This document shows positions 1-48,227 of a DNA stretch of 48,227 bases, piece after piece. The translations under genes were made by a program, and so were the position numbers. The stretch is from a virus: the IMG/VR virus record IMGVR_UViG_3300021197_001498, positions 1 through 48,227 of that record. One strand, given 5' to 3'. The notes beneath the pieces were generated by a model. The model worked only from the letters and a program-made list of their open reading frames with translations. It was not told the origin of the DNA and ran no database searches. The number at the start of each line of letters is the position of its first letter. Positions within the stretch are counted from its first letter, which is position 1.

Positions 1-48
1 ACCCCCCACCCTACCCGGCATGGGGCACCGGGTGGATGGGCGCCCCGT

Positions 49-90
49 CCCGGGCTCGGCGTGCGATGCCGCCGCCCCGGGCTCGGCGTG
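49..90. repeat. 15-bp direct repeat pair at left end
   Basis: CCCGGGCTCGGCGTG is present twice without mismatch, at 49-63 and 76-90. The role is unknown. A position at the genome end would fit a packaging or protein-binding site, but nothing else supports this. Confidence 0.6.
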
Positions 91-187
91 ATCAGCGGAA
101 CGCGGGAAGTAGGATCGCGCGCCGTATCGTGCGCGTGTTGCGACAACCCCTGACCCCCGGGGTGCACTGTATGTCATGTCCTGCCTG

Positions 188-217
188 TCGCGAATTTTCA
201 CATTTTTCTGGTACACT
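188..217 (+). promoter_or_regulatory. Possible promoter for the rightward arm
   Basis: An extended -10-like element, TGGTACACT, has its hexamer at 212-217, upstream of the first gene and inside the only AT-rich stretch of the left end. The -35 position is poor (TCGCGA around 188-193). A start near 224 would give a leader of about 25 nt containing the GGAGGAG ribosome binding site at 238-244. It is much weaker than the leftward consensus promoters, which fits a late promoter that needs an activator, but that is inference. Confidence 0.35.
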
Positions 218-250
218 GTGCCGAGCAACCCAAACATGGAGGAGTTTATC

Positions 251-604
251 TTGCAAGTTACCAAGCCAACAGCATGGCCTATCGGCACAAGATTTCTTGT
301 GAAAGCAGACGAAGGCGAGAAAGAAACCGAAGCCGGGATCATTCTCACCGTACAGCAGCCCAAGTACACCGGTACGGTGATCAAGATGCCTTACGGCGTC
401 GAGGGCTTTGACACGAACGACGGGAATCCGATCACCACGGGCATCGGCGAGTACGGCGATGGTGCCGTGATTCGCGAGGGTTCTCGCATTCAGTGGTCCA
501 ACCAGACGAGTTTCGCTCTCCCCGTCACGATTACTGTTGACGATAAGGAAGTTGATTTCTTGCTATTCACAGTAAGAGATGTAGACTTGGTGTTGCCAGA
601 ATGA
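251..604 (+). CDS. GroES-like co-chaperonin
   Basis: This 117-residue protein reads like a GroES/Cpn10 co-chaperonin. The N-terminus has a GTRFLVKADE...TEAGIIL stretch matching the GroES 'DRVLVKP.E.E..TAGGIIL' strand. Then come a GTVI strand, a GSRIQW turn and a C-terminal LLFTVRDVDLVL strand matching the conserved end 'ILREEDILAVI'. Phage co-chaperonins (for example T4 gp31) replace host GroES so that the coat protein can fold inside GroEL; its place just before terminase, portal and coat fits this. I chose TTG at 251 because GGAGGAG (238-244) sits 6 nt upstream. In-frame ATGs at 176 and 236 have no such site and would add residues the family lacks. The family assignment is from motif resemblance only. 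Confidence 0.72.
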   Translation: MQVTKPTAWPIGTRFLVKADEGEKETEAGIILTVQQPKYTGTVIKMPYGVEGFDTNDGNPITTGIGEYGDGAVIREGSRIQWSNQTSFALPVTITVDDKEVDFLLFTVRDVDLVLPE

Positions 605-668
605 TCGCTCTCTTGTACTGGCCAAGAATCATCATTCTGTGCGATCTCGCATACGAGGTATTGGCTTA

Positions 669-2918
669 ATGGCTAAGTCCGACAAGGCTTCGATGGCCAC
701 AAGTGAGCGTGAGGCTGCAAAGCACGGCATGGAGTTGCCGTACATACCGAATTCCGAGCGTCCCAGTTGGAAGGGTCGCAAGGAGGAGGTTTGGCTGGAC
801 GACGAGAACACCAAGATAAACCCCGCTTATCTTATCGAGGAGCGGGATCGCATCATTGATTTCTCTGACCAGCACTTCAACTACTACGGGTTCCGTTGGC
901 CGATGGAGGCTGACATGCTGAAGGGTTGCGTCGAGCAGGCCAAGCACTTCGGCATTGATCTTGCGTCGTACGCTCCTGAAACTTTGAGCCTCAAGGACAT
1001 CAAGGACTTCGATCAATTGATGGAAGCCAGCCAAGAGACGCTTGAGGTGCTGATCAACCGAATCAACGATGGGCACGAGCGTGCGATCCGGCTTCTTGAC
1101 GAAGCAAAAAAAAAGCGTTGGGTCGATACGCTATCCCAGATTCTGGCGGCTCGGAGGCTGTGCAGCGAGAAGGACCACCCGACGCTGGACCCGAAGAGTA
1201 GAGAGGGCGAAGCGTGGCGTTACATTCATACCTTGCGGTTCATGATGTACGTCGGTCGCAGTGACATCACTGGCGAGTACGGCTTCATTCAACTCCCCAA
1301 CCATCTTATCTTGGCCGACTTGGTCAAGGAGATCGCGTTCGAGTACAAGAACGAGGCGGGCATTCAGGGCGTGATGATCGTCATTCCCCCTCGGCACGGC
1401 AAGTCGTGGTACATGATCTTCGACGAAATCCTGTCGATCTGTCTCGAACCTGATGAAAATGGTGCGATCGTGCACAACTCCGAGGACATGGCCGCCAGCC
1501 GTCTGAAGGTGATCAAGGAACACTTCAATGACCAGATGCCTCAGGGTCGCCGCCGCCGTGCGTTGTTCCCCAAGGTTGTCATGGATTGGAATGTCAACAA
1601 CAGCCAGACCATGGTGTTGAAGAACCGCAAGGTCATGGCGATGGAAGGCAACTGCAACTCGTACGGTTTGCACGGCAAGAGGCTGGGAGTCACGATTCAC
1701 CGCCTTCGCGGCGATGACATCATCGACCAGAAGGAGTGCCGCGAGGCAACCACTCGCCAGCGAACGAACGAGACGTTCACCAAGGTGTGGATGTCACGTC
1801 TTACGTCGAAGCGGGCGTTCTTCTTCATCATCGGCACACGCTGGCATGACGACGACATTCTGGGCAAGATGGTCCGTATGCTTCGTGCGGGTCAGACCAA
1901 CTTCGCCTACTTGTCGATTCCCGCCGGAGGCCCCGAAGAAAACTTCGCCCCCATCTGGCCTGAGGCCGGGTACGACGAGCGATTCTTGGAAAGATGGTAT
2001 CACTCGCTTGGGCCCAACGACTATGCGTGCGTTTTTCAGAACGACCCCGACACCAAGTCGGCTCGCAAGATTTCAAAACTTTGGTTCTACGAGAAGGAGT
2101 GGTGGGAAGACATCTCATCTGCTCCCGACCACATCAAGAACTTTTTCGCTCGCGGTCAATACTGCCTGTCAGTGGACCCAGCGGGCACAGAGGCGAGGAG
2201 ATCGAACAAGGCTGGTATGACGTATTGTGTGCACGGACCCATGGAGGTTACTCTCCCGTCCGGCCTCATCGTCGAGCAGCACACGCTTTGGTTCCTACAG
2301 AACTGGGACATCTCTGCTAGTCAGTACACCATAACCGAACTGATCTCCGAGTTCTACCAGAGCAGACGGCGAGCCGATGGGCGAAGCGAGGTCGACCGAA
2401 TTGTCATCGAGACAACCGGTGGATTCCACGCTACGACCGAGATGCTCGTGAACGTAAAGGGAATCCCCGATGAGGTGGTCTATAAGAGGGCACCCGGTCG
2501 AGGCAACAAGATTGATCGCTTCCTGCAATACTCGGCACTGATCGAGAGCGGCAAGGTGATGTTCCCCGGTATCTTCAGTAGAGGTCTATCGGAAGGTGCT
2601 GAACTCGAATTGACCATGGACCCGGAGTGGTCCGAGGCTGCCAATCAGATGTTGCGGGCAGGAACAGTCTCTGACCTGAACCTACTTGACTGCATTTCAC
2701 AGCAACTGGCGGATGTATCACACCTCTTCTTGGAAGATATGGTGCACGAGCACCCAGAGATCTCTCAAAGACGGAGGGCGTATGAAGCCACGCTTCGACA
2801 AGACAAGATTGCCCGTTACGAGAGTAAACTCAACGGGGAATCGAGAAACAACTGGAAGCGAAGGCGGGGTTCCACCATCGGCTTCCTCAGGCAATCGAAC
2901 ACAAGGTTTATGGGGTAA
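669..2918 (+). CDS. terL: Terminase large subunit
   Basis: The motor and nuclease that packages DNA through the portal. The 749-residue protein shows a Walker A motif PPRHGKS at about residues 240-246, an acidic LRGDDIID (Walker B-like) near 346-353, and FIIGTRWHDDD shortly after, typical of terminase ATPase domains. The C-terminal RNaseH-fold nuclease is marked by LSVDPAGTE (Asp near 503), VIETTGG near 580 and an LLDCISQ helix. About 230 residues precede Walker A, longer than in many terminases, and may hold a small-subunit-like or regulatory domain. I see no separate small terminase gene. ATG 669 is preferred, with GAGGT at 655-659; an upstream GTG at 639 is possible. Confidence 0.93.
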   Translation: MAKSDKASMATSEREAAKHGMELPYIPNSERPSWKGRKEEVWLDDENTKINPAYLIEERDRIIDFSDQHFNYYGFRWPMEADMLKGCVEQAKHFGIDLASYAPETLSLKDIKDFDQLMEASQETLEVLINRINDGHERAIRLLDEAKKKRWVDTLSQILAARRLCSEKDHPTLDPKSREGEAWRYIHTLRFMMYVGRSDITGEYGFIQLPNHLILADLVKEIAFEYKNEAGIQGVMIVIPPRHGKSWYMIFDEILSICLEPDENGAIVHNSEDMAASRLKVIKEHFNDQMPQGRRRRALFPKVVMDWNVNNSQTMVLKNRKVMAMEGNCNSYGLHGKRLGVTIHRLRGDDIIDQKECREATTRQRTNETFTKVWMSRLTSKRAFFFIIGTRWHDDDILGKMVRMLRAGQTNFAYLSIPAGGPEENFAPIWPEAGYDERFLERWYHSLGPNDYACVFQNDPDTKSARKISKLWFYEKEWWEDISSAPDHIKNFFARGQYCLSVDPAGTEARRSNKAGMTYCVHGPMEVTLPSGLIVEQHTLWFLQNWDISASQYTITELISEFYQSRRRADGRSEVDRIVIETTGGFHATTEMLVNVKGIPDEVVYKRAPGRGNKIDRFLQYSALIESGKVMFPGIFSRGLSEGAELELTMDPEWSEAANQMLRAGTVSDLNLLDCISQQLADVSHLFLEDMVHEHPEISQRRRAYEATLRQDKIARYESKLNGESRNNWKRRRGSTIGFLRQSNTRFMG

Positions 2919-2924
2919 GAAAAG

Positions 2925-3290
2925 ATGGATTCATTAGTTCCTGTTCTGCTTGTTTCAATCACTGTCCTTTCTCTGGTTGGGTTATACTTGCAGTGGAGAG
3001 TAGTCGCCCGCCTTGAGGAACGCCTTATCGCTCTCGTCATGGATGTCCATGACGAAAGCCGGTTCTACCACAACGCGGGGCGGTCCAGTGCGCAGCATCA
3101 ATTGGATGTTGAGCGGCTGAACATCGACAGGATTCAGGCTGAGGCGGAGAAGGCCAAGGCTGAGACACGTAAGATGGAAGAAGAGCGCCTGCAACAAAGG
3201 GAAACACGAGGTGTTTCAGGTGACCCGAAGCATGGTAATAGGGGACTACGCAGAACTGTAATCGATCCGGTCGGTGGCCCAAATGGCTAA
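2925..3290 (+). CDS. Small membrane-anchored coiled-coil protein
   Basis: 121 residues. The N-terminus is one hydrophobic helix (LVPVLLVSITVLSLVGLYL, about residues 4-22), followed by a long charged helix rich in Glu, Lys, Arg and Gln (about 25-95) that looks like a coiled coil, then a basic tail. I recognise no family. It sits 6 bp after terminase and overlaps the portal start by 8 bp, so it is transcribed with the head genes. A single transmembrane segment plus coiled coil could fit a holin- or spanin-like role, but the position argues equally for a virion or assembly role. Confidence 0.7.
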   Translation: MDSLVPVLLVSITVLSLVGLYLQWRVVARLEERLIALVMDVHDESRFYHNAGRSSAQHQLDVERLNIDRIQAEAEKAKAETRKMEEERLQQRETRGVSGDPKHGNRGLRRTVIDPVGGPNG

Positions 3291-5418
3291 GAAATACAAA
3301 ACTCCCCAAGAAATCCTAGACAGAATTAACGACCTGAGAGAAGCACACCGCATGACCCGTTCGGATCTTGCAGTGTACTCTGCTCTTGGAGTCGCCTACG
3401 CGCACGGCAAGCACTGGAAGGGCATGTCGACGACGAACATGGGCGATCTGGTTGTAGATGAATGGGATGAAAACTACGACCTTCAGACTCGCGAACTTCG
3501 CGTTGTCGACAATAAAGTCGGCCCATTGATTAGGCGTTTGCAGGCAGACCTGAACCCGACGAAGGTTGAGGCCAAGGTCGAGACCCCTAGACACCTCTGG
3601 GGTTCCGAGGCAAACCGGTTAGCAAACGTCTGCGAGAAACTTCTTCTTGGGATAGAAGAGGACGCCTGCTTTACAAAGGCAGCCGCCCACGCGAGTTTCA
3701 TGAGGTGCATCGAGGGAAGTCACCTCTTGGGTCTCGAACTATCCCAGAAGAAGCAATCGCTGAAGAGCGAGGCTATTAAGGGTCCTGATGGCCGGCCGAT
3801 CGAGGTGAACGACAAGTGGCTCAGGTGGACGACATGGCCACTCACGGATCTCGTTTGGGATCCATCAAACATTAGCGGGGACTTGTCTGAGCACAGTGTT
3901 CTGATGCTCGACCAAGTAAAGACGGTAGATCGTTTCGTAGAGATGTTTGGACCACTTGAGGACTACGGACTCAAGGAAGAAGAACTCCCAACGGTCGAAG
4001 ATCTTGTACCATACTATTCCCGCGCTGCTGAGTTGACAGGAACGGCTCTACACCTTTCCTACTCTTCTTACAGAAAAACGAAGGCCGTTCGCCTGTCTAC
4101 TCTTCTGGAGCGGGATCCAAGGGATCCTTCGAATTGGCCTACGTGCTACTTCGTTGTTGATGCCTCTACTGACCAAGTTCGCGGGCGAGGAACAGTCCTG
4201 AACTTCGATAAACCCGAAAACCCTTTCGGTCATACAGGTCGGCATATCTTCAAGTTGGATTGTTTCCCGCGTGCGGACTCGGTGTCAGGAGCCGGTGCCC
4301 CTCATGTGATGATGACCACTCAGGATCTCATCAACATGCTTCGGTCTATTCAGTTCCAAGCGATCTCTGCCCAAGTGCACGGGCAGTGGCTTGTCGACAA
4401 ACAGACCGTCGACCCAGACGAGTTCATGAACAAGTTGAACTCCGGCGTGGGAGCAGTCCTTCAGTACGACAGCCGTGGCCCCGAAAACCGAAGGCCACCC
4501 CAGATGGTGTCCATGGGCAACGTGGACAATAACCTGATGCTCATCGGCAGTGACTTGGCCAATGGAATGCAGCAGCAGATTCACTTGTCCGGGGCAAATC
4601 TTGGAATCGGCAAGACACACCTTCCCCAGCAATACGCCCTTCGGCTCCTCGAAGAAGCCGGCTCGGTGAAAGATTCTATTATTCAAAAGGATTCCAAGGT
4701 TTACTCGGAGTTGCTGAAGGTTACACTTGGCACCGTTCGGTCGATCATGGATACTCCGAACAGGATGCTGAAGCGTCTTATCGACAAGCACGGTTTTAGT
4801 CCGGCTGATCTTAAGACTCTCAATGAACTCGAACCCAAGTTAATCCGTTTCAATGTTGGCGCTCGTGAAAAATCAATCACAACAAGAAGCCTTCAGGAAC
4901 GTGAGCAGCAACTCCAAATGGCCCTTCAGACTCAGACCATTTCTCCGCAGGAGTATTGGATCGGAATGGCCGCTGAGATCAAACAGCCGATCCTCAATGT
5001 CCACGACGACACAATATCTTGGTGTGATCGTGCTGTCGAGCAGATTGTTAATGGAGTCGAGTGGAAGGGCGTTAGCGCTATTGACCCAGTTGTCTTTAAG
5101 TATTGCGTGAACAAGGCGGTCCTTGGGCTTGATTACACTATTCCTGAAGATCTCCAGATCATTGAGAGGCTTAATCGCTCCGTGCTTCTCCAGTTCAGCG
5201 TCTACGCTGAAACTCAACGAGCAGAGCAGGCTGCGACCCAGCCGCCGCAACAAGAGATGCCACAGGGGGCAATGGGCCAGCCGGGCCCCCCGCCTTTGTC
5301 GGCAGGCCCGCCCCCGGTTTCGTTTGGGGAAGCGCCTCCGCAAGGGGCGCCCGAGTCGATAAACCCACTTACAAATCCAATGGGCGCCGCTGGTGGTTTG
5401 CCTTTAGGGCTTTCATAA
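3283..5418 (+). CDS. Portal protein
   Basis: 711 residues, the size of P22-type podovirus portals, directly after terminase and before scaffold and coat. The body has the mixed alpha/beta pattern of this family, with WPLTDLVWDPSN and a long helical C-terminal half. The last 70 residues are rich in Pro, Gln and Gly (QPPQQEMPQGAMGQPGPPP), a disordered tail. As the dodecameric DNA gate it would bind terminase during packaging and the adaptor (29766-30845) afterwards. ATG 3283 overlaps the stop of the preceding gene; GTG 3274 would add three residues. The call rests on size, order and general resemblance rather than on one diagnostic motif. Confidence 0.85.
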   Translation: MAKKYKTPQEILDRINDLREAHRMTRSDLAVYSALGVAYAHGKHWKGMSTTNMGDLVVDEWDENYDLQTRELRVVDNKVGPLIRRLQADLNPTKVEAKVETPRHLWGSEANRLANVCEKLLLGIEEDACFTKAAAHASFMRCIEGSHLLGLELSQKKQSLKSEAIKGPDGRPIEVNDKWLRWTTWPLTDLVWDPSNISGDLSEHSVLMLDQVKTVDRFVEMFGPLEDYGLKEEELPTVEDLVPYYSRAAELTGTALHLSYSSYRKTKAVRLSTLLERDPRDPSNWPTCYFVVDASTDQVRGRGTVLNFDKPENPFGHTGRHIFKLDCFPRADSVSGAGAPHVMMTTQDLINMLRSIQFQAISAQVHGQWLVDKQTVDPDEFMNKLNSGVGAVLQYDSRGPENRRPPQMVSMGNVDNNLMLIGSDLANGMQQQIHLSGANLGIGKTHLPQQYALRLLEEAGSVKDSIIQKDSKVYSELLKVTLGTVRSIMDTPNRMLKRLIDKHGFSPADLKTLNELEPKLIRFNVGAREKSITTRSLQEREQQLQMALQTQTISPQEYWIGMAAEIKQPILNVHDDTISWCDRAVEQIVNGVEWKGVSAIDPVVFKYCVNKAVLGLDYTIPEDLQIIERLNRSVLLQFSVYAETQRAEQAATQPPQQEMPQGAMGQPGPPPLSAGPPPVSFGEAPPQGAPESINPLTNPMGAAGGLPLGLS

Positions 5419-5436
5419 AACGCAGGGGATGATATA

Positions 5437-6360
5437 ATGATGAACATGTTTGGAAAAAGGTACTTGTCAATGGATGCCCCTGAAGGCTCCGCAGCCCCGA
5501 CCGAAGCGTCGGCCCCTGCGCAGTCAGCAGCCGCACCCTCAGAACAGTCTGCTCCGGCCTCGGCCCCAGCAGATATGGTGTCTCGTTCCGAATTGACGAG
5601 TCTTCAGGAGCAACTTGGTAGGGCCGAAGGCCGTGCCAAGCAATCTCAGAGGCTCTCGTCGCTCGCTGAGCAATATGGCTATTCGAACCTTGACTCTCTT
5701 GCGGACGCTCTTCAGACCTCCTTTGGTCAGAACAGCCAGCAGCAGAGTCAGCCATCCAGTTACGTCCCTCAGACGCAACAGACTCAGCGTGACACACACC
5801 GCTCTGAAGAGATCACTCCCGAGATGATCGATCAGAGGATCAAGAGTCAGATCGGTCTCAATGAGGCCGTGTCTAGCCACAATCTTGGCCGTGAGGCTGA
5901 GGGCAAGATGATTGATCAACTTCTTTCCTCTTCCGACCTGTCCTCGATCTTCGAGGGTATTGAAGTCGGGGAATACGGAAGTGTGTTTGATGCGGCGTAC
6001 TCAGGCGCTGGTTCAGCAGCAGCAGAGATCATTGCCTCCGCAATCGACAACGCCATTTATGGCGCCGCCGATCGTTACGGTGATGACGCCCCGGAAAATC
6101 TCCGTGGCAAGTCTATGCCTCTGCGTGACTCAGCAGCCTTTGAACAAGTCCAAGGTAGGGTTCTCGAAGGACTGAAAGAGTTAGCAGCGATGTCCGTATT
6201 CGCCGCATCCAAACAAGGTATGTCGGATGCTCAACCCCTCGCCGATGGTCAAGAGGTAAACCTCAGCGACCAGAAGGACGAACGGGACGAGCAGATCCGC
6301 CAGTGGGCCCAAGATAAATTCAACGATCTTGATTCTTCTGGCAATCCGGCTTCTCAATAA
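5437..6360 (+). CDS. Capsid scaffolding protein
   Basis: 307 residues between portal and coat, the usual place for a scaffold. The N-terminal 45 residues are Ala/Pro/Ser-rich and disordered. A charged helical region follows (SRSELTSLQEQLGRAEGRAKQSQRL, about 49-73), then Gln/Ser-rich linkers (about 90-125) and an acidic helical C-terminus (LSDQKDERDEQIRQWAQDKF). Low complexity with helical ends is typical of scaffolds, which are poorly conserved in sequence. AGGGG at 5425-5429 precedes the start by 7 nt. Confidence 0.75.
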   Translation: MMNMFGKRYLSMDAPEGSAAPTEASAPAQSAAAPSEQSAPASAPADMVSRSELTSLQEQLGRAEGRAKQSQRLSSLAEQYGYSNLDSLADALQTSFGQNSQQQSQPSSYVPQTQQTQRDTHRSEEITPEMIDQRIKSQIGLNEAVSSHNLGREAEGKMIDQLLSSSDLSSIFEGIEVGEYGSVFDAAYSGAGSAAAEIIASAIDNAIYGAADRYGDDAPENLRGKSMPLRDSAAFEQVQGRVLEGLKELAAMSVFAASKQGMSDAQPLADGQEVNLSDQKDERDEQIRQWAQDKFNDLDSSGNPASQ

Positions 6361-6379
6361 TTTCAAAGGAGCCATTTAG

Positions 6380-7903
6380 ATGGCTATCTCCTCCAACGTT
6401 CAGACTTATCTGACAACTTGGTCGGCAGCCTTTGAGCAGTTCTATCGTCCGGGAATCGGCGACTACCTGAAGCGATTCGGTAAGACCACCCGTGCGATCA
6501 CGCGCAATCCTAAGCGCAAGGTCCTTGGTACTTCTATGGAAGTCACCATGAAGACACGCAAGAACCGCTCAGCACGTCTGACGACTGACCTCATGGCACC
6601 CGCTCCGGCACCCGGACCCGGCGCATACGCCACTTACAATGTTCGGTTCAATCACACTGATGCAAGCGCCAACGACTTTCAGGCCCTTCAGATTGGCTTC
6701 CAGACTTCTTGGTATGACATCAAGAAGAAGACGGACGCCACCTTCAAGGACAGCGCTGGCGACTACATCAAGCAGGACATCGAAGATGGCTTGCAGGATG
6801 TAGCAGAAGAGTTCGCTGGTTCGTTCCACTACGGGCATAACCAGAAACTCGGTACTGTTACTGCTGTCAAGAAGAACGACAGTGACCTGTACGACAGTGC
6901 AACGACGACCTACCTTGATGGCGAATCTACGGCCATCCTGAAGTTGTCCAACTGCGCTATCGCTCACATTGGTGACGGTGATCTTGTCGACTTGTACAAC
7001 AACACTGACAACGTCCACGACATGAAGAATGTTCGTGTTGTCAATGTCAATCCTGTTGACTACACAATCGTTGTATCCATCGAGTCGTCACCGAATACCG
7101 TTGCTGATGACGGAACATCTGACCTCGCTCACTTCAATGCGCTGAATGATTCCATTGACGCGGGCGACGTGGTTGAAGTCTATCTCAGTGGAGTCCTCAC
7201 AAAGGGTTCCGGCACAACTGAGACGGCTGCAACCATCAGTGGTTCACTTGACAACTTCTTCGACCCCTCGCAGTCCTACTTCAGTCTGTCGGCTGCTAAC
7301 CGTCTCGACGCCACTTACCGGCCTCTCATGCCGGTTCGTATCGACGCTTCGGCTGGTGGTTCCGCAGTCCAGTTGACGGAAGATCACTTCCGTAAGGCTG
7401 GCGAGGCAGTCGGTTGGGCTAACGGTTCCTACCTTGATGCCGATAAGCGCATGATGGTTATGAACCGCGACCAGTATCGGGCCATCAACCTCCTTCAGAA
7501 GGACTCGGGCATGACCATGCTCCCAGCACTTCAGTCGGACATCGGTGGCAAGATGAACAAGGCCTTCGGATTCGACGGTTGGACTCTTCACGATCCGACC
7601 CTCGGCACCGTTGCTCTCACGGTTGACGACCTCGCCGCTTACGGCGTGATCGACTTCCTTGACATGAGCACTTGGGAAATGGTTGAGCCCTTCCCCGGTG
7701 GCGCTTCGTTCGACTTCCTGCCCGGCGAAATGGCCGGAATGTGGAGCCGAACCTCATACAACCACACCAACACCGCTTACGGTGCTGACAACAACGGCCG
7801 TCCTTCGAAGGAATTCGAAGCACAGGGCGAACAGTTGTATGCGTTCATCAACGTCGGTCCCAAGCGCAACGTGCGCGTCATGGGTCTCGACTCAACGCTG
7901 TAA
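6380..7903 (+). CDS. Major capsid protein (HK97 fold)
   Basis: 507 residues with a strong ribosome binding site (AAAGGAG) and a position directly after the scaffold. The N-terminal arm (TYLTTWSAAFEQFYRPGIGDYLKRFGK) is followed by a basic stretch and an E-loop-like segment. A central region rich in Asp, Thr and Val (about 160-310, with LDGESTAILKLSN and SGVLTKGSGTTETAATISGSLDN) looks like an inserted beta domain. The C-terminal half returns to the P- and A-domain pattern with DKRMMVMNRDQYRAINLLQ and GFDGWTLHDPT. It would be the main client of the co-chaperonin at 251-604. A perfect hairpin follows the gene. Confidence 0.88.
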   Translation: MAISSNVQTYLTTWSAAFEQFYRPGIGDYLKRFGKTTRAITRNPKRKVLGTSMEVTMKTRKNRSARLTTDLMAPAPAPGPGAYATYNVRFNHTDASANDFQALQIGFQTSWYDIKKKTDATFKDSAGDYIKQDIEDGLQDVAEEFAGSFHYGHNQKLGTVTAVKKNDSDLYDSATTTYLDGESTAILKLSNCAIAHIGDGDLVDLYNNTDNVHDMKNVRVVNVNPVDYTIVVSIESSPNTVADDGTSDLAHFNALNDSIDAGDVVEVYLSGVLTKGSGTTETAATISGSLDNFFDPSQSYFSLSAANRLDATYRPLMPVRIDASAGGSAVQLTEDHFRKAGEAVGWANGSYLDADKRMMVMNRDQYRAINLLQKDSGMTMLPALQSDIGGKMNKAFGFDGWTLHDPTLGTVALTVDDLAAYGVIDFLDMSTWEMVEPFPGGASFDFLPGEMAGMWSRTSYNHTNTAYGADNNGRPSKEFEAQGEQLYAFINVGPKRNVRVMGLDSTL

Positions 7904-7926
7904 ACCATATACTCCTTGTGGTTGAG

Positions 7927-7956
7927 GGCGGGGTGGCTGTCGCTGGCCACCCCGCC
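7927..7956 (+). terminator. Perfect 11-bp hairpin after the capsid gene
   Basis: GGCGGGGTGGC (7927-7937) pairs with GCCACCCCGCC (7946-7956) across an 8-nt loop. No T-run follows; the next bases lead into the CAGGAGGGG ribosome binding site of the next gene. It may be a partial terminator or an mRNA-stabilising hairpin that gives the coat gene a higher transcript level than its followers. Confidence 0.7.
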
Positions 7957-7971
7957 TGCACAGGAGGGGAC

Positions 7972-8121
7972 ATGGAATTGGAAGAAACACGACTGTCATT
8001 GATAGAGCAAGCAAAGGCTTACGGGGTGCCCGAGGCCTTGCTTGAACATTTGTCAATCGCGAGCCTTCAAAAAATAGTAGACTATGAGAGTGACGCAGAA
8101 GGATTCAAGGATGCCACTTAG
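7972..8121 (+). CDS. Small acidic head-region protein
   Basis: 49 residues (MELEETRLSLIEQAKAYG...), acidic and largely helical. AGGAGGGG directly precedes ATG 7972, so I reject the longer GTG start at 7918, which would run through the hairpin. Its stop overlaps the next gene. The family is not recognised. A small protein between the coat and the connector genes could be a head-assembly factor. Confidence 0.65.
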   Translation: MELEETRLSLIEQAKAYGVPEALLEHLSIASLQKIVDYESDAEGFKDAT

Positions 8122-8587
8122 AAGGTATAGGCAACTCGAAGGTGATCTGACACTCGCACCAGACGGAGGGGGCGTAGGGGCTGTCTGGTTGGATAAAGAG
8201 ATCAACGAGTCTTGCGGAGCGAACCTTGCTTGGAACAAGGAGCGCTTGGTCTTTACCGTTTACATCGTTAGGGGGAGCCAGATCAAGACGTACATGGATC
8301 TGACTCCAGACAAACACTTCCCACTAACCTCGTCTCTTGTGCCGTTTATTTCGGCCACTGTGAAGTCTGCCAACGCATTTCGCAGTGAAGATCCGGGCAA
8401 GGCTGTGCTTGAGTACATGAGCAGGCAGAAGACGCTCAAGGACCAAGGTATCAAGAAGTATGTCGATGACAGGTTCCCAGACTTCAGGGCGTTTGCTGAA
8501 AGGTCGTGGCAGAAACTCAACGACCGTACATCACGTCCCGTAACCATGCCGGATAAATCTACGGCATACAATTTGTCCTCCCCCTAG
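8111..8587 (+). CDS. Unrecognised protein, head region
   Basis: 158 residues. ATG 8111 has AAGGA about 7 nt upstream and overlaps the previous stop by 11 nt; an ATG at 8084 is possible but lacks a site. The N-terminal half is beta-rich (LTLAPDGGGVGAVWLDKEI, LVFTVYIVRG), the C-terminal half helical and basic (RQKTLKDQGIKKYVDDRFPDFRAFAERSWQKL). No family is recognised. By position it could be a head-completion or decoration protein. The gene ends directly against a strong terminator. Confidence 0.65.
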   Translation: MPLRRYRQLEGDLTLAPDGGGVGAVWLDKEINESCGANLAWNKERLVFTVYIVRGSQIKTYMDLTPDKHFPLTSSLVPFISATVKSANAFRSEDPGKAVLEYMSRQKTLKDQGIKKYVDDRFPDFRAFAERSWQKLNDRTSRPVTMPDKSTAYNLSSP

Positions 8588-8624
8588 CCCTGTTGAGCGT
8601 GGTACCGCGCTCGGCAGGGTCTTT
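8588..8624 (+). terminator. Rho-independent terminator
   Basis: A 12-bp stem starts immediately after the TAG stop: CCCTGTTGAGCG (8588-8599) pairs with CGCTCGGCAGGG (8608-8619), with two G-U pairs and an 8-nt loop. TCTTTAT follows, a short U-rich tail. Confidence 0.8.
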
Positions 8625-8626
8625 AT

Positions 8627-8661
8627 CAATCGGGGCATGTAGCCCCGGCGAAAGCCGATTG
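8627..8661 (+). promoter_or_regulatory. Structured leader upstream of the Ig-like gene
   Basis: Two short hairpins abut: GGGGC/GCCCC (8632-8636 with 8642-8646), and CGGC-GAAA-GCCG (8646-8657), which has a GNRA tetraloop. CAATCGG (8627-8633) and CCGATTG (8655-8661) can also close the whole element. It lies immediately before the GAAAGGAAAG ribosome binding site. Possible roles are 5'-end protection of a processed mRNA or translational control; no known riboswitch class is recognised. Confidence 0.5.
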
Positions 8662-8674
8662 AAAGGAAAGATCA

Positions 8675-9181
8675 ATGGCAAAGAGAAATACAGAAACCCG
8701 TAACTCCCCGTACCGAATTGACGCAGTCAACCGGACTAACGCTGACGCAGTCAGCAACACCACCGGTCAGGGCGGAAGCCCCCGAAACCTCACGAGCGTA
8801 TGGGAGAAACTGAACTCCATGTGCTTCGATGTGGAGTGGACGATCGGCGCTGAAGGCAGCAACTCGATTAACGTGACCGCCCAACTTCTCGACCTCAAGG
8901 GTCGTAACCTTGGTCGGGCAGTCACCGTCCTGTGGGCACTTACAACTTCAAGCCCCTCCGGTGCTTCACAGGGTGCTCTTGACACGGCAAACACCGACCT
9001 TACCGCATCGACGGGCGTTATGATGACAGAGCACACTGGCGACGCTCTTGCTCATGCTCGTACGGACACTGACGGAAAACTTGTCATGGCTGTCGAAGAT
9101 ACGTCTGGCGCTGACGAGTACAAGGTTGAGATTACCGTCGGAGACCGTACCTTCGTGAGCCCGCTCATTACGTTCGCCTAA
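8675..9181 (+). CDS. Ig-like virion surface protein
   Basis: 168 residues. After a polar N-terminus (about 1-40) the protein is beta-rich: SINVTAQLLDLKGRNLGRAVTVLWAL, a Ser/Gly loop, then ARTDTDGKLVMAVEDTSGADEYKVEITVGDRTF. The alternation, and the 'T-D-DG-K' turn before the last strands, look like the Ig/BIg-like modules of phage decoration and tail proteins. It has its own strong ribosome binding site behind a terminator and leader. Likely a capsid decoration or fibre component; the fold is inferred from pattern only. Confidence 0.6.
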   Translation: MAKRNTETRNSPYRIDAVNRTNADAVSNTTGQGGSPRNLTSVWEKLNSMCFDVEWTIGAEGSNSINVTAQLLDLKGRNLGRAVTVLWALTTSSPSGASQGALDTANTDLTASTGVMMTEHTGDALAHARTDTDGKLVMAVEDTSGADEYKVEITVGDRTFVSPLITFA

Positions 9182-9208
9182 TCCCGACCGCCAGAAAGGG
9201 GATAGCAC

Positions 9209-11311
9209 ATGGCTATTCACACCGCCTATACATCTGGCTCGGGTGCGGTGCCCGTCTTCACAGGCAAGAAGGACACGGACATTTGGATCCCTGTCCTGCT
9301 TGTCGACAAGACGGATGGCATCACTGGTGAGACCGGAATTGCGCATGGTGCGGTTGACGTTGACTTTGCTCTTGCCTCCTCCACATCTCTTACTTCCTAC
9401 ACAGTGTCATCTGACGATTGGAAAGAGATTGGTGAGGGCCTGTACGCATTGCGTATTGGGGCAGCGGAGTTCACTGCAACCGGGCGATACTTCGTGCGTA
9501 TCGGTGACACAACGCCGAACGCAGGCAAGTACGTTGTCGCTGTTGAAGTCACAGTCAATGATCTTGATGATCTTGCCGACGACCTCCTCAGTGTCAGCAG
9601 CATTCCCGTGTTCACAGCCAAAGAGGATGTGGACACTTGGGTCCCCGTGTACCTGACAGACAAGTCTGACGGGTCTACGGCGATTACAGGTCTCGCGCAT
9701 GGAAGCGTCGACGTGGACTTCGGCCTTGCGTCGGCGACCTCTCTTACAGCCTACTCGCCCGCTGCTGCGGACTGGAAGGAAATGGGAGAGGGCATGTATG
9801 CTTTACGCATTGGAGCAGCAGAGTTCACTGCCGTGGGAAGGTACTTCGTTCGTGTAACAGGGACGGGCACCAACTCCGGCAAGTACATGTTTGCTGTGGA
9901 AACAAACACGTCGTCGATCGACGACATTGCTTCTGCAAGCATCAACGAGATCCCCAACTTTTCTTGCAAGAAGGCCACCGACACCTTCATCCCAGTGCTG
10001 CTTGTCAGTGCTGCGGATGGGACAACTCCTGTCACAGGGATTGCCCATGGGTCGGTAGACGCTGACTTTGCCGTTGGGGGCGCTACCTCTCTTACCTCTT
10101 ATTCACCTGCGGCAGCAGACTGGAAAGAAATGGGAGAGGGGATGTATTCCATTCGAATTGGTGCTGGCGAGTTCAGTGCCACCGGAAGGTACTTCCTTAG
10201 GGTGGTCGACACGTCAGGGAATGCGAGTAAGTATTTCGCTTCCATTGACGTGAACGAATCGACCATCGACGATGTGGTGAACAACCCGAACAATGTGTCC
10301 GTCTTCTCGTCGAAGATATCCGTTGACAGTTGGGTTCCTGTTCGCCTTACCAGTGCAACTGACGGCAAGTCAGGCATCACTGGTGTTGCGTTCGGATCCA
10401 TCGACGTGGACTTTGGTCTGGCATCAGCCACTTCCTACACAGGCTACACCGTTACGACGGATGACTGGAAGGAAATGGGAGAGGGCATGTACGCCCTCCG
10501 TATTGGGGCCAGTGAGTTCGGATCAGTTGGACGGTACATCATTCGAGTCGTGGACGCCAGTGCAACCGCACTGAAGTACATGGCCTCGGTGGAGACCAGC
10601 ACAGTTGATGTGGACTCTCTTGTTCGAGCAACCACTCCCGGCAACACGCTGGACGTGGATTCGAATGGTCTAGTCGACGTGTCCAAGTTTAATGGCACCG
10701 CAGCCGTCGTTGAGAATAGTCTTCTCAGCGTCAATATCGCATCGATCAGTGAGGACAGTGCGGCAGCAGACGAACTCGAAGCAGTCGTCAATGCCAGCAC
10801 GGCTGGGGTCCTTTCTGTGGATGCAACCAAGATTAGCGGTGACGCTGCTGCTGCGAACAACCTTGAGTTGTTTACTGAGCAGTTGTCCAGCGGTAAGATT
10901 CAGGCTTCAACATTCGCCAATGACGCCATCACTTCGAGTGTCCTTGCTACTGACGCGATCACTAGCGACGAACTCGCGGCATCAGCAATTGCTGAAATTG
11001 CAGATGCCATCTGGGACGAGGCCACTTCTGGCCACACGACCGGAGGCACGTTTGGTGAACAGTTGAAGACCGATATTGATGCGATTCTTGCGGACACAGG
11101 AACTGACGGAGTCAAGATTAACTTGGCTCAGGCCATGGGCGAGACCCATTCAGACCTCACTGTCGGCAAGGCTTTGTACCTCTTGTACGCTCACTTCGCC
11201 CACAAGTGGACGACCAGTGGCGGATCAAGCAAGGTTTTCAAGGCGGATAACTCGACCGTGTTCCAGACTCGCACTATCACGAGTGCGACTGAAATCGGTA
11301 AGGGATCCTGA
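9209..11311 (+). CDS. Four-repeat structural protein (decoration or fibre)
   Basis: 700 residues. Residues 13 to about 471 are four tandem copies of a module of about 116 residues, starting near residues 13, 131, 247 and 362. Each carries (P/S)VF...D(T/S)(W/F)(I/V)PV at its start, G.(A/S).(V/I)D.DF at position 40, DWKE(I/M)GEG at 59 and (Y/S)(A/S)(L/I)RIGA.EF...GRY(F/I).R near 65-85. Module spacing is nearly constant, and the DNA is also similar between copies. A polar region follows, then IADAIWDEATSGHTTGGTFGEQL and a beta-rich end, a tail seen in phage structural proteins. It is likely surface-exposed on the virion. It is the last rightward gene. Confidence 0.75.
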   Translation: MAIHTAYTSGSGAVPVFTGKKDTDIWIPVLLVDKTDGITGETGIAHGAVDVDFALASSTSLTSYTVSSDDWKEIGEGLYALRIGAAEFTATGRYFVRIGDTTPNAGKYVVAVEVTVNDLDDLADDLLSVSSIPVFTAKEDVDTWVPVYLTDKSDGSTAITGLAHGSVDVDFGLASATSLTAYSPAAADWKEMGEGMYALRIGAAEFTAVGRYFVRVTGTGTNSGKYMFAVETNTSSIDDIASASINEIPNFSCKKATDTFIPVLLVSAADGTTPVTGIAHGSVDADFAVGGATSLTSYSPAAADWKEMGEGMYSIRIGAGEFSATGRYFLRVVDTSGNASKYFASIDVNESTIDDVVNNPNNVSVFSSKISVDSWVPVRLTSATDGKSGITGVAFGSIDVDFGLASATSYTGYTVTTDDWKEMGEGMYALRIGASEFGSVGRYIIRVVDASATALKYMASVETSTVDVDSLVRATTPGNTLDVDSNGLVDVSKFNGTAAVVENSLLSVNIASISEDSAAADELEAVVNASTAGVLSVDATKISGDAAAANNLELFTEQLSSGKIQASTFANDAITSSVLATDAITSDELAASAIAEIADAIWDEATSGHTTGGTFGEQLKTDIDAILADTGTDGVKINLAQAMGETHSDLTVGKALYLLYAHFAHKWTTSGGSSKVFKADNSTVFQTRTITSATEIGKGS
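9245..10630 (+). repeat. Four tandem protein-coding modules
   Basis: Coding repeat units begin near 9245, 9599, 9947 and 10292 (354, 348 and 345 nt apart). The best conserved DNA block in each encodes the DWKEMGEG segment, with the 15-base run AAATGGGAGAGGGCA or a close variant in copies 2-4. This indicates duplication of one Ig-like domain. Confidence 0.8.
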
Positions 11312-11313
11312 TT

Positions 11314-11368
11314 TATCTTGGTATAAGATATCCCGGCAGCACTTATCTTGGTGCTGCCGGGTATCTTG
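11314..11368. terminator. Convergent terminator with motif in its loop
   Basis: A perfect 11-bp stem, CCCGGCAGCAC (11332-11342) with GTGCTGCCGGG (11351-11361), has the 8-nt loop TTATCTTG. It lies between the last rightward gene and the last leftward gene and can serve both strands. The dispersed TATCTTG motif occurs three times here: at 11314-11320, in the loop (11344-11350) and directly after the stem (11362-11368). A reverse-oriented TAAGATA sits at 11324-11330. There is no clear T-run. Confidence 0.8.
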
Positions 11369-11372
11369 CCAT

Positions 11373-11546
11373 TTAGTCGCCTCGACGCTTCTTCTTCGGC
11401 GGCTTCTTGGCGGTCTTGGCTGAATCTTCGAAGTCCTTCTGGGTAGGAGCGCCCTCTTCACCGGGCTTCTTCATTTTCTCTCCGGACCCACCCTTGATTC
11501 GCTTTCGCTTTGCGTTGATGTTTTCGTACAAGCCTCGCTTAGCCAT
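11373..11546 (-). CDS. Small basic phage protein
   Basis: 57 residues, MAKRGLYENINAKRKRIKGG...KMKKPGEEGAPT, ending in a Lys/Arg-rich tail. The 'AKRGLY-NI-AKRKRI--GSGEKM-KPG--GAPT' pattern is one I recognise as widespread among tailed-phage genomes without a known function. It is last in the leftward operon, its ATG overlaps the preceding stop (TGATG), and it ends against the convergent hairpin. A highly basic charge suggests binding to DNA or RNA, or packing with DNA in the head. Confidence 0.75.
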   Translation of the reverse strand: MAKRGLYENINAKRKRIKGGSGEKMKKPGEEGAPTQKDFEDSAKTAKKPPKKKRRGD

Positions 11547-11749
11547 CACTTGCCTACCTTTTCCATAGCGGCTTCGTGAGCCTCGGTGAATGTCTTGCCT
11601 TCCATCATAGCCTTACGCATGAACTTCATGTGGCCGGGCGTGTGATGCTTGGAGTGCTTGCGAAGAGTCTGCTCCTGACGTTCAGTCAGACCAGACTTCT
11701 TGGGCATTGACGTGCCCTGATCCCCTCTTCGGGGACGTTTCTTTGACAT
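11546..11749 (-). CDS. Small basic phage protein (LTERQ...HTPGHM type)
   Basis: 67 residues. The central part, GLTERQEQTLRKHSKHHTPGHMKFMRKAMMEGKTFTEAHEAAMEKVGK, follows a pattern common in phage small proteins of unknown role: a His/Lys-rich helix pair. ATG 11749 is used; a GTG at 11761 and an ATG at 11707 are alternatives, none with a strong ribosome binding site. It is translationally coupled to its neighbours by short overlaps. Confidence 0.7.
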   Translation of the reverse strand: MSKKRPRRGDQGTSMPKKSGLTERQEQTLRKHSKHHTPGHMKFMRKAMMEGKTFTEAHEAAMEKVGK

Positions 11750-11754
11750 GGTGT

Positions 11755-12033
11755 TCACCACTTTACCTTGTTAGCCCAGTAGGCCGCAGAGCATTTGCCC
11801 TTTGCGATGTTCTTTCGATGACGAGCCTTGAACGAAGCCCTCTTCTTCCGGTCAGCCTCGGACTCACCTCGCCTCGGCTTTCCCGCTGTCTTGGCGCCCT
11901 GCTCTCCAAATCGAATCATCTTGTCCTTGCCATTACATTTGACGAGGACAACATGGGATTTGCTGGCGTGCTTGGGCGTTCTCTTAGGTTTGTTGTAACC
12001 CTCAAACGTCTCTCCGCTGTACTCTACTGACAT
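11755..12033 (-). CDS. Small basic conserved phage protein
   Basis: 92 residues. The N-terminus is polar. The C-terminal 45 residues (RFGEQGAKTAGKPRRGESEADRKKRASFKARHRKNI, then SAAYWANKVKW) match a pattern I have seen in many phage proteins of unknown function: Gly/Lys-rich, then a 'SFKARH-KNI-KGK-SAAYWANKVKW' ending. GGAAAGG precedes the start. Function is unknown; the charge suggests nucleic acid contact. Confidence 0.75.
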   Translation of the reverse strand: MSVEYSGETFEGYNKPKRTPKHASKSHVVLVKCNGKDKMIRFGEQGAKTAGKPRRGESEADRKKRASFKARHRKNIAKGKCSAAYWANKVKW

Positions 12034-12034
12034 G

Positions 12035-12310
12035 TCACACCTTTCCGGTTAGACGTCTGATCTTCTTGATTGCCGATTGGGGTATCGTGATGACATAGTC
12101 GTATGTGCCCAGACCGGGTTTGTAACATCCCGCTATGCTCACATACTCTTCAGTCACCTTGACTAGGTGGCCAACTTGGTACATGGTTTGGGGTTCTGGA
12201 ATGTCACAGTCCTCAACCTCAGAGTTGTCCGCAGGTTCGCACGAGTCAATCCACTCCACCCACACAAGAGGGTAGGGGGTGACGAACTTTTTGGACCTCT
12301 TCTTCGGCAT
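12035..12310 (-). CDS. Unrecognised small protein
   Basis: 91 residues. It begins with basic MPKKRSKKF, continues with an aromatic beta segment (PYPLVWVEWIDSCEP), an acidic loop, then a probable beta-barrel core (YQVGHLVKVTEEYVSIAGCYKPGL...YDYVITIPQSAIKKIRRL). 'VEW-DS' followed by a small barrel recurs in phage small proteins, but I cannot name a family. Its stop merges with the ribosome binding site of the next gene. Confidence 0.65.
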   Translation of the reverse strand: MPKKRSKKFVTPYPLVWVEWIDSCEPADNSEVEDCDIPEPQTMYQVGHLVKVTEEYVSIAGCYKPGLGTYDYVITIPQSAIKKIRRLTGKV

Positions 12311-12447
12311 CAGTATCCCAGACGAGTTCGCTTCGGCTTACTGTAAGAGTTCTTGGCTACCTTCTTTGCCTCTTCCTTGGATCCGTGCATGGTCTTATTG
12401 CCGGTCTTCTTGTCGACGGTCGTCTTGCCTTTTGAATACTTGGGCAT
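12310..12447 (-). CDS. Tiny basic protein between two coupled genes
   Basis: 45 residues, MPKYSKGKTTVDKKTGNKTM...KPKRTRLGY, very rich in Lys. Its ATG overlaps the stop of the metallophosphoesterase (TGATG), and its own stop overlaps the next ATG in the same way, leaving no gap on either side. This coupling is the main evidence that it is real. Function is unknown. Confidence 0.65.
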   Translation of the reverse strand: MPKYSKGKTTVDKKTGNKTMHGSKEEAKKVAKNSYSKPKRTRLGY

Positions 12448-13226
12448 CAGTCTTTGTCCTTAACTAGGAGTTCTGCGTCCCACTCACGAGAGCGGAACCT
12501 GTGATTCTTGCCTATTTTACACTCACCCATGAGGATTCCGGCCCCCCATTGCGTGACATCTTTGCGTTTCATGTAGCCCGGCTGCGTATGGCCCATCCCA
12601 ATGCTTCCCACGTTGGCGTAGAAGTGGGGTAAAAGCACTTTTCCAGAGCGTTTAGCCTGCGTAACTGGCGTTGGACGGTGCGTATGGCCCCTTACCGTGA
12701 GGCGCCAAGCGTGCCCGCCAGTCATGTAGTTCATTTGCAGCCCCTCCAGTTCATCGGAGTTCTGGGCGCAATCGAATCCGTGGTAGAAAAGGACCTGCCC
12801 CAAGGCGTACGTCCCGGACTTGCTCTTGACGTATGGGATCTGCTTCCACCTCTTGAACTCAGGCCCATATTCAGGGTGGCTGTTCCAGTGCACAAGGGAT
12901 CTTAGGTTACGGGGTATCCTGCGGGCGTCGTTGGCCAAGATATTGTCATCGTGGTTGCCAAGGCACCAGATCAGTTTGCACCCTCTGGGCAGGGCCGACC
13001 TGATATCTCTGAGGTACTCGGATCCCTGCCGATACTCGTCTTCGAGGACATGGAGTGCTTCATCAGGGTGCACCGATGCAGCAGCAGCGTCAAGAAGATC
13101 ACCAAGAACAACAAAATGCGTGAGGCCTCTACCCTTGATTTGGGACAGGAGCCATTCCTTGGTGTTGGGATCCGCGTGTGGTACATGTATGCAACTTACC
13201 GCCGCGAACTTTGCTAAATTAGACAT
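12447..13226 (-). CDS. Metallophosphoesterase (calcineurin-like)
   Basis: 259 residues with the calcineurin-type order: SCIHVPH (11-17), GDLLD (42-46), GNHDD (90-94), a His near 149 (FYHGFD) and GHTHRP (180-185). Such enzymes hydrolyse phosphomono- or diesters with two metal ions; phage examples act on nucleic acids, nucleotides or small signalling molecules. The first motif is normally D-x-H, but here Asp is replaced by Cys (S-C-I-H), which removes one usual metal ligand. All other motifs are intact. It lies 5 bp after the giant gene and is coupled to the small basic genes. Confidence 0.88.
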   Translation of the reverse strand: MSNLAKFAAVSCIHVPHADPNTKEWLLSQIKGRGLTHFVVLGDLLDAAAASVHPDEALHVLEDEYRQGSEYLRDIRSALPRGCKLIWCLGNHDDNILANDARRIPRNLRSLVHWNSHPEYGPEFKRWKQIPYVKSKSGTYALGQVLFYHGFDCAQNSDELEGLQMNYMTGGHAWRLTVRGHTHRPTPVTQAKRSGKVLLPHFYANVGSIGMGHTQPGYMKRKDVTQWGAGILMGECKIGKNHRFRSREWDAELLVKDKD

Positions 13227-13231
13227 GGTTG

Positions 13232-16200
13232 CTACCGAGTAGCAGGCTGGATAGGCACGTTTCGGCCCGGGCTAGGTAGCCCCTCTTGCCTCAACATTCC
13301 TCCCTCTCGATTAAACTCAGGCCAAAGTTCCTTGGGAACTCTGTGCCGGATGCCTGAATGCCAGAGCGTGCGGTATTGATCAATGATCCGCATTCCAATG
13401 GCTTCAGCCCTTTCCTCATCTCCTTCATTCATGGCTCGGTTGACTTGTCTCCTCAGGAGTTTGATCTCCTCGGACTTGTCAACGCTGATTTGGGCCTGAA
13501 GTTTGTCGATGTCCAGCGGTTGCCACCGCCCCCTTACCGCCAAACGCCACAACAGGCCTTCGGTTCCATCTCTCGTGAGGGACCTTTCGAGGCCCTTCCA
13601 ACTATTATAGTAACCTATTTGGTTGGCCACGTACTGGGTGATTGAGATCTCCCCGAGATCAGGGTCACCTATCTTGCGGCCATCGAATACCTGCTGTCCT
13701 GTGCCCATTTCAAAAACGGACTTCAAGATAGGAGAGGACGACCCAATGAAGTAGTGGATCATATCCTTGAAGCCTTCGGTCCCGAATACCCCTTGGCCAG
13801 TCATGATTAGATCTTGGACCGGGACGAGGCTCGACAATACCAGACCCTTCGCAGTCCCGTCGTCACTGCTCGTCTGGATCATTAACTGGTTTCGCATCCA
13901 TCTTGGGAGCATGAATATGGGGACTCGGTCCTCTTCATCGAGCCCCTCGACTTCCATCGCGTGCTTGAGTTTCGTCCAGAAGTTTGCGTATGCCGGCTTC
14001 TCAAACAGCATCTTGTATTGGAGTGCAATGTTGTTTCTTTGCCAAGCGTAGAAGGGGATGACCCTACGGCCAATGGTTTCCTCGTACTTCGTGAAATCAC
14101 CATAATCGAAGTGCGCCTTCTTCATGGTAAGGGCAGCGTCTTCAAGCATGTCCCCCTTGTCCCTGCGTGCAAGATACACGGCCGTCCTGAAGGTGTCATC
14201 GATAGAAGCGTTCAACTTGAACCACCACGCTCCCACGGGGCCGAGCGTCGCGATGTTTCGCACTTGGTCCATGACCGTCTTCTTGGCGTATGCGTCTGGG
14301 TTCCCGAATGCTGTTCGGTGGAGGCTCATTACCTCTCTTGCAACCTGACTTCCATCCAACGCATTGATTCGTACGAGGTGCTCAGCGAGTTGGGTCTCGG
14401 TCATTTCCTCGCCCGCGACGACGTACTTCTTGGCATCATCGAACATTAGACCCGGGCCGGTTGGGATAAACCCACCCTTTTGGTTCCCGAAGTGGAATGC
14501 GTGAGCCATCCGTCGTGCAGCGGGCAAGTGTTTCGCAAAGTCTGAGAGGTTCATCCCCCCCACGACAACTGAGTGGATAATCCCGCCAAGGACATTGACG
14601 GTTGTCCAAGCGGGGTTCATGAGCACTGAGCCCTTCCACATGGACTGGACGTAATCGAACGCCCTTCCGATTGTCGTTAGGTTCTGGTCATCCGATATCT
14701 TGGTGACATAGTCCTCAAGAGCAGAGGCCACATCTTCTGGGTAGTAGTGGGTCTTCGAGGTCGATCCGACGAGGCGGTCAAACATTCGGTTGTTTGCAAC
14801 CTCGTTGCTCAGCCTTCGATATGGGATCCCGTTGATGATCAGGTCGTTGCCACCCTTGGTTACTGTTGTGCCCTGCCTTGGGTTTGTCACCGCGTCGTTG
14901 ACTTCATCAATGGAGAGTGCTTTCATCTCCGGCATGATGTTCCTGACGAAATCTGCAACGGAGGCGGTCCTGTGGTGCTCTCGAACTCTCTTCCCAAGGA
15001 GGATGCCAAGGTCAGTTTCCCAGACTTGACCCTTGTATTCGTTGCCTACCATGTCAGCAAATCGATGCGACATCTCAGGCCTATTCAATTCAAAGGGGCT
15101 CGTGGCGTACGGCTTAGGCATCCACGCGGGACCGTTGGCATTCCCAATTGCATCTCCTGACCACCCGGGTGTTGGCATGTATTGGTCGGGAGACCCGCCA
15201 GCATCCCTGATTCCGACGTTGTAGTCATATATGTCTTTTGCCAACATCTCCTCGGGGTTTTCTCTCAGGTATGCGGTGCGGTACGCTTCAAACTCTTCTG
15301 GAAGAGGTCGGCTGCCTACCTGTCCAGCCCAGATGAAATCCCACCCTTCTCCAGTTTCAGGATCTGTCCAATAGGGGTTGGGGTTGTCGGTCTTATAGAA
15401 GTATCTGTTCGTCGCACGATGCTGAGAAGCCGGGCCCTCCCCGCTGATCTTCTTGCCAGAGGCAGCGGCGTCCCTTAGTTCTCTGGTTTTAGCGCTCTGA
15501 GCCCAAGCGGCCTTCTGTGCGTCTTCTGTCAACCTTAGTCCGATGTAGGCGAATCTGGGATCTGCAATCTGCAAGGCGCCATCGGATGACTCTTTGATCA
15601 GAAATTCCCTCTGCATCTCTTGGGCCTTTTTCGCCAGCCTCTCGACCTGCGGGTCATTCCAGACTTTCTCCCGCCCACCATATCTGTCCATGACCTGATT
15701 AAGGTTGCCCTCTTCCTTGGCGTCAAAGATCTTCTCGCCCGGGTGGTAGCCGTACACGTCTCCGGCCTTGGCGTCCACCTCGATTATCTTGGCGTGAAGG
15801 ATAAGGCTCGCATCTTCAGCGTTCATGTTGTATCTGTCTCTGATGAACCCGACGCTCTTGTCGTAATCCTCAAAGAAGATCCTTCGATGAAACTCGGGTA
15901 CGTTCTCGTTTGCGTATCTTAACGAGGAGACCAATTGGCCTGCATATTTCCCACGTCGGCCGGCCCCGGAAAGGTCCCTGAATATCCTGTTGTACTTCTC
16001 GCTGACCTCAGACCCCTTGTGGAGCATGGTCGACTTGAGCCCATCAAGTTCTTCTTGGATCGGGACTGCTGCCTCCTTGCGTGCATCGAGAGCCATGCTC
16101 ATCTTCTCATCTGTGTCGCTGATCAGATCGTTTTTCTTAGCCACCCGGGCCCTTACTGCGTTCTGTTTCTTTTCACCGCTTCTTTTGGCTGCCTTGAGAG

Positions 16201-19200
16201 ACCTTATTCTTCTGGAGGCCGCCTTGCTTTCCTTCGTGGCTCCAAACATCTCATCAAGTGCTCTCCTCAGGGACCCGTTAATCGGCTTGTCGTAGGAGGA
16301 CTCATATATCTTCCGCATTGCTCCGCCAATGGCTTCGAATGCGTCATCTAATTCTGGGACCGGGGACTTACCTTGCATGTATGCCATGAATGCTTGAGCA
16401 AAATCCTCCTCTGACGCCTCGTCCCACTCGTCGAAGATGCCGTATCTTGCCTCAAGGGCATCTTGGGCTTCATCAGACAGGCCGTTCCGGCGGAGGACAT
16501 GGCCTACCTCGTGAACAAACGATCCGATGTCCGGCTGATTTAGTGCCCTGATGAGGGAATGGCCATCCTCCGTGAACTCAACCGATGCTCGGGCCATGTC
16601 CCCCTCACCCATCTGGAACAACATCGATCCCTTGCGGCCCATCCTGCTATCCAAGGTACGGCGTCTAGAGGTGTTCTCGGTAAACTTATACGCATCTCTT
16701 GTGAGGGCTCCGCCATCGTCCAAGTCTCTTGAGTATAGGATCTCTTGCTTCTCAAACAGGGGGAGGCCGTCTGCTCGACCCGCGGTTTCAGTGAGGATCT
16801 CAGGGACCACCTCGTCAATCTTCTCAATGTGCGCTGCAAGGCCGGGATTCAGAGTACCTCTGGTGGGCGTCATCATGTTCGACTTGAGCCCCGTAATCGA
16901 CGCGGGATTGACGAGGAGTTTTTCATCAATACTGACTTTGAGACCCTTGTTGAAATTACCCCCAACCCCAACAAGTGCGTGCATAAAGTCGATGTCACCA
17001 AGTTTCCCCCTCATGACATTGGACATGTCCCCAAGGTTTGTCGTTTCAGGAGTCACCTTGTACAGGGTGCCCTTTTCGTCGGCAACTACAGTGAATGACG
17101 AAGCGGACTCATCTGGGTGATCATTAATCACCTTTGAGGTCCCCGGCGCCGGAGGAGAATCTATGCCTTTGAGATAGTCGTCGTCGACTTTCTCAAGTCC
17201 AAGGTAGTTAAACCCATAGTCCTTACCTCCTTTATGGGGCAAAGGGAGGAGGTGCATGTTCTCTTTTGACGCTGCCTTTAATTGACGCTGTTGAATTTCG
17301 GTTATAGAAAAATTAGGATCATCCACGCGGGCCATCCATCCTTGGAGGGCTCCTCCGGTCAGTTCCTCTACCACAAATTTATCAGGGGTAATGACCCCAT
17401 CGTATCCTTCCTTCGCGGCATGGCTCAATATCCTTCGGGCGGACAGTTTCACCCACTGGCTTATTGGCCGACCGCTTGGCAAAGTTAGGTCGGCCGGGTT
17501 TGCAAACGGCATCGCCGGGGTGCTGTGTTGTACTCTGGCGGACACCAAACTTTCTGCCAGCAACAACGAACTATCGTCTCCCCCTTCGGACATTACGCTG
17601 GACCTCCAAGCGTAATATCTCTCTAGTGCCAAATCAAAGTCCTTGTCCCTCCAGCCGCTCTTCCTGATTACGGCGACGGCTTCTTCTGGGATTAACCCGG
17701 ACCTTGCGATTACATCTACAAAGCCCTGATTGATGCCCTCAATCTTGTCCGCCACGGCTTTCCTGAGTTCAAGATTTTCGTACAAGATATTTTTCAAGTC
17801 ATCTTTGTAACGATCTGAAAGAATGCTTTGCTGGAACAGGTCGGACTGGATTTCCTCAATTTGCAGGTATCGCTTTGCGGATGGAGAGATGTTTAAATCC
17901 GCACCCCTGTCCGTGAACCTTACCCATCCGATCGCCCCGGGGATGCTTGCGAAGTGTTCGCCTTGTTTGCTTCTCAATTGCATTGCAAACGCAATGGGGT
18001 GTTTCTGGATCATTTGCGGGGACATGGTGAGGAACATGTTCCTTCCTATCACGCCCCCCTCAGTGTATTCGCTGTACTGACGCGAAGCCTCGTAGGCGTC
18101 ACGCGTCATTTGTTCCGGTGTTTTGTTCTCAAAGAACTTCCGGGCATCTCGGTAAATTTCTAGGTTCTTCAGTCTTCTATCCAACTCAACCTGTTGGCTC
18201 GGGGGAAGTTCATGGATCATGTAGGCGCGGGTGTCGCGAATGCCGAACTCAGATGAGAGGAGCCTGTACCTTTCCCGGTTTCTCTCCAGTGCTTCCATGC
18301 TTTTTCCCGACATCCTACTTTCGGCTGAGACGACATGCTTGGACGATCTATGTCGCAAGTGTGCCGGCATGGATTCAAGGATGGATTTTATCTGGGAAGT
18401 TTCTTCCTCTACGGCGAAGGCAATGGACTTTATCTGTTCCTTGATAACCTGCGGGCTGAACATTCTTTGCAGTTGAGCGGGATCAGAAAAGTCGGTGAGT
18501 TGAATCCCCATTTGGTGGGACAGGAGGAAGTCCTCTATCTCCTTCCCAGAAATAACTTCAGCCTTGTTCGACTCAAGAAAGTCCAAGAGGCCAGAGTTAA
18601 CCAACTCATCTTCTGGAACACGAAGCGGATCTCCGGCCCTGCCAAGTACCTTGCCGGTCCCCTTCTCCACGTCCGCACGCGTCCTCTTAAATGGCCATGG
18701 GCTAGTTTGATCGACCATAGAAGAGTTCTTTTTGTTCCCCTTCAAGCGGAACCAATCGAGCCAGTCTTCTGACTTCATGGGTCCCATGGCCTTGAGCGAC
18801 TGAACCGCGTTTATTGTCCCGTACTCCATAATGACCTGAGAGGGGAGTTGGCCAGTCAGTTGCATCTCGCTGATCATTTCCCTCCTCAACGCCGCCGCTT
18901 GCTCCCCAATAGGATCAGCGCCGTTGGGTCGGAAGGGGCGGAAGGATTCTGTCTGGGGGAAGTCATGGATTCGATCGATTTCCCGGAGGAGGTTCCTTTT
19001 TGCGACTTTCTCTGCCGCTTCTTTGCCACCTTCTTTGAGGGCTTGCTCGATTGCTTCTTGGCTCGGCGAGAACCGCCGGATCCTCCCTGTTTGCTCTTTC
19101 GTGATTTCTGCATTCTCTAGTCCTCTCAGTTGTTTTCTTAGTGCCTTGAATTCTTTCCTGTTGTCGCCGAACACCATTACGGTGCCGTCCTCAAGGGTTG

Positions 19201-22200
19201 TCGAATCAAGGTTTTCGCCAAGATTTAGGGAAGATGCGTCCGCGTTCTTGATAGTTAGAACCTGCGCACCGCCCTTGCCCGGGATAAACGCTGAAACATC
19301 GCTGTGGTTACCGAGGAATCCGTTTACCAACGAGGAATAGTAGATCTCTTCCTCGGACATGCTCTGGTTGATGGAGATGACGTTCGCCGGTACGGCGTCA
19401 CCCGCCTGATTCACAGTGGTACCCGTACGCATTGTTGCGTTCGTTACGCCAGCGTGCGACATTACCTGCTCGGCCGAAGCCTTCCACTTCGAGTCTCTGC
19501 CATCAGGGCTAAGAGTGTGAATCATGTGAACCTCAGAGTCCTCTGGCGTGATTCGACCGCCCTGATACAAGACCTCCCTACCTTCAGGAGTCTTTCCGCC
19601 CCGCATGACTTGGAACTGCTCATTCAGCCAGTCCTCTCTGCTTCCAGCCCTGCCCTTTGTTCTCTCATACCAATTGTCAGCAAGGGCATCGAGCACTTTG
19701 GTGAGGTGTTCAGCCTCTTCGTCTGTCAGGTCGAATGCTTCTGCCGCCCTCCTGCCCACTGCCACCGCTTCGGCGGAAGGCGTGCGGAGTTCGCCCAAGA
19801 TATCCGCAGACTCTTCCGCTATATCTTGAAGCCTCTGCTCGATTTCCTTGAGTTCAGTTGCATCCTCCCTTGCCCCGTGAACAAGTGCCTTCTTCCTGCC
19901 TTCAAGGCTCCTCTGAACCAGCCTCTCCTCTCTCCTGAGTGCAGAAAGGCGATTGTTCAGGTTGTAAACCTTAGAGTTGTGCCCATCAAATAGCCGGGAC
20001 ATGAACCCCGGTCCTTCAAACATCCCGACGCCTTGGGCATAAAAGTCTCCCCGGACCTCATCAATAGCATCAAGGACTACACTGGTCCTCGGCGTGAGTA
20101 GATCGTCGATCTCATCCAGAGATAGGTCTCTTCTCTTGAGGGCGTACCTCATGTCCGCCTCTGCCTCCGTGACCCTATTTGAAAGGTCACGAAGTTCATC
20201 TAGTTTTTCTTCCGGGATAGGGGGAAGACCCTCGCCTATGACGACCGAAGACTTTGCATCCTTTTCCGCAGCCCTCCAAGACGCCGCACTCTCCTCGTAA
20301 GCGTCTGCCATTTGCCTGTAGTGGACTTCTTCCTCGAACAATCGGACTGAGTCGGCTACTACATCTACCTCGTCCATCCTCTGTCGAGACAAAAGTGCCG
20401 TCTCAAGTCTCATGGTGTCGAATACAAACTCGGCTGTGACCTCACCGCCGTCTACTGACCAGCCCTTCTGGCCCTTGATGTACATGTAAGAGGAGTGATC
20501 CATCTCTGTGACCGGGATCACGATTTCGTTCTTGTAGCCCTTCGATGACTCGACTACTTGTGCCTTAGCCCTCACTGCCGGGGGGAGCGTATCAAGCACT
20601 CTTGCCGTTTCTTCCGCCGCCGCTTCAGCCGTCCTGCCCACAATCGTCGCTCTTGCCATAACAGACTCGAACCGACCCAACTCCGCTGCGTTTTCTGCCG
20701 CAATCGCTGTACGCTTCGCGGCTTCCGCGGCCCCGAATATGCTTTCAGGGTCGCCGAGTTGTTTCATGGCCTTGTACTTGCGAGCGGTATCCCCTATTCG
20801 GAGGGAGGGGATCGATATGTTGGTCCCGACATTCCGGTAGCCAATCCTCTTCCACAGAAGCGGTGCCATCCAGTCCATGAATGGGACATGAAACTGGTAC
20901 CCGGCCTTTGCTTGGAATCTTTGGAAGAACTCCTGAGACGTCTCTACCGCCGCCACGATATCGTCATTCTTATTTGACACGGTCCCGAGGCTTCGGTACG
21001 TGATGTACCTGTCTCTGGCCTTATTCACAATGGCGTCCCGTGCGATTTTTTTCTGCTTCCGGGTCATGTTGGTCGCGTTGCCAACAGCCTCGACTGCCTC
21101 ATCAATCCTTCCCAAGTGGTTCAAGCCCTTGGAGATATCTTGGGCAGCGGCGCCGGTGACCCCATTGTCGACCACGATAGTGTGGTTAAGGAAGTCTTCG
21201 AACTGTTTGTATTGCGAACTCTCTGGGAGAACGATTCTGGTCACGACCCCCGCGTCATTCTTAATCACGCTTCCCTTTTCAAGCAACTCAGTAGACGCAT
21301 CTTTCAGCCACTTGACCCCTCGGGTTTCGACTGGAATTCGTGCTGCGCGGGAGGCGTATATCCCGGCCTTTCCTGTCCTCGCACCCCACGATGCAATGGT
21401 TCCGGGCCCTGTCGCATAGGACAGCGGGTCCAGTAAGATATCTCCGGCGAGACCCAGTATTGCCCTCGCTGTCTTGTTCTCTACTCCCAGTGTGTGTAGG
21501 ACTTCCGACGCATAGACCCGCCTCATCCCAAAGGCTGCTCTCGCCTCCTCTTCACTCGATATCCGAATCTGCTTCTTGTCCTCTTGACTCAAGGTGGCGT
21601 GTCCAATGATGGACGCCGGCCCGAGCACCACATTGTAGAGGCCGAATCCTGAGGCGGCCCCAACGGCAGCAGCACCGGTCCCCGCTGCAAGTGCACCGAT
21701 TCCTGCCCCGGCAGCAATGCCAATAGGGCCCCCGGGAATGCCTGCTATCGCACCCTTCGCCGCTCCAAAAATCGTTCCAATTGCCGCCCCGCCGGCAGCC
21801 ATAAGGCCAGCACCGAGAGCGTAGTCTTCCAGATCGCCCTTGTCGGTAAATGCAATGTTGAATACCGAGTTTCTGGGCAGGTCAATGAGATCGAGGAACT
21901 TGTAGAAAGAACCCCTCTGGTCTCCCATGACATCTAGTCCCGACTGTTCGATCCTCGACCTCATCTCATTCCGAGACATGCCGTTGATCTGTCCAATCGT
22001 AAGCCGAGGAGTCCTCCTCTGGTTAAGAACCGTCTGGGGAACGGGGTTATCTTGGGTATTCTTCATGATCCCAGCGTCAATTAATTCCTGACGCCTCTGC
22101 CGCATCGACTCTTGAGCCGACTGCTTCATGAGAACACCGCGCATTGCCATCTCCTCATTCCGCCTCCGCTGCTCCTCGTTGTCGGGGAGTTTGGGGACGG

Positions 22201-22285
22201 TGCGAGCAATGTTATGCGCACCCTGAGTCACGTCGTTCAGGAAGTTCTGGTTAAGAAACTCCTGCGGTCCAATGAATTGAGTCAT
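13232..22285 (-). CDS. Giant polyvalent virion protein
   Basis: 3017 residues, nearly a fifth of the window. Residues 1-150 are charged. Residues 157-228 are Gly/Ala-rich and hydrophobic (GAGLMAAGGAAIGTIFGAAKG...), a likely membrane-inserting segment. Long helical stretches follow. Around 1450-1640 is a module with GWVRFTDRG, YLQIEEIQSDLF (about 1474-1485) and AAKEGYDGVITPDKF (about 1620), a pattern I know from large polyvalent phage and mobile-element proteins. HEVGH at 1925-1929 is a zinc metallopeptidase motif. The C-terminus (about 2600-2850) has FDYGDFTKYEETIGRRVIPFYAWQRNN, typical of the closing domain of such proteins. Likely ejected with the genome, acting in membrane crossing and defence; function is inferred. 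Confidence 0.85.
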   Translation of the reverse strand: MTQFIGPQEFLNQNFLNDVTQGAHNIARTVPKLPDNEEQRRRNEEMAMRGVLMKQSAQESMRQRRQELIDAGIMKNTQDNPVPQTVLNQRRTPRLTIGQINGMSRNEMRSRIEQSGLDVMGDQRGSFYKFLDLIDLPRNSVFNIAFTDKGDLEDYALGAGLMAAGGAAIGTIFGAAKGAIAGIPGGPIGIAAGAGIGALAAGTGAAAVGAASGFGLYNVVLGPASIIGHATLSQEDKKQIRISSEEEARAAFGMRRVYASEVLHTLGVENKTARAILGLAGDILLDPLSYATGPGTIASWGARTGKAGIYASRAARIPVETRGVKWLKDASTELLEKGSVIKNDAGVVTRIVLPESSQYKQFEDFLNHTIVVDNGVTGAAAQDISKGLNHLGRIDEAVEAVGNATNMTRKQKKIARDAIVNKARDRYITYRSLGTVSNKNDDIVAAVETSQEFFQRFQAKAGYQFHVPFMDWMAPLLWKRIGYRNVGTNISIPSLRIGDTARKYKAMKQLGDPESIFGAAEAAKRTAIAAENAAELGRFESVMARATIVGRTAEAAAEETARVLDTLPPAVRAKAQVVESSKGYKNEIVIPVTEMDHSSYMYIKGQKGWSVDGGEVTAEFVFDTMRLETALLSRQRMDEVDVVADSVRLFEEEVHYRQMADAYEESAASWRAAEKDAKSSVVIGEGLPPIPEEKLDELRDLSNRVTEAEADMRYALKRRDLSLDEIDDLLTPRTSVVLDAIDEVRGDFYAQGVGMFEGPGFMSRLFDGHNSKVYNLNNRLSALRREERLVQRSLEGRKKALVHGAREDATELKEIEQRLQDIAEESADILGELRTPSAEAVAVGRRAAEAFDLTDEEAEHLTKVLDALADNWYERTKGRAGSREDWLNEQFQVMRGGKTPEGREVLYQGGRITPEDSEVHMIHTLSPDGRDSKWKASAEQVMSHAGVTNATMRTGTTVNQAGDAVPANVISINQSMSEEEIYYSSLVNGFLGNHSDVSAFIPGKGGAQVLTIKNADASSLNLGENLDSTTLEDGTVMVFGDNRKEFKALRKQLRGLENAEITKEQTGRIRRFSPSQEAIEQALKEGGKEAAEKVAKRNLLREIDRIHDFPQTESFRPFRPNGADPIGEQAAALRREMISEMQLTGQLPSQVIMEYGTINAVQSLKAMGPMKSEDWLDWFRLKGNKKNSSMVDQTSPWPFKRTRADVEKGTGKVLGRAGDPLRVPEDELVNSGLLDFLESNKAEVISGKEIEDFLLSHQMGIQLTDFSDPAQLQRMFSPQVIKEQIKSIAFAVEEETSQIKSILESMPAHLRHRSSKHVVSAESRMSGKSMEALERNRERYRLLSSEFGIRDTRAYMIHELPPSQQVELDRRLKNLEIYRDARKFFENKTPEQMTRDAYEASRQYSEYTEGGVIGRNMFLTMSPQMIQKHPIAFAMQLRSKQGEHFASIPGAIGWVRFTDRGADLNISPSAKRYLQIEEIQSDLFQQSILSDRYKDDLKNILYENLELRKAVADKIEGINQGFVDVIARSGLIPEEAVAVIRKSGWRDKDFDLALERYYAWRSSVMSEGGDDSSLLLAESLVSARVQHSTPAMPFANPADLTLPSGRPISQWVKLSARRILSHAAKEGYDGVITPDKFVVEELTGGALQGWMARVDDPNFSITEIQQRQLKAASKENMHLLPLPHKGGKDYGFNYLGLEKVDDDYLKGIDSPPAPGTSKVINDHPDESASSFTVVADEKGTLYKVTPETTNLGDMSNVMRGKLGDIDFMHALVGVGGNFNKGLKVSIDEKLLVNPASITGLKSNMMTPTRGTLNPGLAAHIEKIDEVVPEILTETAGRADGLPLFEKQEILYSRDLDDGGALTRDAYKFTENTSRRRTLDSRMGRKGSMLFQMGEGDMARASVEFTEDGHSLIRALNQPDIGSFVHEVGHVLRRNGLSDEAQDALEARYGIFDEWDEASEEDFAQAFMAYMQGKSPVPELDDAFEAIGGAMRKIYESSYDKPINGSLRRALDEMFGATKESKAASRRIRSLKAAKRSGEKKQNAVRARVAKKNDLISDTDEKMSMALDARKEAAVPIQEELDGLKSTMLHKGSEVSEKYNRIFRDLSGAGRRGKYAGQLVSSLRYANENVPEFHRRIFFEDYDKSVGFIRDRYNMNAEDASLILHAKIIEVDAKAGDVYGYHPGEKIFDAKEEGNLNQVMDRYGGREKVWNDPQVERLAKKAQEMQREFLIKESSDGALQIADPRFAYIGLRLTEDAQKAAWAQSAKTRELRDAAASGKKISGEGPASQHRATNRYFYKTDNPNPYWTDPETGEGWDFIWAGQVGSRPLPEEFEAYRTAYLRENPEEMLAKDIYDYNVGIRDAGGSPDQYMPTPGWSGDAIGNANGPAWMPKPYATSPFELNRPEMSHRFADMVGNEYKGQVWETDLGILLGKRVREHHRTASVADFVRNIMPEMKALSIDEVNDAVTNPRQGTTVTKGGNDLIINGIPYRRLSNEVANNRMFDRLVGSTSKTHYYPEDVASALEDYVTKISDDQNLTTIGRAFDYVQSMWKGSVLMNPAWTTVNVLGGIIHSVVVGGMNLSDFAKHLPAARRMAHAFHFGNQKGGFIPTGPGLMFDDAKKYVVAGEEMTETQLAEHLVRINALDGSQVAREVMSLHRTAFGNPDAYAKKTVMDQVRNIATLGPVGAWWFKLNASIDDTFRTAVYLARRDKGDMLEDAALTMKKAHFDYGDFTKYEETIGRRVIPFYAWQRNNIALQYKMLFEKPAYANFWTKLKHAMEVEGLDEEDRVPIFMLPRWMRNQLMIQTSSDDGTAKGLVLSSLVPVQDLIMTGQGVFGTEGFKDMIHYFIGSSSPILKSVFEMGTGQQVFDGRKIGDPDLGEISITQYVANQIGYYNSWKGLERSLTRDGTEGLLWRLAVRGRWQPLDIDKLQAQISVDKSEEIKLLRRQVNRAMNEGDEERAEAIGMRIIDQYRTLWHSGIRHRVPKELWPEFNREGGMLRQEGLPSPGRNVPIQPATR

Positions 22286-22288
22286 TTT

Positions 22289-24712
22289 TTACTGATTCCG
22301 TCTTGGTGTGGTCTGTCGAAATCTAGAAGGCCTTTGCCCGTCGACGTTCCTGTACTCTGTGTTGTAGGTCCGAAGGGCTTCCGAGTCCACGTCGCCGCCA
22401 GTGGCAATTGTTTGGATCAATGAATACCCCGCGGACCTCGCATCATCCATTTGGTCAGCAAGGGTCACTCCAAACGTAATGCCCAGTCCCACCGGGTCAA
22501 ACGTATCGTCATAGCCGGCGTCAGTTAATCGCTGTCCAAGGTCTGCCGCTGCCTGCTGAGCAGCCTCCCTGTCTTCCATGGTTGCGAGTTCATGGATGGC
22601 TTGGTCCATGCTGGACAAGTATCCCCGTTGGACCCGCTCGGTGTTTTCGGCCATATAGAACCCAAGCCAATCAGACTGAATATCACCGAATGGTTCAATC
22701 CAATCCATCGGAGTGTCGAGGGAGATGATCTTCTCTGCCGAGCGTGCACCGCTAGACGTGCGTCGTTCGCCGATCATCTTGTCGGCGTTCTCAAGGACCG
22801 TCGGGTCAATCATCTCGCTGATCATGGGGTCGACCGAGGCGAGTTCGCCCACCAACTGAGAAACAGTGAACGTACCCTGTGATGCTGCCGCGGCCTGAAC
22901 GACCATGGTCAAAAGTTCTGCCTTGTTCAATTCGCCTCGTTTGGCAAATTGGGTTTCGGCAAATGCCTGTGCCGTTTTCTTGAGATCCAACTCTCCTTGG
23001 GCGATCTTGGCCATGGTGTTTTTGTATTCATTGTCGTTCGAAAGCGCCGTCGCGGCGTTGTTCAACTCTTTCTCTCTTAGACCAGAGGTTCGTTCAAACT
23101 CCTGAATCGCGCGAAGGTTTGTGGCATCAAACTGCCTGCCTTGCTGTTCAAGTTGTGCGATCTGTGCGTCGTAGGATCGCTGTGATTCCTCACCCTGCTG
23201 AGCCAGAGCCTTCCTTTGGAGGTCCCTGTCTGCCGCGGCAATTCGTTCCGGCGCTGAAATTGCTTCGGTTTCCGCTTGCACCCTCTGGTACTCAGGCACA
23301 GACATTCCCGCTTCGAAGGCTTCTCTCTCAAGTCGATCTCGTTCTCTACGCTGCTGCCGCTCACCACGCTCTCGTCCACGTCGCTGCTCGAACATCTCTT
23401 GTTGACGGTCACGAATGCCTTCGCGTCGTTCTTCCATCTGGTCGAGGTCAAGCATGCCACGATCACGGCGTCTCTGGTTCAGAGCCTCTCGACCCGCCAT
23501 TCGTACGGCGTCCGCTTCGGTGCGTCCAAGAGGATCGCCCTTCATCAGTTCACCAGCACGCTTGTCGATGGCCTCTTCGCCGTATCGGCGACGAGTGAGG
23601 TTCATGTCGTACTGTTCTCCTGTCGGAAGGTGATCAAGTCTCGGGTCGGCCATGTCTTCTGGGCGACTGACTGCGACTTGCTGAGTACGCATCTGCGCCT
23701 GAAGGGCCTGAATGTGTTCCGGAGATCCTCGGCCAAACTGTTCCATGACACGGTTCGGATCTTCAGGTGCACGCTCGGGCGGCAAGATACCGCGAATGGG
23801 TTGGCCAAACTGATTGGTCGGAGGGGCCGCTGGGGCCGGGGTCGGTGGTCCCATGGGCCCGGGCTCAGGTTGGATTGCCTGCGGCTCAGGGGGCATGATG
23901 GTCTGGGGCACTGGGCTGGTTTGTCCCGGCATGACGTTTCGGTCACGCAACCTGTCAAACGGATTCATTTGAATTGGTGCGGGCGTATTTTGCTGGACCT
24001 GAAGGGGCCCCCTGTTGGCAACTCCCTCGTTGAACGCCTGAGGTGCGGGCGCCTGAGGTGCGGGCGCCTGAATTTCGTCGGACGGGAAGTCGTACTCAGC
24101 GGGGTCCAATGTTTGTGGCCGTGGAGCAATGCTTTGAATAGCCGCTTGCTCTTGGGCAATCTGTTCCTGAATCCTCTTTTGGCCTTGGGAGTACAACTCA
24201 TCCATGGGGCCGCCTGCGCCCTGAGGCGAGGGGGCCATGTTGGCCTGCATCCTGCCCTGCTCCCGGTCAATCTGAGATTCATACCTTGGAACTTCACGTC
24301 CCAACCTCTGCTGGTCGAACTCGCGGACGCTTGCATCGCGTCGATCACGGATACCTTGCCGCATAGACTCCTGCTCTTGAGGAGTGGGGGAAGGTGTCTG
24401 TGGCGGGGCGAGTGCCTGTCGGCGTTCTGGGTCTGCCATACCCATAATGGGGGGCAGATTGTTCCGAGCCTGCATGCTGGGGTCTGATATAGCAGAGACG
24501 AGTTGCTGGCCAAGAGACATCTTGTTCCGACTTCCAACAGACCTAGTCGCCGGGTTCTGGGGCGTAGGGTTGAACATCTGATTGACGCCAGCAGGTGGCT
24601 GCTGCTCCGGCGGAACATCAGGGAACACGGGGTAGATTGGGTCTTCGGGCTTACCGTTCTTTCGCTTCTTATTGGGGTTGTCCCGCCCGTCTGTCTTACG
24701 CTGCCTAGCCAT
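22289..24712 (-). CDS. Pro/Gln-rich coiled-coil virion protein
   Basis: 807 residues. The first 380 are disordered and rich in Pro, Gln and Arg. Residues 380-600 are strongly charged helices (RRDRGMLDLDQMEERREGIRDRQ..., ELEQQGRQFDATNLRAIQEFERT), a long coiled coil. The last 200 are a more ordered helical domain. It sits 3 bp upstream of the giant gene and probably works with it as an internal or ejection protein; no family is recognised. ATG 24712 follows the previous stop by one base (TGAtATG); an in-frame start at 24790 would overlap that gene. Confidence 0.7.
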   Translation of the reverse strand: MARQRKTDGRDNPNKKRKNGKPEDPIYPVFPDVPPEQQPPAGVNQMFNPTPQNPATRSVGSRNKMSLGQQLVSAISDPSMQARNNLPPIMGMADPERRQALAPPQTPSPTPQEQESMRQGIRDRRDASVREFDQQRLGREVPRYESQIDREQGRMQANMAPSPQGAGGPMDELYSQGQKRIQEQIAQEQAAIQSIAPRPQTLDPAEYDFPSDEIQAPAPQAPAPQAFNEGVANRGPLQVQQNTPAPIQMNPFDRLRDRNVMPGQTSPVPQTIMPPEPQAIQPEPGPMGPPTPAPAAPPTNQFGQPIRGILPPERAPEDPNRVMEQFGRGSPEHIQALQAQMRTQQVAVSRPEDMADPRLDHLPTGEQYDMNLTRRRYGEEAIDKRAGELMKGDPLGRTEADAVRMAGREALNQRRRDRGMLDLDQMEERREGIRDRQQEMFEQRRGRERGERQQRRERDRLEREAFEAGMSVPEYQRVQAETEAISAPERIAAADRDLQRKALAQQGEESQRSYDAQIAQLEQQGRQFDATNLRAIQEFERTSGLREKELNNAATALSNDNEYKNTMAKIAQGELDLKKTAQAFAETQFAKRGELNKAELLTMVVQAAAASQGTFTVSQLVGELASVDPMISEMIDPTVLENADKMIGERRTSSGARSAEKIISLDTPMDWIEPFGDIQSDWLGFYMAENTERVQRGYLSSMDQAIHELATMEDREAAQQAAADLGQRLTDAGYDDTFDPVGLGITFGVTLADQMDDARSAGYSLIQTIATGGDVDSEALRTYNTEYRNVDGQRPSRFRQTTPRRNQ

Positions 24713-24713
24713 A

Positions 24714-25064
24714 TCAATATCCGCCAATCTGAGTTCGACGCCTGTTGGGGTCTTCTGTTCTAGTGGGCCTAGCCAGTGGGCTGGCCGCACGTTGAGGAGT
24801 TCCTTGGTTTACTTGGGGGCCTATACCTTGGCCCCTTCGGCCGACCATGTCTGGTGGGGGTAGTGGCTGGGGCCTATTGCCGGTCATTCCAGCGCCTGAA
24901 ACAAACGACGGAGCGCTGCCCACCGGCGCTCCGTCTTGCCCCATGACGTAGTCTGACATGCCCGGAGTCATATACTGACGGGGCGGCGGAACCGGAGGGG
25001 ACTGCCCTACGGCCGAGGCCCCTTGGGCCATCATAAGGTCGAATATGTTTACTGGGGTTGCCAT
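24714..25064 (-). CDS. Pro/Gly-rich small virion protein
   Basis: 116 residues. A short hydrophobic start (MATPVNIFDLMMAQGASAVG) is followed by low-complexity Pro, Gly and Gln sequence (PPVPPPRQYMTPGM, NRPQPLPPPDMVGRRGQG). No family is recognised. Its composition resembles the N-terminal part of the next gene, with which it is tightly coupled, so the two may belong to one assembly. Confidence 0.6.
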   Translation of the reverse strand: MATPVNIFDLMMAQGASAVGQSPPVPPPRQYMTPGMSDYVMGQDGAPVGSAPSFVSGAGMTGNRPQPLPPPDMVGRRGQGIGPQVNQGTPQRAASPLARPTRTEDPNRRRTQIGGY

Positions 25065-25096
25065 GGTTGTGCCTTCTCTAAGTATACCAAAGGGGG

Positions 25097-25450
25097 CTAT
25101 TTCTTCTTCTTTTTACTGTGGAACGGGACCCACTTATTCAGGGCCGCTTGCCTCTTCTTGCACCCACAGTCCTCCTTGGCCTCGATTCCAGTCGTGACCT
25201 TGATTGTCTTGGCCACGAGGTCTCCGAGTCCCCTCATACCTTGGTCCTCCTCGGCCATCTCATTCAATGTTTCGGACGGCTTGAGCCTGTCTGCCATACT
25301 GAAGTCCTCTCCAAAGTGTTCTTTCCCTACCTTGTCTATCTCTTCCTCAGTCGCCACGCTTCCGTCGCCCGATCCCCTGTATTCGTGGAACTTCCTGTTC
25401 GCCATAGCGAAAGCAGATAACACATCCATTGCTTGTTTCTTTATCTTCAA
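25097..25450 (-). CDS. CxCKKR-type phage protein, probable TTG start
   Basis: 117 residues with a helical start (AMDVLSAFAMANRKFHEYRG), an acidic middle, and a C-terminal EDCGCKKRQAALNKWVPF followed by six terminal residues, five of them Lys. The 'CGCKKR---LN' motif recurs in small phage proteins whose Cys pair may bind metal. The start is uncertain. TTG 25450 overlaps the previous stop (TTGA) and has ACGAGG a few bases upstream. ATG 25537 would overlap the previous gene by 91 nt without a proper site, and ATG 25429 has no site. If TTG is right, it lies inside a TTATCTTG copy, as in the first gene. Confidence 0.6.
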   Translation of the reverse strand: MKIKKQAMDVLSAFAMANRKFHEYRGSGDGSVATEEEIDKVGKEHFGEDFSMADRLKPSETLNEMAEEDQGMRGLGDLVAKTIKVTTGIEAKEDCGCKKRQAALNKWVPFHSKKKKK

Positions 25451-26823
25451 GATAACCTCGTCAGACCTACTGTTGCTGTTGTTGTCCCGCACGATCCGGG
25501 AGACGGGAGTGACGCATCTCCGCACGTTGGGGTGCATCCTACTGGCGCCACATTATCCAACGCCTGCTTTTCATCAGGTCCTTGGCCGGGGCCGTCTGCA
25601 CAATTCCCACTCTGAGACATGACCTCGACATTTAGGACAATGGCACACACTCCGTAGGGTATCAGCACCGGGTCCTCTAGAAGCCACGACCCCGTCTCTA
25701 CCGCTGAACTACAGGCGCCCGACTTGGCACAAGTCCACCTTGAGCAGTAACCAACAGAGCCGGGCCCGCTCGAATCACTGAGGACATTCCCTATCGCCGG
25801 GTGGTACATGCACCCATTTATGAGGCCATCCCACGCACCATCAGATGTCCGCATAGCCGATGCGTTTGGGCATTCGTCGCAGTCCCCCGCCGAGGGGTGT
25901 TGGCATGCGTCGCTGTTCAAGGAGTACGGCCACCAGAGATTTGTATCGTCGCCCTCGTTGCGTCCGCAGCCAAATAAATCAAAGGTGACGCCATCTATAT
26001 CCCCAAGAAATGGCTGGTTTTCATAAGTAAAGCAGTAGCAACTCTCATCGGAATCCCCGATCTCAAACGCATCGTGCGCTAGTGGGTGCCTCGGGTTGCT
26101 TTTGATTGGCGCAGATTCAAAGTGCCTAGTCCATAGGTCATCAATTGGAGTAGCGGCCGACTGTTCCGGGCACAAGTAATAACTGTACCTAATCCATTCC
26201 TTCGCGTCGCAATACCCCCAATGCGGCTGGTAGCAGTTGCATGGACAATCGTAGTCGTCGCTTATCTCAGACACGCCCGCTCCGGGTATACGAACGATAG
26301 ACTCGCCAAGGGAACTGGCACATACTCCATCCTCAACAGTCACGTCGCCAGAGTTACACGCGGGATTTTTGCACTGGCCCCTGACAACATCTCCGATCAG
26401 GCCACACGCCCACTTCATCTCCCAACTCCAAGTGTATCTGTATCTTGGGTAGGGGTCATAGTTGTCATTCAGTCGAACGACGGCTCGCATGCCAACCTCG
26501 CCTCCGCCATGAGATATTACCGTGATATCTTCAGGGGCAAACGGTCGCCTATCTTGGTGGAAGTAAGAGTAGCCGCCGTCGCATCCGCCGTCATAGTCGT
26601 TGTCGTATAATTGCTCAGCATCACCACTCCCTGTACACGGCGAGGATTCCCACTCGTCGCAGTTCGACAGGTTGTCTGTGCAGCACTCGCAACGGCTGGC
26701 GTTCTTGCCGTAGTACAAAGGGGGTGCGGTGCAACTGGCACAAAAGGGAAACGGGAACGATGCCCCATAATCGCTCCATGTGCAAGATACATTGCCGTCT
26801 CTTCCAATTGGTTCGTATGCCAC
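25447..26823 (-). CDS. Very cysteine-rich virion protein
   Basis: 458 residues with 33 cysteines by my count, in closely spaced groups (FCASC, CECC, CPCNC, CYC, CDEC), plus many Trp, Tyr, Asp and Gly. Such density predicts many disulfides or bound metals. No signal peptide is visible, so oxidation would occur after release from the cell, giving a rugged external part of the tail or fibre. No family is recognised. It lies among tail genes, directly after 26827-27330. The first 30 residues of the 809-residue tail protein's cysteine insert look similar in style, suggesting the two proteins contact each other. Confidence 0.7.
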   Translation of the reverse strand: MAYEPIGRDGNVSCTWSDYGASFPFPFCASCTAPPLYYGKNASRCECCTDNLSNCDEWESSPCTGSGDAEQLYDNDYDGGCDGGYSYFHQDRRPFAPEDITVISHGGGEVGMRAVVRLNDNYDPYPRYRYTWSWEMKWACGLIGDVVRGQCKNPACNSGDVTVEDGVCASSLGESIVRIPGAGVSEISDDYDCPCNCYQPHWGYCDAKEWIRYSYYLCPEQSAATPIDDLWTRHFESAPIKSNPRHPLAHDAFEIGDSDESCYCFTYENQPFLGDIDGVTFDLFGCGRNEGDDTNLWWPYSLNSDACQHPSAGDCDECPNASAMRTSDGAWDGLINGCMYHPAIGNVLSDSSGPGSVGYCSRWTCAKSGACSSAVETGSWLLEDPVLIPYGVCAIVLNVEVMSQSGNCADGPGQGPDEKQALDNVAPVGCTPTCGDASLPSPGSCGTTTATVGLTRLS

Positions 26824-26826
26824 TTA

Positions 26827-27330
26827 TCAGCCCCCGGTGAAATCGTTTCCAGAAACGTCACACACATCGGTGGTATCTCCACCGCACACCGTGAACACCT
26901 TCTTCTGAAACACGAGTTGGTGATTCACTTCATTCTCAACCTGAACCAAACAACCATCCACGAAAGAGATCATGGCCAAGCCCACTCTGGTTTCAGTCGG
27001 GCTATCGGCTATGCTTCGAACAATCAGGAAGTCTCCAGTCACTGGAACATTTTCGTCGGCTGTGTTTACGATGAAGTCGACGCAGGCACCAGACACGTCT
27101 CCGCCGCCGAAGTAATTGTTGACCGACGCCTCGTCCATGGGAGGTGGAGTTGTCGCGTACCTGATGCCACCCTCTCTTATGTAGGTGGGCATGGCCTCGA
27201 TGCTGGCTCTCTCATCCAAGTTGGTGTAGAGGACCTTGTCTCTCAGGTCCGTTGTCGACATGTCGCTCGTTAGTTCGGGCGACAAGATGGACTCTGTGTC
27301 TTCGAATGCTTGTCCAATCAGGCTGACCAT
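26827..27330 (-). CDS. Unrecognised tail-region protein
   Basis: 167 residues, acidic, with beta-rich stretches (FLIVRSIADSPTETRVGLAMISFVDGCLVQVENEVNHQLVF) and a C-terminal FTVCGGDTTDVCDVSGNDF that carries a Cys pair. It is packed without gaps between the 809-residue tail protein and the cysteine-rich protein, so it probably joins the same structure. No family is recognised. Confidence 0.65.
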   Translation of the reverse strand: MVSLIGQAFEDTESILSPELTSDMSTTDLRDKVLYTNLDERASIEAMPTYIREGGIRYATTPPPMDEASVNNYFGGGDVSGACVDFIVNTADENVPVTGDFLIVRSIADSPTETRVGLAMISFVDGCLVQVENEVNHQLVFQKKVFTVCGGDTTDVCDVSGNDFTGG

Positions 27331-27332
27331 GA

Positions 27333-29762
27333 TTACCTTCCGGGGCTAGGGACTGCCGCCATGATGTTCGGGCCGTCGTCAGTCTTGGGGTCTTCGTCGT
27401 AAGCGACATCAATCATCGCTCGATTCAATTCGAATACTCCGTCTTCCGATTCGATCCTGACCCTCACGTACTTGCCTCTCATACCTTGGAAGATAGGAGT
27501 GGCGATTCTCTGCCCCTCGTTAGAAGATATGACCTGCGTCTTTTCTTCGACGTACTTGTAGACTGAGTTGGCTTGAATATCACTGGGATTGTCGAACGTG
27601 CTGACTCGAAGAGTTATGTCTCCCGACCTGTATCCAAGATCCAGCACGACCTCTCCGAGTTGCTTGACTAGATTTGGATTCTCGTTTACCCACATCTCAA
27701 CGCACGATGTGACTGAAGAGGACTCAGTTCCACTGGGTGCAGAGACCGAGGGGTCATACTTGTAGCAGGTTCCACCAAGCCACAGGAAGAATGAGTATCC
27801 GTCATCCCCCCTGTGAGAGATCATGTAATCAACCTCTTGGTTTGATCCGGGGCTGGTCAGCATGTTGTCTGGGGTTACCTTCTGGTCAGAACCAAGCCAC
27901 CACTCGGAGGTGAACCCGTCGCCAATGTCGTGCATGAGAACGCGGTGGCGATCAGTTGTGCCTGTCACCGGGAACGTCATGATGACCTTCTTGCAATCTT
28001 CGATGAGACCGATGCGTACGGACTTCTTCTGCTCGGTAGTCAGAGGATCCAGCCACCCGTCGAACTTGAGTTCTCTCAGGATCTCAACAGCCTTGCCGCC
28101 CTTGAACCAGACTGGTCCCTCGTCAGCCACGTACATGACACCACTTGAGGTGGGGTGTATGGACTTGTGCGTCACGACCCCCGGCCCGCCAATATCTTGA
28201 ATCTGAGGAGAGCCATTGAATCCCAGTTGGTAGATCGATTGCCTAGTAAACAGGAGAGATGCGCCCCCGCTGTTCGCGGTGTACATCGGCTCTCCCTTGA
28301 GCGTTGGCAGGGGGGAGAAGGTCTCCTTCTGGTTGTAGGAGTTCCTCCCAATCTGCTCTGGGTGATTGACGCTGTACTCAATGCCGGGCCTGTGGTCTCC
28401 TGTCTCGTTGTAGGCTATTCCGTTGCCCGAGTTTGTCCCGCTGTATGTCCACCTGTTGCTGGATTCGAGAGAGGTGACCTGAAGCGGGAACAGGTAGAGA
28501 GCCGTGCCGCCGGGCAAGATAGCCATGGCCTTCGAGGGGACCGGCATCTCGTATTGCTCCGTGTACCTACCGGAGTCGGCGAGTGTTGCTTGATCCTTGA
28601 ACAGGCATATCTTGCCACCCGTATCTCCACAGTCCACGGACTGTGCCGGCGTGTTACTGGACTGAATGAGATCCTCAAGGAACATCATGTCCGTGAGGTG
28701 GTCCGACATTCCATGGACCTCGTTGTACAGAATGACTGACCAGAAGTCTTCTCCGGGTATCTTGACTGTCATTACTTCCTGACCCGGAGAGCACCACACC
28801 GCAAGTCCGAGGTCCTCGACACCGGTTGGTGGATTCACCCGGATGTGGTACTGGTACATCGCGTACTGATCTCGGTTGGGACCGAAGTTGATGACTGACT
28901 TTGGCTCGCATGCTCGGCCGAAGATCCCTCTCTTGGGATCGTAGTACCCGACCTTGAATGCACAGTTGAGTATCTTCTCTCCTCGTGAGTTCTGCCCAGC
29001 AGAGTTGGCGACGTGCCAACAGAACGTGCCACCCAGTGTCCCCTGTTGGGGCATGCACAAGAATGTCTTGTCTCCCTCGGGGCACGGGGAGGAATCGGTG
29101 CAGTTGGCGCCCGACTGGCAACCGATGTCTACAGTGTCCCCGAATCCGCAGTTGCCATTCCAACTCCCATCCGCACCCTCGGTTCCACAGCAATAGAGCC
29201 CACTCGATGGGGTCCTTACTCCATCGCTGCTTTGGCAGTAGTAGCCGCAGTAATCAGTGGCCCCCGCAAAGTCGACAGCAGTGTGGATGGTCGGCTCGTC
29301 TCCAGAGTAATCTCCGAACAGTCCCGGGACGCCTATGTTTCTGGATACAGCACCGTCATAAGAGAATAGGGCGTAGCCCTCCTCCCCACTTTGGCAGTAG
29401 TAAACCTCTCCTCCGTACACAGAGAAGAAGCCCGGAGACTCCGGGGAAACATTTCCCCACGTACCCGGAGTAACCATGTCTGAGGTTGTCACGCCTCCGG
29501 GCGCCTTGATCTTCAGTTGGTCACCGACCTGCATAATCAAGTCGGATCCGCTGCTGCTATTCACAAGGTGAGCGGTAACGTGCGACTCCGGTGGGTTACA
29601 GTCGAGTCCTCCAGTGAAGCCCCGTCTGGTTCGTATCGTCTTCTCTGGAGTGAGTTCCATGTTGACCACGCGAGTGACCGGGTTCTCACCCAACTCCGGG
29701 CGGATGGGCTGCTGACTAAAAGCATTCCATACGACCGGTCTGAACTGCCTGCTGCCTGCCAT
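27333..29762 (-). CDS. Tail nozzle-like beta-propeller protein
   Basis: 809 residues, mostly short beta strands. It starts with WNAFSQQPIRPEL, then RVVNMELTPEKTIRTRRGF, the kind of opening seen in phage tail nozzle or hub proteins that recount a sequence of 'ground truth' strands around a propeller. Repeats of LLFTRQSIYQLGFNG, SSGVMYVADEGPVWF and YSFFLWLGGTCYKYD fit blades. Residues about 168-265 form a Cys-rich insert (DYCGYYC, LYCC, CTDSSPC). Podoviruses carry such a protein (T7 gp12, P22 gp10) beneath the adaptor, and here it follows an adaptor-like gene. The class is inferred from position and strand pattern. Confidence 0.65.
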   Translation of the reverse strand: MAGSRQFRPVVWNAFSQQPIRPELGENPVTRVVNMELTPEKTIRTRRGFTGGLDCNPPESHVTAHLVNSSSGSDLIMQVGDQLKIKAPGGVTTSDMVTPGTWGNVSPESPGFFSVYGGEVYYCQSGEEGYALFSYDGAVSRNIGVPGLFGDYSGDEPTIHTAVDFAGATDYCGYYCQSSDGVRTPSSGLYCCGTEGADGSWNGNCGFGDTVDIGCQSGANCTDSSPCPEGDKTFLCMPQQGTLGGTFCWHVANSAGQNSRGEKILNCAFKVGYYDPKRGIFGRACEPKSVINFGPNRDQYAMYQYHIRVNPPTGVEDLGLAVWCSPGQEVMTVKIPGEDFWSVILYNEVHGMSDHLTDMMFLEDLIQSSNTPAQSVDCGDTGGKICLFKDQATLADSGRYTEQYEMPVPSKAMAILPGGTALYLFPLQVTSLESSNRWTYSGTNSGNGIAYNETGDHRPGIEYSVNHPEQIGRNSYNQKETFSPLPTLKGEPMYTANSGGASLLFTRQSIYQLGFNGSPQIQDIGGPGVVTHKSIHPTSSGVMYVADEGPVWFKGGKAVEILRELKFDGWLDPLTTEQKKSVRIGLIEDCKKVIMTFPVTGTTDRHRVLMHDIGDGFTSEWWLGSDQKVTPDNMLTSPGSNQEVDYMISHRGDDGYSFFLWLGGTCYKYDPSVSAPSGTESSSVTSCVEMWVNENPNLVKQLGEVVLDLGYRSGDITLRVSTFDNPSDIQANSVYKYVEEKTQVISSNEGQRIATPIFQGMRGKYVRVRIESEDGVFELNRAMIDVAYDEDPKTDDGPNIMAAVPSPGR

Positions 29763-29765
29763 GGT

Positions 29766-30845
29766 TTACCCCATGCCGCCAAGGAAGCGGCCATTGAATG
29801 AGCGGAACTCTTTCTGGAATCTTGCTGGCTTATGATAAGCAGCGTTCCATTCGTTGGAACCAGTATCGTCGAACTCGGCGAGCATGCTTCGATAATCCTT
29901 CTCTACCTTGGACGCCCACATCCTCGCGTCTGAATCCTCTCCGAAGAGCATGAGCATTCTGGCTACGATGCGATCTCGAAGGTGCATCCTGAAGGATGAG
30001 GGGAGGTCGGAGATGGAAGCGTCTGTATCGGACGTTCCATCACACCTCGTGTACATGACCGCATACAGGCTGTACTCCTGATCGGGCTCGGGGAACCAAG
30101 AGATTGCCTGTGAGGATCCGCCGGGCTGCAAGTAGAAATACCTTGGCTTGCCCGTGCTCTCGCCGTCATAGTGAGCCATGAGTTCAGCCCACCTCGTGGA
30201 GTCCTTCCAATGCACCTCAGTGACATTGTTGGTGGAGTCCTTGAGGTAGATAATCTTGCTGGCAAAGCCGTCAAGGTTCCCCATGTCGGTGCTCGCTGAA
30301 ACGCTTCCCGTAGTAGCGAGGGTCATCTTGATTGGCTTTCGCCTGAACCTCCACTTGCGAGAGTCCCAAAGCATGACGTGCTCTTCGACGATGGCCTTAT
30401 CCAAGACATCAATCGACGGGAACACGGGAGTAGGCTGCCGAACAAGTATGTCAATGACTGACTTGCGAATACCCTCGGCGGTAGTCGTGCTGACTCCAGA
30501 CGCAGTCTTGGACCAGTCATTGTCACTGGCGATAGTGCTGACTATTTGCCCCAAGAGAGATGCGATCGCGGTCTTGCGGAATGTGTCCGCATCTTGGACT
30601 GACCTGAACTGACGGATCAACCTCTCGGCCACCTCCAGTTCGATCAGTTCGACCCAAGCGTCATCACTGTCCGCGCCGCCGACGTACCCGTCTCCAACGG
30701 ACACGACGTACCACTTGCGAATCTCATCGACTCGCCGCTTAGCGTGACTGATGTACCCGGACCAAGGCTCGGAGCCAAGGTTTACGGGTACGTTTGTTGT
30801 CCTTCCGAATACTTCCTGAAGGATTCTGTCATGAGATATTGCCAT
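29766..30845 (-). CDS. Tail adaptor / head-completion-like protein
   Basis: 359 residues. The N-terminal half is helical (DRILQEVFGRTTN, DAWVELIELEVAERLIRQFRS, TFRKTAIASLLGQIVSTIASD); the C-terminal half has a beta region (WRFRRKPIKMTLATTGSVS) and ends in helices (FRMHLRDRIVARMLMLFGED). This order, and its place next to the nozzle-like gene, resemble podovirus adaptors (T7 gp11, P22 gp4) that extend the portal. Its ATG directly follows the stop of the preceding gene. Moderate confidence. Confidence 0.6.
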   Translation of the reverse strand: MAISHDRILQEVFGRTTNVPVNLGSEPWSGYISHAKRRVDEIRKWYVVSVGDGYVGGADSDDAWVELIELEVAERLIRQFRSVQDADTFRKTAIASLLGQIVSTIASDNDWSKTASGVSTTTAEGIRKSVIDILVRQPTPVFPSIDVLDKAIVEEHVMLWDSRKWRFRRKPIKMTLATTGSVSASTDMGNLDGFASKIIYLKDSTNNVTEVHWKDSTRWAELMAHYDGESTGKPRYFYLQPGGSSQAISWFPEPDQEYSLYAVMYTRCDGTSDTDASISDLPSSFRMHLRDRIVARMLMLFGEDSDARMWASKVEKDYRSMLAEFDDTGSNEWNAAYHKPARFQKEFRSFNGRFLGGMG

Positions 30846-31469
30846 TTAGACCACCGCGAATAGAGCATTGCCGGAAGCGGCAGTGGTGCCAGCCGAACCA
30901 TCGACCTGCACAAAGAACTGAACGTACTTGGCACCCTGCGTGATTACGGGCGGCGTCATCATCGAGAACTTTGTCGGAGTAGAACCGCCTGAAGGAGTAA
31001 AGTCGTCAAACTTGTTAGAGGGGTTAGCCCCTTCGTATCTTTGCAGGGTACCCGTGCAGCCAACGACGATGTTACAGAACATGTCGGTCGTTGCCAGTGC
31101 CCCCACCGCTGCTGCTGGAACAGTCGAACTGTCCAAGGTGCAGTCATAGAGACCGGCGATGGTAGGAATCCATACGACGTTCTCCGAAGACTTCGTCGTC
31201 GAAAGTTTGTCGTACATCGGGTGCCACAACTGGACACCGAGTCGAAACGCATCCGCGTCTGTATCTGTTCCGTACGGCTTCACGATCAACCTCTTGCCCG
31301 GCTCCAACTCGTGCACCCCTGCGGTCGCAGTAGTTGGTTGAGTTGTAGTAGGCACGCTAAACTCCATTGCTGTGGCTGTGGAGTTTGTGGCGAATGCTCT
31401 GCGAAACACGGTAAACGGTTCGTGTTCTACTCGGCCCGCCGAGGACGCACGTCTTCTGGGGTATGTCAT
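30846..31469 (-). CDS. Unrecognised structural protein
   Basis: 207 residues. After a basic N-terminus (TYPRRRASSAGRVEHEPF) it is Thr/Ala/Val-rich and probably beta (KRLIVKPYGTDTDADAFRLGVQLWHPMYDKL, VVWIPTIAGLYDCTL, KYVQFFVQVDGSAG). The look is that of a small virion beta-sandwich. It is adjacent to tail genes and could be a fibre or decoration protein. No family is recognised. Confidence 0.65.
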   Translation of the reverse strand: MTYPRRRASSAGRVEHEPFTVFRRAFATNSTATAMEFSVPTTTQPTTATAGVHELEPGKRLIVKPYGTDTDADAFRLGVQLWHPMYDKLSTTKSSENVVWIPTIAGLYDCTLDSSTVPAAAVGALATTDMFCNIVVGCTGTLQRYEGANPSNKFDDFTPSGGSTPTKFSMMTPPVITQGAKYVQFFVQVDGSAGTTAASGNALFAVV

Positions 31470-31490
31470 TGGTTTGTTCCTTTGCTTTTC

Positions 31491-31844
31491 CTACGCAAGC
31501 AGGTTGCCCTGCAATAGTGTGTTTGAAAGTAAGCCCTCTGTGGAAATCGAGAGGGCTGAGACTGAGTGGTTGTACATGCCGAATGTTATTTCGTAGTTGC
31601 CGCCCCGGCCCAGTATCGGCAGGTCCGGTGGGGTGGTTGCTGTGACATCGGACAAGAGAGAACCTGATATCTTGCTGCCTGCCCCGGAGGTCGAGGCCAC
31701 AGTCTTTCCGACCACGATATGTGAGAGGGACATCGTGGCCCCGGCTATCCATATCGAGTTGTGGTCAGCAGGGTCAGTCGACCAGTCCACCGTCGTAATG
31801 GTGGCTGGCGTCTGCATGCTCTTGCCTGTCAGTATCGTGGGCAT
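31491..31844 (-). CDS. Unrecognised small beta-rich protein
   Basis: 117 residues rich in Ser, Thr, Gly and Ile (TPATITTVDWSTDPADHNSIWIAGATMSLSHIVVG), with GNYEITFGMYNHSVSALSIS near the end. Probably beta; similar in composition to its neighbour 30846-31469, so the pair may share a role in the virion. No family is recognised. Confidence 0.6.
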   Translation of the reverse strand: MPTILTGKSMQTPATITTVDWSTDPADHNSIWIAGATMSLSHIVVGKTVASTSGAGSKISGSLLSDVTATTPPDLPILGRGGNYEITFGMYNHSVSALSISTEGLLSNTLLQGNLLA

Positions 31845-31848
31845 CTGG

Positions 31849-31995
31849 TCACTTCTTCTTGCAAGTCTCGGAGCAACTCATGCCCATGATCTTGCGTACC
31901 TTGGGGCACAGGGCTACGCCTGCCATGAAACTTACGGAGCCGACGAGGATTACGAACCACGCCGTCCCCATAAACGAGGACATATCTGCGAGCAT
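31849..31995 (-). CDS. Small single-span membrane protein
   Basis: 48 residues: MLADMSSFMGTAWFVILVGSV...ALCP, one hydrophobic helix (about 10-30) and a basic, Cys-containing tail (KVRKIMGMSCSETCKKK). AAGGAAACAAGAG precedes the ATG. The start lies inside the end of the lipoprotein-like gene (46-nt overlap). It fits a lysis-associated small membrane protein (holin or antiholin), but no family is recognised. Confidence 0.55.
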   Translation of the reverse strand: MLADMSSFMGTAWFVILVGSVSFMAGVALCPKVRKIMGMSCSETCKKK

Positions 31996-32360
31996 CTCTT
32001 GTTTCCTTTTTCCCTGAGTATTTGCCGGACCAGTTTGTAGGTCCAAGCAATCGTGATGACACCCGTCGCAACAAGGACAGGTATGAAGATCGCGTGGGCG
32101 TATGTCATGACCGCCCAGTTCAACACACAGAGGATGACGCCGCCGATAGCGGGGTACCACCCTCTCTTGCCTCCGGTGACCGCGAGCAACACAAGTCCTG
32201 CCGCCGTGCTCAATCCCCCAACTAGGGAGAGCACTGACAGACTGCCGGTTGCATCACCGACCCCCGTGACGCCGGCAATGTGGTTGCCAACTCTTGAGGA
32301 GACGCTCTGGTTTGAGGCGCACCCAGTAAGGGCCAAGATGGGTAGGAGGAATCGAGTCAT
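31950..32360 (-). CDS. Putative lipoprotein with membrane segments
   Basis: 136 residues. MTRFLLPILALTGCASNQS is a short lipoprotein signal with lipobox LTGC (Cys14). Three hydrophobic stretches follow (about 43-63, 70-90, 91-110), then a basic tail. A lipid-anchored protein with several spans is unusual. Beside the XhlA-like gene it may belong to the lysis cassette, for example spanin-like, though spanins have no such spans. ATGA overlap with the preceding gene. Confidence 0.6.
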   Translation of the reverse strand: MTRFLLPILALTGCASNQSVSSRVGNHIAGVTGVGDATGSLSVLSLVGGLSTAAGLVLLAVTGGKRGWYPAIGGVILCVLNWAVMTYAHAIFIPVLVATGVITIAWTYKLVRQILREKGNKRCSQICPRLWGRRGS

Positions 32361-32575
32361 TTGATGACGAAGAACTCAATGGCGATTGTGCTAATGGTCG
32401 TAAAGACAAGAGCCGCAATTGCTGCGGCTGCGTACATCTTCGTCTTGAGTACAGCGAGGTCTCTTTCGATGTCTCGCAAAGTCGTGTCTATTTCATCCAG
32501 CCTTGAGTTTGTACGCTCAAGGGACTTGATCACGAATCTTCGGTACTCGTTCCAGCCATCATCTGACGGAGCCAT
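32357..32575 (-). CDS. XhlA-like holin/lysis protein
   Basis: 72 residues: a charged coiled coil (YRRFVIKSLERTNSRLDEIDTTLRDIERDLAVL, about 11-43) ahead of one C-terminal transmembrane helix (AAAAIAALVFTTISTIAIEFFVIK). This arrangement is that of the XhlA/haemolysin-type holin partners. It overlaps the nuclease upstream and the lipoprotein downstream. No endolysin was seen nearby. The role in lysis is inferred from topology and neighbours. Confidence 0.65.
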   Translation of the reverse strand: MAPSDDGWNEYRRFVIKSLERTNSRLDEIDTTLRDIERDLAVLKTKMYAAAAIAALVFTTISTIAIEFFVIK

Positions 32576-33006
32576 TGTGGGTTAGGGTCCTGCTTAGGTG
32601 ATACATAGACGGATTCCTCGCCCCTAACATAGCCCCTAGCATACATGAAATGTTCAAGGTCCATGGTGACTGGTATCTCAGAAGGGCCAAGATTTTTTGG
32701 GTACACGGTGAACAGGAATGTGGCCTGCCATCTGCCCCTCGATTTCTTCCAAGCCACACAGGCTATCTTGTCGGTGCCACAATCGTTGAGCCCCTGCTCC
32801 AGCGCCTGCTCCAGCAACTTGGATCCAACCGCCATCTTCTCGTTCCGCTTCACCTCGAAGTGGACACCCGGCAAATCGTGGACCACATCAGGCGTGGTGC
32901 TCGACCCGTATTTCTGCTGGCCACGGATTGCGTTGATCCCAAAGAAGCCTAGTTCCTTCGCGAACTCAACCTCTCCTCGGCACCCCTTTGCTCTTGAGTT
33001 AGTCAT
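32530..33006 (-). CDS. Holliday junction resolvase-like nuclease
   Basis: 158 residues. The N-terminus KGCRGEVEFAKELGFFGINAIRG, then TPDVVHDLPGVHFEVKRNEKM, gives the E...PD...ExK order of PD-(D/E)xK nucleases (Glu in RGEVEF, Asp in TPDVV, E-V-K). This matches Hjc/RecU-type resolvases that cut branched DNA before packaging. The C-terminal half is not conserved to my eye. I start at ATG 33006, which overlaps the preceding stop; a longer start at 33102 runs through the neighbour. VRR-NUC-like nucleases are an alternative. Confidence 0.72.
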   Translation of the reverse strand: MTNSRAKGCRGEVEFAKELGFFGINAIRGQQKYGSSTTPDVVHDLPGVHFEVKRNEKMAVGSKLLEQALEQGLNDCGTDKIACVAWKKSRGRWQATFLFTVYPKNLGPSEIPVTMDLEHFMYARGYVRGEESVYVSPKQDPNPQWLRQMMAGTSTEDS

Positions 33007-33292
33007 CTTTTTTATCTTCCTCCGACTCTTCATAATGAAACATGAATGATGGGGTGGAGTCACCAAGCCATGTCGCCACGACTCCGCTCTCCATGAACTC
33101 AACCGCTTTGTCTCGGCCCCAGTCCTCTGTTTCCATTAGTATTTCCACGCACTTTTCGTAGTCATATACGGCCACCGTGGGCTTATTGGACCTTCGGACA
33201 TACCCAAGGTATGCGTCCTCAAATCCCTCGGCTATGACTGCGTCTTTGTTTATTGCTTCAAGACTCTGGTACACCCTCTTGCTGTTCGACAT
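32999..33292 (-). CDS. Conserved small phage protein of unknown role
   Basis: 97 residues: VYQSLEAINKDAVIAEGFEDAYLG, then KPTVAVYDYEKCVEILMETEDWGRDKAVEFMESGVVATWLGDSTPSFMF and an acidic tail. The 'AVYDY-KC-EIL----W--D-AVE----VV--W-G--TP-F' pattern is one I recognise as frequent in phage genomes next to resolvases and regulators, without a known function. It overlaps the HTH gene by 35 nt and the nuclease by 8 nt. Confidence 0.75.
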   Translation of the reverse strand: MSNSKRVYQSLEAINKDAVIAEGFEDAYLGYVRRSNKPTVAVYDYEKCVEILMETEDWGRDKAVEFMESGVVATWLGDSTPSFMFHYEESEEDKKDD

Positions 33293-33509
33293 AACTGGGG
33301 AAGCCCATACCCAACGATGCCGTCATACGCTCCACAGTGGACACCCTGCAATCAAGGCGTCCCTGCAAGAAACCGTAGACGGTCGGAGAGTCGAGGCCAG
33401 TCTCCTTCATTAGCCAGTATCTGGTCCTCCCTTGTCGTTCCAGTTCTGCGAGGATGGCCTTGGCAATGTAGCCTTGGCCGCCCCCGCCCTTTTTGTGTAG
33501 TTTCTCCAT
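33258..33509 (-). CDS. HTH transcriptional regulator (Cro/C1-like)
   Basis: 83 residues. A five-helix pattern of the XRE class: IAKAILAELERQG, RTRYWLMKETGLDSPTVYGFLQGR (the HTH, about 28-51), then CRVSTVERMTASLGMGF. It likely binds operators in the upstream repeat field (33565-33798), which ends only 56 bp from its start, so autoregulation is plausible. Upstream sequence has a TAGG before ATG and a CAAGATA copy at 33525. There is no antagonist gene or integrase, so this is not a lysogeny switch by evidence. Confidence 0.72.
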   Translation of the reverse strand: MEKLHKKGGGGQGYIAKAILAELERQGRTRYWLMKETGLDSPTVYGFLQGRLDCRVSTVERMTASLGMGFPSYVEQQEGVPES

Positions 33510-33564
33510 GACCTAAGTGTATCCCCTATCTTGCCTTTGTGCCAGTGTGTTTCTACTACAGAGT

Positions 33565-33798
33565 CTGGGACACATGGGACGCATAGGACACGTTTTCCGA
33601 AACTACTAACAAGTTTCGTGAACGTCTGTCTCTTGTGTCTTCCCGTAGTATTTTTTTTACATGTGTCCTAAGTGTCCTAAGTGTCCTGTGGCTTGTGCCC
33701 ACAAGGGGTAAGGTACCCGAGGGGCTGGACTTACGGGCCGCCAGTTTGATGGGTGACTCCGCCAAGATGTGTCCCGTGATGTGTCCCAAGTGTCCCAA
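33565..33798. repeat. Iteron-like field of 9-bp GTGTCCYAA repeats
   Basis: Nine 9-bp units in three groups. Three inverted units at 33565-33591 (TGGGACAC, ATGGGACGC and ATAGGACAC). Three direct units at 33663-33689 (GTGTCCTAA twice, then GTGTCCTGT). Three direct units at 33769-33777, 33781-33789 and 33790-33798 (GTGTCCCGT, GTGTCCCAA twice). It fills the 298-bp gap between the primase-helicase and the HTH gene. Tandem 9-bp units beside a primase resemble replication-origin iterons; an operator array for the HTH protein is the alternative. Confidence 0.75.
33598..33618. promoter_or_regulatory. Inverted repeat within the iteron field
   Basis: CGAAACT (33598-33604) and AGTTTCG (33612-33618) are a perfect 7-bp inverted repeat with a 7-bp spacer. 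It lies between the inverted and direct iteron groups, with an AT tract (TTTTTTTT) at 33651-33658 to the right. Candidate operator or origin element; a terminator is less likely because no U-run follows directly. Confidence 0.55.
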
Positions 33799-33807
33799 AT
33801 CCAGAGC

Positions 33808-36213
33808 CTAAGCCATGTAATCGTGCATAGGAAGATCAACATGGTTGGATGTTCCATCATGTTCATCGCCAATCCAAAGCCAACTTCTTCCCTTGCTCCG
33901 GCTCTTGGAGTCACACAAGGGCTTCATAGGATCAAGGGTCATCATGTTCTTTATCCAAGTGGTGCATCCCTTGGGGGACATTGTGTTGTCGATGACATCC
34001 TGTGCCTGTAACTCTTGGTACAAGGTACGACGTTGTATACGCACGGCACTCGTCATGGGATCGAGGCCCTTCTTCTCGATCATCTTCATGATGCAAGATG
34101 CCACCTCCTCTGCCTCCTCCAGATCGGAGTCGACCTCAGGCCGCATGGACTGGTAGTGGTGCGCGATCTCATCTGCATTCTCAAACCTCTCAAGCAGTGC
34201 CCTTTGCCAAGGCGCCCACCTGTCCAAGAACGAAGAAGATAGGGTCGACCTCTTGTCTGTCTCCAGCCAAGCGATCAGGTCTGAGATCAACTGTGCCCTC
34301 TTATCTTGCATGAACCGCTCCTTCCACTCCGAGAAGTCGGACTGGTGCTTGGCAGTTCCAATGTTGATGATGATCGCACGCTCGGCCAAGTCGCGACTGA
34401 GGCTGGGTGTGTTGGCCGTAATGAACCACGTCAGCAGGTTGGGCCTACTGAACTGACCCTTGTACATCTTCTTGCCGTCGATGTTCCGGGCTGTGATCGC
34501 ACCCTCAAGGCCACCCCTAGACAGGCGAGACTTCAGGTTGTCGATGAGCACACACCTCTGGGCCAACGCCTCATCAGACAAGAGGCGTGCACGAACTGCC
34601 TCCCAATCCTCACGCTCGGTGATGGACGGAGCACCACCCCAGATCTCACAGATCAGGGACGCAGTAGTTGTCTTGCCTACGCCGCGGCCATGCTTGGATG
34701 TGAACACGAAGGCTGGCCGTGTACCAGCAGGCCCGCCCCATCCGGGTGTGGCGAGGGCGGCGATCATCAACTGCTTGTCGATGTCAGTCTCGGGGTTCAG
34801 CATCGAGACGAGTTCGTCCAAGGCCTCACCGGTTGGCGGGGGGAGTTCACACCCCATGTAGTACACGCCGGGAACCTCGGGTGTGTGAGGCAAGAGTTCA
34901 ATGGACTGGTAACTGGGCTTGGCCTCGGCCAGCATGTACTCGTAGATTTCCTTCTTGGTACTCGGGTTCCTCTTGGCACTTGATTCTCGGTCGACGCACT
35001 CCCGGGAGGTCCAGCGAATATCGCAGTCCCTCATAAGGTAGGCAAACAAGGCGGCCTCGTTGGTGATATACCTGAACGCTGATGTGCTCGGCAGTTCCCC
35101 TTTCGGCGGTGGGTCACCCGGCCCGAAAAGCATCCCGTTCACCGTACGAGGCCACCCTTGGTTTGACTCTTGAACCAGTTCACATATCTTGGGGGCCGGA
35201 AGGTAGCACCTTCTGGATTCATCCCCGGTGCCCACGTCGGCAACATTGGAGACAAGCGATCGAAAGTTCCTGCCCATCATGGCAGCCTTCTCCCTCGCTT
35301 CATCGGTGCCGTGGATCATCTTCTGAATGCAAGACTCGACGGTCTCCTCATCCTCGACCCGGGCGGTCCTCGGCTTTGAGTAGGCTGACTTGATTGACTG
35401 CTCGACTTCGGTTGGGGTGAGGCCTGAGTTCATGGCTGGCCTGACCAGCATGTTCATGGCCTCCTCCTCAAGATAGCCTCGGCCCGAAAGGTCACACGAA
35501 GCAGTGAAGAGCCTGCTGTTTCTGTCCCCAACGGGCGCCCCGTGCTTCATGAAGTACAGGGTTGCCGGGTGTGGCTCGGAGGATCCATCTTGGATCTCCC
35601 GGTCGAGAGCATTGGCTGGAGGGGCTACTGTTTCCAGTGGCTGGACGGGGAAGTCTTCGATCGAATACTCCCTCGCCTTGTCCAAGTCTAGGAGCAGGCA
35701 CTCAGTGTGCGGCTCATACTTGACATTCAGGAAGCCCGGAAGTCGCATGACTCTGGGGGCGTCTTTGATCTTCGGGTCGCTGCCGCAAACGGCAATGATC
35801 CCACGCTGGTACGAGGCCCATATCTCCTCATCTTGGAGGGGCTCTTCGAGTCTCCAGTAAAAGTGGACGCCGTGTCCACTCATGATCTCAGCGGTCGGGA
35901 CCGGAAGGGCAGCGTCGGAGATGACCTGCCTTGCGTAGTCAACCGACACATTGTCGAAGTCCACGAACAGTGTGTTGAATCTTGCCACGTCCTTCGCGGA
36001 ACTACCTTGTCCACTCCTTGGGTTGGCCCCGAAGTAGATGTTCTGCCCATCAAGGTTGTGCCCCCTCATCCCAGCAATGTTCCCCTTGATATCTTCTGCC
36101 AAGATCCACTCCCTCTTGCCAGAGGGGAGCATCCGTATCTCGATCAAGTCTTTCGGGGAGAACACCGCCTCGACAAACTGTTCTGCTTGGTGCTGTTGTT
36201 CTGTTTCTTTCAT
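33808..36213 (-). CDS. Primase-helicase (AEP primase + SF3/AAA+ helicase)
   Basis: 801 residues. The N-terminal primase domain has TLFVDFDN (81-88), the metal Asp pair, SGHGVHFYWRL (112-122) and DAPRVMRLPGFLNVK, a RepB/archaeo-eukaryotic-type primase arrangement. The C-terminal motor has TSKHGRGVGKTTTAS (Walker A near 508), CVLIDNLKSRLS (Walker B) and LLTWFITANTPSLSRDLAERAIIINI (sensor and Arg region), as in primase-associated helicases. It would start and unwind replication. The iteron field lies immediately downstream. No DNA polymerase gene is visible in the window. Confidence 0.88.
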   Translation of the reverse strand: MKETEQQHQAEQFVEAVFSPKDLIEIRMLPSGKREWILAEDIKGNIAGMRGHNLDGQNIYFGANPRSGQGSSAKDVARFNTLFVDFDNVSVDYARQVISDAALPVPTAEIMSGHGVHFYWRLEEPLQDEEIWASYQRGIIAVCGSDPKIKDAPRVMRLPGFLNVKYEPHTECLLLDLDKAREYSIEDFPVQPLETVAPPANALDREIQDGSSEPHPATLYFMKHGAPVGDRNSRLFTASCDLSGRGYLEEEAMNMLVRPAMNSGLTPTEVEQSIKSAYSKPRTARVEDEETVESCIQKMIHGTDEAREKAAMMGRNFRSLVSNVADVGTGDESRRCYLPAPKICELVQESNQGWPRTVNGMLFGPGDPPPKGELPSTSAFRYITNEAALFAYLMRDCDIRWTSRECVDRESSAKRNPSTKKEIYEYMLAEAKPSYQSIELLPHTPEVPGVYYMGCELPPPTGEALDELVSMLNPETDIDKQLMIAALATPGWGGPAGTRPAFVFTSKHGRGVGKTTTASLICEIWGGAPSITEREDWEAVRARLLSDEALAQRCVLIDNLKSRLSRGGLEGAITARNIDGKKMYKGQFSRPNLLTWFITANTPSLSRDLAERAIIINIGTAKHQSDFSEWKERFMQDKRAQLISDLIAWLETDKRSTLSSSFLDRWAPWQRALLERFENADEIAHHYQSMRPEVDSDLEEAEEVASCIMKMIEKKGLDPMTSAVRIQRRTLYQELQAQDVIDNTMSPKGCTTWIKNMMTLDPMKPLCDSKSRSKGRSWLWIGDEHDGTSNHVDLPMHDYMA

Positions 36214-36243
36214 GTCGTCTTGCTCCTAAGTGTCGCCATTGTA

Positions 36244-37590
36244 TCAACCATCACCCAACATCCTGAGTATCGCATCGGACATCTTGGCTTTATTGCGCAC
36301 CGCCCAGAGTATCGTCTCGTCCGCGGTGCCCTCTGCAACCAAGTGATAGTAAGTGCATGGCCTTGTTTGTCCTTTGCGATGTATGCGATCCCTCGATTGC
36401 TGATACCTCTCGTAAGAGAAGTCCATCGAGTAGTAGATTGCATACGAAGCAGACGTAAGCGTGATGCCGTGGCCCGCCGCTGCGGGGTGGCAGATCAAGC
36501 AGTCCAGTTGTTTATCTTGGAACATCCTGATCAAGACTTCAGCATCCTTGGTTCGGCCATCAATGATTCCGCACCGCTTGCCTTTCTTGGCTGTGGCTTC
36601 GGCGATCATGTCTATCTCTGCACGGAAGTTGGCCCAGATGACTGACTGTTCGCCACCGAGTTCATCCAAGATATCTTCCAGTTCCTTGAGTTTGACTTTG
36701 TCGCTGGAATATATGGGATCGGTGCCGCCTTCCCCTTTGTAATAGAACCCACCAGTCAACTGTCGCAACTTCATCAACTTGGCTTGGCCTGCGGGGGTGA
36801 GGTTTTCGCCCTCCATTTCAGCAGCCAGACCAGCGAAGAGGAGTTCATAGGTAAGCCGGTCTTCCTTTGACAGTTCAACAGGCCGGATGACATCCGTCTG
36901 CTCAGGCAAGTCCAATGCTTCTTCCTTGGTAAGGGCCCAAGAGATAGACCTTAGTCTCCGGTTGAACTCTTCTATCTTGTCCTTCTTCGGGGCGTACCCG
37001 GTGACAACATCTCGGCCCGAGATAGGCCTCGTCTGTGCGAAGAAGAACTTGTTCGCAAAGCCAAAGAAAGATAAGCCGAATGTGTTCCGGTCGACAGCAC
37101 GAACCTGCGTGAAGTATTCGGTCGAGCAGTTAGGTGCGGGTGTCCCCGACAGGAGGTACACGCTTTCCATCATGTCGGCGAACTGGATGATCGACTTCGT
37201 TCTCTGGGCCTTGTGACTCTTGATCATCGAAGACTCGTCCAAGATAAGTCTTCGTATCCCCGCCTCTAAAAAATCTTCAACATGATTCTTGAACAGGTCG
37301 ATGTTGATGATGTACACATCAGCCTCGCTGTCCGAGATTATCTTGCGTCTCTTGTTCTTGATCTTGTCCCAGCAACAAACGACCTTCAGTCCGGGGAAGA
37401 ACCTTTCAGCGTCGTTCATCCACGCCGCCTTCATCACGGACTTGGGGCATACGACCACTGTCTTGATCGGGTAGTTCTGCACGATAGCGAGGCTACCGAC
37501 TGTCTTGCCCAGCCCCGGCTGCAACCAGAACCCGTATCGTGGATGTGTCTTGGAGATGTCAACCATCTTCTGTTGATGTTCCATCAACAT
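36244..37590 (-). CDS. SNF2-like DNA helicase/translocase
   Basis: 448 residues with the SF2 SNF2 motifs: QPGLGKTV (24-31, motif I), VVVCPKSV (Ia), LILDESS (115-121, II), LLSGTPAPN (III), SVIWANFRAEIDMIAE (IV), GHGITLTSASYAIYYS (V) and QQSRDRIHRKGQ (397-408, VI). These translocases remodel DNA-protein complexes during phage replication and recombination. GAGGAGGTGACCC precedes the ATG; this site lies within the end of 37594-37755. A very common component of phage replication modules. Confidence 0.9.
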   Translation of the reverse strand: MLMEHQQKMVDISKTHPRYGFWLQPGLGKTVGSLAIVQNYPIKTVVVCPKSVMKAAWMNDAERFFPGLKVVCCWDKIKNKRRKIISDSEADVYIINIDLFKNHVEDFLEAGIRRLILDESSMIKSHKAQRTKSIIQFADMMESVYLLSGTPAPNCSTEYFTQVRAVDRNTFGLSFFGFANKFFFAQTRPISGRDVVTGYAPKKDKIEEFNRRLRSISWALTKEEALDLPEQTDVIRPVELSKEDRLTYELLFAGLAAEMEGENLTPAGQAKLMKLRQLTGGFYYKGEGGTDPIYSSDKVKLKELEDILDELGGEQSVIWANFRAEIDMIAEATAKKGKRCGIIDGRTKDAEVLIRMFQDKQLDCLICHPAAAGHGITLTSASYAIYYSMDFSYERYQQSRDRIHRKGQTRPCTYYHLVAEGTADETILWAVRNKAKMSDAILRMLGDG

Positions 37591-37969
37591 GGGTCACCTC
37601 CTCTTTCCAGAACGTTTCTTGAACTTCTTCTTGGGGTTCGGGCGGGACCTCGTCCTGTCCTTCTCGAAGAACTCGCGCGTCCCCTTGCTGATTCCGCGAA
37701 GAGATTTCGCAGTGTTGCCCCGTCCCCTGTCTGGGCTTGGATTGATCTGAGTCATCTTCGTACTCCTTTAGGAATGCATTGAAACAATGAAGAAGGGACG
37801 CCGCCCCTTCCGTAGACGGCGTCCCCTCATAGATGTAAGCACATTGCGTGGGGTCGAGAAGATACTCGGCTCCCTCCATGCAACTCGCCTGATCAAACAT
37901 GACGAGCGGCTTACTATCCCCCATCTCGACGACGTGTCCGTGAAATGGACCGCCAACTAACTGAGCCAT
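37559..37969 (-). CDS. GPFHG-type small protein with overlapping C-terminus
   Basis: 136 residues. The first 80 (MAQLVGGPFHGHVVEMGD...YIYEG...LLHCFNAFLKEYEDD) look like a genuine small globular protein; GGPFHG openings are common in small phage proteins. The remaining residues are Gln/Glu/Arg-rich and overlap a separate basic gene in another frame (37594-37755), then run 32 nt into the helicase gene. They may be a by-product of the other frame. ATG 37969 is chosen; ATG 37984 is possible, and neither has a strong ribosome binding site. Confidence 0.55.
   Translation of the reverse strand: MAQLVGGPFHGHVVEMGDSKPLVMFDQASCMEGAEYLLDPTQCAYIYEGTPSTEGAASLLHCFNAFLKEYEDDSDQSKPRQGTGQHCEISSRNQQGDARVLREGQDEVPPEPQEEVQETFWKEEVTHVDGTSTEDG
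37594..37755 (-). CDS. Nested basic small protein
   Basis: 53 residues, MTQINPSPDRGRGNTAKSLR...NPKKKFKKRSGKRR, very basic. It lies out of frame inside 37559-37969. AAAGGAG (37763-37769) precedes ATG 37755 by 7 nt, an ideal site, and the gene ends in TGA 3 nt before the helicase ATG, whose own AGGAGG lies at its 3' end. These features make it as credible as its host frame. It may bind nucleic acid. It is absent from simple long-frame lists. Confidence 0.6.
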   Translation of the reverse strand: MTQINPSPDRGRGNTAKSLRGISKGTREFFEKDRTRSRPNPKKKFKKRSGKRR

Positions 37970-38026
37970 CTTGCGCCCACTCATCGTGTAACACACACGG
38001 TGAGAGTGAGTCTTGTGCGCTCAAGA

Positions 38027-38752
38027 TCAGATAGGGAGGCCATCTTCATCCACGTCGGCCTTGGCCACCAACTGGGTCGGATCGCCGAGGCGTTCATACC
38101 AATCAGCAGCGGACTGGATGTGTTCATCCGTTGCGTTACCGGCAGGACGTGGCACGGGGATGAGTGCTGATCCTTCAGCAAACTTCTTATCCCGCAAGTC
38201 CAACATGTACGCCCCGGGCGTCACCGCCTCCCCCTTTGCGGAGGCCATCGACTGTCGAGATGCTTCGAGACGCATGATCGCCTGACCCGACTTGATGCTT
38301 GTCTTCTTGAAAGACAAGATAACCGGGATCTGGTGGCCTTCGAACAGAACCACCCAGTTCACATGCTTCACGGCTGCGGTGCCCACTCCCTTCTTGCCTG
38401 TTCCCCAGACAAGATCTTCGGCAGGGACATCGGTCTTGTTCATGGTTCGGTACTCGATGCCGGAGCCTGCCCCACCATCAGCGTACTTGATCCATTCGTT
38501 GTACCCCATGATCGGTACGAACTTGACGCCCTCGATGTCGATGGCTCCGCCTGTGCTGGCGAAGACCCACGTTCCCCGGTCGTGCTCGCCGTGCATCTCT
38601 CGCTCCATCTGCGTACCTTGGATAAGGGACAGGCGGTCGAGGGAAAAATCTTCCTGCTCGGCGTTCATCATTGACCCGAACCCAGAGGGCATGGGTGACG
38701 CGAGGTCTGTGGGTGCGTCTTCCTTCTTCACGATATTGCTCTTAGTAGTCAT
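38027..38752 (-). CDS. Putative ssDNA-binding protein
   Basis: 241 residues. FSLDRLSLIQGTQMEREM, then TGGAIDIEGVKFVPIMGYNEWIKY, HVNWVVLFEGHQIPVILSFKKTSIKSGQAIMRLEASRQ, and YMLDLRDKKF...ADWYERL follow a pattern I associate with phage replication proteins of unknown name, one group of which is treated as single-stranded DNA-binding. Position with the helicase, primase and zinc-ribbon genes fits. Acidic C-terminus (DVDEDGLPI), as in SSBs. The AAAGGAACGACGCA leader is shared with the two genes upstream. Functional call is tentative. Confidence 0.45.
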   Translation of the reverse strand: MTTKSNIVKKEDAPTDLASPMPSGFGSMMNAEQEDFSLDRLSLIQGTQMEREMHGEHDRGTWVFASTGGAIDIEGVKFVPIMGYNEWIKYADGGAGSGIEYRTMNKTDVPAEDLVWGTGKKGVGTAAVKHVNWVVLFEGHQIPVILSFKKTSIKSGQAIMRLEASRQSMASAKGEAVTPGAYMLDLRDKKFAEGSALIPVPRPAGNATDEHIQSAADWYERLGDPTQLVAKADVDEDGLPI

Positions 38753-38764
38753 TGCGTCGTTCCT

Positions 38765-39166
38765 TTACGATCTGCGAAATGCAACTTTGGTAACGGGCAT
38801 GAGAGTCAGACCAACTGGCAACTCACCCCCGCTATCAACAAACTCTCGTACCTTGGCACCCGACATCCTACGCTGGATGAAGTCGTGCCTACCTGTGTTG
38901 GCGCACCATCGAAAGATTTCGTCGAAGTGCTCGGGATCGTACGATGGTACCAACTCATCCTTCACTGACAGGGTCAGGCCTGCCGAGTTGTTCTTGACCG
39001 AGTCAATGCCAGCGTCCTCCATCTCCTTCTGGATCAGGCGGGACAGGGACTCCTTGGTTTCCTTGAGCCCCTTCAAGTCTGCGTTCACTCGGTCGATGCC
39101 ATCGAGGATGGCCCGCATCTGTAGGGCCAACTGGCCCAGTTTGCTTTGCTCTTCTGTCGTACTCAT
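38765..39166 (-). CDS. Conserved coiled-coil phage protein
   Basis: 133 residues. A helical N-terminus (LGQLALQMRAILDGIDRVNADLKGLKETKESLSRLIQKEMEDAGIDSV, about 10-57) is followed by a beta-rich half with SGAKVREFVDSGGELPVGLTLMP. The coiled-coil plus 'G----V---G-ELP-G' pattern recurs in phage replication operons without an assigned role. ATG overlaps the previous stop (ATGA), and GGAGTAAAGCGCA precedes it. Confidence 0.65.
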   Translation of the reverse strand: MSTTEEQSKLGQLALQMRAILDGIDRVNADLKGLKETKESLSRLIQKEMEDAGIDSVKNNSAGLTLSVKDELVPSYDPEHFDEIFRWCANTGRHDFIQRRMSGAKVREFVDSGGELPVGLTLMPVTKVAFRRS

Positions 39167-39327
39167 TGCGCTTTACTCCTTGCGTTCTTATCTGCACACT
39201 TAGGGCAGATGGTGACCTTGCGTCCAGTCCTACCGTTCTTCATCTTGGTTGGCTGGCCGTCATCGAATGTCTTCTTCTTCTTGCACCCGAAGCATGTGTA
39301 CGACAGGTGCCATATGGTTTCACTCAT
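39163..39327 (-). CDS. Small zinc-ribbon protein
   Basis: 54 residues with two Cys pairs, TCFGCKKKK (Cys near 12 and 15) and ICPKCADK (near 42 and 45), separated by a basic linker. A one-zinc ribbon that could bind DNA, RNA or RNA polymerase. ATG 39327 is preceded by AAGGAG in the repeated leader form AAGGAGTACAACGCA. A start at 39495 would need the structured untranslated leader to be coding, so I reject it. It is the first gene after the perfect promoter at 39649-39676. Confidence 0.7.
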   Translation of the reverse strand: MSETIWHLSYTCFGCKKKKTFDDGQPTKMKNGRTGRKVTICPKCADKNARSKAQ

Positions 39328-39722
39328 TGCGTTGTACTCCTTGCGTTGTGTGCCAAAGTGAGAAGGCGGGATGAGTGGTTTCCCAGTGGCGGCGACGGCT
39401 TGGTGCCGCATGCATGTTGCCTCCCACCTACCACCCGCCTTGTCGGCACCTGCCTTGCATGGACTGGCACCTATCTCACTCGCTAGCACAGACAAATAAA
39501 TCCCCGTTCACTTTCGTCGCTGGTCAAGGCACGGGGACACACCTCTCCCTTTTCAAGGGTTCCCCTCGGCTGACACCGGGGGGAACCGCGGTGGAAATCC
39601 AAGACCAACCGCAAGCCTTTTTGTGTCGGACTCAAGACCTAGGCCTACATTATACATACCCTGAGCATGTTGTCAAGGGGCATAATAGGAAATCCGAAAC
39701 AAATCTATTTATGTGATCAGCC
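39328..39722. other. 395-bp structured leader between early and replication blocks
   Basis: No gene is supported. On the leftward transcript there are several pairable segments: GGTTCCCC/GGGGAACC around 39568-39597, CCCTT/AAGGG flanking TTC near 39547-39559, and CCCCGT/ACGGGG around 39502-39536, which precedes ATTTATTT (leftward) like a terminator. The perfect promoter lies at its right part. Such a leader of about 300 nt ahead of the zinc-ribbon gene suggests attenuation, a small RNA or antitermination control. Confidence 0.5.
39649..39676 (-). promoter_or_regulatory. Perfect sigma-70 promoter, leftward
   Basis: On the minus strand TTGACA (39671-39676) and TATAAT (39649-39654) are both exact consensus, with a 16-bp spacer. 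Transcription would start near 39642 and run into the replication genes. The same layout recurs at 44599-44626. Confidence 0.88.
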
Positions 39723-40052
39723 CTAAGACCACGGTTCGATTTCCGTGATGTTCTCCTGCACGTATTCGAGTGCAAGATTCTTGATGGTTCTGAACTGCTC
39801 ATCCGTGATCGGCATGGTCTCGGGCTTGTCCTCGTACTTGCCATCCTTCCAGTCGAAGTGGTGGACCTCATCCCAGTCCCCGAAGACTATCCCGTGGATG
39901 GTGACTGAGTCTTCGTCCGCCACAGTGTGGCCCCAGTCATCTTCCGTCGTGCTGAACTCAGCCAAGATAGAGTGGATCCGGTACTGCTTCACGCCGTCCC
40001 TCGGCCTGATGCTGGTGATGGGGTGGTCGATGTCATCGAACATATATCTCAT
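39723..40052 (-). CDS. Unrecognised acidic early protein
   Basis: 109 residues: MRYMFDDIDHPITSIRPRDGVKQYRIHSIL, a hydrophilic acidic middle with VTIHGIVFGDWDEVHHFDWKDGKY, and helical TDEQFRTIKNLALEYVQENI. ATG 40052 follows AAGGAG and overlaps the previous stop (ATGA). No family is recognised; small acidic early proteins often bind host enzymes. Confidence 0.65.
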   Translation of the reverse strand: MRYMFDDIDHPITSIRPRDGVKQYRIHSILAEFSTTEDDWGHTVADEDSVTIHGIVFGDWDEVHHFDWKDGKYEDKPETMPITDEQFRTIKNLALEYVQENITEIEPWS

Positions 40053-40573
40053 GCTGCCGCTCCTTCGTTGTGCGGCCACCACTCTGGGGCCGGCCGGCCA
40101 CGGTCCCACTTGGCAATGTGGTCCTTGAAGTTTATGTAGTACCTGCGGTAGGCCTCGATTGGACTCTTCATCTTGCACCCGTCTGGCAAAGCCTGCGCGA
40201 ACCGGCTAGTGCGGAGCGTGTTCATGCTCGGGATGCGATCGGCGAACTTGATCATGTGTCGGATCGCTATCTCGCACGCATGTATCTTGCCGTATCTGTG
40301 CGTGTACTCACCGCACAGGGACAAACCGTACCAGCCAAGCCAGTTGAAGTTTGCCCGACGCTCGCCCGCCCAGAGAGTGCAGGGATGATGGGGGTGGGCA
40401 TTGCCGTACGGCTTGCCCGACTTGGTCAACGGCATGTCGATGTCCGTGCAGCCGTGGTGCCGCATGGCTGACGCCATCATCTGGGCCGCCTCTAGTGGCA
40501 TCTTGACGACGTGCTTGTCGCAGTGCATGATCGCCGCCTCATGCGGGTCCTTGTCTAGTACAAAAATGTTCAT
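40049..40573 (-). CDS. Conserved phage protein (CDKHVVKM type)
   Basis: 174 residues. The opening MNIFVLDKDPHEAAIMHCDKHVVKMPLEAAQMM, the middle PHHPCTLWAGERRANFNWLGWYGLSLCGEYTHRYGKIHAC, and RFAQALPDGCK...AYRRYYINFKDHIAKWDRGRPAPEWW match a protein common in tailed phages, including cyanophages. Many His and Cys residues suggest metal binding. Its role is not established to my knowledge; I do not assign one. Confidence 0.82.
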   Translation of the reverse strand: MNIFVLDKDPHEAAIMHCDKHVVKMPLEAAQMMASAMRHHGCTDIDMPLTKSGKPYGNAHPHHPCTLWAGERRANFNWLGWYGLSLCGEYTHRYGKIHACEIAIRHMIKFADRIPSMNTLRTSRFAQALPDGCKMKSPIEAYRRYYINFKDHIAKWDRGRPAPEWWPHNEGAAA

Positions 40574-40579
40574 CGCTGT

Positions 40580-41113
40580 TTATCCTTGTGTTACAGATTT
40601 ATTCTTACCTTGTCCCTTTGCTTTTCGTACTCTCGATTGTGCCTTGTCCATAAGGCTGAGCGTGGATACCTCGCTGCTCTTGACTGCGCCGACGGACACG
40701 GTTGGGCTACCTACCACCTCTTCAATAGCAGAGGCGTCAGACGTACGGCGTTCGATGAATCGATCAAGGTACAGGCCCAACTCAGATTCGTCCTTCGAAA
40801 AATCCAGAGCCATGACTCGGTTGTCACCATACTTCCAACAGTACACGGCGCCAACCTTTGACTTGTATGTACCTGAACATAAGCGGCACAGGTCCAGCAT
40901 AGTTTCGTGTTGCCACATGTCTGACGCCGTGGCATGCACGCTTGCCGTGACGAACGGGTGCGATTCATTTGGCGTCAGGTCATCGATCTCAACGATGGCC
41001 ACGCTCAACTTGTAACCGTCGCGTATGAAATCCTGGACCTCTTGACTGGAGATCGCCCGGATCAGTTGTGACTCTGCTTCTTGTTCGCTTCCTAACTTCA
41101 CACTTCTAGGCAT
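40580..41113 (-). CDS. Unrecognised early protein
   Basis: 177 residues. The N-terminal half is mixed alpha/beta (EVQDFIRDGYKLSVAIVEIDDLTPNESHPFVTASVHATA); around 70-85 is a Cys pair in MLDLCRLCSGTYKSKVGAVYCW; the C-terminus is polar and basic (QSRVRKAKGQGKNKSV). GGAGG lies 5 nt before the start, which overlaps the preceding gene. No family is recognised. Confidence 0.65.
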   Translation of the reverse strand: MPRSVKLGSEQEAESQLIRAISSQEVQDFIRDGYKLSVAIVEIDDLTPNESHPFVTASVHATASDMWQHETMLDLCRLCSGTYKSKVGAVYCWKYGDNRVMALDFSKDESELGLYLDRFIERRTSDASAIEEVVGSPTVSVGAVKSSEVSTLSLMDKAQSRVRKAKGQGKNKSVTQG

Positions 41114-41414
41114 TGCATCCTCCAGCCCTCAAGATCCTCTTGGTTGTCCTTGTCAGCGACAACTTGCCGTCGCTTGTCCAAGGCTGCCAACGCAGCAGCC
41201 CTACCTTGCACATAACTTTCATTGTCCTGCGAATACTCCTGTCTTTGAACAAGATATGTTTCATCGCTTCTGCTTTGCCCGGTTGCTTCTCGCTTATGAC
41301 GAGAACACGGACTACCTCTATGGCTGTTGGGGTAGCCAAGATACGAAGCCTCTCTGCTGCGAGTGCAAAGTCATGCAGCAGTTCAAAGTTCAGGGTCGGA
41401 TTCTTTGGTTCCAT
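41106..41414 (-). CDS. Winged-helix DNA-binding protein
   Basis: 102 residues with a compact helix-turn-helix and wing pattern: LHDFALAAERLRILATPTAIEVVRVLVISE, KAEAMKHILFKDRSIRRTMKVMCKVGLLRWQ, then TSDGKLSLTRTTKRILR. It resembles winged-helix regulators of the MarR/ArsR fold and may regulate early transcription. ATG 41414; an in-frame TTG at 41423 is possible. Confidence 0.6.
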   Translation of the reverse strand: MEPKNPTLNFELLHDFALAAERLRILATPTAIEVVRVLVISEKQPGKAEAMKHILFKDRSIRRTMKVMCKVGLLRWQPWTSDGKLSLTRTTKRILRAGGCNA

Positions 41415-41835
41415 ATCTTCCAAGGGTCATCAACTCCAACGCGGACAACTGCTCGAACCGAGGATCGTTGCCACCAAACTTGTATTCCAGTTTGGTATCT
41501 TCGGGATCACTCTCAACATCCGGGTTCAGGTCGATCGGATTCTCCGGGAGAATCTTCCTCGGTATCTTGCTGTTCGGACTGAGTTCGATTGGCCGCACGT
41601 TCTCTGGCTTCAGCCCATATACCTTGAGCCGCTCGGTCAAAGATTCCTGATACTTCTTCAAAGATCGTTCGATTGTTCTCGCTGTTTGTATTCGCCATTT
41701 CTCACCCTTCCCCTTGAAGGGCCCTTCAAGATATAGAAGGGCCCACTCAAGAGACTGCGCCTGCCAGAGCAGGCGAGTTATGTTTTTGCGGACTGCCTTG
41801 AGGCTCCGCTTGCGATCACGCATGTGCTTCAGCAT
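41383..41835 (-). CDS. Unrecognised basic-then-acidic early protein
   Basis: 150 residues. The first 70 are very basic and helical (RDRKRSLKAVRKNITRLLWQAQSLEWALLYLEGPF, RTIERSLKKYQESLTERLKVYG), the last 50 acidic (PIDLNPDVESDPEDTKLEYKF). Its stop overlaps the winged-helix gene by 32 nt. No family is recognised. Confidence 0.65.
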   Translation of the reverse strand: MLKHMRDRKRSLKAVRKNITRLLWQAQSLEWALLYLEGPFKGKGEKWRIQTARTIERSLKKYQESLTERLKVYGLKPENVRPIELSPNSKIPRKILPENPIDLNPDVESDPEDTKLEYKFGGNDPRFEQLSALELMTLGRYGTKESDPEL

Positions 41836-41838
41836 CGG

Positions 41839-42243
41839 TCAGAACATCTCCTGTATCTTCCGTAGGAGAATGTCCTTGACCTTATCTTCCTCGGATCTTG
41901 GCCCCGTGTCCCTGTCGATAGATACCCGGTGGATATCTTCGATGTCGAGACCGAAGCCCAACTTCATTGCCTCGAAGAACATCTCGGACGCACTCTTGTA
42001 ATCCGAGTTGGCCAACTCAAGACACATCTCAAATACCGTGCGGATCAGGCTGCTCAGGATTGCCGTAGGCTCGTGACCCATCAGGTCAAGATTCCTACCT
42101 CCGACTGCACAGGGGAAGTCGACCGTCCCATCTTCGTGCTGCATGACAGCGGATACCAGCATCACGATAGGGCTGTCAGGCAGAGCCTCCTCGGCTCGCT
42201 TCATGGCCTCCGTAAATGCTTCACGATAATCTTCTTTATTCAT
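41839..42243 (-). CDS. Unrecognised early protein
   Basis: 134 residues, acidic and probably helical (DYREAFTEAMKRAEEALPD, ILSSLIRTVFEMCLELANSDYKSASEMFFEAMKLGFGL), with a beta stretch between (PIVMLVSAVMQHEDGTVDFPCAVGG). TAGGAG precedes ATG 42243; the longer start at 42285 would cross the terminator stem region. No family is recognised. Confidence 0.68.
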   Translation of the reverse strand: MNKEDYREAFTEAMKRAEEALPDSPIVMLVSAVMQHEDGTVDFPCAVGGRNLDLMGHEPTAILSSLIRTVFEMCLELANSDYKSASEMFFEAMKLGFGLDIEDIHRVSIDRDTGPRSEEDKVKDILLRKIQEMF

Positions 42244-42273
42244 TGTCAATACTCCTACGTGTGTGCCTAAACG

Positions 42274-42300
42274 AACACGGCCCAAAGATAGGGCCGCGTT
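42274..42300 (-). terminator. Terminator with motif-like loop, leftward
   Basis: In leftward RNA AACGCGGCCC (42291-42300) pairs with GGGCCGTGTT (42274-42283), including one G-U pair, around the loop TATCTTT (42284-42290). On the opposite strand the G-U would be an A-C mismatch, which supports leftward use. It follows the gene at 42317-42739. Confidence 0.72.
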
Positions 42301-42316
42301 CTGAAAAGAGAAGAGG

Positions 42317-42739
42317 TCAAGATTTTTCCGATCGCCGTGCAGCCAAGAAGTCGGACAACTCTTGCTCGTTGACCAGTGTTTCCGGGGCCGGCTTTCGGAT
42401 GCCGATACTACTTTCGTGGTGGACTTTCATCAAGTCAGCCACTGCATCTACCGGCAGGCCCACGTCCCTTGGGTCAACGGGGAGCGCGGCGATTGCATCC
42501 ATCAGCGCCCACAATGCCACGCGGAACCGGTTGCGCTGGTCGATGATGTCAGCGAGGGGCTCGCCCTCCCTGTAGTCGTCGCCGAGTCGGTGCTCGGTAG
42601 CCTCCTCCCAGTCATCGTCCTTGATGACCACGCATACGGGCTCAGTGTCATCGACAACCGCCCATGTCGGGTCGGTCTGGTCCGGGTCGAGAACGACGAC
42701 GACGCTCTCTTTCTCGTGGACTCCTCGTATCTTGGTCAT
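42317..42739 (-). CDS. Unrecognised acidic early protein
   Basis: 140 residues, very acidic at the N-terminus (VVVVLDPDQTDPTWAVVDDTEPVCVVIKDDDWEEATEHRLGDD), with a helical middle (DIIDQRNRFRVALWALMDAIAALP) and a charged end. Its start overlaps the previous stop by ATGA. No family is recognised. Net charge is strongly negative, as in some DNA-mimic or inhibitor proteins; this is only a compositional remark. Confidence 0.65.
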   Translation of the reverse strand: MTKIRGVHEKESVVVVLDPDQTDPTWAVVDDTEPVCVVIKDDDWEEATEHRLGDDYREGEPLADIIDQRNRFRVALWALMDAIAALPVDPRDVGLPVDAVADLMKVHHESSIGIRKPAPETLVNEQELSDFLAARRSEKS

Positions 42740-43053
42740 GCCTTGGTTCCCTTCTTTTTCCTGCGGGCGCCCAACTTCGGGCCCTGTTTCTTTTCCCCGT
42801 CGTCGACCGTGAGCATGAGCACGATAGTTCCGGAAGATGCATCACTAGATACTTTCCGGCACTGTACCTTGAGCCCAGCCCTGCGATTGTGCTGGTACAC
42901 GGCGGCCCGGAAGTTGTTGCCCTCTCCGGCGGGCATCTCAGCCCGAATGCCCTCGCCCTTGCTCAGTCCCTCCATCTTGCGTTGGAGTTCCTCGTGTGTG
43001 GTCCTCGTCCTTGCGGGCGCCTTTACCTTGGTTAGTTTGTATTTGTATTTCAT
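42736..43053 (-). CDS. Small basic early protein
   Basis: 105 residues, highly basic. A helical stretch TTHEELQRKMEGLSKGEGIRAEM is followed by RAAVYQHNRRAGLKVQCRKVSSDASSGTIVLML, which resembles a DNA-contacting domain, then GARRKKKGTKA. GAAGGAG precedes ATG. It carries the same hairpin leader as the two genes upstream. Function unknown. Confidence 0.68.
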   Translation of the reverse strand: MKYKYKLTKVKAPARTRTTHEELQRKMEGLSKGEGIRAEMPAGEGNNFRAAVYQHNRRAGLKVQCRKVSSDASSGTIVLMLTVDDGEKKQGPKLGARRKKKGTKA

Positions 43054-43109
43054 ACGCTGATTCTCCTTCTGCTTTCTCCGGCTGTGCCGGTGCTATCTTG
43101 AACCGCGGC

Positions 43110-43340
43110 CTACACCGACAAGTATTCGACGTAGTAGTTATTCATAGGGCCGCATACGATATCGTTCTTCTTGCTCGCTATCTTGAAGTCGTCCGTTCGT
43201 CCCTCGATCACCTCGAACAGATCTACCTTGTCAAGCACTCGCCCGACCTTCCGCTCGGCGGACTGTTCGCTCGCTGCCTCGACCGTGAAGGTTGCCTCGA
43301 CCGTGATGGTGGCCGTGACCTCGTGGGATTCCATTGTCAT
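43110..43340 (-). CDS. Unrecognised small acidic protein
   Basis: 76 residues: a beta-rich start (HEVTATITVEATFTVEAASEQSAERKVGRVLDKVDLFEVIEG) and a charged end. The TVEA repeats suggest a small beta/alpha fold, like a ferredoxin-like half. AAGGAG in the shared leader precedes ATG 43340. No family is recognised. Confidence 0.65.
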   Translation of the reverse strand: MTMESHEVTATITVEATFTVEAASEQSAERKVGRVLDKVDLFEVIEGRTDDFKIASKKNDIVCGPMNNYYVEYLSV

Positions 43341-43375
43341 CGTGTCGCTCCTTCCGGCTGTGCCGGGGTTTGTGT

Positions 43376-43513
43376 TCAGTTCTCGTCGAACCCGTTCTGG
43401 TTCAGGAAGTGGATAACATCGCGGGCAAACACACGCTCGTCTACGTCGCCCTTGCCCTGCAGTACCGTGGCGGCTTCGTACGCTTTGTTCAATGCTTCTA
43501 CTAGGTCGTCCAT
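43376..43513 (-). CDS. Tiny acidic protein behind the repeated leader
   Basis: 45 residues, MDDLVEALNKAYEAATVLQG...VIHFLNQNGFDEN, acidic and helical. ATG 43513 is preceded by AAGGAGCGACACG in the same 33-bp cassette that precedes the next gene. This shared leader is the main evidence that it is real. Function unknown. Confidence 0.68.
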   Translation of the reverse strand: MDDLVEALNKAYEAATVLQGKGDVDERVFARDVIHFLNQNGFDEN

Positions 43514-43561
43514 CGTGTCGCTCCTTCCGGCTGTGCCGGGGTTGAGTCCGGTTCAGCCCGC

Positions 43562-43602
43562 CCCCGCCGATGCGGGGACAGGTGAACAGGAGTCCTATCT
43601 TG
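43562..43602 (-). terminator. Hairpin with adjacent motif, leftward
   Basis: CCCCGC-CGAT-GCGGGG (43562-43577) is a GC-rich hairpin just downstream of the stop of 43604-44005. A CAAGATA copy (43596-43602) lies between stop and stem. The neighbouring GGTGAACAGGAGT also occurs beside the hairpin at 45190-45227. No U-run follows. Confidence 0.5.
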
Positions 43603-43603
43603 A

Positions 43604-44005
43604 TCAGGCGGAACCCAGGATCTCGTCGCAGGCCTCGCCCCAGTTCGACTCGGTCATCATCGAGTACGTCGTTACCTTGTTAAGGAAGTCGAACGCGGTT
43701 CGATCAGTCACCCCATCAAGGTGCGCATTCACTCGGGTCATGAAGATGATCATGCCGGCGCCGATGGCTGCCATGCATTCTTCGTTGGCCTTGTTCGTGT
43801 GTGTCAAGATAAAGTCCCGGAACGACTCGGCGACCTGCTTGCAGTTCTCGGCGGCGGGCGTGTCCTCGTCCCACTCCTCCGGGGTCATATCTTCCGGGCT
43901 TCGCCCGGAGTTCTCGATCATGAAGGCCTGCGTTGCGATGTTAGCGGCGGAGTGGGTGAAGACCTCGATGGCCTTTGACGGTGAAAGATCCATGATATCT
44001 ATCAT
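43604..44005 (-). CDS. Unrecognised helical early protein
   Basis: 133 residues, mostly helical and acidic: SPSKAIEVFTHSAANIATQAFMIENSG, NCKQVAESFRDFILTHTNKANEECMAAIGAGMIIFMTRVNAHLD, then FDFLNKVTTYSMM. A short hydrophobic run (AAIGAGMIIFM) is not long enough for a membrane span. ATG 44005 is preceded by CAAGGTA, a motif copy that may double as ribosome binding site. No family is recognised. Confidence 0.68.
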   Translation of the reverse strand: MIDIMDLSPSKAIEVFTHSAANIATQAFMIENSGRSPEDMTPEEWDEDTPAAENCKQVAESFRDFILTHTNKANEECMAAIGAGMIIFMTRVNAHLDGVTDRTAFDFLNKVTTYSMMTESNWGEACDEILGSA

Positions 44006-44028
44006 TGATTTGTACCTTGTTCGTTGTT

Positions 44029-44068
44029 GGCGGTGCTCGGGCAAGATACGCCCCACCCGAACACCGCC
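44029..44068 (-). terminator. Strong hairpin with motif in the loop, leftward
   Basis: A 13-bp stem (44029-44041 with 44056-44068) contains one G-U pair only when read on the leftward strand. The 14-nt loop contains CAAGATA on the top strand (44042-44048). It lies between the DUF3846 gene and 43604-44005. Confidence 0.75.
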
Positions 44069-44093
44069 GGGGTTTGGTTTGTGTGCGCCTGGA

Positions 44094-44477
44094 TCAGCCT
44101 TCCATTATCGTGAATGACGGCTCGACCCAGAACCTCGGCACCGTTTCCACGATGTCGTCTGAAATGCTCGTGTTGTATCCGGTGTCCGGGTCAACGGGAC
44201 CGACGATAAGGACGTCGCCGTGGATCGGCTGATCGAGGGCGGGGTAGATGTTGCTGCGGAGGAGCCAGAGGCACGCGGTCATATTGATGGGCGACTCGGT
44301 GATCCTGCCCTCCTCGTGGATGTAGGCATCGAATCCGTGGTTCGAGTTCTCCGTGGGCAGGAGTTCAATATATCCCCCGACTGCCCGCTGCATGTCCTTG
44401 AAGTTCTCGATCTGGACCCGGTCAATCTTGCCGTTCGTCCTGAGGATGGCCCCGGCAATGGGTTCCCTGTTCGTCAT
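44094..44477 (-). CDS. DUF3846 family protein
   Basis: 127 residues. REPIAGAILRTNGKIDRVQIENFKDMQRAVGGYIELL, then DAYIHEEGRITESPINMTACLWL, and PIHGDVLIVGPVDPDTGYNTSISDD match the DUF3846 pattern ('VGGYIE', 'NEEG', 'G---I-G--LIVG--D--G') found widely in phages and mobile elements; function unknown. AAAGGA sits before ATG 44477. An upstream in-frame ATG at 44591 would start almost exactly at the promoter's transcription start, giving a leaderless mRNA with 38 extra residues. Confidence 0.78.
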   Translation of the reverse strand: MTNREPIAGAILRTNGKIDRVQIENFKDMQRAVGGYIELLPTENSNHGFDAYIHEEGRITESPINMTACLWLLRSNIYPALDQPIHGDVLIVGPVDPDTGYNTSISDDIVETVPRFWVEPSFTIMEG

Positions 44478-44598
44478 CTTGGTAGTCCTTTCGGCGTTCG
44501 CCTTGTCTCGTGCTTTGATGTATTCGGAAACGATCCGGCTACTGTCTGGTCCCAGTAGGACTGGGGGGAGTTCGTTGTCTCGTGTGTCCATGCTTCTC

Positions 44599-44626
44599 AT
44601 TATACAGGGCTTTCTTAGTATGTCAA
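44599..44626 (-). promoter_or_regulatory. Perfect sigma-70 promoter, leftward
   Basis: TTGACA (44621-44626) and TATAAT (44599-44604) on the minus strand are exact consensus with a 16-bp spacer, the same as at 39649-39676. Start of transcription near 44592. It drives DUF3846 and downstream early genes. Confidence 0.88.
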
Positions 44627-44695
44627 CCCCATGTATACAGATTCTCATATTTATTTCCACGGGGCTGCGGGTGTGGATGATCGTGGGCCTGAGGT

Positions 44696-45130
44696 CTACG
44701 CCGAAAGCCGCCGGGCCCGCCTGATCCTCGCGGCCCTCCGGATATCCTCGGCGTGTACCTTGGCGTACCCGTCGAGGTGCGACTTCGCCCGTTCGAGATC
44801 TCCCCGGTTGCTGTCGGTTACGTTCCGCTTGTACTGCCGCTGCGCGTCCGTATCTTCCGGCAGTACCTTGATCATGAAGACTAGATCCTGCTGGTACCGC
44901 TCGACTCGCCCTAGCGTGCGGTGGTATTCATCCAAGATACGCAGGACTCTTTCGGCTTCGGGGTCGTTGACTCCGCCGCTGCTGAATGAGTCCATCCATT
45001 CGACCAAGATGTCGACGGCGGTTACGTGGTCCACCCCGAAGGTATCTTCAAGGTACGGGGATGCTCCCCACATATTCGTTGCCCCGCTCTCGCGCAGTCG
45101 ATTCAAGAATCTGCTGTGCTCTGCTTTCAT
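44696..45130 (-). CDS. Conserved early phage protein (LRESGATNM type)
   Basis: 144 residues. The N-terminus FLNRLRESGATNMWGASPYLEDTFGVDHVTAVDILVEWMDSF follows a pattern I have seen in phage proteins of unknown role ('LR-SG--NM-GA-P-L---F-----A--IL--WM'). The rest is charged and helical (LDEYHRTLGRVERYQQDLVFMI, ERAKSHLDGYAKVHAEDIRRAARIRRARR). AAAGGAG precedes ATG 45130 and a TATCTTG copy overlaps the start. The longer start at 45211 lies inside the terminator and is rejected. Confidence 0.72.
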   Translation of the reverse strand: MKAEHSRFLNRLRESGATNMWGASPYLEDTFGVDHVTAVDILVEWMDSFSSGGVNDPEAERVLRILDEYHRTLGRVERYQQDLVFMIKVLPEDTDAQRQYKRNVTDSNRGDLERAKSHLDGYAKVHAEDIRRAARIRRARRLSA

Positions 45131-45189
45131 ATCTTGTACTCCTTTGTTGCCCGGGCACCATTGCCCGGAGGGGATCCAATCCGGATCAG

Positions 45190-45227
45190 CCCGACCCGTC
45201 TCCGGCAACAAGCCGGGACGGGTCGGG
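45190..45227 (-). terminator. Long hairpin terminator, leftward
   Basis: CCCGACCCGTC (45190-45200) pairs with GACGGGTCGGG (45217-45227), and inside it CCGGC-AACAA-GCCGG continues, giving about 16 bp with one bulged base. It lies just after the VWA-like gene. No strong U-run follows. Confidence 0.72.
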
Positions 45228-45241
45228 TGAACAGGAGTAGA

Positions 45242-46309
45242 TCAGTCTGCGAACTGGTTTATCTTGCCGGTCAGCATCCGGGCCGTGCCCGCTGCGCCGC
45301 CGCGATCCCACGCGTGCTGAACGAGCATGTCCACCTTGACGATCTCGTCGAGGATGCTAGCGGGCACCGACTTCGACCGCCCGCGGCCACTCGTCGACAC
45401 CCCGTGCATGCACCATTGAGCCCGGAACCCGAGGTCACGAAGTGTGCCCGCTTGGCATATGCTCAGCAACTTCTCAGAATCGAACCGCTGGCCAGCGGCC
45501 TTGATCGGGAACGACTCGCCGACCCATCGACGCCGGCCGGCTTTCAAGCCTCCAAGATGCAGCCCGCACGGGGACCATCGCGTCTCTTTGCAGCAGTCGA
45601 CCATGGATAGGTGCATGCCCACGATCTCGACCCCGTACCCCAGTGCCTCGAACTGCTCTACCAAGGTACCGACCATGGCGGCTGTCCGAATGAACTGCTC
45701 GCGACTCTCGCCGCAGTTCATCGAGACGCTGACGCCAAGCCGTACGATACTGCGCTGGGCGTTCCGGCTGAGCCGGTTGAATACGGGAGCAGGCTTCCCA
45801 GTCTGCCGTGCGTCAAGATACCTTGGCACCGACAAGCCGCCGCCGGCATATGCCCGGACCCGCTTCCGCTTATTCGTCGTGCACCGTCCGACACCTGCGG
45901 ATATCATCTCAGCCCGCAGGCTGTCCATGGTGCTACGATACAGATCACGAGCCCAGTCGCCCGGGGCCAAGCCGCGGCGCCATTGATCCTGAGTCTCCTC
46001 GCGGGTCTGTCCGTAGGTCCATGCCTCGCCTTGCCCCGATGCTCGCCAGTGCTCGTTGCCGGCTGCTAACTTTCCATCCTCGCGGTCCCCGGGGATCGGG
46101 AGCATATCTTGCACTGTCGTCCGGTAGTGGTCGAAGTCGCGGAAGCGGGCATGGGAGACGATGTAGCCCTGTGAATCCTCTTCGATCGTCCCGAAATGCG
46201 TCGTGCGATCGAAGAGCGGGGTCGGGTCGCCTGTGCCCTCAAGGTACTTTCGATCCGTCCAGATCGGGTTGGACTCGGGGTATCTGAATCGTGTCTTGGT
46301 AGCGGTCAT
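45242..46309 (-). CDS. VWA-like partner of the MoxR ATPase
   Basis: 355 residues. The middle (about 175-230), PAPVFNRLSRNAQRSIVRLGVSVSMNCGESREQFIRTAAMVGTLVEQFEALGYGVEIVGMH, has the size and strand-helix order of a von Willebrand A domain. The DxSxS metal site of a normal VWA is replaced by V-S-V-S-M-N, so metal binding may be lost. Its AAA+ neighbour (46402-47970) is of the MoxR kind, and MoxR/VWA pairs are a known chaperone and metal-insertion combination (CobS/CobT-like). GGAG lies 9 nt before the start. Assignment rests on context plus a weak motif. Confidence 0.5.
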   Translation of the reverse strand: MTATKTRFRYPESNPIWTDRKYLEGTGDPTPLFDRTTHFGTIEEDSQGYIVSHARFRDFDHYRTTVQDMLPIPGDREDGKLAAGNEHWRASGQGEAWTYGQTREETQDQWRRGLAPGDWARDLYRSTMDSLRAEMISAGVGRCTTNKRKRVRAYAGGGLSVPRYLDARQTGKPAPVFNRLSRNAQRSIVRLGVSVSMNCGESREQFIRTAAMVGTLVEQFEALGYGVEIVGMHLSMVDCCKETRWSPCGLHLGGLKAGRRRWVGESFPIKAAGQRFDSEKLLSICQAGTLRDLGFRAQWCMHGVSTSGRGRSKSVPASILDEIVKVDMLVQHAWDRGGAAGTARMLTGKINQFAD

Positions 46310-46354
46310 GTCATGTACTCCTGTGTTGTTGTAAATCCTGGGTTTCGAGTCGTC

Positions 46355-46394
46355 TATCTTGAATCCCCTGCTCCGCCGTCAAGCGGTGCAGGGG
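46355..46394 (-). terminator. Hairpin followed by the motif, leftward
   Basis: CCCCTGC (46365-46371) pairs with GCAGGGG (46388-46394), with an inner CCGC/GCGG stem. On leftward RNA the hairpin follows the stop of the AAA+ gene, and a CAAGATA copy (top-strand TATCTTG at 46355-46361) begins three bases beyond it. Confidence 0.62.
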
Positions 46395-46401
46395 GGAGCG
46401 G

Positions 46402-47970
46402 TCATCCCAAGCCGTGCGACTTGCAGATCTCCCGAACGTCTACCTTGAGTCGTTCGGCTTCATCCCAGTCGGCGGTCAAGCCCTCAACGATCTCCCGATC
46501 GGTCATGGCCATGGTGCCGCCCTTGGATCGGTGCTCGACTTCAAGCCGGGCAGCGTGGAAGTCGCGGGTCGTCACCATCCGGGCGGAGTCGAGATTGTAC
46601 GTCCGTACCTTGCCGCGGAGATCCCACAGAGCCGCGGCGAGATTGCCGTCCGGCAAGATGGCGGATTCCACCTTCTGGGAGTAGTCGACGAATACTCGAA
46701 CAAGGGCGGGGAATCGGGACATGGTCGCCCCGTCCTGCTTGGCCCGCCCTGTGTAATCGTCATCGTGGCCGCCCAAGGTATTGACCGCGACCATGGGCAT
46801 GAACCGCTCATGCTTCCGGGCCGACAGGTTCCCCGTACGCTGCGGCACCGGGGCCGAGTCGCCGCCGTCGAGGATGGCATTCAACGCGACCCCCGTCGCC
46901 GGGTCGAGGGCATCGAACTCATCGAGGAAGAGCACCATGCCCTGTTCGTACGCTTCGAGCACCGGCCCGGGGTGGAACGTGCCCTCCGCGTCGCGGGCGC
47001 CCAGCAGATCGTAGATGCTGGTCTCCGCCGTGCACGATACGATACGGAACTGGTCGCCGTATCCCATGGCATCGGCGATGCCCCGGATGATCGTCGACTT
47101 GCCGGTGCCCTTGGGACCATGGAGCAGGAGCCGACCATGGACGGCTGCGGTCTTCAATGCCTTGGGCATCGACTCGTGGGCCCCGTCTACCTTGACCTCA
47201 TGCCCCCGCTCAGGGATCGTGATCTGGATGGGGGTCTGGGCTACCTTGCGGGCGGCTTCTGTGGCCAACTCGATCATGCGGGGCATGGCTTCGGTCAGCA
47301 GCCCCATGACGTGCGTTTCTCCGGATACCTTGGAGACCGCTCCAATCTTCTCCCACGACTCCTCAGTGTCGGGGATGTACGGCCCTCCTGCGGGCGGCTC
47401 CTCTCCGGGCTGCTCCTCCTCGCCCTCGCCGGGCTCTCCCTCTCCGCCCTCGCCGCCCTCGCCGGGCTCTCCGCCCTCGCCGGGCTCTCCGCCCTCTCCG
47501 GGCTCTCCGCCCTCTCCGCCCTCTCCGCCCTCGCTGGGCTCTCCGCCCTCGCTGGGCTCTCCGCCCTCTCCGCCCTCGCCGGGCTTGCCGCCCTCTCCGG
47601 GCTCGCCGCCCTTGCCGGCCGCGGCTTCGATTGCCGATAGATCGAACTGGACTGGCTGCCCGGGGTCGGGGTCGGCGCCGCCGCCGGGCCCCACAACAGC
47701 GTCATACGGGTCGACTCCGAGCGCCTTGCAAGCCTTCTCGAATCCGGACCATCCCCTGCCGTCCGGTACGGCTGTGGGTTGACGCGTTTCGTACATGACG
47801 GCCGCGATCGGCTTGCCGCTCAGTGCGGCCGCTGTGACCTCATCCTTGCGTGCTACGTTGAGAGCGTCTGATTCGGACTGCCGCTCTCGCCGCAGTACCT
47901 TGGCCTGCTCGTTTGAGTTCAGGCCCTCCGTCATTCTGGCCCAGTCGGTCGGGCTGATTGGATCGTACAT
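46402..47970 (-). CDS. MoxR-type AAA+ ATPase with Gly/Glu repeat linker
   Basis: 522 residues. The N-terminus is helical; residues about 120-200 are a low-complexity GGE(P/G)(G/S)EGGE linker. The AAA+ core has LLLHGPKGTGKSTIIRGIADAMG (Walker A), IYDLLGARD, MVLFLDEFDALDP (Walker B), MVAVNTLGG (sensor 1) and MSRFPALVRVFVDY, the MoxR/CobS order. Such ATPases remodel or load protein partners. It is the first gene transcribed leftward from the right end, with AGGAG 9 nt before ATG 47970, and is followed by a VWA-like gene. In-frame upstream starts at 48048 lack a site. Confidence 0.82.
   Translation of the reverse strand: MYDPISPTDWARMTEGLNSNEQAKVLRRERQSESDALNVARKDEVTAAALSGKPIAAVMYETRQPTAVPDGRGWSGFEKACKALGVDPYDAVVGPGGGADPDPGQPVQFDLSAIEAAAGKGGEPGEGGKPGEGGEGGEPSEGGEPSEGGEGGEGGEPGEGGEPGEGGEPGEGGEGGEGEPGEGEEEQPGEEPPAGGPYIPDTEESWEKIGAVSKVSGETHVMGLLTEAMPRMIELATEAARKVAQTPIQITIPERGHEVKVDGAHESMPKALKTAAVHGRLLLHGPKGTGKSTIIRGIADAMGYGDQFRIVSCTAETSIYDLLGARDAEGTFHPGPVLEAYEQGMVLFLDEFDALDPATGVALNAILDGGDSAPVPQRTGNLSARKHERFMPMVAVNTLGGHDDDYTGRAKQDGATMSRFPALVRVFVDYSQKVESAILPDGNLAAALWDLRGKVRTYNLDSARMVTTRDFHAARLEVEHRSKGGTMAMTDREIVEGLTADWDEAERLKVDVREICKSHGLG
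47395..47625. repeat. GC-rich repeats encoding the Gly/Glu linker
   Basis: Variants of GCCCTCGCCGGGCTCTCC run in tandem across the linker of the AAA+ gene. Copies differ by C/T and S/G swaps, pointing to slippage or unequal exchange. Copy number may vary among relatives. Confidence 0.8.
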
Positions 47971-48046
47971 CGTTGGATACTCCTGTTCGGAAGTGTGGGC
48001 ACCATTGCCCGGTTGTGTGATGCTCATCGACATGATGGGCATCCCC

Positions 48047-48074
48047 ACGATAGCACGATCCGGAGAATGTGCAA
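48047..48074 (-). promoter_or_regulatory. Probable rightmost early promoter, leftward
   Basis: On the minus strand TTGCAC (48069-48074) and TATCGT (48047-48052) are separated by 16 bp, the same spacer as the two perfect promoters. A start near 48040 gives a 70-nt leader to the AAA+ gene. The hexamers are weaker than consensus. Confidence 0.55.
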
Positions 48075-48227
48075 GCGGTCCATCGGGGAAATCTTGAGAA
48101 TGGGTAGAGGGCGGTCATCTGGGGTGCATGCCGTGCGCCTGGATCGCCCATGGCGTACCTTGGGCGGGGTGAATGGGCGGGTCGTGGCGTGGCCCACGAC
48201 GACGCCGTGGGCTGGACGGGGCATGGG
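48075..48227. other. Non-coding right end
   Basis: No gene is supported. A hairpin GCCCACG/CGTGGGC (48192-48198 with 48206-48212) lies 16 bp from the end, and a TACCTTG copy at about 48156. The sequence ends in GGGGCATGGG, resembling but not repeating the GGCATGGGG near the left end (18-26). May contain packaging or end-processing sites. Confidence 0.55.

What the first reader, a model, noticed from the sequence alone, without database searches (positions are those of the whole stretch)
13232..22285. A 3017-residue polyvalent protein in a 48-kb phage
Nearly a fifth of the genome is one gene. It joins a Gly/Ala-rich membrane-like segment, a module with IEEIQSD and EGYDGVI, a metallopeptidase motif HEVGH and the FDYGDFTKYE...IPFYAW end domain. 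These parts suggest a protein sent into the host with DNA, acting both in ejection and as early effector. The stretches between known parts (about 230-1440 and 1940-2580) are unassigned and may hide new enzyme domains.
Basis: partly seen in the sequence, partly recalled or inferred. Interest (0 to 1): 0.68.

Follow-up and report, generated by a model that had tools for sequence, protein, structure and literature searches.

The report
Giant cargo-carrying phage ejection protein
This very large phage protein is most likely stored in the phage head and pushed into the bacterium ahead of the DNA, carrying a protease and a second probable enzyme between two shared "delivery" ends, an arrangement like the giant RNA polymerase that phage N4 injects but with different cargo.

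Summary
In detail: one 3017-codon ORF on the minus strand (window 13232-22285, 18.8% of the contig). All the named parts are real homologous modules, not chance motifs. The C-terminal block (residues 2509-2890) matches a profile of 87 other phage proteins at 229 bits. That family includes gp26 of podophage A-4L (PDB 9k3a, E 1e-9) and, more weakly but consistently, the C-terminal domain of the N4 virion RNA polymerase. The EIQSD and HEVGH blocks match polyvalent-protein modules that occur in the same order elsewhere; the zinc ligands are intact. A short N-terminal module is shared with phage proteins of about 900 residues. In 63 complete relatives the C-domain sits at the C-terminus 62 times, while the N-to-C spacing varies from 19 to 2624 residues: a cargo slot. 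Best reading: a podoviral ejection ("pilot") protein of N4-vRNAP-like layout, without polymerase, carrying a zincin peptidase and a GNAT-like EIQSD module into the host. Ejection is inferred from homology and gene position; effector function is only predicted. Residues 301-1358 and 2015-2508 match only two sister phages and remain unassigned. New variant of a known kind.

The parts
13232..22285 (-). Gene of the 3017-aa giant protein
   Evidence: orthologues of 3539 and 3418 aa in L001 and L002
21386..22285 (-). Residues 1-300: N-terminal module; conserved core GMRRVYASEVLHTLGVENKTARAILGLAGDILLDPLSYATG (253-292)
   Evidence: window-family profile hits L212 (933-aa C-domain protein) at 36 bits and L168 at 22 bits; reciprocal profile hits L001 34.7, L002 27, window 17 bits
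21611..21823 (-). Residues 155-225: Gly/Ala-rich hydrophobic segment, possible membrane helices at 156-177 and 188-214
   Evidence: hydropathy only, modest peaks, not above the same threshold in the sisters
18212..21385 (-). Residues 301-1358: unassigned, conserved only in the two sister phages
   Evidence: region profiles find no significant relative outside L001/L002
16706..18211 (-). Residues 1359-1860: EIQSD module (profile match 1359-1633); EIQSD at 17840-17854, GYDGVI at 17390-17407
   Evidence: profile of 121 EIQSDWHQ proteins, 29 bits, E 5e-10; nearly all best structural rows are GNAT acetyltransferases, Z 5.0-6.2
16244..16612 (-). Residues 1892-2014: zincin-like metallopeptidase; HEVGH at 16499-16513, probable third zinc ligand E1960 at 16406-16408
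   Evidence: 49 bits; H1925, E1926, H1929 invariant in 18 sequences, E1960 at least 90%
14762..16243 (-). Residues 2015-2508: unassigned, conserved only in the two sister phages
13616..14761 (-). Residues 2509-2890: C-terminal delivery domain (IPFYxW, LPD38-like); FDYGDF at 14093-14110, IPFYAW at 14042-14059
   Evidence: 229 bits, E 9e-71; PDB 9k3a E 1e-9; AF2 pLDDT 82.7, pTM 0.79; BFVD Foldseek E 4.6e-10
22289..24790 (-). 833-aa Pro/Gln-rich gene directly upstream; same place as T7 gene 15 relative to gene 16
   Evidence: homologue at the same place in sister L363; role by position only
27333..30845 (-). 809-aa and 359-aa genes, probable short-tail (tubular/stabilisation-type) proteins
   Evidence: conserved in both sisters in the same order; very weak profile similarity of the 809-aa protein to the same-position gene API480_11

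Best explanation
The gene encodes a giant podoviral ejection ('pilot') protein. Its last ~400-500 residues form a widespread C-terminal domain that most likely anchors the protein in the internal core of the head; in N4 the C-terminal region is reported to be required for encapsidation. Its first ~300 residues, with a hydrophobic Gly/Ala segment, form a shared N-terminal module that most likely meets the host membrane on ejection. Between them lies a cargo slot of variable length. Here the slot carries a GNAT-like EIQSD module and a zincin peptidase. The protein would leave the head through the short tail before the DNA and refold in envelope and cytoplasm; the peptidase would then free the cargo or cut a host protein, and the EIQSD module would modify a host target early in infection. 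Shown here: module homologies, intact zinc site, constant ends and variable middle, gene position. Inferred: packaging, ejection, membrane role, cargo release and effector action.
For: C-domain profile 229 bits in the window; solved relative is podophage A-4L gp26, encoded just after the internal-protein genes; a cryo-EM paper on cyanopodophage A4 has a 'pentameric pre-ejectosome' in its title (reference seen; the link to 9k3a is my inference). N4 link: top structural rows are the N4 gp50 C-terminus; 42 N4-like sequences score a median 6.2-6.4 bits in one register, reversed controls -2.8 to -2.9; profile-profile E 5e-4 against 0.39 for the reversed control. N4 vRNAP is an ejection protein with a membrane-binding N-terminal domain. 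N-module shared with short C-domain proteins. 63 complete C-domain ORFs: domain at the C-terminus in 62, N-module in 57, spacing 19-2624 aa. EIQSD and peptidase modules recur together in independent polyvalent proteins, and with the C-domain in L132. Flanking gene order kept in both sisters.
Against: No virion proteomics or electron microscopy exists for this phage; podovirus identity rests on gene order and weak similarity of the tail genes. The N4 link is remote (best E about 2e-4; Z 4.5, barely above unrelated rows). No detectable similarity to T7 gp16. Hydrophobic segment is only modestly hydrophobic and does not pass the same threshold in the sisters. The window's EIQSD module lacks the family's usual WHQ.GR..GY continuation, so its activity is in doubt; sister L002 lacks the module.
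Confidence: 0.72

Rival explanations
1. A purely structural ejectosome protein. The peptidase only matures the protein by self-cleavage and the EIQSD block is a dead or structural remnant; there is no early effector role.
For: Many relatives of about 900 aa lack any cargo and presumably still work; the EIQSD block is missing in L002 and has lost its WHQ.GR..GY continuation in the window; Iyer et al. discuss self-processing by such peptidases.
Against: Zinc ligands are kept in all three sisters and in 18 aligned sequences. The window and its sisters carry some 2000 extra residues that phages without need do without. The EIQSD-peptidase tandem recurs in unrelated polyvalent proteins.
Confidence: 0.2
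2. A divergent virion RNA polymerase: the unassigned stretch 301-1358 hides an N4-type polymerase.
For: Same overall layout and size as N4 gp50 (3500 aa): membrane-type N-terminus, middle, zincin, C-terminal domain.
Against: N4 polymerase domain against the window family: no similarity (E about 1); no PHROG or Pfam polymerase hit.
Confidence: 0.04
3. Tail tape-measure protein of a long-tailed phage.
For: Length, and very weak PHROG 167 tape-measure similarity over residues 162-336 (E 0.36).
Against: That similarity lies in low-complexity sequence and is not significant; no tail-tube or tail-assembly family was found among the large neighbours; C-domain relatives in annotated genomes are mostly called podoviruses and lie last in the structural cluster.
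Confidence: 0.04

Closest known systems
Phage N4 virion RNA polymerase gp50 (3500 aa; Schitoviridae)
   Same: Giant single-chain protein, last gene of the structural cluster, membrane-type N-terminal domain, enzyme in the middle, HExxH zincin, homologous-looking C-terminal domain
   Different: No polymerase domain in the window; the peptidase belongs to a different clade (peptidase profile scores N4 at 1.7 bits); EIQSD module instead; C-domain similarity is remote
Anabaena podophage A-4L gp26 (PDB 9k3a, 1114 aa)
   Same: C-terminal domain, E 1e-9 over nearly the whole profile; encoded after the internal-protein genes
   Different: About a third of the length; no EIQSD or peptidase module
Phage-type polyvalent proteins (Iyer et al. 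2017, PMC5512222)
   Same: EIQSD-then-peptidase tandem, LPD38-like end domain, unlike activities in one chain
   Different: Pfam models LPD38, MPTase-PolyVal and ART-PolyVal do not match
T7 gp16 internal virion protein (1318 aa)
   Same: Position as the largest and last internal protein; presumed inner-membrane and cytoplasmic part of the ejectosome
   Different: No sequence similarity, no transglycosylase hit; more than twice as long (published gp16-like range 609-1337 aa, PMC8954989)

Membership tests
Phage-type polyvalent protein | Several unrelated domains with different activities in one polypeptide | tested here: met
   EIQSD module, zincin and C-domain all matched by profiles that exclude the window family; the activities themselves are predicted
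Phage-type polyvalent protein | Encoded among virion genes | tested here: met
   Same contig cluster as terminase and portal; neighbouring order kept in sisters
Phage-type polyvalent protein | Packaged and injected with the DNA | not testable with these tools
   Needs virion proteomics
LPD38 (PF18857) | Match to the Pfam model above cut-off | tested here: not met
   No match in G000 even at E 10; the model works in L091 and L123
LPD38 superfamily in the wide sense | Same fold, and same position after the shared first half of the domain | tested here: inconclusive
   Predicted structures named LPD38 match at E 6e-3 and 9e-3, other LPD-named ones at 5e-10; in L123 LPD38 follows the part matched by the C-domain profile
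N4-type virion RNA polymerase | Single-chain RNA polymerase domain | tested here: not met
   no PHROG or Pfam polymerase match
N4-type virion RNA polymerase | C-terminal domain homologous to N4 residues about 3190-3430 | tested here: inconclusive
   Consistent weak scores, one register, reversed controls negative; Z 4.5
Zincin metallopeptidase | HExxH plus a third ligand downstream | tested here: met
   H1925, E1926, H1929 invariant; E1960 at least 90% conserved in 18 sequences
Zincin metallopeptidase | Proteolytic activity | not testable with these tools
   Needs an assay with an E1926A control
GNAT acetyltransferase (EIQSD module) | GNAT fold | tested here: inconclusive
   Best 50 rows nearly all GNAT or GNAT-like, but Z only 5.0-6.2 on a model with pLDDT 65.5
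GNAT acetyltransferase (EIQSD module) | Acetyl-CoA binding and transfer | not testable with these tools
   Needs protein; the window lacks the family's WHQ.GR..GY stretch after EIQSD
T7 gp16-like internal virion protein | Sequence homology to gp16 | tested here: not met
   C-domain profile scores T7 gp16 at -1.2 bits; best N-module domain 2.4 bits
T7 gp16-like internal virion protein | Largest and last gene of the internal-protein cluster | tested here: inconclusive
   Gene order fits and is kept in the sisters, but tail-gene identities are weak

The most novel reading that the evidence does not exclude
The N-module and C-domain form a general phage delivery chassis found in many short-tailed phages. 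Enzymes placed between them are packed in the head and pushed into the host. The N4 virion RNA polymerase is one instance of this chassis; the window family is another, with the polymerase replaced by an exchangeable peptidase and GNAT-like cargo, and the loss or replacement of the EIQSD block in sister L002 is cargo exchange.
Probability: 0.45. Interest if true: 0.75.

Novelty: new variant of a known kind. Interest (0 to 1): 0.58.

Why it matters
It ties together three separately described things: podoviral inner-core ejection proteins, the injected N4 RNA polymerase, and polyvalent conflict proteins. They appear to share a C-terminal domain for which the podoviral branch has no Pfam model. 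If that domain is a packaging and ejection tag, it gives a sequence handle for finding proteins that phages inject and for testing how proteins are loaded into heads and threaded through short tails. It also places a very common but unnamed module (EIQSD, 120 or more loci at a capped scan) near the GNAT fold.

Tried and rejected
Whole-protein Pfam, PHROG, PDB and phage tblastn searches: no significant hit. Tape-measure reading: only E 0.36 in low-complexity sequence. N4 polymerase domain: no similarity. LPD38, ART-PolyVal and MPTase-PolyVal Pfam models searched directly: no match. GTDB genome contigs: 55 pattern matches, none a relative; metagenome scan not available. Foldseek against the PDB for both models: no confident match; the membrane-transporter rows for the C-domain have TM-scores near 0.1 and are treated as noise; 9k3a itself did not appear among the structure rows. 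Profile of the EIQSD-peptidase alignment against PDB sequences: nothing significant. Roseobacter phage CRP-603: weak tblastn hit not confirmed by the profile. An ART-like block in sister L002 is a reading by eye; no Pfam match and no relative found. Tail-gene assignment of the 809- and 359-aa neighbours: only weak support. The window family's own three sequences against N4: no signal (E 0.26); the link needs the wide family.

Full report
OBSERVATION. The ORF is real, but on the minus strand: 13232-22285, ATG, 3017 aa, 18.8% of the contig. Pfam, PHROGs, the PDB and 50,697 phage records give no significant hit for the whole protein. Two IMG/VR contigs of nearly the same size (49.5 and 50.6 kb) carry orthologues of 3539 and 3418 aa. 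Residues 1-1263 and 1862-3017 are conserved in L001 (49% and 64%); in L002, 1-908 and 1874-3014 (33% and 48%). The block between is rearranged or replaced.

C-TERMINAL DOMAIN. A DNA pattern for VIPFYAW and then a looser one pulled about 120 large proteins out of viral contigs, nearly all with DY..LT.FE+...R.IPFYTW.RKN near the C-terminus. A profile of 87 of these, built without the window family, hits window residues 2509-2890 with 229 bits, E 9e-71. It also hits Paenibacillus phage API480 and Manatee Spring phages that were not in the profile. The PDB has one relative by sequence: 9k3a chain A, E 1e-9 over nearly the whole domain. Its sequence is identical to Anabaena podophage A-4L gp26, whose gene follows the internal-protein genes. 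No Pfam model recognises any of 55 members in a meaningful way; PHROG 19395 ('tail fiber protein; host specificity', 25 members) and 36598 do. The AF2 model is good (pLDDT 82.7, pTM 0.79). Predicted viral structures match at up to E 4.6e-10, many named 'large polyvalent protein associated domain-containing', two named LPD38. The Pfam LPD38 model itself does not match the window. In L123 it matches just after the stretch hit by the C-domain profile, and in L091 likewise, so LPD38 is probably the second half of a diverged version of the same domain.

LINK TO N4. Among solved structures re-aligned to the model the top rows are N4 vRNAP gp50, residues 3217-3500, its extreme C-terminus (Z 4.5, rmsd 5.3-6.5 over 175-202 residues). 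Alone that is weak, since unrelated transporters reach 4.3. Independently, N4 gp50 carries TEEFINYDRLPGRFRGYMESMGLMWFYNFKIRSIKVAMSMIRNNP near its end, which lines up with MKKAHFDYGDFTKYEETIGRRVIPFYAWQRNNIALQYKMLFEKP. Across 42 diverse N4-like sequences the two profiles score a median of 6.2 and 6.4 bits (23 and 27 sequences at or above 5 bits; best E 8e-4 and 2e-4) and end at the same place in nearly all listed, while reversed sequences score about -2.8 and none reaches 5. Profile-profile comparison gives E 5e-4 without the window family and 0.39 for the reversed control. I take homology as likely, not proven. For N4, the N-terminal domain enters membranes and the polymerase is an ejection protein (PMC12633501). 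[quoted passage not shown]

N-TERMINAL MODULE. A profile of the window family's N-terminus hits the N-termini of ~900-aa C-domain proteins, best L212 (36 bits), through GVENK..R...GLAGDILLDP..Y. The reciprocal profile hits L001, L002 and, weakly, the window (34.7, 27, 17 bits). The window's hydrophobic peaks lie at 156-177 and 188-214 and are modest; the sisters do not pass the same threshold.

CARGO SLOT. In 63 complete C-domain ORFs the domain ends within 250 residues of the C-terminus in 62 (median 42 residues left). 57 of the 63 also have the N-module, and the gap between the two ranges from 19 to 2624 residues, median 206. Part of these sequences trained the profiles, so presence of the modules is partly by construction; the spacing is not. 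The window family is the largest in the set.

EIQSD MODULE. EIQSDWHQ occurs in at least 120 viral contigs (capped scan). A profile from 121 such sequences hits window 1359-1633 (E 5e-10) and L001 (E 6e-14) but not L002. The consensus runs HF..PN.LAH.R..DR...GK..L..EEIQSDWHQ.GR..GY ... VPDAPFK..W.ELA.KR....AAENGYD. The model of residues 1370-2030 is of moderate quality (pLDDT 65.5), yet the 50 best structural rows are nearly all GNAT acetyltransferases or GNAT-like domains, Z 5.0-6.2. I call it GNAT-like, unproven. Iyer et al. list GNATs among polyvalent domains. The window lacks the WHQ.GR..GY continuation, so its activity is in doubt.

PEPTIDASE. A profile from three unrelated polyvalent proteins hits window 1892-2014 with 49 bits and L001 with 70. 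Across 18 sequences H1925, E1926 and H1929 are invariant and E1960 is at least 90% conserved. The EIQSD-then-peptidase tandem recurs in 13 other proteins, and L132 has EIQSD, peptidase and C-domain in the same order, though its HExxH is lost. In L005 a peptidase-like domain is a separate gene directly upstream of the C-domain gene: a split version of the same team. Iyer et al. propose that such peptidases process the protein or attack host proteins.

NEIGHBOURHOOD. Terminase, portal and probable capsid genes lie on the plus strand. The giant gene ends a minus-strand series of 833, 116, 146, (458, variable), 167, 809, 359 and 207 aa whose order is kept in the sisters wherever homologues are detectable. 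This resembles the order tail tube, internal proteins, largest last in T7 and A-4L, but family evidence for the tail genes is weak.

MECHANISM AND LIMITS. The best reading is an ejection protein with a delivery frame (N-module and C-domain) and enzymatic cargo. Homology and anatomy are shown; packaging, ejection, membrane insertion, processing and effector action are inferred. I rate it a new variant of a known kind; the general chassis idea is what would matter most if true.

Noticed in passing
L002 protein residues 1299-1435: By eye an ADP-ribosyltransferase-like block (TVYHGGDE ... RGYDVIPYVNTVEDKGSISYVI) stands in the sister protein that lacks the EIQSD module; the ART-PolyVal Pfam model does not match.
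   Followed up: partly
L005:9443-11194 (+): Separate 583-aa gene with an HEPLH peptidase-like domain (28.5 bits) directly upstream of an IPFYAW-domain gene: a split version of the architecture.
   Followed up: partly
L132:2046-7262 (-): 1738-aa protein with EIQSD, peptidase and C-domain in the window's order, but the peptidase has lost HExxH (RGISRV in its place).
   Followed up: no
L063:2309-12598 (-): 3429-aa protein with two EIQSD modules flanking one peptidase domain.
   Followed up: no
window 25447-26823 (-): Very cysteine-rich 458-aa ORF inside the tail/internal gene cluster with no homologue found in either sister contig; no Pfam or PHROG hit.
   Followed up: no
window 12447-13226 (-): Metallophosphoesterase gene (PHROG 221, E 3e-11) directly downstream of the giant gene, kept there in both sisters.
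   Followed up: no
window 46402-48048 (-): 548-aa AAA-type ATPase ORF matching PHROG 249, named porphyrin biosynthesis (E 1e-30).
   Followed up: no
whole window: No close relative among isolates: portal and giant protein have no tblastn hit, terminase only distant ones; with L001 and L002 it looks like an undescribed phage group.
   Followed up: partly
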